IMG/VR virus record: IMGVR_UViG_3300031539_004337
Location: 1 to 20,675 of that record
Source of the DNA: a virus
DNA length: 20,675 nucleotides
Direction: 5' to 3' (one strand)
A model generated the notes under the pieces. The model was given only the letters and a program-made list of their open reading frames with translations. It was not told the DNA's origin and ran no database searches. Within the stretch, counting starts at the first letter, position 1. Every line of letters starts with the position of its first letter. The position numbers and the translations under genes were made by a program. Shown here piece after piece: positions 1 through 20,675 of the stretch.

Positions 1-56
1 CCGTTGAAAACACTCACTTTCTTCTTTTCAGCAGGCGCCGAATCCAAGAAAAACAG

Positions 57-212
57 TTACCCCTCAGTCGAGCCAAAAACGAGACCATAACCGAGACCCA
101 CCCGAGCGCTCCAAAAAGTGATGAGCGAACAGAGCTCGATATAGCCTTTCCTCTCGCGATGCGCTCCGCCCTCCGCATCGCCCCGCGTTGCTCCTGCGTC
201 GGCGTGACCCAT
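57..212 (-). CDS. possible small hypothetical protein (51 aa), weak
   Basis: A short frame begins at an ATG 18 bases after the stop of the preceding minus-strand gene and ends in TAA. The predicted peptide starts MGHADAGATR and has a moderately hydrophobic C-terminal half (residues about 25-48). No convincing Shine-Dalgarno sequence precedes the ATG and no family is recognised. A competing frame from an ATG at 178 to 14 would give a basic, hydrophobic 54-residue peptide instead. GC falls towards the window edge, so this may be the non-coding end of the operon. Included only because it continues the order of the leftward operon; treat as doubtful. Confidence 0.22.
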   Translation of the reverse strand: MGHADAGATRGDAEGGAHRERKGYIELCSLITFWSARVGLGYGLVFGSTEG

Positions 213-230
213 CGTGTCGTCTTGGTCGGC

Positions 231-416
231 TCAGCCCTCACGGAGCCTCCTCGGCTGCCCTGCCTTGCGATCCACCACCTCGGCAGCACGTCGCTCTCGG
301 AGCTCTGCTGCTGCCTGCTCCAGCGCATGGAGCAGCGCTTGCGTCGCCTCCCATCCGATCGGCCTGTGCGACGCCACGCAGCGCCTTGCCAGCCCCACTG
401 CTTCACGGAGATCCAT
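231..416 (-). CDS. small helical hypothetical protein (61 aa)
   Basis: The start is fixed by an excellent Shine-Dalgarno: AGGAGG lies about 5 bases before the ATG at 416, although the frame stays open further upstream. The product begins MDLREAVGLARR and is mostly predicted helix rich in Ala, Arg and Glu, including the stretch LLHALEQAAAELRERR. It overlaps the end of the upstream gene by 14 bases, as is common for small phage genes in translationally coupled operons. No family is recognised. It may be a small accessory protein of the replication operon, but nothing in the sequence shows a function. Confidence 0.6.
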   Translation of the reverse strand: MDLREAVGLARRCVASHRPIGWEATQALLHALEQAAAELRERRAAEVVDRKAGQPRRLREG

Positions 417-681
417 CAGTCCTCCTCGCGTCGCTGGCTCGCGCGTCGGGCGATTCTGGCCCGTGCCGCGAGTAGACGCGCTCGACGATGCCGACGAAGC
501 GCAGCACGCGCAGCGGCCTCCCCTTGGCCATGGTGGCCTCGACGACGCGCAGCGGCCTGTCTGGGCTTTGCTGGTGGATGCGCTCGAGCATCCCGAGCGG
601 CGCCTTCTCCGAGCGACTAGCAGTCGCCAGAGCGTGCCAATCGCATGTCTTTGCATCGTATTCCTCGGTCCTGTAGTACAT
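403..681 (-). CDS. hypothetical protein (92 aa) downstream of DnaB
   Basis: The ATG shares one base with the stop codon of the DnaB gene (TGATG junction), and GGAGGAG sits about 5 bases before it inside the helicase gene, so translation is likely coupled. The product begins MYYRTEEYDAKT. It has a basic middle region, RPLRVVEATMAKGRPLRVLR, and a polar, probably disordered tail. The alternating charged and beta-prone residues suggest a small mixed alpha/beta fold. I do not recognise the family. Position after the helicase suggests expression in early infection. Confidence 0.6.
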   Translation of the reverse strand: MYYRTEEYDAKTCDWHALATASRSEKAPLGMLERIHQQSPDRPLRVVEATMAKGRPLRVLRFVGIVERVYSRHGPESPDARASDARRTDGSP

Positions 682-1997
682 CAGCGCTCCTCCAGAAAGC
701 GGTTTGGTGGCCCGTCGAAGTAGAACGGGATGGACGCCTCGTTGCCCATGCGATTCTTGCAGATCACGACTTGAGCCTCGCCGGCTCTGGCGTGCTTGTC
801 ATGCCGCTGGGCGATGTACATGCCGAGCATGAGCTCTGCGTCCTCTTCGATCTTCCCGCACTCGCGGATGTCCGCCATGATCGGGCGCGTGTCAGCCCGC
901 TTGGTGCAGTCGCGGTTTAACTGGCAACAGTTGACCAACGAGACCTCGGCCTCCTTGGCCCAGTTGGCGAATGCGAGGCTCGAGCGGCCCATGGCGCTGC
1001 CCTCCTTCTCCTGCTTCCGCTGTGCGTGGTCCAGGAGGTTGAAGTGGTCGACGACGACGAGCCTCAGCTTGAAGCCTCTCCGCGCGAGGTCTCTGCGAGC
1101 ACGCTGCGCCCTGACGCACACCTGCTGCGCCGTGAGTCCAGGCTGACAGTCGAGCATGATGGGCAGCTCGCGGGCCGCATGGGCAGCGTCCTGGATGGCC
1201 GCGTGCTGCTCGAGTGGAGGCGTGACTCCGGTGAGTAGGTCTCGGATGCAGGCCCGTCCCATGCACCCGAAGATGCGCGTCCAGACCTTGTGCGAGGGCA
1301 TCTCGCCCGACCAGATGAAGACGCCGAAGCCGCGCTGGGCGACGCGCCTGGCGATCTGGTACGCGAAGGCTGACTTGCCGTTGGCTGGCCGGCCCATGCA
1401 GATCGTCATGCCGCGTGGCAGGCCGCCCGTCTCCGCGTCGAGGCGAGGAAAGCCCGTCTGCAGCCCGAGCACGGTGGCGTCTCCCAGCCGGGCCTGCTCG
1501 ATGAAGCGCAGCGCACCGTGGACGCCTTGATCGGCCGACTCGAGCATGCCGGCTGCACCCGCCTCTGCGACCCCACGGATCTCGCCCTCGGCCTGGCACA
1601 CGAAGGCGTCGACGTCTTCCGGCACGGCCGCGGCCCGCTCGGCGATGCTCTCGCACGTCGCCATGAGCCGGCGCAGCGTCGCCCTGTCGCGGACGATGGT
1701 GGCGTACCTGCGGATGTTGTGGGTCGATCCGCAGGTGGCGTCGAGGAGCTTGAGCAGCTCGGCCCTGGCGTCTCCGATGAGGCCGCTGCGCTCGAGCTCG
1801 GCTGCGAGCAGCGGGATGTCGAGCGCTGCGTGCTGGTGCCAGACGGCCTGCTGGGCCTCGTGGGTCTTGCGGTGGGCGGCGAGGTAGAAGTCGCTGGGCC
1901 GCAGCATCTCGGCCAGCGTGTCGAGGCAGGTAGGGTCGACGAGTGGGGCTGCGAGCAGCTCGACCTCGGCGTCTCGGGACCAGGGTGGGTTAGGCAT
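681..1997 (-). CDS. dnaB: replicative DNA helicase, DnaB family
   Basis: DnaB-type hexameric helicase that unwinds duplex DNA at the fork. The 438-residue length is typical. Residues 8-125 match the helical N-terminal DnaB domain (EVELLAAPLVDP, FYLAAHRKTHEA, IRRYATIVRD). The RecA-like ATPase core follows: Walker A GRPANGKS at 202-209, catalytic glutamate in WSGEMP (E232), Walker B LVVVDHFNLL with D317, sensor CQLNRDC near 359, and the C-terminal DIRECGKIEEDAELML and CKNRMG motifs. GGGGGAGGA precedes the ATG, which overlaps the upstream stop by 8 bases. No primase domain is fused and no primase or polymerase is seen here, so the host replisome is probably recruited. The Walker B flank (DHFNLL) differs slightly from the usual DYLQLM. 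Confidence 0.95.
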   Translation of the reverse strand: MPNPPWSRDAEVELLAAPLVDPTCLDTLAEMLRPSDFYLAAHRKTHEAQQAVWHQHAALDIPLLAAELERSGLIGDARAELLKLLDATCGSTHNIRRYATIVRDRATLRRLMATCESIAERAAAVPEDVDAFVCQAEGEIRGVAEAGAAGMLESADQGVHGALRFIEQARLGDATVLGLQTGFPRLDAETGGLPRGMTICMGRPANGKSAFAYQIARRVAQRGFGVFIWSGEMPSHKVWTRIFGCMGRACIRDLLTGVTPPLEQHAAIQDAAHAARELPIMLDCQPGLTAQQVCVRAQRARRDLARRGFKLRLVVVDHFNLLDHAQRKQEKEGSAMGRSSLAFANWAKEAEVSLVNCCQLNRDCTKRADTRPIMADIRECGKIEEDAELMLGMYIAQRHDKHARAGEAQVVICKNRMGNEASIPFYFDGPPNRFLEER

Positions 1998-2166
1998 CGT
2001 CGTCCTCCCCCTCGACCTCGAGCGCCCGCATCAACTCCTCGAGCGCTCCGACCCCTTCTCCGAGCAGCCCGATCAACTCGAACAGCTGCTCTACTGCCTC
2101 GCGCCTCATGCCTCGACTGGAGAGCTCGTAGACGCGCTGGATCTGCTCCCTGATTCCATCAGCCAC
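1990..2166 (-). CDS. small acidic helical protein (58 aa) between PP-loop enzyme and DnaB
   Basis: The preferred start is GTG at 2166, with AGGGGG about 6 bases upstream, giving an 8-base overlap with the PP-loop enzyme stop. Longer upstream frames would read through most of that gene's 3' end and look less natural. The ATG at 2159 is in another frame and terminates quickly. The product starts VADGIREQIQRVYEL and is predicted all-helical with an acidic tail (EGEDDDA). Its first codons closely resemble those of the upstream enzyme (VADHVREQI). Function unknown. A small helicase-associated factor is possible from position only. Confidence 0.6.
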   Translation of the reverse strand: MADGIREQIQRVYELSSRGMRREAVEQLFELIGLLGEGVGALEELMRALEVEGEDDDA

Positions 2167-3016
2167 ATAGCCCCCTAACGCAGGCGCTTCCTGCGAGCTC
2201 GTCGAACATCTCGAACTGGAGACCGCCATGCCCGGTACGAGCCCATCCCATGACGTCGTCAATCGGCATCGCGTTTCGCTGCCCAATGAGACTCTTTGGG
2301 CCGCGGCCCTGAAAAAACGCGCGTGGCCATGCGAGTGGCTCGCCGTGTTTCTCGAGGTGTCGCGCGTTCGCTGCGGCCGTCACCTCGACCTCGAGCTGCC
2401 TGATTAGATCAACGCGCTCTGGCGGCAGCATCCTAACCTCCGCTTTCCGTGCGTTGATGCACGGCCAACAACCGACGCGCGACGCCCCTGCGGAATACAG
2501 CTGATTGAGCGGTACCCCATGGCGGCGGTGGGCATCCATCACGTCCTGCTCAGACCAGTCGACCAGCGGCTGCCAGACGGTGCCCCATTCGGCCGAGTCG
2601 TCTACCCACTCCTTCGCGCTAGCCCTCTCGCGGGACTCGTCACGCCTGATCCCAGTGACGTTGACGGGATCGTCGAACGTCGCGAGGTAGCGCTGGATCG
2701 GGACCGCCTTGAGCTGCTCAGTGCAGAATCTCCCGCGCCTCCAAGGGAAGGCGGACTTCACTCGGATCAGGCTCTCCATGCACGTCGCGCCGCGGTAGTC
2801 GCAGCGCACGGTGGTGATGGGACCGAAGCGCGGCTCGAGCACGTCTGCGATGTAAGCGTACGTCTCGGGCGCCTCCCAGCCGGTGTCGGCAAAGACGCAT
2901 GAGAAACGGACGCCTAGATCCGTCAGGTGCAAAGCCGTCGCTGTCGAGTCTTTTCCGCCCGAGACGGATACGACGACAGGCCTTGACCCGATCTGCTCCC
3001 GGACATGATCAGCCAC
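2159..3016 (-). CDS. PP-loop ATPase, phage PAPS-reductase/CysH- or DndC-like
   Basis: Adenylating PP-loop superfamily enzyme of 285 residues, starting at GTG 3016 (GTGGCTGA overlap with the upstream stop). The nucleotide-binding PP-loop SGGKDS is at 19-24, followed by ADTGWE at 43-48, RFCTEQLK near 96-103 and GIRRDES at 122-128. All are typical of CysH/PAPS reductase-like proteins including DndC. Cysteines at 98, 183 and 186 (GCWPC) and a terminal pair (C279, C284) could bind a metal or Fe-S cluster. Family members reduce PAPS in sulfate assimilation or, as DndC, act in phosphorothioation of DNA. No other sulfur-assimilation or dnd gene is visible. Setting within a replication operon leaves the substrate open. 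Confidence 0.88.
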   Translation of the reverse strand: MADHVREQIGSRPVVVSVSGGKDSTATALHLTDLGVRFSCVFADTGWEAPETYAYIADVLEPRFGPITTVRCDYRGATCMESLIRVKSAFPWRRGRFCTEQLKAVPIQRYLATFDDPVNVTGIRRDESRERASAKEWVDDSAEWGTVWQPLVDWSEQDVMDAHRRHGVPLNQLYSAGASRVGCWPCINARKAEVRMLPPERVDLIRQLEVEVTAAANARHLEKHGEPLAWPRAFFQGRGPKSLIGQRNAMPIDDVMGWARTGHGGLQFEMFDELAGSACVRGLCG

Positions 3017-4031
3017 CTGCCACCTCCCTCATCACCTGCGCCGCGAATGGCACCCGATGTCCCTTGTCGGCAAGCCACTGCTCGAGGCGTCTCGTCGGGT
3101 CCCGAGGCCAGTGGTCGGGGCCGCCCTCTCGGTCGACCGATGGCCAGAAGCCACGGCTAGCTGCCACGACGGCCTGCGGGTTGCGCTCCTGGAGCAGCCG
3201 CAGCTTGCTCTCGAAGGCCACCATGCCGCTGTCCCCGCCTCTGCCGAAGAAACCGGGGCTGTGCAGCCCGGTGCCCATGGGTGTCGCCGTGATGCGCCTG
3301 ACGAGCTCGTCCACGAGCCCCTGCGCTGTGTCCCCGAGGGGCGGCAGGGTGTCGTCAATGGGCAGCCCTGGTGAGACTCTCTCCAGAGAGTCCGGCTGCT
3401 GCCGTGGTGGTGCGGGTGGAGCTGGGTGCGTGGGTGGGGCTGGTGGTGGTTGCTTTGGGGCTGGCGGTGGCAAGATCGGGCGGAAGTCGTCGCCGGGTCC
3501 GGATCTGTGCTCTGAGGCTCCATGTATAGGAGCGCGCGCGGGTGTGCTCGCGTCTAGCCCCCGTAGGGGGCTCTCTAGCTCTAGCTCTAGCTCTAGCTCT
3601 CCGCGCACGCGCGTTTGGCTAGCCTGTCCCGCCGCGGGCGGCTCCGCACCGCCCTGTCCTGCCCTGTCCTGCCCTGGCAAGCCCTGCACTGCCATGGCGC
3701 GCCCTGGCTGGTACGTGGAATCCTTCCGCTTGCGGGTGTCCGGGCAGTGGACGTCGTAGTGGAGGATCTCGTAGCAGCGGATCCCGTCCGTGGACGTGAA
3801 GGTGCGAATCAGTCCAGCGCCATCGAGTTCCACAACCGATGCCTGGGCGTCGTCTTGCGGGATGTCGATATCGCGCGTCAGGGTGCGCTTGCCGGCTGGC
3901 CCACGGCCCCATCGGTCGCAGGTGGCGTACAGGCGGCACAGCACCGTCGAGGCGCGGTATGAGAGGTCAAGGTACCTGTCGTCGTCCATGAGGTTGGACG
4001 GCATGTGAAACCACGGCTTGCGGGCGGCCAT
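3009..4031 (-). CDS. replication initiator-like protein with winged-helix N-terminus and low-complexity linker
   Basis: 340-residue protein. Residues 1-105 (from MAARKPWFHM through YEILHYDVHC and TRKRKDSTYQ) resemble the winged-helix N-terminal domain of phage replication organisers of the O/DnaD type, which bind the origin and load helicase. This rests on pattern and on the position two genes before dnaB. Residues about 105-225 are low complexity, with an ELELELELE run encoded by a CTAGCT-type hexamer repeat and a Pro/Ala-rich stretch (PPPAPPTHPAPPAPP). A folded C-terminal part (about 235-340) could be a DnaB-contact domain. The ATG shares one base with the upstream nuclease stop. The exact family is uncertain. 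Confidence 0.72.
   Translation of the reverse strand: MAARKPWFHMPSNLMDDDRYLDLSYRASTVLCRLYATCDRWGRGPAGKRTLTRDIDIPQDDAQASVVELDGAGLIRTFTSTDGIRCYEILHYDVHCPDTRKRKDSTYQPGRAMAVQGLPGQDRAGQGGAEPPAAGQASQTRVRGELELELELESPLRGLDASTPARAPIHGASEHRSGPGDDFRPILPPPAPKQPPPAPPTHPAPPAPPRQQPDSLERVSPGLPIDDTLPPLGDTAQGLVDELVRRITATPMGTGLHSPGFFGRGGDSGMVAFESKLRLLQERNPQAVVAASRGFWPSVDREGGPDHWPRDPTRRLEQWLADKGHRVPFAAQVMREVAGG
3556..3598. repeat. hairpin plus CTAGCT hexamer repeat in the initiator-like gene
   Basis: AGCCCCC (3556-3562) pairs with GGGGGCT (3566-3572) around GTA, then four CTAGCT hexamers run from 3575 to 3598. The hexamers encode the alternating Leu-Glu run of the linker on the minus strand. Confidence 0.9.
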
Positions 4032-4594
4032 CAGTCACACCTCCCGCCCACGGTGAAGCGCCGCATGTCAGCACGCGCCCACAGCCATCCACCCATGCCG
4101 TCTCGGCCCCTGTCGTCCGGCCTGTGTTTGCCTCCTGGCCACGTCGGGCGGTGCTCTCCGATGTCCGTAAGCCTGTCAAGGCTGGAGCAGAGCGTCTGCG
4201 CGGCACCCGTCGTCAAGCGTGACTCGCGCGCTGGGTCGACCGGACCACACTCCTCGTGCACGACAATCCAGACGGGTTTGCCGGTGATGCCCTGGACCGC
4301 CGCGTATTCGTCGATGAGTGCCATGTCGATCCCGTGCTCCCAGCGCTGCAGGATCCGGTACCAACCCGGCTCAGACTTGCCCTTGATCTCCACCCAGCAG
4401 ACGCGCTTGCCCATGCAGAGCACGTCGGGCATCACCTTTTGGCCGCAAGCAGCAAGCAGCACCGGGGCCGCAGTCACGACGCCACCAGCGGCGAAGGTCG
4501 GAATCACAGCATGTCCACCAGCCACCAGGCGCTCGACAATGCGGCGCTCGACCATCTGCCCATACGCAAGGCCGTTGGCGAAGTCTCGCTTCAT
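4031..4594 (-). CDS. PD-(D/E)XK nuclease, VRR-NUC/resolvase-like
   Basis: 187 residues from the ATG at 4594, which forms an ATGA overlap with the methyltransferase stop. The frame remains open upstream, but that part is the antisense-like shadow of the methyltransferase. The nuclease core is visible as MPDVLCMGKRVCWVEIKGK: D57, then E69-x-K71, the classical PD-(D/E)XK arrangement. It is followed by a helix containing RWEHGIDMALIDEYAAVQ and the strand GKPVWIVVHEE. VRR-NUC-type phage nucleases of similar size act on branched DNA or as general endonucleases. Placement between a methyltransferase and the initiator suggests a role in replication or DNA processing. Exact substrate unknown. The C-terminal 50 residues are basic and Trp-rich. 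Confidence 0.75.
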   Translation of the reverse strand: MKRDFANGLAYGQMVERRIVERLVAGGHAVIPTFAAGGVVTAAPVLLAACGQKVMPDVLCMGKRVCWVEIKGKSEPGWYRILQRWEHGIDMALIDEYAAVQGITGKPVWIVVHEECGPVDPARESRLTTGAAQTLCSSLDRLTDIGEHRPTWPGGKHRPDDRGRDGMGGWLWARADMRRFTVGGRCD

Positions 4595-5754
4595 ACGGTG
4601 ACCCCCATGTCTGGGCTCACGATGGCGCCAAGATGCTGGCAGTGCTTCCTGAAGGCCTCGACGTTGCTCCCGAGGTACACCAGCACGTTTCCATGGGTGG
4701 GCGCGGCCTTCTCGACGTCGGGCGCGTAGAAGCGAATCCGGCTGTAGCAGAAGCAGATCGCATGGCCCCAGAAGGGGTGAAACCAGGACCGATCGGTGAC
4801 GGCGTTGACGAGCAGAATGGCCTCGGCGACGTTTCCGGCTCCGTACTCGTCGAGCAGCTTGGCGCTCCATCGGCCTTGGTTGCTCTGGCCTTCATCCCGG
4901 CCGTACGGAGGATTGAGCCACACTCGGCCGTGCCACGGCTGCGAGAGGCCATCATCCTCGATGGTGTAGTAGCTGCCGGCCATCACGACCTCGTTGGCGA
5001 GCTCGCAGGACGCCGGGTCGAGATCGAAGCCACCCAGCACCTGGCGGGCAGCGTCGACGATGTGATCCGGCGTGTACCACTCATTGGAGGCCGACGATTG
5101 CAGCGCGGCAGGCGTGCCGCCGCGCGGCCTATCCTCCCCCGGCTGCCCCAACTGCTCGCCCTTCTTCTCGCAGGCCTCGTCGTTGCGCTCATCCCAACTG
5201 TCGCCGTCGTCATCGGGCTCGGGCTCGGGCTCGGGCTGCTCCTTCTGCCGTGCCTTGCCGATGTTGGAGGTGTCCATGGTCGAGACGGTGCCGTGCTTGG
5301 TGGTGTAGGTGCGCTCACTGGGCACCGTGCCCAGTGAGTCTCTCACCTGGTCAACAAAGCGGCGGCTGACGCAAGCCCGCCGACCGATCTCCCTGTTGCT
5401 CCACCGCGCCCACTCCTCATCCCCGAGAAGCACCATCACCGCCCGTCGCTTGTCCTCGTTGGTGCGCCTGAGCCCGTGGGCGGAGTTGGCGCCCACGGCG
5501 AAGAGCACGGCGTCTCTGCGCGTGCCCTGGCGCACGTCCACGTTGACCACTCCGATCTGCGCCTGCTCGGCAGCGGCGACGCGGTGGAAGCCGTCGGCCA
5601 GCCAGTACTCCGCCCCGTCGTGGAAGGCCGTGACGGGCGGGAAGGCGGAGCCGGCCAGCATGGCCTCGGTGTACTCTGCGATCACCACCTGATCCATGCA
5701 GGCGCGCGGCTGCGTCCCGCCGTCACGACGGATGTCGTCGGTCGCAAGCTCCAT
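4591..5754 (-). CDS. ParB-like N-terminal domain fused to phage Dam-type N6-adenine methyltransferase
   Basis: 387 residues from the ATG at 5754, two bases after the regulator stop; an in-frame TTG at 5760 is a less likely start. Residues 1-90 carry ParB/sulfiredoxin-like motifs (GGTQPRACMD, LADGFHRVAAAEQ), and 96-145 look like a helix-turn-helix (NREIGRRACVSRRFVDQVRDS). A repetitive acidic linker follows (PEPEPEPDDD, about 173-185). The C-terminal domain matches phage DNA N6-adenine methyltransferases: NEWYTPDHIVDA (224-235), DLDPAS (244-249) and catalytic NPPY (281-284). It would methylate adenine in DNA. The ParB-like part may position it or give it DNA-binding regulatory ability. A 25-bp palindrome lies within the coding sequence just after the HTH region. 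Confidence 0.92.
   Translation of the reverse strand: MELATDDIRRDGGTQPRACMDQVVIAEYTEAMLAGSAFPPVTAFHDGAEYWLADGFHRVAAAEQAQIGVVNVDVRQGTRRDAVLFAVGANSAHGLRRTNEDKRRAVMVLLGDEEWARWSNREIGRRACVSRRFVDQVRDSLGTVPSERTYTTKHGTVSTMDTSNIGKARQKEQPEPEPEPDDDGDSWDERNDEACEKKGEQLGQPGEDRPRGGTPAALQSSASNEWYTPDHIVDAARQVLGGFDLDPASCELANEVVMAGSYYTIEDDGLSQPWHGRVWLNPPYGRDEGQSNQGRWSAKLLDEYGAGNVAEAILLVNAVTDRSWFHPFWGHAICFCYSRIRFYAPDVEKAAPTHGNVLVYLGSNVEAFRKHCQHLGAIVSPDMGVTV
5215..5238 (-). repeat. GGGCTC hexamer repeat in the ParB-Dam linker
   Basis: Three GGGCTC hexamers followed by GGGCTG on the plus strand encode the Pro-Glu repeats of the acidic linker between the ParB-like and methyltransferase domains. Copy number is probably variable. 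Confidence 0.88.
5314..5338. repeat. 25-bp perfect palindrome inside the ParB-Dam gene
   Basis: Arms CTCACTGGGCAC (5314-5325) and GTGCCCAGTGAG (5327-5338) are perfect reverse complements around a single central C. It lies in codons for RDSLGTVPSER, just after the HTH-like region of the ParB part. Candidate protein-binding site such as a parS-like element or operator. Confidence 0.92.
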
Positions 5755-5756
5755 CG

Positions 5757-6035
5757 TCAAAACCCCGGCGGCGGCTCAAGCGTGAAGGGCGACGCGAGCA
5801 GATCATCGACGGTGCAGAGCAGCACCTCCGCGATGGCCGCGAGAGTGATGACGCTCGGCAGGCTTGGCCCCGTCTCCCATCTGCTGATCTGCGTGTCGAA
5901 GACGTTGCTTCCGATGACATCTGAAGTCCGCTCCGCCAAAAGTGCCTGCGACATGCGCAGCTGCCCTCGACGGATCCGGATGTTGCGCCCAAGCGCAGCC
6001 CGCACGTCCGTCGCCGTTTGTGTTGTGGCTTCCAT
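5757..6035 (-). CDS. XRE/Cro-CI-type helix-turn-helix regulator (92 aa)
   Basis: The HTH is seen in GRNIRIRRGQLRMSQALLAERT, then NVFDTQISRWETGPSLPSVITLAAIAEVL, the classical XRE layout including the ISRWE recognition-helix signature. There is no protease or dimerisation tail, so it is closer to a short Cro/CI-like regulator than a full lambda CI. The ATG at 6035 is preferred over 6044 because the candidate divergent promoter would start transcription about one base before it, and AGGA lies 8 bases upstream. It is the first gene of the replication operon and sits beside a large inverted repeat, so autoregulation and control of the rightward operon are likely. That is inference. Confidence 0.87.
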   Translation of the reverse strand: MEATTQTATDVRAALGRNIRIRRGQLRMSQALLAERTSDVIGSNVFDTQISRWETGPSLPSVITLAAIAEVLLCTVDDLLASPFTLEPPPGF

Positions 6036-6042
6036 GGGACGC

Positions 6043-6072
6043 ATCCTGCCCGATGCAGACGGGGCGTGTCAA
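6043..6072 (-). promoter_or_regulatory. candidate leftward promoter for the regulator/replication operon
   Basis: A perfect TTGACA -35 (6072-6067 on the minus strand) lies within the left arm of the inverted repeat. With an 18-base spacer a weak -10, CAGGAT (6048-6043), follows, matching the consensus at 3 of 6 positions. Predicted transcription start is about 6036, giving an almost leaderless mRNA for an ATG at 6035. Confidence 0.45.
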
Positions 6073-6101
6073 CGCTTTCGTCAGGAAATTGTTGACACGC
6101 C
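6063..6101. promoter_or_regulatory. 39-bp inverted repeat, probable operator between divergent operons
   Basis: Arms GGCGTGTCAAC (6063-6073) and GTTGACACGCC (6091-6101) are perfect reverse complements, 11 bp each. Inside them, TTTC (6076-6079) and GAAA (6085-6088) continue the symmetry around a 5-base centre, GTCAG. Each arm contains a TTGACA -35 box facing outward. A dimeric HTH protein bound here would block both promoters. The adjacent XRE protein is the natural candidate. Confidence 0.72.
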
Positions 6102-6120
6102 AATCGCCCCCTGCCAACAT
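6092..6120 (+). promoter_or_regulatory. candidate rightward early promoter
   Basis: Perfect TTGACA -35 (6092-6097) in the right arm of the inverted repeat, a 17-base spacer, and a weak -10 CAACAT (6115-6120; 3 of 6). A start near 6127 would give a short leader with the ribosome-binding site at about 6134-6140 before the ATG at 6146. The -10 match is poor, so an activator or a different host sigma factor preference is possible. Confidence 0.5.
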
Positions 6121-6145
6121 GCCAGCACACCCACGGAGGAGCGAC

Positions 6146-6433
6146 ATGGGCGACAACGAGATCCCAATCATCCTCTGCTGCGGGGCAAACGGCCGCGCGG
6201 TGGTCTTCGGCTACGTAGACGAGTTGCCCGTCAATGGCGAGCCGGTCACCATGTACCGTGCCCGCATGGTGATCTACTGGGCCGGGGCTCGCGGCCTCTT
6301 CGGTGTCGCTGCCGACGGCCCCGAGACCGGCAGCCGGCTGTCGCCGGTCGTGAAGATGGTCACGGAGACCGTCTGGCAGGAGTGGATGGATGTCACCGCT
6401 GAGGCTGCGGAGAGGATCAATGCCTGGGAGTAG
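6146..6433 (+). CDS. phage protein resembling DUF6948 (95 aa)
   Basis: First gene of the rightward operon. GGAGGA lies 5 bases before the ATG at 6146, which is preferred over upstream in-frame starts because those would lie within the operator region. The product has a beta-rich core with ARMVIYWAGARGLFGVAADGP, the Trp/Gly signature I associate from memory with DUF6948 phage proteins, then a predicted helix ending in ITAEAAERINAWE-like sequence. Those proteins often have Gly-Tyr/Asp repeat tails or repeat-encoding neighbours. Here the repeats belong to the next, overlapping gene. Biochemical function is unknown. Confidence 0.72.
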   Translation: MGDNEIPIILCCGANGRAVVFGYVDELPVNGEPVTMYRARMVIYWAGARGLFGVAADGPETGSRLSPVVKMVTETVWQEWMDVTAEAAERINAWE

Positions 6434-6773
6434 CGGCTACGGCTACGGCGACGGCTTCGGCTCCGGCTTCGGCTACGGCGACGGCTTCGGCTCCGGCTTC
6501 GGCTACGGCGACGGCTTCGGCGACGGCTACGGCTACGGCGACGGCTTCGGCGACGGCTTCGGCTACGGCGACGGAGAAGCCACGACCACGGCGGGCAAAT
6601 ATGTCGTCGCGATTCACCGACCATACGGCGTGATATCAGCCGGGTGCCAAGCAGGCACGCTCTCGTGGTGGCGTGAGCGCTGGGAGGAGATCGCGCGAGA
6701 CGAGGGCGTCTCGATGGACGAGGCGCGGACAGCTTTGCAGGCGGTCGAGGCCGCCATGGGAGGAGCGACATGA
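6420..6773 (+). CDS. Gly-X dipeptide repeat protein (117 aa)
   Basis: The ATG at 6420 has AGAGG 4 bases upstream and overlaps the previous gene by 14 bases. After five residues the protein consists of 23 Gly-X dipeptides (X = Tyr, Asp, Phe or Ser) to about residue 51. A folded C-terminal domain follows: GKYVVAIHRPYGVISAGC, then helices SWWRERWEEIARDEG and MDEARTALQAVEAAM. The repeat could be a flexible aromatic linker or a self-associating segment; this is inference. The C-terminal part has no family I recognise. Codon use in the repeat is entirely GGC alternating with NNC. Confidence 0.7.
   Translation: MPGSSGYGYGDGFGSGFGYGDGFGSGFGYGDGFGDGYGYGDGFGDGFGYGDGEATTTAGKYVVAIHRPYGVISAGCQAGTLSWWRERWEEIARDEGVSMDEARTALQAVEAAMGGAT
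6435..6572 (+). repeat. GGC-NNC tandem repeat encoding Gly-Tyr/Asp/Phe/Ser
   Basis: A 138-base tract of 23 hexamers of form GGC-NNC with a higher-order 30-base period beginning at 6441. Units 1 and 2 (6441-6470, 6471-6500) are identical. Units 3 and 4 differ only at codon positions 1 or 2, swapping TCC for GAC and TTC for TAC. It should be prone to slippage and recombinational length change. Confidence 0.95.
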
Positions 6774-7114
6774 GCAACATCCAGCAGTGGTACCGGGCCA
6801 TGGGATTCGATCGCAGCGCCAAGGCCACCATCATCGAGGACATGATGGCGGAGCGCCTCGACGCGGAGCGCGGAAACGCGCGCCACAGGGAGATCCGAAA
6901 CCGGCTCGCCGATGCCGAGGTCCAGCTCTCCGAGACGATGCGCGAGCTCAGGCAGCTCCGCCGGCGGGAGGACTACCTGACGGCCACCGAGCGACAGCTC
7001 CGCGGGATCATCGAGGAGCTGTCCTCGCAGTGCCGCGGTGCCAAGGACATCGACACGCAGGCGATGGCGCAGCGGCACCGGGAGCGGCTGGCGGACGTGC
7101 TGGGGGGCGAGTGA
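6770..7114 (+). CDS. coiled-coil hypothetical protein (114 aa)
   Basis: The ATG overlaps the previous stop (ATGA). The N-terminus (MSNIQQWYRAMGFD) is short and is followed by long helices rich in Glu, Arg and Leu from about residue 22 to 95, with a heptad-like pattern around RLADAEVQLSETMRELRQLRRREDYL. It is probably a dimeric or oligomeric coiled-coil. It sits directly ahead of the YqaJ exonuclease, with a TGATG junction, so it may assist recombination, but no family is recognised. Confidence 0.72.
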   Translation: MSNIQQWYRAMGFDRSAKATIIEDMMAERLDAERGNARHREIRNRLADAEVQLSETMRELRQLRRREDYLTATERQLRGIIEELSSQCRGAKDIDTQAMAQRHRERLADVLGGE

Positions 7115-8142
7115 TGACTGACATGCTCTGCGACGCCCACAAGCTCACCAACGACGTCAACCTCCAGTCCACCAACCCGGCCCGCTGGCATGAGCTGCGG
7201 CGCGGCGGCATCGGCGGAAGCGACGTCCCCAAGCTCTGCGGGGCCTACGGTGACGACCCGCCCGAGTGGGGCACGCCGCTGGCCGTCTATCGCTCCAAGA
7301 CCGAGCCAGTCGAGGAGCGCCGCGAGCTCGACAACGTGGCGGCGGCGATCGGCACCGCGATGGAGGATCTCCTCGCCCGCCTCTACGAGCAGACGACGGG
7401 ATTGGTGACGATCAAAGCGCCGATGTGCTGCGACCCTGCCCGGCCGTGGAGGCGGGCCTCGGTCGACCGGCTCGTCTACGAGGAGGCAGCGGACTTGTCG
7501 AAGAGCCGGCCCGTCGCCGTGCTCGAGTTGAAGCGCCCGACGGCGTGGAATCAGACGTGGAAGGGCGACGACGCGCCGGCCTACGCCCGCATGCAGGGCC
7601 AGTGGTACGCGAGCATCCTGGGGCTGCCACGGGTCGACATCTTCGCCCTCGTCAGCGACACGACGCCGAGGCTCTTTACGTACCCGGCCGACCCGGAGCT
7701 GGCCGAGCTGCTCACCGCGGAGTGCGAGACCTTCTGGACGCAGCACGTCATCGCAAAGGAGCCGCCCCTGCCGGTGGCGTCCGAGCGTCGCGCGTGGCTC
7801 GGTGATCGGTACCCGGAGATCACCGCGCCGATGGCCTCGGCGACGATGTACCAGGAGGCCCTCGCGGAGTCGCTCCAGCTGCTCGGGCGGCGGCAGAAGC
7901 TGCTCGACACGCGCAAGGCCGAGGTCACCGACGAGCTGCTCCAGAGCCTGCGGGGAGGCGAGGGCGTGAAAGGCGCCGGCTGGAGCTTCACCTGGCGCGA
8001 GTCGGACGGCAGGGTGGCATGGAAGGCCCTGGCCGAGACGCTGCTGCCACAGGTCGACGACGAGCAGCAGGCCTTCCTGCTGCGGCAATTCACCGGGCGG
8101 CCGTCGCGGTCGCCGAGATACAACCCGAAGAGGAGCAAGTGA
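7114..8142 (+). CDS. YqaJ-type viral recombinase exonuclease (lambda-exonuclease-like)
   Basis: 342 residues from the ATG at 7114, which shares a base with the preceding stop. PD-(D/E)XK features typical of YqaJ nucleases are present: RRGGIGGSDVPKLCG (about 30-43), G-T-A-M-E with E84, RASVDRL with D118, and VAVLELKRP with E138 and K140, then QGQWYASILG (161-170). Such enzymes resect 5' ends to yield 3' single strands for an annealing partner. The adjacent downstream gene is RecT, so the two form a two-component recombination system for double-strand break repair, concatemer formation and exchange with other phages. The C-terminal third is helical. Slightly longer than many homologues. Confidence 0.93.
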   Translation: MTDMLCDAHKLTNDVNLQSTNPARWHELRRGGIGGSDVPKLCGAYGDDPPEWGTPLAVYRSKTEPVEERRELDNVAAAIGTAMEDLLARLYEQTTGLVTIKAPMCCDPARPWRRASVDRLVYEEAADLSKSRPVAVLELKRPTAWNQTWKGDDAPAYARMQGQWYASILGLPRVDIFALVSDTTPRLFTYPADPELAELLTAECETFWTQHVIAKEPPLPVASERRAWLGDRYPEITAPMASATMYQEALAESLQLLGRRQKLLDTRKAEVTDELLQSLRGGEGVKGAGWSFTWRESDGRVAWKALAETLLPQVDDEQQAFLLRQFTGRPSRSPRYNPKRSK

Positions 8143-8939
8143 TGACAACCGAAATGCCCCCCGACTGGGGCGAGACAGACAAGCCACAGCAGCAGCAGCA
8201 CCCTGCTCCGGCAAGGCAGCCACGCAGCACCTTGGCTCTACTCGCTGACGCCTACCTCGCCGGGGCCGGCGTCGACGTCCTGGCTGGCCTCGTGCCAGCT
8301 GGAGTCGAGCAGGCCATGGTGGCCAACGCCTTCCTGGCGACCGTCGCGGCCAACCCTGACCTGATGACGTGCACGTACCAGAGCCTCGAGCAGTGCCTGC
8401 GGGACTGCGCGCGGATGGGGCTGCTGCCGGGGCCGGCCGGCCATATCTACCTCATCCCGAGGTCCGGGAAGGCCCAGGCCCAGGTCGGCTACCAGGGCCT
8501 CATCGCGCTGATGAAGCGCAGCGCCGGCGTGGTCCGCGTCGAGACGGGGGCGATCCATGAGCATGATGTCTTCGTCGCGCGGCGCGGAAGCAACCCGGAA
8601 TTCGCCCACGAGCCCAACTGGAAGGGCGACCGCGGGGAGGCTGTCAGCTGGTACGCCGTGGCGTACTTTGCGGACGGCGGCCCGCCCCAATTCGAGGTGA
8701 TGACACGCGACGAGATCGAAGCCATCCGCGACGCACATGGCAACAAGCGGCTCTGGGCGGCGCACTTCGAGGAGAAGGCGCGCATCACCGTCGTCCGCAG
8801 GCTCGCCAAGTGGATCGGCCAGGACGACGCCCTGGGCCACGCCTTCCGCATGATGGACGCCGGGGAGGCTCCCGCGGCGCAGACTCAACCCACCGGCCGC
8901 CGGGACGCGATCCGCGCCCGCTTGGAGTCCAGGCCATGA
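8142..8939 (+). CDS. recT: RecT-family single-strand annealing protein
   Basis: 265 residues from the ATG at 8142, with AGGAG at about 8131-8135 and a TGATG overlap with the exonuclease stop. The RecT core is clear: SLEQCLRDCARMGLLPGPAG, HIYLIPRSGKAQAQVGYQG, LIALMKRSAGVVRVETGAI and HEHDVFVARRG, then WYAVAYFADGG and the helix VVRRLAKWIG. RecT anneals complementary single strands generated by the exonuclease. The first 30 residues are a Gln/Pro-rich disordered extension (QQQQHPAPARQP), encoded by a short CAG run. A polar tail follows the core. Length is normal for the family. Confidence 0.95.
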   Translation: MTTEMPPDWGETDKPQQQQHPAPARQPRSTLALLADAYLAGAGVDVLAGLVPAGVEQAMVANAFLATVAANPDLMTCTYQSLEQCLRDCARMGLLPGPAGHIYLIPRSGKAQAQVGYQGLIALMKRSAGVVRVETGAIHEHDVFVARRGSNPEFAHEPNWKGDRGEAVSWYAVAYFADGGPPQFEVMTRDEIEAIRDAHGNKRLWAAHFEEKARITVVRRLAKWIGQDDALGHAFRMMDAGEAPAAQTQPTGRRDAIRARLESRP

Positions 8940-9544
8940 GCGACTACCAAGAGATCACCAGCCTCATCGAGTCCGCTCTCATGCACCCAGAGAAGGGCGA
9001 TGTCGTGGTGGAGCTCGCGCAGCGGATGCGCCAGCTCCCGCAACTACGCCGTGTCCTCGACGCTGCCCGCAACGAGTACGAGCAGCTCGTGAGCGGAATC
9101 GACACATGCTTCCGCGAGCTGCTCGGCGAGCCCCGGCATGACGAGCCTGCCAGCCCGGCCCCCGAGCGGATGACGCTGGCCGAGGCCAGGGCATGGCTCC
9201 GCAGCTCGAGCTACCCGGTGCCCATCGGCCGCGGCTCACTCGAGCGCTGCGATGCGATGATCGCGCTGATCACCAGCGGCGGCGAGCTCGACTTCGACGC
9301 CTTCGAGCCGCTCGACTGGAGCGACGCACAGAAGGCCCCAGAATCGCCCCAGGACGCATCGGAGCCTCCGGGTGACACCGAGGGTGCCGCGGACGCCTCC
9401 GAGCCCGCAGAATCGAATCAGGACTCCCAGTGCGTGATTCCTGAGCCGGTCGGAGTCGAGGAGCAGCCCCTGCTCGTGATCCCGGTGACCACCTGCCCCG
9501 AGTGCGCGCAGCCCGTCGAGCGCTGCGACTGCGTGCCTTACTGA
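8936..9544 (+). CDS. hypothetical protein with C-terminal Cys cluster (202 aa)
   Basis: The ATG overlaps the recT stop (ATGA). Residues 1-65 are helical and contain LAQRMRQLPQLRRVLDAARNEY. A middle segment has LAEARAWLRSSSYPVPIGRGSLERC. From about 130 to 175 it is an acidic, Pro/Ser-rich disordered linker. It ends with TTCPECAQPVERCDC, which could be a minimal zinc-binding knuckle. No family is recognised. Lying between RecT and the resolvase, a role in recombination is plausible from context only. Confidence 0.7.
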   Translation: MSDYQEITSLIESALMHPEKGDVVVELAQRMRQLPQLRRVLDAARNEYEQLVSGIDTCFRELLGEPRHDEPASPAPERMTLAEARAWLRSSSYPVPIGRGSLERCDAMIALITSGGELDFDAFEPLDWSDAQKAPESPQDASEPPGDTEGAADASEPAESNQDSQCVIPEPVGVEEQPLLVIPVTTCPECAQPVERCDCVPY

Positions 9545-10074
9545 TGGCTACCATCCTAGCCATAGACCCCGGATTCCGCCGTACCGGATGGGTCGTCGTC
9601 GACGTGCATGGCGACGGCATCATCCCGGTGGAGTGCGGCCTCATCGAGACGCAGAAGGCCACCGGCAAGGTCCTGGTCGCCGTCGACGACTGGGAGTGCT
9701 GCCGCATCATCACCCGCGAGCTCATCGCCGTCGCGTGCATCCACGAGGCCAGGTGCATCGTGGTCGAGGCGCCGGCCGGGAGCAAGAGCAGCCGGGCCGC
9801 GAAGTGCATGGCTTTGGCCTTCGCCTGCTGCGCGGCTGTGGCGGAGGTGTACGAGCGCCCGGCCGTGCTGGTGAGCGCCGACCGCGCGAAGAAGGCGGCC
9901 ACCGGGCGCAGGAACGCCTCGAAAGACGACGTGGCCGCAGCGGTGGCGCACCTCCTGCCGCCGGACTGGGGCGACCCGTGGCCGCGCAGCAAGCGGGAGC
10001 ACATCACGGACGCCGCGGCGCTCGTGCTCGGTGCGTGGGAGTCGGACGTGGTGCGGATGGTGAGGGCGCTGTGA
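9544..10074 (+). CDS. RuvC-like Holliday junction resolvase
   Basis: 176 residues; the ATG shares a base with the previous stop. The RNase H-fold signature is present: strand ILAIDPGFRRTGW with D8, strand CIVVEAPAG with E75, and the C-terminal helix HITDAAALVLGAW with D156, with K127/D128 (SKDDV) near the position of the conserved basic residue. RuvC-type resolvases cleave four-way junctions. Coming after exonuclease and RecT, it completes a phage recombination and replication-intermediate processing set. Cysteines are unusually frequent in the middle helix (CMALAFACCAAV). Confidence 0.9.
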   Translation: MATILAIDPGFRRTGWVVVDVHGDGIIPVECGLIETQKATGKVLVAVDDWECCRIITRELIAVACIHEARCIVVEAPAGSKSSRAAKCMALAFACCAAVAEVYERPAVLVSADRAKKAATGRRNASKDDVAAAVAHLLPPDWGDPWPRSKREHITDAAALVLGAWESDVVRMVRAL

Positions 10075-10145
10075 TGGACGCGGTGCTGGAGGACATGGCG
10101 GAGCGCGTCAGGCGCCTGGGGGGGGGGCGGGATGAGCTGCTGTAG
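10074..10145 (+). CDS. possible short ORF or 5' part of a frameshifted gene (23 aa)
   Basis: The ATG sits in a TGATG junction with the resolvase stop, and codons then run MDAVLEDMAERVRRL into a ten-G tract before ending at TAG. On its own the peptide is short. If the tract had nine Gs instead of ten, the frame would join the next ORF into one 65-residue protein. The start context fits the operon, so it may be the authentic beginning of that protein. Either a sequencing slip or a phase-variable tract could explain it. Confidence 0.4.
   Translation: MDAVLEDMAERVRRLGGGRDELL
10118..10127 (+). repeat. ten-G homopolymer tract
   Basis: Ten consecutive Gs between the coding start at 10074 and the ATG at 10132. 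Loss of one G fuses the two reading frames. The tract could also serve as a purine-rich ribosome-binding region for the ATG at 10132, 4 bases downstream of its end. Confidence 0.9.
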
Positions 10146-10260
10146 CTGCGTATGGCTCGAGGCCGATGGGTGGTGGTGTCGCCTCTGGGAGTGCGCCGCG
10201 CTGACCCGCGGGGAGCGGTGCGCACGATGGTCCAGGCGTGAAAACGAAGGCGATGGATGA
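10132..10260 (+). CDS. small Cys/Trp-rich protein (42 aa)
   Basis: The ATG follows the poly-G tract and the stop overlaps the next gene's ATG (ATGA). The peptide begins MSCCSCVWLEADGWW and continues with Cys at 16, 21 and 30. Six cysteines and five tryptophans in 42 residues suggest a zinc- or metal-stabilised mini-fold. No family is recognised. It may be the C-terminal half of a longer protein that starts at 10074. The clean overlap with the methyltransferase supports its being translated. Confidence 0.55.
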   Translation: MSCCSCVWLEADGWWCRLWECAALTRGERCARWSRRENEGDG

Positions 10261-11441
10261 TGGAGCTGGGGCGCCACGTACTCCACTGCGGGGACTGCCT
10301 GGAAGTCATGGCGACGCTGGAACCTGAGAGCGTGGACGCGGTGGTCACGGACCCGCCATACGGCCTCGGGTTCATGGGCAAGGCTTGGGATGCCCTGCCA
10401 CCTGGGCGGGAGTGGGCGGAAGCCTGTCTTCGGGTGCTGAAGCCTGGCGGCCACCTGGTAGCCTTCGGGGGGCAGCGCACGATCCACCGCCTGACCTGCG
10501 CGCTGGAAGATGGTGGCTGGGAGATTCGAGACCAACTCCAGTGGCTCCAGTGGCAGGGGTTTCCGAAGTCGCTGGACGTGTCGAAGGCGATCGACGCTGC
10601 GGCGGGGGCGAAGCGCCGGGTGGTGGGCTACAAGGCCGGCACCATGGCGCACCCTGACACGGGGCGCACCGACATGCCGGGCAAGGCGGTGGGCGTGAAG
10701 CAGACCGGGTGCGCGGTGCCAGTCACCGCCCCCGCCACCGCCGAAGCCCGCCAGTGGTCCGGGTGGGGAACAGCGCTGAAGCCATGCTCCGAGCCTGCGG
10801 TGCTGGCCAGGAAGCCAATGGACGGGACGGTGGCGGCCAACGTGCTGAGGTGGGGGACAGGTGGGATCAACGTGGACGGATGCCGATACCGCCCCGGTGA
10901 CATGGCCTGGCCAGGGCCGCAGAACACGGACCCGGGGACGCGGTGCAATCGGCGGGACGCTGCGGGACGCTGCCAGGGACACGGCAACGCGGGGCTGAGT
11001 ACGTCTGGGCAAACCTTCCACGGACCGGAGTCCGCGCCTGCCGGGTGGTTCCCTTCCAACGTGTACGCCTGCCCGAAGGCCAGCACCGCGGAACGCGAGG
11101 CGGGATGCGAAGGTCTGCGCCAGGTGACACCAGGCGAGGTTACGGGTCGCAAACCAGGAAGCGCCGGTCTCGACAACCCGAGAGCAGGTATGACAGGATC
11201 TCGGTCTCGAGGCAACATGCACCCGACCGTGAAGCCACTGCGGCTGATGCGCTGGCTGGTCCGCCTGGTCACGCCACCGGGCGGGTTGGTTTTGGAGCCG
11301 TTCGCGGGGTCTGGCACCACGCTGCTCGCGTGCGAGGCGGAGCGCGTCCGCTGCCTGGCCATCGAGCGGGAGCCAGACTACTGCGAGATTATCCGGGCAC
11401 GCTGGCTGGCTTCGACTCGCCAGCGCGGGCTGGAACTGTGA
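10257..11441 (+). CDS. site-specific DNA methyltransferase, N4-cytosine/N6-adenine beta class
   Basis: 394 residues (393 if the second ATG is used). The catalytic motif comes first, VVTDPPYGLGFMGKAWD (DPPY at about 32-35), and the SAM-binding motif last, LEPFAGSGTT near 346-355, the order of beta-class amino-methyltransferases related to the N6_N4_Mtase family. The segment MHPTVKPLRLMRWLV is also typical. The long middle region (about 95-310) probably holds the target-recognition domain and is rich in Gly, Thr and Cys. It would modify a specific site in phage DNA. No cognate restriction enzyme lies beside it, so a protective orphan enzyme is likely. Target sequence cannot be read from the gene. 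Confidence 0.92.
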   Translation: MMELGRHVLHCGDCLEVMATLEPESVDAVVTDPPYGLGFMGKAWDALPPGREWAEACLRVLKPGGHLVAFGGQRTIHRLTCALEDGGWEIRDQLQWLQWQGFPKSLDVSKAIDAAAGAKRRVVGYKAGTMAHPDTGRTDMPGKAVGVKQTGCAVPVTAPATAEARQWSGWGTALKPCSEPAVLARKPMDGTVAANVLRWGTGGINVDGCRYRPGDMAWPGPQNTDPGTRCNRRDAAGRCQGHGNAGLSTSGQTFHGPESAPAGWFPSNVYACPKASTAEREAGCEGLRQVTPGEVTGRKPGSAGLDNPRAGMTGSRSRGNMHPTVKPLRLMRWLVRLVTPPGGLVLEPFAGSGTTLLACEAERVRCLAIEREPDYCEIIRARWLASTRQRGLEL

Positions 11442-11473
11442 CCACATCAAAGCCGAATGGGCAGGAGATCCTG

Positions 11474-11671
11474 ATGAACAGCTGGACATGCCAAGAGCCC
11501 CACTGCGACGGCGACATCGTCTGCGCCCAGGTCGACGTGACAGACGGCCAGTATGAGTGCGGCCATCACATCTGGCTGTGGCGAGGCTACTGCAATCGGT
11601 GCGCAGTAGTGCGCAGGCTCCCAGTGCTGCGATGTCCGCAGTGCTGCGGGCTCCGACCGGAGGGTGAGTGA
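11474..11671 (+). CDS. small zinc-ribbon-like Cys-rich protein (65 aa)
   Basis: The start is decided by AGGAG at 11463-11467, six bases before the ATG, after a 32-base gap from the methyltransferase. The frame is open far upstream, but that is the methyltransferase shadow. Cysteines are arranged as CQEPHC near the N-terminus, ECGHH in the middle and CNRC, then CPQCC near the end. This looks like one or two zinc ribbons. No family is recognised. A small nucleic-acid or protein-binding regulator is possible. Confidence 0.65.
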   Translation: MNSWTCQEPHCDGDIVCAQVDVTDGQYECGHHIWLWRGYCNRCAVVRRLPVLRCPQCCGLRPEGE

Positions 11672-11874
11672 TGATGACGAGGGTAGAGCTTGCGATGCTG
11701 CTCGAAGCAAGCGAGCACCAGAATGCCGACCTGCGTGTCAGGCTCGTGCGATACCTCGAGGCCCTGCGCGATGCGCTGGCGGTGATGGACGCCTATGCCG
11801 GCCATGCCGGGTCGAGGGTGGACGGGGAGCGCATCCAGGCGCTCCGGCAGCTCGCGTGGGGTGACACGCCATGA
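11671..11874 (+). CDS. small helical protein (67 aa)
   Basis: The ATG at 11671 shares a base with the previous stop, and GGAGG at about 11659-11663 lies 7 bases upstream. The product (MMTRVELAMLLEAS onward) is helical with LVRYLEALRDALAVMDAYAG in the middle. It is acidic to neutral and has no recognised family. Small helical proteins of this kind are common in phage early operons. Confidence 0.65.
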   Translation: MMTRVELAMLLEASEHQNADLRVRLVRYLEALRDALAVMDAYAGHAGSRVDGERIQALRQLAWGDTP

Positions 11875-12086
11875 TGAGCAGGGATGCACGGAGCACGGCG
11901 GATGCAGTGTTGCGCAGGCTCGGAGAAGTCAAGGCCGAGGCTGCCGCGCTCCGGCTGGAGCGAGACCACCTGCGGACGCTGCTACGGCAGGCGATGGTGG
12001 AGCTCGGCGTGGCCGTGAGGCATGGGATCTACGACCAGGGAGTGTACGAGGCGCTGGTAGCAGCGCTCGGAGAAGATCATGGGTGA
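11871..12086 (+). CDS. small coiled-coil protein (71 aa)
   Basis: The ATG overlaps the previous stop (ATGA). Residues 8-45 form a strong predicted helix/coiled coil (AVLRRLGEVKAEAAALRLER). The rest has VRHGIYDQGVYEALVAALG. It shares the repeated 'LRxERDxLR' style with the next protein, so the two may be distant duplicates. Function unknown. Confidence 0.65.
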   Translation: MMSRDARSTADAVLRRLGEVKAEAAALRLERDHLRTLLRQAMVELGVAVRHGIYDQGVYEALVAALGEDHG

Positions 12087-12300
12087 TGACGATGTGATGG
12101 CGCTGCGGGCTGAGCGCGACGAGCTGCGTGCCGCTCTCGCCGAGGCCCTGAGCCTGATGGCAGACCACGATGTATGGAACTGCATGGGCTGCGGGGCGGA
12201 CCTGGAGCGCGGCGACCCGTGCGATGCGACTTGCCGCGTGCGGGCGATGCGAGAGCTGGCGGGGGTTCAGCACGGGGGCGTGGAAGGAGAGCTGAAATGA
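12079..12300 (+). CDS. small coiled-coil plus zinc-knuckle protein (73 aa)
   Basis: The ATG overlaps the previous gene by 8 bases. The N-terminal helix MALRAERDELRAALAEALS resembles the helix of the preceding protein. It is followed by WNCMGCGADLERGDPCDATC, four cysteines spaced to hold a zinc ion. Helix plus metal knuckle suggests protein-protein or nucleic-acid contact. No family recognised. Confidence 0.67.
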   Translation: MGDDDVMALRAERDELRAALAEALSLMADHDVWNCMGCGADLERGDPCDATCRVRAMRELAGVQHGGVEGELK

Positions 12301-12581
12301 GCATGGAAGACTGGAGGATTGAGAAATACTGGGACGATTGGTTCGGGCTCAAGCACAAGGTCCGACCGGGCTACTACGGGATCCCGGAGGGCACGCGCGA
12401 ACAGTGGGCAGGGTTGATCGCGGCGGTCAGAAAGGGAGAGAACTACTACAGCAAGCGCCTCGGGTTTGAGGATGGCGCAGTCTTGAGCCCAAGAAACTCC
12501 GACGGAGGCCCAGGCAGTCTCTTTGAGATTGACGATCCTGATGCGTTTGCAGATTGGGTCGAGTGGGAGGTGCAGCGATGA
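12297..12581 (+). CDS. hypothetical protein (94 aa)
   Basis: The ATG overlaps the previous stop (ATGA) and AAGGAGA lies about 8 bases upstream. The product MSMEDWRIEKYWDDW is rich in aromatic residues at the start, then has GYYGIPEGTREQWAGLIAAVRKG and an acidic C-terminus (DDPDAFADWVEWEVQR). It looks like a compact alpha/beta protein. Its local GC is slightly lower than that of its neighbours. I do not recognise the family. Confidence 0.67.
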   Translation: MSMEDWRIEKYWDDWFGLKHKVRPGYYGIPEGTREQWAGLIAAVRKGENYYSKRLGFEDGAVLSPRNSDGGPGSLFEIDDPDAFADWVEWEVQR

Positions 12582-12964
12582 TCCCAGACTGGGCCTGGAT
12601 CCTCATCCTCATCCTCCCCGCCGGCTGGCTGCGCCTCGTCGGGCACGAGCTCTCACACGCCGTCGCGTGCGTCGTGACCGGCGGGACCGTCGACTGGGCA
12701 CGGCTCCGGCTGTGGCCTGGTCGGATCGACGGCCGATGGTACTGGGGCTGGTGCTACCGCGCCGGCGGCGATGACCTCTGGATCGGGATCGCCCCGGCAG
12801 GCAAGGCGACGGCCCTGACGGTGTGCTGGCTCGTGCCGGCGGCGCTGTGGTGGGACCCGCTCTACGTCCTCGCCGCGTGGGAGCTCACCGACGTCCTGTG
12901 GTGGTGGGCGGGCTGGCTCTGGAGGCCCGACTCGGACGGTGGGCGGGTGCGTCGGCTTCTCTGA
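12578..12964 (+). CDS. small membrane protein with HELSH zinc-metalloprotease motif (128 aa)
   Basis: The ATG overlaps the previous stop (ATGA). A first hydrophobic segment (WAWILILILPAGWLRLVG, about 5-22) runs into GHELSHAVACVVTGG. HELSH at 23-27 fits the HExxH metalloprotease motif, and its position at the membrane interface is like M50 (site-2) and related membrane metallopeptidases. Two more hydrophobic segments follow (about 78-92 and 94-115), with ELTD at 102-105 as a possible third zinc ligand. At 128 residues it is much smaller than a standard M50 enzyme. It is the last gene of the rightward operon. Substrate unknown; a pseudo-enzyme or holin-like role is not excluded. Confidence 0.7.
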   Translation: MIPDWAWILILILPAGWLRLVGHELSHAVACVVTGGTVDWARLRLWPGRIDGRWYWGWCYRAGGDDLWIGIAPAGKATALTVCWLVPAALWWDPLYVLAAWELTDVLWWWAGWLWRPDSDGGRVRRLL

Positions 12965-12968
12965 CTTT

Positions 12969-12989
12969 TTTTGTCGAATCGCGACAAAA
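12969..12989. promoter_or_regulatory. perfect palindrome upstream of HNH promoter, operator candidate
   Basis: Arms TTTTGTCG (12969-12976) and CGACAAAA (12982-12989) are exact reverse complements around a 5-base centre. The centre lies about 50 bases upstream of the predicted transcription start, just ahead of the -35. No T-run follows the stem on either strand in the right place, so an intrinsic terminator is unlikely. It differs in sequence from the operator at 6063-6101. Confidence 0.6.
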
Positions 12990-12993
12990 CACG

Positions 12994-13022
12994 TTGACCT
13001 CTCTCCCTGGCGTGTGTACTAT
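12994..13022 (+). promoter_or_regulatory. sigma70-like promoter of the HNH cassette
   Basis: TTGACC (12994-12999), an exact 17-base spacer and TACTAT (13017-13022); 5 of 6 and 4 of 6 matches. Transcription would start near 13029, about 21 bases before the HNH start codon. The region is clearly less GC-rich than its surroundings and is the best-looking promoter in the window. Confidence 0.72.
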
Positions 13023-13049
13023 TCCAACAGACGCTAAGGGAGATACGAC

Positions 13050-13391
13050 ATGAGCAGCAGTTGGATTAGACAGGACAAGCGCAACGCAATCTACCTCCGG
13101 GACGGTTGCGCGTGCGTCTTCTGCGGGGCCGCGATGGACGACCCCGGCACCGTCCTGACGCTGGACCACCTGCAAGCGCGCAACCTGGGCGGCAGCAACG
13201 AGGCGACGAACCTCGTGACGGCCTGCCTGAGCTGCAACAGCTCGAAGCAGGACCTCCCGATGCGTGACTGGTACCGCGCCCTCGCCGACCGCGGCGTGGA
13301 CGTGAGCGAGCTCCCGAAGAAAATCCGGCGCCACACCCGCCGGGCCATCAACCTGAAAGCAGCCCGCCAGCTCATCGCGGCGCGGGCGTAG
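13050..13391 (+). CDS. HNH endonuclease (113 aa)
   Basis: Compact HNH nuclease. AAGGGAG precedes the ATG. Motifs in order are RNAIYLRDGCACVFCG (CxxC, residues about 11-26), LTLDHLQARNLGGSNEATNLV (catalytic DH then Asn) and ACLSCNSSKQD (CxxCN). Paired CxxC motifs bind a structural zinc, and the His/Asn pair coordinates the catalytic metal. Such proteins cut or nick DNA. Phage versions act in packaging, in homing or as accessory effectors. There is no terminase nearby and the gene has its own promoter, so the packaging role is less likely. It begins a three-gene cassette. The basic C-terminal helix may contact DNA. Confidence 0.93.
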   Translation: MSSSWIRQDKRNAIYLRDGCACVFCGAAMDDPGTVLTLDHLQARNLGGSNEATNLVTACLSCNSSKQDLPMRDWYRALADRGVDVSELPKKIRRHTRRAINLKAARQLIAARA

Positions 13392-13399
13392 GAGACATC

Positions 13400-13984
13400 A
13401 TGAGCACTGCATCCAATCTCGAGACCATCGCGACGGCCCTTGGCTGGGCCGACTACCAGACCACCGGGAGCCTGGATGTGGGCCCCAGTGACACGCTCCA
13501 GATCAGTGACGGCAACTACTGGTACCTTGTTGACGAGTACTGGGCCTGGGCCTGGGCCTCGGATTACGAGGCCAACAAGGACGGGCGGCCATATGATGAC
13601 TTCTGCCGGGCTGTTGATCATATCGACCCGATGAGCTTGGGCTCGATCCGCGCGGACCGTAAGAGGTGGGCAGGGCTCTGCGGGGTTGGAGGCGACATCT
13701 ACGCTCGCGTCACAGCACCAGACGCCGACAAGATCAACTCCGCGGCGACCTTCCTCGGCGCCACCAAGGCGAGCCACGATCACCACGTATGGCGGGACTA
13801 CGAGACCAAGAGGTGGCTAGCCGCCGACCTCGATGAGCTCGAAGAGCTTGCGGACGAGCTCGATGCAGCTGATGACCTGGAGTCCGTATACGCTGCGTGG
13901 GTCGCAGACCGCGCAGATCTGGAGATCGTCGGGGACGACCACGAGCAACTCGTCGAGGCGATCAAGGCGGCGAAAGAACTGTGA
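13400..13984 (+). CDS. acidic hypothetical protein (194 aa)
   Basis: AGGAG lies 6 bases before the ATG, eight bases after the HNH stop. The N-terminal half is Trp/Tyr-rich (NYWYLVDEYWAWAWASDYE), the middle has CGVGGDIYARVTAPDADK, and the C-terminal third is strongly acidic and helical (LDELEELADELDAADDLE). Overall charge is clearly negative. Acidic phage proteins can be DNA mimics or inhibitors, but no motif proves that here. No family recognised. Confidence 0.72.
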   Translation: MSTASNLETIATALGWADYQTTGSLDVGPSDTLQISDGNYWYLVDEYWAWAWASDYEANKDGRPYDDFCRAVDHIDPMSLGSIRADRKRWAGLCGVGGDIYARVTAPDADKINSAATFLGATKASHDHHVWRDYETKRWLAADLDELEELADELDAADDLESVYAAWVADRADLEIVGDDHEQLVEAIKAAKEL

Positions 13985-14319
13985 AAATCCCACGAGCAGA
14001 CGAGCTGGCGATAACCTGGGGCGTGGCTGTAGACACCATCTACAGCCGCACGAGCGGTAGAGCCCACGTCACCGCGCTCGACCTCGACGACCTGGCCAGG
14101 CGTCATCGGCTCGACCGCGGCGAGATCGTCGAGCACTTCGCCGCCAGACGCCGGCGCTACCTCGAGCGCATCGGGGAGCCATCGCCACCGGCAGAGCCGG
14201 ACGTCACCGACAGCGATCGGGAGGCGATGCGACGGGTAGCAGCTCGCGTCGCCGAGCGGGCGGCAGCCGAGATCAATGCCGGCCGGCTAGTCGACAGCGA
14301 GGACGACGACGGCGGTTAG
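13981..14319 (+). CDS. small HTH-like hypothetical protein (112 aa)
   Basis: GTG start in a GTGA overlap with the acidic protein's stop. Residues 5-55 (ADELAITWGVAVDTIYSRTS then LDLDDLARRHRLDRGEIVEHF) resemble a compact helix-turn-helix. Residues 75-108 are helical with an acidic tail (SEDDDGG). It may regulate the cassette, possibly through the palindrome ahead of the HNH promoter. That link is inference. The 3' end overlaps the convergent spanin-like gene by 33 bases. Confidence 0.62.
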   Translation: MKIPRADELAITWGVAVDTIYSRTSGRAHVTALDLDDLARRHRLDRGEIVEHFAARRRRYLERIGEPSPPAEPDVTDSDREAMRRVAARVAERAAAEINAGRLVDSEDDDGG

Positions 14320-14679
14320 CGCACCGGCCGCGACGATGCCGAGGGCGATCACAAACGCCGGCTCCTGCCACCATGACACCTGGGCAGGGGCCGGCGTCGT
14401 CGCGTCTGCGAGCAGCTGCGCCAGCCGGGCTGCCCGGAAGCGCTCGTCCTGCTCATCAGCCCGTGCTGCAGCCATCTCCGCCTCGTGCTGGTCACGCATG
14501 ACCGTTGCCTCCGCCTCGCAGGCGCGCAGCCGCTCGTGCTCCACGAGTGCCCTGCGGACCTCGTCCTGGTCGAGACACAGGGACGTGCTCGGGCACGGAG
14601 CGGGTGGAGCGGGACTGCTCGCATAGCCCGTGCCCGAGCACAGTAGGAGCATGAGCAGGAGCAGGGACAACCTACTCAT
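14287..14679 (-). CDS. spanin-like protein with N-terminal signal and C-terminal TM (130 aa)
   Basis: The start ATG at 14679 is preferred because MSRLSLLLLMLLLCSG is a signal peptide with Cys14 as possible lipidation site; the LLLC lipobox is imperfect. A Pro-rich stretch (SSPAPPAPCPSTS) follows, then an acidic/basic coiled coil (about 38-90), then a TM segment near the C-terminus (FVIALGIVAAGALTAVVVLAV). An outer-membrane lipoprotein anchor plus a C-terminal inner-membrane helix is the layout of unimolecular spanins, which disrupt the Gram-negative envelope at the end of lysis. The order after an i-spanin-like gene and the 8-base overlap also fit an o-spanin. It is the last gene of the late operon. 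Confidence 0.6.
   Translation of the reverse strand: MSRLSLLLLMLLLCSGTGYASSPAPPAPCPSTSLCLDQDEVRRALVEHERLRACEAEATVMRDQHEAEMAAARADEQDERFRAARLAQLLADATTPAPAQVSWWQEPAFVIALGIVAAGALTAVVVLAVD
14585..14641. repeat. 14-bp inverted repeat inside the spanin-like gene
   Basis: GTGCTCGGGCACGG (14585-14598) and CCGTGCCCGAGCAC (14628-14641) are exact reverse complements separated by 29 bases. On the minus-strand mRNA they form a strong stem in the signal-peptide coding region. No T-run follows, so it is not an obvious terminator. Confidence 0.85.
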
Positions 14680-15040
14680 GCGCTCCGTCTCCGAAGGCCG
14701 CCGCCCAGAGATCTGCCAGTCGCTCCGAGCTCGCCTTGTCGATCTCGTCCTCGGCCTCCTCGGCCTGCTGCCGGATCTCCTGGAGGCGCGCGGCGGACTT
14801 GGCACGCTCAGCCTCGAGCCGTACCGCGGTGGCCCGGTGGCGCTCCGCAGCGGTGCGCTCGATCTCAGCAAGGCGGTTGGCGATCCTGGCCTGCTCCTCG
14901 GCCACAGCCCGCGCCTCCTCGGCCCGCTTGCGGCGCCTGCGCTCGTAGCCGTAGATCGGGATGAGCACGGAGAGGATGACGCCAAGGGCCGCCGCGATCC
15001 ATTTCCAGGCCCGCCCGAGCCATGCCGAGACGCTACCCAC
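14672..15040 (-). CDS. i-spanin-like protein: N-terminal TM plus coiled coil (122 aa)
   Basis: Start is placed at GTG 15040, giving the 8-base overlap GTGGGTAG with the upstream stop. An ATG at 15067 would add nine polar residues and is possible. After SAWLGRAWKW comes one TM helix (IAAALGVILSVLIPIYGY), then a highly charged coiled coil from about residue 33 to 108, rich in Arg, Glu and Ala. This matches the topology of inner-membrane spanins (Rz-like), which pair with an outer-membrane partner. The downstream gene overlaps it by 8 bases, as Rz/Rz1 pairs often do. No sequence-level family signature is claimed. Confidence 0.62.
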   Translation of the reverse strand: MGSVSAWLGRAWKWIAAALGVILSVLIPIYGYERRRRKRAEEARAVAEEQARIANRLAEIERTAAERHRATAVRLEAERAKSAARLQEIRQQAEEAEDEIDKASSERLADLWAAAFGDGAHE

Positions 15041-15377
15041 GCGGCATCCCGGGGAGCATGTCGGCAAGCCTGCCGAGGCGCTGCCCGATGAGCCGCACGA
15101 TGCTCGAGGCCAGCACGCCTCCTGCCGCCCCTACCCCAGCGCCATAGCAGGCGTCCCACGAGACAGCACCGAGGACGAGACCTACGGAGGCGCCGATCGC
15201 GATGGATAAGAAGACGAGCAGCGGAGCCCACCACATCCGCTCCGTCGCGGCCTTGGTGTCGGTGCCAGGGCTCCGCAGCTTGTACCGCGACAGCCACGCG
15301 CGCTTGATGGCCTCGGTGATGCCCCACGCGAGGACCGCCGGCACGATGACGCAGAGGGCGATGGCGAGCTCGATCAT
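15033..15377 (-). CDS. holin candidate, 3 TM (114 aa)
   Basis: The ATG at 15377 makes an ATGA overlap with the upstream stop. Hydrophobic segments are at about residues 2-23 (IELAIALCVIVPAVLAWGI), 48-73 (WAPLLVFLSIAIGASVGLVLG) and 76-98 (Gly/Ala-rich). Between the first two is a basic loop (IKRAWLSRYKLRS). Size, three TMs and position next to the endolysin fit a class I holin, which forms membrane lesions that release the endolysin. The Gly/Ala-rich third segment may be amphipathic rather than fully transmembrane. Confidence 0.68.
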   Translation of the reverse strand: MIELAIALCVIVPAVLAWGITEAIKRAWLSRYKLRSPGTDTKAATERMWWAPLLVFLSIAIGASVGLVLGAVSWDACYGAGVGAAGGVLASSIVRLIGQRLGRLADMLPGMPRG

Positions 15378-15622
15378 AGCGCTGCGATCCTGTCCTTGTG
15401 GCGCTCTGCGCACACGCGCTGGATTCCGCCCAGTGCCACGTCGAGGCTCCCGATGCGCTCGCCCTGCCTGTCCTGGCTGGCGGTGATCCTGTCGACGTCT
15501 CGGCGGAGCTCCCCGAGCTCGGACTTCAGCGCCGCCAGGCTGGACGACACCTTGACCGACGCACCGACAGCAGAGCCGACGATCGCCAAGAGGAGCCCAG
15601 CGAATTGAAGCCAGTCCATCAT
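15374..15622 (-). CDS. membrane-anchored coiled-coil lysis protein, second holin candidate (82 aa)
   Basis: The ATG at 15622 shares a base with the endolysin stop; a second ATG follows immediately. MMDWLQFAGLLLAIVGSAVGAS gives one TM at residues 5-22. The rest is a helical, charged region (LAALKSELGELRRDVDRITA) typical of a coiled coil. Layout resembles small XhlA-like haemolysin or antiholin proteins found in lysis cassettes, though they usually have the TM at the other end. Probably modulates or forms membrane lesions together with the 3-TM protein. Confidence 0.6.
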   Translation of the reverse strand: MMDWLQFAGLLLAIVGSAVGASVKVSSSLAALKSELGELRRDVDRITASQDRQGERIGSLDVALGGIQRVCAERHKDRIAAL

Positions 15623-16356
15623 CACACCACCTCCGCCCGCTGCCGCACCAGCAGGTTGCGATCTATGTTTCCATTGCCTCCGCGATACCACGGCACCGAC
15701 CCGTGCCCCGTCCACTGCCAGATCCTCGGCTCCCACCATGACCCATCGGACAGCGCCACGGCATCGGGGCGACGGGTGGGGACGTCGGTGCGCTCCGGGC
15801 CGACCTTGACGTAGGACGCCAGCCACAGGTCGAATAGCGCGAGCTCGGGATTGCCGAGGTAGCGATAGCGCACGTAGCTCCGGCCCGTGTAGATCCCGCA
15901 CCGCTCGCCGAGCTCGTCCTGCACGCGCGCGATGAAGGCCCGCGTCCAGAGCATCACCTCGGACGGCCGGAACTGGCGCCGGAAGGCCTTCCCGCGCTCC
16001 CTGCCTTCCTTCGTCTTGCCGAAGCTTTGCCACTCCATGTCAAGCCACAGGCGCGGGCCGAGCTCGTCTGGCCAGATCGTGCCGAGGATGCCGGCGCGCT
16101 CGACGGCCGCGCAGAAGACGTCGGCCTGCTCGACGGGCCGCCACGTCCGCAGTCCTCGGCGGAGCGGCGTGGCGAAGTGGTAGGCGCCCGTCGGCAGCAG
16201 GGCCTCGAGCGCCTTCCTGGCATGTGCGATGCCCTTCTTCGAGGCGCTCTCGCCCTGCGACAACTTGCATATCACGAAGCCGTCGCCCGCGGCGTGGGCG
16301 CCGGAGTAGTCCGCGCCCGCCAGGCTCTGCCAGCCGCTGACGTCGACTCCGCGCAC
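15622..16356 (-). CDS. endolysin, glycoside hydrolase family 25 (lysozyme/muramidase)
   Basis: 244 residues, GTG start at 16356 with GGAG 7 bases upstream and a three-base gap from the preceding stop. GH25 motifs are present in order: RGVDVSGWQ (D5), VICKLSQG, PTGAYHFA, LWLDMEWQ (D106 and catalytic E108), CGIYTGRSY, LWLASYVK, and IWQWTGHGSVPWY ending with NIDRNL. These enzymes cleave the MurNAc-GlcNAc bond of peptidoglycan. There is no signal peptide and no cell-wall-binding tail, so export must rely on a holin. That matches the genes that follow. A GH25 endolysin with spanin-like genes is a less common pairing than the usual lysozyme fold. Confidence 0.94.
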   Translation of the reverse strand: MRGVDVSGWQSLAGADYSGAHAAGDGFVICKLSQGESASKKGIAHARKALEALLPTGAYHFATPLRRGLRTWRPVEQADVFCAAVERAGILGTIWPDELGPRLWLDMEWQSFGKTKEGRERGKAFRRQFRPSEVMLWTRAFIARVQDELGERCGIYTGRSYVRYRYLGNPELALFDLWLASYVKVGPERTDVPTRRPDAVALSDGSWWEPRIWQWTGHGSVPWYRGGNGNIDRNLLVRQRAEVV

Positions 16357-16359
16357 AGC

Positions 16360-17235
16360 CTACTCCGTGGTGCCGTAGGTTCCGAAGACCACCAGCCGGC
16401 CGGCCGTGATGGCCTCGACACCGACCTCGAGGTTGAGCCGCCGCCTGCTTGTCGTCTTGGTCGTGGCCGCCGCTGCGGTTCCGTCGCAGAGCGTGTCGAG
16501 CAGCCCCGCCGCGTCCCACGGGTTGCTCAAGTCCGAGATCGCGATGGCTGCCACGATGCCCGTGGTGTCGTCTGCCGTGACGCCGAGGCCCACCGTGGCC
16601 GCGTCACCAGTCGGGCTCTCGAGCGTGGTGAGGACCTCGGCCTTGGCGCTCACCACGTAGGCGTTGTCCGGCAGCTCCGGGCCGAATGGGTTGGATCCGA
16701 CGGCGCCACCGTGCGTCGCGAAGTCGTAGGTCGCGCGGAAGTTTCCGCTCGTAGCGAAGTCGACGGATCCCGACACGTCGTAGACGACGCCCCACTTGGC
16801 GGCGCCCGTGCTCTTGTCGAAGCAGGCGTAGGCCGTCGCATCCGTCACTCGGATGGAGCCGTTGAACCAGCCCTTCGTCTGGTCGTCGGTCGCACCGGGG
16901 ACGCCAGCGATGGCCACGACGTAGGTGGTGCGCAACCAGACGGCGGCTCCGGCTGCAGCGCTGGTACACAGCCACTGCGACCCGTCGAGCGTGTTGGCGA
17001 CAACATCACCGAAGGCGTAGCCTGCGTCCACGTCCTGGGCGACCCCGGGCTGCGCACCGAGGGTCTTGAGCGTCCGCGTGTGCCAGGCGGTGGTGCCGTT
17101 GATGTTCTGGAAGACGTCCGAGCCGTCGGCCATGAACGCAATGGCGCCGATGTCCCCCATGATGATCCCGTTGGGGTCGGCGTCGACGATGAGGAAATCC
17201 AGGTCCCCGAAGGGCTCGCGGTGGACGATGGCCAT
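16360..17235 (-). CDS. virion-type paralog 1, shared N-terminal module plus beta-rich tail (291 aa)
   Basis: SD TAGGAG precedes the ATG. Residues 1-52 are the shared module (MAIVHREPFGDLDFLIVDAD, then a Gly-rich part ending in NGTTAW). Beyond it is a middle region with LCTSAAAGAAVWLRTTYVV and then KWGVVYDVSGSVDFATSGNF. The C-terminal 120 residues (YDFATHGGAVGSNPFGPELP to RLVVFGTY) resemble, from memory, a recurrent beta-sandwich module in phage structural proteins. Adjacent to the endolysin, a fibre or surface-decoration role is likely. This copy is the last of the array before the lysis genes and its module is the most divergent among paralogs 1-3. Confidence 0.75.
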   Translation of the reverse strand: MAIVHREPFGDLDFLIVDADPNGIIMGDIGAIAFMADGSDVFQNINGTTAWHTRTLKTLGAQPGVAQDVDAGYAFGDVVANTLDGSQWLCTSAAAGAAVWLRTTYVVAIAGVPGATDDQTKGWFNGSIRVTDATAYACFDKSTGAAKWGVVYDVSGSVDFATSGNFRATYDFATHGGAVGSNPFGPELPDNAYVVSAKAEVLTTLESPTGDAATVGLGVTADDTTGIVAAIAISDLSNPWDAAGLLDTLCDGTAAAATTKTTSRRRLNLEVGVEAITAGRLVVFGTYGTTE

Positions 17236-17253
17236 GGGATGCTCCTATGCGTG

Positions 17254-18387
17254 TCAGCCGATCCGCAGGACCGACAGGTTTCTCTTCGTGATGCGGACGT
17301 TGTTTCCGCCGACTGACCGGAAGCGGCCCTCGATGGCCTGGCCAGCCGAAAGGCCGGTGACCCTGCAGTGTGTACCGATGCTCCCGATGTCACCGATGTT
17401 CGAGATCTTGCGCGGGCATTCAGAATCCGCGACCACGACCGAGTTCGCATAGATCGCCGTCTCGAGCGTCTCGAGCGCGGCCGTGACGTTGCCGGTGACA
17501 GTGAACCAGACGAGATAGTCGCCAGCACCAGGCGTGATCGTCATGCCAGTCACGAGGACGTGCGTGGCGCTCGTGGTGTCCGCGTTGCTGGAGCCAGCCA
17601 CGGATGCTGAGTAGGCATCCGGGATGGCATCGATCTTGGTTTTGTCCGCCCCCGTCATCAGGCCGGCGTTGCCGCCCGCGACAGCGACAGGACGAGCCAG
17701 GCGAGCCAGACCGAAACAGCAGCCCAGCTCGAAGTCACGCGGCTCGTGCTCGAGCGAGGAGAGCTGCGGCTGAAACACAAGGTGAACGCCGGTCAGCGCG
17801 AGGGTCGGGATCGGATCATCCTCGAAGCTACCCTGCAGAAACCGCAGTGTGTAGGGTCCGGTGGTGTCGCGCGCCGGGGTGGTGATGACGCAGAACGCGC
17901 CGGTCGGCAGTGTCGGGGCAAGGTCCCCCTGCACGATAGACAGCGTGGCCGCCGCTATGATCATCCCGGCGTAGGCCACGTCGTCGTCGTAGGTCTCTGG
18001 AGTCGGCCTTCCCGCCACGGTGTTCCAGCATCCCCGCTGGCCGTCCACTGCCACCTCGAGCATCACCGGGATTCCCTCGACGTCCTCGTGCCCTGCGACC
18101 CCGGGCGTGGTGGTGAAGTCGAAGCCCGGGTCCGCCGTGACGTCTAGCGTGGTGCCACCAGCAAAGACAAACGGTCCCTGCGAACCGCCCGAGACCTTGA
18201 TGCCGACCGCCAGCCCGCGCACATCCTGCCGCGACCATGCCGTGGCGCCGTCAATGTTCCGGTAGCTCGCGGTCCCATCGTCCATGTACGCCACCGCGCC
18301 GACGAGCGCGCTGGTAGCTCCGCTCGGGTCCGCGTCGACGATGAGGATCTCGGTGTCGCCGAGGGGCTGCCTGTGGATCACTGCCAT
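17254..18387 (-). CDS. virion-type paralog 2 (377 aa)
   Basis: AGGAG lies 7 bases before the ATG. The shared module (MAVIHRQPLGDTEILIVDAD, SGATSALVGAVAYMDDG, NIDGATAW) is followed by a unique segment (GGSQGPFVFAGGTTLDVTAD, WNTVAGRPTPETYDDDVAYAG). A second unique part has beta-prone stretches and ends in GAGDYLVWFTVTGNV, LETAIYANSVVVADSEC and VGGNNVRITKRNLSVL. The last 110 residues look like a jelly-roll or receptor-binding head. No catalytic motif seen. Likely a tail fibre or virion surface protein. The first codons share a 49-base identical block with paralog 3. Confidence 0.75.
   Translation of the reverse strand: MAVIHRQPLGDTEILIVDADPSGATSALVGAVAYMDDGTASYRNIDGATAWSRQDVRGLAVGIKVSGGSQGPFVFAGGTTLDVTADPGFDFTTTPGVAGHEDVEGIPVMLEVAVDGQRGCWNTVAGRPTPETYDDDVAYAGMIIAAATLSIVQGDLAPTLPTGAFCVITTPARDTTGPYTLRFLQGSFEDDPIPTLALTGVHLVFQPQLSSLEHEPRDFELGCCFGLARLARPVAVAGGNAGLMTGADKTKIDAIPDAYSASVAGSSNADTTSATHVLVTGMTITPGAGDYLVWFTVTGNVTAALETLETAIYANSVVVADSECPRKISNIGDIGSIGTHCRVTGLSAGQAIEGRFRSVGGNNVRITKRNLSVLRIG
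18320..18368 (-). repeat. 49-bp identical tag, copy in paralog 2
   Basis: Identical over 49 bases, wobble positions included, to 19880-19928. It encodes PLGDTEILIVDADPSG in both genes. Outside the block the two genes differ within a few bases. Confidence 0.92.
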
Positions 18388-18396
18388 CGTGAGCTC

Positions 18397-19947
18397 CTAG
18401 TCGAGTGGTACCCAGTCGTAATAGAGCATCGTGCCGTAGTAGTCGAGGAGGCCGACGCCGGCGCCGTCCGCGATGACCTGCATCTCGACGCCGATCATGT
18501 CGCCCGCAGCCACGAAGGCCGGCGCGGCGAGCGTGACGGTGGCGGTGTGCCAGCGGATGCCACCGGCGCCGTTGTCGACGCCGCGCTTTACTGCGGTGTT
18601 GTGGCTGGCGTCGTACTCGCCGTCGACAAGCCCAGCGATCGCAGCCTTCGCGGGCATGCCGGCGCCGTCAGCCGGCACCGAGCGGGTGTAGACCACGGCC
18701 CGCGCGTCCCCGACTGGCCCAGTCGTGATCTTGTAGACGCTCTTGTAGCCGGTGATCTTGACGCCGCGCGAGGCCGTCCCGCGCGTCATGAGCGGGGCCT
18801 CGGTGTACCAGTCGCTGCCGGTGACCGAGCCGGTGCGGCGCACAGCAAAGTTATTGCCCGAGCCGTTGACAGTGTTCCACACCCCGCCAGACTTCTCCCC
18901 GCCCATGAAGCTGACCCACAGCTGGCCGTCGGTGAGCGTCTGCGCGGGCACGGCGTCGTCGCCTAGCGGGGAGTGCGTCGCAGCGTGCGGGTCCGCCAAT
19001 GCCAGCGTAGCACCTCCGAGCAGCGATCCACCGAAGCGGCCCAGCGTGCCATGGTCGGCCCGGAAGGAGGACGCCGGGCCAGAGAAGTCGCCGGAAATCG
19101 AGCAGCTCGACAGGTAGCGTGTGCCGGCCGCAGTGACCGTGATCGCGGTGAAGCTCGAATCCGTCTCATCGTCGATCTTTGCGACGGTGACGGCAGCCCC
19201 AAAGCGATTATGGGCTCCTCTGTACATGGTCGCCGTCGGCGCGTTGACCGCCCCGGACGTCTCGGACTGCTCGAGGAAAAGCCGCGCCGTGGCTGTCTGT
19301 CCACTGAGATCGATCGCGCTGGCAGCCCCCATACCCACGACTGCGGCCGACTCGATGTAGAGATCCTGCTGCTTGCCTGCGCCCACGTCGGAAAGCACGA
19401 CGGCGCCGGAAATGAGCCAGTTGGCGACGTCGAAGCGGCTCTGGATTCTGAGCTGCGTGGACGCCCCTGCCGCCGCTGCCGCCGGATCTGCGATGCGCGA
19501 GATCGATCGGGGAGACGTCGGGATCACGCCAAGCGTCACGGACCCATCGGCTACCAGGTGCCAGGCGCCTCCGTCCGTCTGCGGGATCGTGACCGCCTCA
19601 TCATAGGTACCGCGCTTGACGAAGACGACGCGGTCCGCCGCGCTGCCACTCGCCGCGGCCGCAGCGGCAATGTCGGTGATGGCCGCCTGAATCGTGGTGT
19701 AAGGATTGGCCGCGCTGCCGTTTGGGGCCGAGTCGGTGTTGCTCGAGTCGACGTACCGCTCGAGGCCGAGAGCCTCCCGGCTATCGACCCTTGCCCACGC
19801 CGTCGCGCCATCGGTATTGCGCCAGGTCTCGCGGCCGTCTTCGGAGTAGGCGGACGATCCGATGATGCCGGTGACGGCCCCGCTCGGGTCCGCGTCGACG
19901 ATGAGGATCTCGGTGTCGCCGAGGGGCTCGCGGTGTTTCACTGCCAT
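18397..19947 (-). CDS. virion-type paralog 3 with beta-helix-like middle (516 aa)
   Basis: AGGAGGG precedes the ATG. The shared module (MAVKHREPLGDTEILIVDAD) is followed by YVDSSNTDSAPNGSAANPYT, TIQAAITDIAAAAAASG and RVVFVKRGTYDEAVTIP, the entry motif of right-handed beta-helix tail proteins such as pectate-lyase-like tailspikes. The region to about residue 330 is consistent with coils. The C-terminal 190 residues (QLWVSFMGGEKSGGVWNTVNG to YGTMLYYDWVPLD) form another beta-rich domain. No depolymerase catalytic residues can be assigned. Largest member of the array and the best tailspike candidate. Confidence 0.78.
   Translation of the reverse strand: MAVKHREPLGDTEILIVDADPSGAVTGIIGSSAYSEDGRETWRNTDGATAWARVDSREALGLERYVDSSNTDSAPNGSAANPYTTIQAAITDIAAAAAASGSAADRVVFVKRGTYDEAVTIPQTDGGAWHLVADGSVTLGVIPTSPRSISRIADPAAAAAGASTQLRIQSRFDVANWLISGAVVLSDVGAGKQQDLYIESAAVVGMGAASAIDLSGQTATARLFLEQSETSGAVNAPTATMYRGAHNRFGAAVTVAKIDDETDSSFTAITVTAAGTRYLSSCSISGDFSGPASSFRADHGTLGRFGGSLLGGATLALADPHAATHSPLGDDAVPAQTLTDGQLWVSFMGGEKSGGVWNTVNGSGNNFAVRRTGSVTGSDWYTEAPLMTRGTASRGVKITGYKSVYKITTGPVGDARAVVYTRSVPADGAGMPAKAAIAGLVDGEYDASHNTAVKRGVDNGAGGIRWHTATVTLAAPAFVAAGDMIGVEMQVIADGAGVGLLDYYGTMLYYDWVPLD
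19880..19928 (-). repeat. 49-bp identical tag, copy in paralog 3
   Basis: Second copy of the block at 18320-18368, in the same codon phase and at the same position in the gene. A shorter shared stretch of about 18 bases (from GGGTCCGCGTCGACGATG on the plus strand) also occurs in paralog 4 near 20397. Confidence 0.92.
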
Positions 19948-19971
19948 CGGATCGCCCTCCTGATGCTACTA

Positions 19972-20460
19972 CTAGGTCAGCGCCACGCCGTTGTTGCCCA
20001 CGACGCGCCAGACCAGCGCTCCGCCGACCTGCGTGCCGATGAGCTGGAGCGTGTCGCCTGCGTTGCCGAAGGTCAGCGTGACCGAGCCCAGCACGTCGAC
20101 GGCCGCGGCCGCCGTGACCACGATGTCGCCCACGTACACGTCGCAGACGAGGGTCAGCTGCTGGCCCGCGAAGGCCGGGATCGCGAGGGTGCGCGTCTCG
20201 GCTCCGGCCGACGTCATGAAGCACGCGCCGGACTGCACGACCGGGATCGCCAGGCCGTTGCCCGGATCGGCGATGTCGTCGAAGGTCGAGCTGCGGCTCC
20301 AGTTGGTGTCGCCGGCACCGACCTTGTGGTAGATGGCGTTGCCCAGATGGATGCACAGGTCACCAGTGGTGCCGGCGAGGCCGGCACCAGCAGTGGGGTC
20401 CGCGTCGACGATGGCGAGGCGGTTGCTGCCGCCGAGTGGTTGTTGGTCTACGATGGCCAT
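19972..20460 (-). CDS. virion-type paralog 4, short (162 aa)
   Basis: GAGGAG lies 9 bases before the ATG. The module is a divergent version (MAIVDQQPLGGSNRLAIVDAD, ending in GDTNWSR). The remaining 105 residues are beta-rich: IPVVQSGACFMTSAGAETRT, FAGQQLTLVCDVYVGDIVVT, and the ending VGGALVWRVVGNNGVALT. The ending closely matches the next gene (VGGTLAWRVAGNSGCALT), so paralogs 4 and 5 are duplicates at their C-termini. Probably a small decoration or fibre-tip protein. A strong GC hairpin precedes its ribosome-binding site. Confidence 0.75.
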   Translation of the reverse strand: MAIVDQQPLGGSNRLAIVDADPTAGAGLAGTTGDLCIHLGNAIYHKVGAGDTNWSRSSTFDDIADPGNGLAIPVVQSGACFMTSAGAETRTLAIPAFAGQQLTLVCDVYVGDIVVTAAAAVDVLGSVTLTFGNAGDTLQLIGTQVGGALVWRVVGNNGVALT

Positions 20461-20474
20461 TACTCATGCTCCTC

Positions 20475-20491
20475 GGCCGCGTCTCGCGGCC
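20475..20491. repeat. GC hairpin between paralogs 5 and 4
   Basis: GGCCGCG (20475-20481) and CGCGGCC (20485-20491) with a 3-base loop, immediately upstream of the GAGGAG site of paralog 4 on the minus strand. A second small palindrome, CACTG-A-CAGTG, abuts it at 20491-20501. No T-run follows. It may mark an mRNA processing or translation-control element. Confidence 0.75.
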
Positions 20492-20525
20492 ACTGACAGT
20501 GATCCGCGACTCACTCGAGACGCGA

Positions 20526-20675
20526 CTAGGTGAGCGCGCAGCCGGAGTTGCCGGCGACGCGCCACGCGAGGGTGCCGCCGACCGTCATGCCGACGAGCTC
20601 GATCCAGTCCCCGGCCTGCTCCATCGTGATGATGGTGGAGCCAGGGATCGTGTCGACCGCAGAGGCCACGGTGAT
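20526..20675 (-). CDS. virion-type paralog 5, C-terminal 49 residues only (5' end outside window)
   Basis: An open frame runs in from the window edge and ends at TAG (20528-20526). The visible part, ITVASAVDTIPGSTIITMEQ onward to VGGTLAWRVAGNSGCALT, aligns over its length with the end of paralog 4. The gene is cut by the window, so the shared N-terminal module cannot be confirmed for it. A 65-base gap containing hairpins separates it from paralog 4. Confidence 0.78.
   Translation of the reverse strand: MTVASAVDTIPGSTIITMEQAGDWIELVGMTVGGTLAWRVAGNSGCALT

Follow-up and report, generated by a model that had tools for sequence, protein, structure and literature searches.

Results

The locus and the encoded protein

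The DNA analyzed in this study is a viral stretch of 20,675 bases, hereafter called the window. On its minus strand lies a gene whose product combines a ParB-fold domain, a helix-turn-helix (HTH), a linker, a wing and a Dam-type adenine methyltransferase, and inside this gene there is a perfect palindrome of 25 bp (12-1-12), CTCACTGGGCACCGTGCCCAGTGAG, which takes in the last base of codon 141 and codons 142-149 (SLGTVPSE) (Table 1). The initial annotation had described such a palindrome in a gene with a ParB-like domain, an HTH and a methyltransferase, and the description was confirmed for the DNA as read and for the protein by phrog_1033, Foldseek and PF05869.

The N-terminal part of the protein matched phrog_1033, a ParB-like partition protein, and profile searches led to ParB 7o0n (E 1.6e-5) and to ParB/Spo0J/Srx. 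Foldseek returned Noc, ParB and KorB with a best E of 1.5e-7, and KorB 8qa9 had the highest TMq (0.56) among the matches listed. By these three lines (Foldseek, profile and phrog_1033), the protein has the ParB-CTPase fold of the ParB of ParABS systems, and it also shows the ParB-like N-domain followed by an HTH that is typical of StrR-like proteins. C-terminal parts differ within the family, and the Dam domain, one of several, was present in 7 of the 88 members scanned. Defence-system models gave matches only to orphan-methyltransferase and type II methyltransferase. Among the neighbouring genes in the window are those for a DnaB-type helicase, a PAPS reductase domain protein and an HTH protein.

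AlphaFold2 modelling of residues 1-172 (mean pLDDT 78.9) predicted a central HTH with helices at 122-129 and 133-143, followed by a beta-hairpin (149-153/159-163) with KHG in its turn; the linker was of low confidence (pLDDT 61 for residues 141-150). In this model, the palindrome codons (141-149) lie between the recognition helix and the hairpin, overlapping the end of the former and the start of the latter.

Table 1. Features of the window, and places of a repeat shared by related elements of the Planctomycetes bacterium syqfu genome.
Feature	Position	Strand	Basis
Gene for a 389-aa protein: ParB-fold domain, HTH, linker, wing, Dam-type adenine methyltransferase	4591..5760	-	profile matches, AlphaFold2
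ParB-fold (ParB-CTPase/Srx-like) N-terminal domain, about residues 1-112	5425..5760	-	phrog_1033, ParB/Spo0J/Srx, Foldseek
Predicted recognition helix, residues 133-143, tracks inner half-site	5332..5364	-	covariation, AlphaFold2
Proposed binding site of the encoded protein, CTCACTGGGCAC-C-GTGCCCAGTGAG	5314..5338	.	sequence, conservation of position and symmetry in relatives
Predicted beta-hairpin wing, residues 149-163, KHG turn, tracks outer half-site	5272..5316	-	covariation, AlphaFold2
Dam-type DNA N-6-adenine-methyltransferase domain, residues 222-353	4702..5097	-	PF05869, E 3.9e-13
Shared 10-3-10 inverted repeat TGCTCAGCGAAAGTCGCTGAGCA	L271 1460; L272 1676; L273 3547; L276 3521; L277 1749		

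Two other repeats were observed in the window. An inverted repeat of 17 nt (88%) with GTGTCAA/TTGACAC arms at 6063-6101 lies between a divergent Xre-like HTH gene (5757-6044, minus strand) and plus-strand genes, and is likely the operator of the Xre-like repressor. A tandem repeat at about 6430-6600, in a plus-strand ORF (6390-6773), encodes GYGDGFGSGF-type residues.

The palindrome in the window and in related genes

The palindrome was the sole perfect inverted repeat in the window at arms of at least 12 and spacers of up to 20. First-order Markov simulations gave an expectation of 0.075 such places per window (spacers of up to 10; 3 hits in 40 simulations), or by simple scaling about 0.004 per gene of this length. 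Therefore, the palindrome by itself, considered apart from its relatives, is mildly improbable and thus suggestive, and it is not conclusive. A search of the genome for further copies, which had been proposed earlier, yielded none at up to three mismatches, either in the window record or in a second record of this virus, which is 30,023 bases long and identical over the 7,167 bases compared, so a regulon is not visible in this virus. An exact scan of viral contigs found the palindrome only in that second record, by which a fixed sequence common to the relatives was rejected.

The relatives comprised 163 matched places from viral contigs, bacterial and archaeal genomes and one phage record; together with the window these made 164 genes, of which 153 distinct ParB+HTH genes were left after identical DNA was removed. 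A linker palindrome was counted at 9 or more of 11 pairs, and synonymous codons shuffled within each gene served as the null. At this threshold, 121 of the 153 genes had a linker palindrome against 9.35 expected, and all 11 pairs were present in 40 genes against 0.05 expected. Of the 121, 115 have their centre at residue 145 or 146 in the numbering of the window protein. Moreover, the longest perfect inverted repeat in the first 200 codons had arms of at least 10 in 72 of the 153 genes, against 1.0 expected from the same shuffles. It is because of this comparison that the window palindrome can be regarded as more than chance. A product of chance or of codon constraint could draw on the simulated expectation for the palindrome alone; it was rejected by the synonymous-codon shuffles, with palindromes recurring at the same position, and has a practically negligible probability.

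The other 32 genes fell below the threshold; in several of them the palindrome is interrupted, with outer arms still good, and in some it is absent. One gene (L024), which owed its score to a GC-rich repeat, was excluded by name from the covariation set, and the 120 sites that were left included 97 distinct sequences. The conservation beyond the need of the protein sequence, which had been put forward as a check, was found for position and symmetry, with letters that differ from gene to gene. Relatives with the same residues and a broken palindrome, which would have spoken against the idea, were not encountered in that form: the residues change, as do the codons, and the symmetry stays. A fresh scan added 31 genes outside the first set, 24 with a palindrome at the same threshold and 7 below it. 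In the distant StrR-like phage genes L228 and L229, a palindrome near the HTH was not found.

The site as DNA or as RNA

Within the half-sites, the CT at positions 8 and 7 (counted from the centre) hardly ever changes, and the bases on either side of it vary. The arms use all three reading frames (64, 38 and 18 of 120), and therefore the encoded residues are not the conserved thing. The initial annotation had also allowed for a hairpin in the mRNA that controls the operon; such a hairpin might likewise pace translation between the domains, and a long stem is indeed possible in the transcript at what is a domain boundary. However, the mismatches in the arms (GT 15, AC 29, other 108) show no enrichment of G-T, so the palindrome behaves as a DNA site and not as an RNA hairpin. 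Furthermore, pairing reaches the innermost two positions, where an RNA loop needs none (complementary in 82/139 and 110/139 in a set with a looser threshold). Neither a G-U-tolerant stem nor an unpaired loop was thus seen, no Rfam match was obtained in window positions 4500-6500, and no terminator-like site was present in 5000-6300. The hairpin is also at odds with two results described below, namely the covariation with the DNA-reading parts of the protein and the free-standing occurrence of the same site in prophages. It was rejected on the mismatch types and the central pairing, and retains only a very slight chance.

Site letters, recognition helix and wing

Pairwise distances between sites correlated with those between HTHs (0.378; none of 500 permutations as high), compared with 0.010 for the ParB parts. 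In a prediction test restricted to genes with ParB parts more than 40% apart, the nearest recognition helix predicted 65.5% of the inner bases against a baseline of 35.1%, whereas the nearest ParB part predicted 35.6%. The nearest wing (the sequence after the linker) predicted 85.6% of the outer bases against a baseline of 53.2%, but only 34.0% of the inner ones; the nearest recognition helix predicted 63.8% of the outer bases.

In a first classification, TCA outer bases went with KHG in 63 of 66 genes, (T/C)AT with RxGxTY in 26 of 41 (of the rest, 14 were unclassified and 1 had KHG) and ATA with HxKTGK in 4 of 6, with an overall chi-square p of 4e-35. A refined rule, whose wing classes were set after the first classification was known, gave 62 + 39 concordant and 0 discordant genes among the 101 scorable of 120, with 19 unscorable. 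E133 occurred with inner CG in 26 of 27 genes, as against 5 of 93 genes lacking E133, and DHK with GGG in 7 of 7, as against 1 of 113 other genes. On the tree of the ParB parts, the wing class changes at least 25 times; on its well-supported branches, the few independent contrasts agreed for wing and outer bases (4/4) and for E133 and CG (about 3/3).

The fresh genes obeyed the wing rule in all 18 cases with both classes scorable, three of the concordant genes having a long insert before the KHG wing. E133 was accompanied by CG in 3 of 3 fresh genes, and CG was also present in 4 of 21 others. The only fresh DHK gene (L304) has TTGGGAA, which fails the narrower rule of the fresh test and would pass the earlier one. 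Among ten plasmid loci, four (L225, L231, L233 and L236) have a good palindrome that fits the code by eye, and six lack a good one. The plasmid ParB-like gene of L231 (2138-3264) has an in-frame stop before the HTH, and its palindrome is still perfect (13-0-13). L236 (2901-2923) is a StrR-like relative in a biosynthetic cluster of a Chroococcidiopsis plasmid, with a palindrome in its own gene.

The inner half-site thus follows the helix and the outer half-site follows the wing, and therefore the site lies between its two readers. Together with the predicted structure, this suggests a two-part reader, whose helix would contact the inner half-site and whose wing the outer one. The position and symmetry that are kept, and the letters that follow both elements of the protein, give strong support to the proposal that the encoded protein binds the palindrome as a ParB-type site of its own. 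The target of another factor, such as a recombinase or a host regulator acting for instance in the exchange of C-terminal domains, would fit the variable C-terminal parts and a second copy in L139 that stands just before a Dam-like domain in another gene (sequence reading). Such a factor would hardly produce letters that follow the protein's own helix and wing across unrelated lineages, and the sites offer no one common sequence to a shared recombinase; we give it a small chance.

Copies of the site elsewhere

Among 16 phage records, the own site occurred once in 15 and twice in one (L086), with about 1,700-3,800 bases unread in four of the records. The second copy of L086 lies just upstream of an HNH-like gene (L195; HNH call by sequence reading). 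Four Nostoc genomes and one of Amazonocrinis, all about 8-9 Mb in size, each carry 8-10 exact copies of ATCTGGCGN5CGCCAGAT, and the reversed-control sequence had 0 matches in these five cyanobacterial genomes. In each genome, 7-10 of the copies fall in one prophage stretch of 56-67 kb; phage genes in these stretches include one for a baseplate protein (PHROG) in one genome and terminase-, portal- and head-like genes (by sequence reading) in another. The gaps between sites are mostly 6-14 kb, and the largest gap was smaller than under random placement in four of the five prophages (P 0.002-0.010), the fifth being unclear (0.077). The 43 sites were divided between simple ORF calls (22) and the spaces between them (21), often shortly after a stop codon.

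In the flanks of the 121 sites, a search with up to four mismatches found 11 extra copies against 4.85 expected from shuffled half-sites. Of the eleven, five seem genuine, one each in L134, L143 and L139 and a pair in L156, and five belong to L024, whose 'site' is a GC-rich run. L134 and L143 each have one copy that precedes a small gene, 7-8 nt from its start codon, and the L139 copy (2744) lies directly before the Dam-like domain mentioned above.

One Planctomycetes genome holds many paralogues with their own sites, and also clusters of 2-7 sites with different letters outside ParB-like genes. The clusters of differing specificity in Planctomycetes bacterium syqfu (L268 4327-4745; L269 2635-4139; L270 15359-15428; L272 4463-4532) apparently address several paralogues at once, and the parallel private addresses of the paralogues suggest that cross-talk among co-resident elements is selected against. 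Related elements of the same genome share a further inverted repeat (Table 1). Three tandem site copies with a 66-bp period (L279 9383, 9449, 9515) were observed in the linker of one of the ParB-like paralogues.

Other repeats were noted in phage relatives. The L091 phage has three CTCACTGG(N8)CCAGTGAG sites (L186 11557; L187 3487 and 11834) that do not fit its own ParB-like protein, and a second ParB-like gene that could explain them was not found in this phage. The L079 phage has three near-identical inverted repeats with arms of 14-15 bp (AGTTGGCAACCG...CGGTTGCCAACT; L207 3305, 12376, 18084), and the L025 phage has a perfect 25-1-25 palindrome (L215 7788).

Discussion

In this study, the palindrome was identified as the putative DNA site recognised by the product of the gene in which it lies, a ParB-fold/HTH protein, a reading to which we assign a probability of about 0.85. 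From the position, the symmetry, the DNA-like mismatch pattern, the two-part covariation and the extra copies in some elements that were established here, we infer binding, a dimer geometry, clamp loading and an output as follows. A symmetric dimer would read the palindrome; within each half-site, a recognition helix (residues 133-143) would read the inner 5-6 bp and a wing hairpin beyond the linker, with the KHG turn in the window protein, would read the outer bases, the nearly invariant CT lying between the two. The linker codons, flanked in the gene by those for helix and wing, would hold the site, so that specificity and DNA address would stay linked on exchange and could change together. 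Most likely, the site would nucleate the protein on its own phage DNA, as sites do for ParB, Noc or KorB, although the clamp-loading step itself stands at even odds. The output may be local repression or the marking of the phage's own DNA, and in fusions like the window protein the methyltransferase may be delivered to the site.

Known systems offer partial parallels. In Bacillus subtilis, parS has a near-universal sequence, is one of several chromosomal sites and occurs with ParA. The site of the phage family, by contrast, varies from gene to gene at a fixed codon position and tracks the protein, and ParA was not found in phage records. The two are alike in that B. subtilis parS-359 is also palindromic, of ParB type, and located within parB (spo0J), which encodes the protein that binds it (PMC4442127). 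A ParA-type ATPase (PF13614) was detected in 0 of 24 viral records, which may be fragments, and in 14 of 14 controls, so classical partition is unlikely. ParA-based partition, and with it a partition role in the strict sense, was thus not supported.

KorB with O_B of plasmid RK2 is similar in being a ParB-fold/HTH protein with operators on its own replicon, and KorB was among the Foldseek matches. Several copies of the site, as in KorB, were present in the five cyanobacterial prophages, whereas the window virus has one copy. We know of no KorB operators embedded between the codons of helix and wing. KorB acts as a CTP clamp and a repressor, and slides (PMC11790492). StrR-type activators of antibiotic clusters also combine a ParB-like N-domain, an HTH and a palindromic site (PMC10886168, PMC8306873), and the window sequence CTCACTG-N11-CAGTGAG has the same ACTG-N11-CAGT core spacing as the StrR consensus GTTCGActG(N)11CagTcGAAc (PMC8306873). 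However, the HTH of StrR (residues 189-230) is further from the ParB part than in the window protein (PMC10886168). StrR sites serve StrR's gene cluster, while the window protein has a phage context and a methyltransferase fusion; an antibiotic gene cluster was absent from its neighbours and was seen for one plasmid relative (L236).

These comparisons bear on the output. Nucleation on the own DNA is favoured because of the single parS-like site per phage, the prophage arrays, the ParB/KorB fold and the sliding of KorB; transcription control is favoured because of the StrR parallel and the copies close to start codons. An account limited to the latter, in which a StrR-like regulator blocks elongation of its own gene at an intragenic operator with neither clamp loading nor spreading, shares recognition of the own site with the explanation preferred here and differs in the output. 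It draws on StrR as a ParB-fold/HTH regulator with the same core spacing, on the extra copies before start codons (L134, L143) and before the HNH-like gene (L195), and on the relative in a biosynthetic gene cluster with its own palindrome. It accounts less well for the many cyanobacterial prophage sites that are found within genes or separate genes of the same direction, mostly at intervals of 6-14 kb and away from evident promoters, and for the intragenic copy being the only one in 15 of the 16 phage records. We consider it possible, at odds clearly below even. Nucleation and transcription control may also both apply, as in KorB. Overall, the palindrome is best read as the protein's own parS- or operator-like site, and probably as one at which a protein of the ParB/KorB type is loaded.

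Orphan ParB-CTPase-fold fusions of phages, including methyltransferase fusions, were surveyed by Kaljevic et al. 2025 (PMC12704722), and the window protein, a phage ParB fold fused to a methyltransferase, fits this group. Orphan ParB-fold proteins are common in phages, NTP binding was found in only 11 of 28 purified ParB-fold proteins, and in the sections of the survey covered here the fusions are given with no DNA target or role; its main text has no occurrence of 'palindrom' (PMC12704722). In the literature searched, mostly at the level of listings, no description of an embedded, co-changing site in a ParB+HTH family was recognised.

Slightly short of even is the chance that these genes form a widespread class of self-addressed phage and prophage proteins, with the site between helix and wing codons, that serve phage-genome identity rather than partition. 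If so, one short cassette would suffice for exchanging or diversifying specificity, and elements residing together could keep private addresses. With prophage sites about every 6-14 kb, ParB-fold clamps could load along the whole phage genome, where they could mark, silence, condense or methylate phage DNA. Because every gene displays its own proposed target, a large number of protein-site pairs can be collected together; this makes it possible to test the specificity code of ParB-type HTH-wing proteins, and a bioinformatic route opens to the genomic targets of ParB-fold proteins, as in the cyanobacterial prophages. The finding also raises the question of why a protein's address should be kept inside its own coding sequence, and, if the reading is true, it provides a readable protein-DNA code in systems of phage-genome identity.

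Follow-up and report, generated by a model that had tools for sequence, protein, structure and literature searches.

Why should several neighbouring genes of one phage begin alike and end differently? The question is raised by a window that comprises the entire IMG/VR record IMGVR_UViG_3300031539_004337, a linear fragment of 20,675 bases from an uncultured tailed phage. Four consecutive minus-strand genes, P0004, P0003, P0002 and P0001, start with versions of one module of ~52 aa. The original prediction took this module for a common docking peptide of different surface proteins; its gene coordinates are correct, with all genes on the minus strand. Using the P0002 module as query, four copies are retrieved from the whole record, namely itself (E 1.5e-32) and three others:

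18232..18387, minus strand: shared module of P0002, residues 1-52; reference copy for the search
19792..19947, minus strand: shared module of P0003, residues 1-52; 67% identity to the P0002 module, E 2.5e-22
17083..17235, minus strand: shared module of P0001, residues 1-51; about 53% identity to the P0002 module, E 1.7e-17
20296..20460, minus strand: divergent module copy of P0004, residues 1-55, without DGATAW; 41% identity, E 2.6e-5

The first ~52 residues of P0001-P0003 show 49-67% identity to P0002. Module alignment scores were compared with composition-matched shuffles, whose maxima range from 40 to 49. P0001-P0003 reach 206, 164 and 155 among themselves (shuffle maximum 49), and pairs with P0004 reach 54-76 (shuffle maximum 48). 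Hence the observation of a shared module stands, strong in P0001-P0003 and weaker but above chance in P0004, which represents a remote copy. A Gly-rich segment ending in DGATAW had been assigned to all four genes and is found in P0001-P0003, whereas the P0004 module reads MAIVDQQPLGG..LAIVDADP..GDTNW. It had also been suggested to look for further copies past position 20675. The overlapping contig IMGVR_UViG_3300031565_003627 (30,023 bases), which shows 99.99% identity with window positions 7059-20675 and continues further upstream, carries exactly the same four copies and no fifth.

Tblastn against INPHARED with the P0002 module, P0004 and P0003 yielded no matching record, and the overlapping contig is the sole IMG/VR entry related to full-length P0001-P0003. 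Module scans of genome contigs gave no confirmed relative. A DNA pattern for IVDADP picked up 103 stretches, with module relatives among them only on the overlapping contig, and comparing the module, P0002 and P0003 with PDB sequences returned nothing usable.

Behind the module the proteins continue as follows, together with the gene preceding P0004:

16360..17235, minus strand: P0001, 291 aa; module, two W-ending fibre-type segments recognised by eye (~61-104 and ~109-152), C-terminal domain
17254..18387, minus strand: P0002, 377 aa; module, middle region, GLMTGADKTKIDAI-type linker, presumed C-terminal beta-rich domain
18397..19947, minus strand: P0003, 516 aa; module, putative start of a pectate-lyase-like beta-helix (61-126), HAATH linker, C-terminal domain
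19972..20460, minus strand: P0004, 162 aa; divergent module and C-terminal beta domain (~60-162, AlphaFold model)
20526..20675, minus strand: C-terminal part of P0006, gene cut by the window end (complete gene at L005:7179-7862)

Blastp between the bodies gives a single match, P0004 with P0006, and the body alignment scores of the four genes lie inside the shuffle range. Judged by blastp and shuffles the bodies are not homologous, so that the predicted divergence into unrelated sequences after the module is borne out. Residues 62-106 of P0001 match a Roseobacter phage CRP-212 protein annotated as a putative tail fibre (E 8e-4), and 34 residues of P0002 (233-266) weakly match the long tail fibre protein of Synechococcus phage S-CREM2 (E 0.09). 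In P0003, residues 61-126 match the tail protein family phrog_4577 (E 4.6e-5). This hints at the start of a pectate-lyase-like beta-helix and goes some way towards the beta-helix-like region expected in one body, though the Pfam pectinesterase remains below threshold (E 0.018); a single-sequence fold model of P0003 is uninformative (pLDDT 34.6). The C-terminal domains of P0004 and P0006 are 60% identical over 102 aa (E 1.6e-39), as foreseen for the fourth and fifth genes. P0006 is complete on the overlapping contig (227 aa) and has an N-terminal module unlike that of the other four.

Read along the minus strand, P0004, P0003, P0002 and P0001 occupy 20460-16360, and the endolysin gene begins four bases on:

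15622..16356, minus strand: GH25 endolysin, directly downstream of the array (Pfam PF01183, E 2.5e-17; phrog_291 endolysin, E 3.5e-21)
14672..15067, minus strand: Rz-like spanin candidate (phrog_1026, E 0.0017, weak)

Like the weak spanin candidate, a Gly-zipper membrane protein candidate is located downstream of the endolysin. On the overlapping contig the order is a tape-measure-like gene, four genes, P0006, P0004, P0003, P0002, P0001, the GH25 endolysin and a spanin-like gene. There the upstream 913-aa protein matches annotated tail tape measures (E ~3e-7), and the four medium to large genes between it and P0006 gave no useful matches. The region between tape measure and lysis genes is the usual siphoviral site of tail-tip and tail-fibre genes. 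With the tape-measure match upstream and the endolysin downstream, the array is located among tail and adsorption genes, and the phage is probably a siphovirus, judged by gene order.

In the reading that we moderately favour, these genes form a cluster encoding tail-tip or tail-fibre appendages. Each product would probably be a trimer, in which a leader (~residues 1-20) and a common beta-hairpin element, the core of the module (DPnG...NTDGATAW), would form the virion-proximal base, while the C-terminal bodies (the putative beta-helix and the C-terminal beta domains) would point outward to the host surface; attachment to the tail tip and host contact are both presumed. The body resemblances of P0003 to phrog_4577, of P0001 to the CRP-212 segment and of P0006 to phrog_11518 argue for this reading.

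Among the relatives of the P0004 body and of the P0006 N-terminus are proteins encoded next to the major capsid gene or annotated as head decoration, which argue against it. Thus capsid decoration or head-fibre proteins, bound to the head shell by the module, are kept as an unlikely alternative. The N-terminal domain of P0006 is widespread and was found in 255 phage records; among those listed, the names are tail fibre, virion structural, head or capsid decoration (e.g. in cyanophage PSS2) and hypothetical, tail fibre being used at least as often. Its best PHROG is the tail fibre protein phrog_11518 (E 5.9e-21), and residues 12-122 also match head decoration phrog_2647 (E 8.3e-14), a domain without a match in P0001-P0004. 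On other contigs, genes that directly precede the major capsid gene encode proteins with 53-60% identity to the P0004/P0006 C-terminal domain, the adjoining gene matching phrog_264, and the Pa223 capsid spike appears among the Foldseek entries for P0004 (E 0.011). The position of the array speaks for the tail instead: P0006 and the array are neighboured by tape-measure-side and lysis genes, with no capsid gene recognised nearby in the stretch examined, and P0003 matches a tail family.

Does the module act as a docking peptide as a whole? When other viral contigs were scanned with module alignments, L014 and L015 emerged as clear relatives, followed by a larger group. In both clear relatives the core (VDADPnG...NTDGATAW.RID) is found 34-37 residues into the open frame, behind a different, probably helical leader. 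In L124 it lies near the N-terminus and is followed by collagen-like repeats, and in L126, L127, L129, L132 and L134-L140 it constitutes the last ~35-45 residues of fibre-like proteins. The leader MAVxHREPLGDTEILIV (first ~15-20 residues) is private to the present phage. A profile search of phage sequences, as had been proposed, retrieves relatives of the core alone.

The fibre-like proteins of L127, L129, L132, L134 and others carry SPxxxVTAxxGSxYxxxxG..YxNTDGATAW, a ~35-residue element that equals the second half of our module. Unlike the present array they have one copy per gene, often C-terminal, and no shared leader. Four of these proteins (L127:3354-5156, L129:3699-5111, L132:4377-5156 and L134:3384-5057) end in ...GS.Y...NTDGATAW, and some adjoin capsid-side genes; they have no PHROG match at E <= 0.001.

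From these sequences, residues ~14-52 appear as an element that is mobile among fibre-type proteins of phages and can be placed at either end. Since the core (DPnG...GS...NTDGATAW) occurs at C-terminal as well as N-terminal sites, it is a generic fibre element rather than a docking peptide and need not be the attachment end. The leader alone is private to the phage and thus the better docking candidate; docking by the leader is plausible. What remains of the predicted docking peptide is that unrelated bodies, encoded where tail genes lie, carry one module at their N-termini, as a common attachment base would require, but most of the module is its generic core.

At the DNA level, P0002 and P0003 show 91% identity in codons 1-23, 60% in codons 24-52 and 34% in codons 53-100. 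Where both genes encode the same residue, the codons differ synonymously at 2 of 21 positions in codons 1-23 and, across codons 24-52, at 10 of 14 (Fisher p 2.6e-4, an optimistic value since the breakpoint was picked after viewing the alignment). No other pair of module genes has a comparable step in identity. Switching by inversion or of DGR type was considered too; inverted repeats as long as the module were not detected. The near-identical block and the recombination genes of the window are located as follows:

18320..18368, minus strand: 49-bp stretch in P0002, identical in DNA to 19880-19928 of P0003
19880..19928, minus strand: 49-bp stretch in P0003, identical in DNA to 18320-18368 of P0002
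8019..8939, plus strand: RecT single-strand annealing protein (PF03837, E 1.6e-34)
6673..8142, plus strand: YqaJ-like viral recombinase/exonuclease (PF09588, E 4.2e-13)

The simplest reading of the near-identical codons 1-23 would be that the 5’ end of P0002 and P0003 underwent gene conversion or cassette exchange in the recent past. The shared 5’ ends would originate from duplication and then be held similar by recombination, recently so in P0002/P0003, and the bodies would consequently be exchangeable behind a constant start. The YqaJ-like gene followed by recT (window 6673-8939, plus strand) constitutes a Red-like recombination pair; RecT and YqaJ are possible agents of module exchange.

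The same 5’ block can be read in another way. The module may be a structural start only, for trimer nucleation or as a beta-fibre cap, without docking specificity, and its likeness among the genes a result of duplication and gene conversion. That the core is found at N-terminal and extreme C-terminal sites of unrelated fibre-like proteins is in line with this, as is the very 5’ end being the most conserved DNA block, which conversion predicts. However, all four copies here are exactly N-terminal, and it is in the private leader of ~15-20 residues that P0002 and P0003 agree best. We consider a purely structural start rather unlikely.

Returning to the appendage cluster, the structure of P0004 was modelled with AlphaFold from a seven-sequence alignment with few aligned sequences over the module. 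The body beta domain (~60-162) reaches pLDDT 71-88 and the module 38-45. A module forming one continuous fold with its C-terminal domain, which would have spoken against the original prediction, is not what this model gives: the body folds as a separate beta domain next to a low-confidence module. An alignment mixing modules with C-terminal domains was set aside, as it placed modules on the wrong domain. In Foldseek, residues 1-335 of CBA120 TSP4 rank first for the model (E 3.6e-5, TM 0.38-0.44, rmsd ~13 A), and T4 gp10 is reached at E 0.41. The TSP4 match is no more than a hint: searched against the PDB, a profile built from the P0004 beta domain sequence retrieved no phage protein, and Foldseek does not indicate which TSP4 domain is matched. 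The body folding apart from the module, together with the TSP4 resemblance, argues for the tail appendage reading.

The TSP4 resemblance also brings up a branched complex, in which P0004 and/or P0006 would be adaptors with T4 gp10-like domains and the leaders of P0001-P0003 would plug into them and not into the tail. TSP4 residues 1-335 bear the XD assembly domains, and the second RBPs of KP32 type are proposed to attach through a ~29-residue N-terminal peptide to a T4gp10-like domain (PMC6872550). Yet the fold match is weak, with T4 gp10 itself reached at E 0.41 only, and P0004 bears the module itself. Moreover, if the matched part is XD1, its role in TSP4 is that of a spacer and not of a docking site. 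Such branching is quite unlikely in our view. A further, improbable reading is an entire cassette system, where the constant near-identical leader DNA at neighbouring 5’ ends would supply short homology, RecT/YqaJ would swap host-contact bodies within or between genomes, and gp10-like adaptors P0004/P0006 would be the socket of the leader.

Is such an array unusual, as had been supposed? CBA120 has four adjacent tailspike genes, three of which share D1 head modules of ~70% identity followed by different bodies (PMC7506556), and the TSP4 N-terminus, an anchor and assembly region, mediates complex assembly through gp10-like domains (PMC8825819). Klebsiella phage RBPs possess short conserved N-terminal peptides, 29 aa in the second RBPs of KP32, and in PhiK64-1 four RBPs bear such a peptide (PMC6872550). 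With shared N-termini on several host-contact proteins already described in CBA120, Klebsiella KP32 and PhiK64-1 phages, the principle is known, while the sequences, the small module size and the phage are new. As in multi-RBP arrays, the present genes are adjacent and have homologous N-termini with non-homologous bodies.

Kuttervirus CBA120 TSP1-TSP4 (ORFs 210-213) resemble our case in four neighbouring genes with a shared N-terminal head module (TSP1, 3 and 4) and in the separate assembly region of TSP4. The heads of TSP1/3/4 are, however, two-unit structures of ~170 aa (D1 about 80 aa) compared with ~52 aa here, and no sequence relation to the present module was found; a module sequence profile searched against the PDB for the D1/D2 head fold returned no tailspike. 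Moreover CBA120 is a myovirus and the present phage probably a siphovirus by gene order. The RBPs of Klebsiella phages KP32, KP34 and PhiK64-1/RaK2 likewise show a short conserved N-terminal stretch before different bodies, but differ in sequence and in a proposed T4gp10-like partner, for which a weak fold hint exists here. The T5-like phages DT57C and DT571/2 are siphoviruses whose lateral tail fibres, proposed to be branched, comprise two proteins, LtfA and LtfB, versus four here (PMC4728585).

Multi-receptor arrays are known, and the uncultured, probably siphoviral phage thus adds a compact case of four genes with a ~52-aa module. Its private leader of ~20 residues, a docking candidate, is now set apart from the widespread hairpin element, which is not to be taken for a docking signal, and the homogenised 5’ block offers a concrete starting point for tracing the diversification of such arrays. 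Directly established are the shared module, the unrelated bodies, the location in the tail module, the homogenised 5’ block and the core relatives in phage fibre-like proteins.

A rough control scan for neighbouring genes with similar stretches (E <= 1e-4, ORFs >= 100 aa) covered 129 loci and 1.12 Mb, including one locus of the present contig, and was not a random virus sample. It revealed a few pairs of neighbours with a common N-terminal stretch, but never four together; as it missed the array of the present contig itself, it detects short shared N-termini with limited sensitivity, and the result is not a frequency. Two such pairs are L133:4711-6845 (34 aa at 62% identity) and L144:8146-9839 (about 125 aa at 33%).

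Elsewhere in the window, a 30-bp tandem repeat at 6434-6574 (4.7 copies, 95% matches) gives an Arg/Ser-rich frame in the minus-strand reading, possibly no gene. A short plus-strand block contains an HNH endonuclease (13050-13391; PF01844, E 5.9e-8) and an M50-like membrane protein candidate (12554-12964, E 0.043). Two DNA methyltransferases were detected, one of Dam type (4591-5760, minus strand; PF05869, E 3.9e-13) and one of N6_N4 type (10257-11441, plus strand; PF01555, E 4.6e-27). A PAPS reductase-family gene (2159-3016, minus strand; PF01507, E 1e-29; phrog_424, E 7e-55) belongs to the moron/auxiliary metabolic type in PHROGs.
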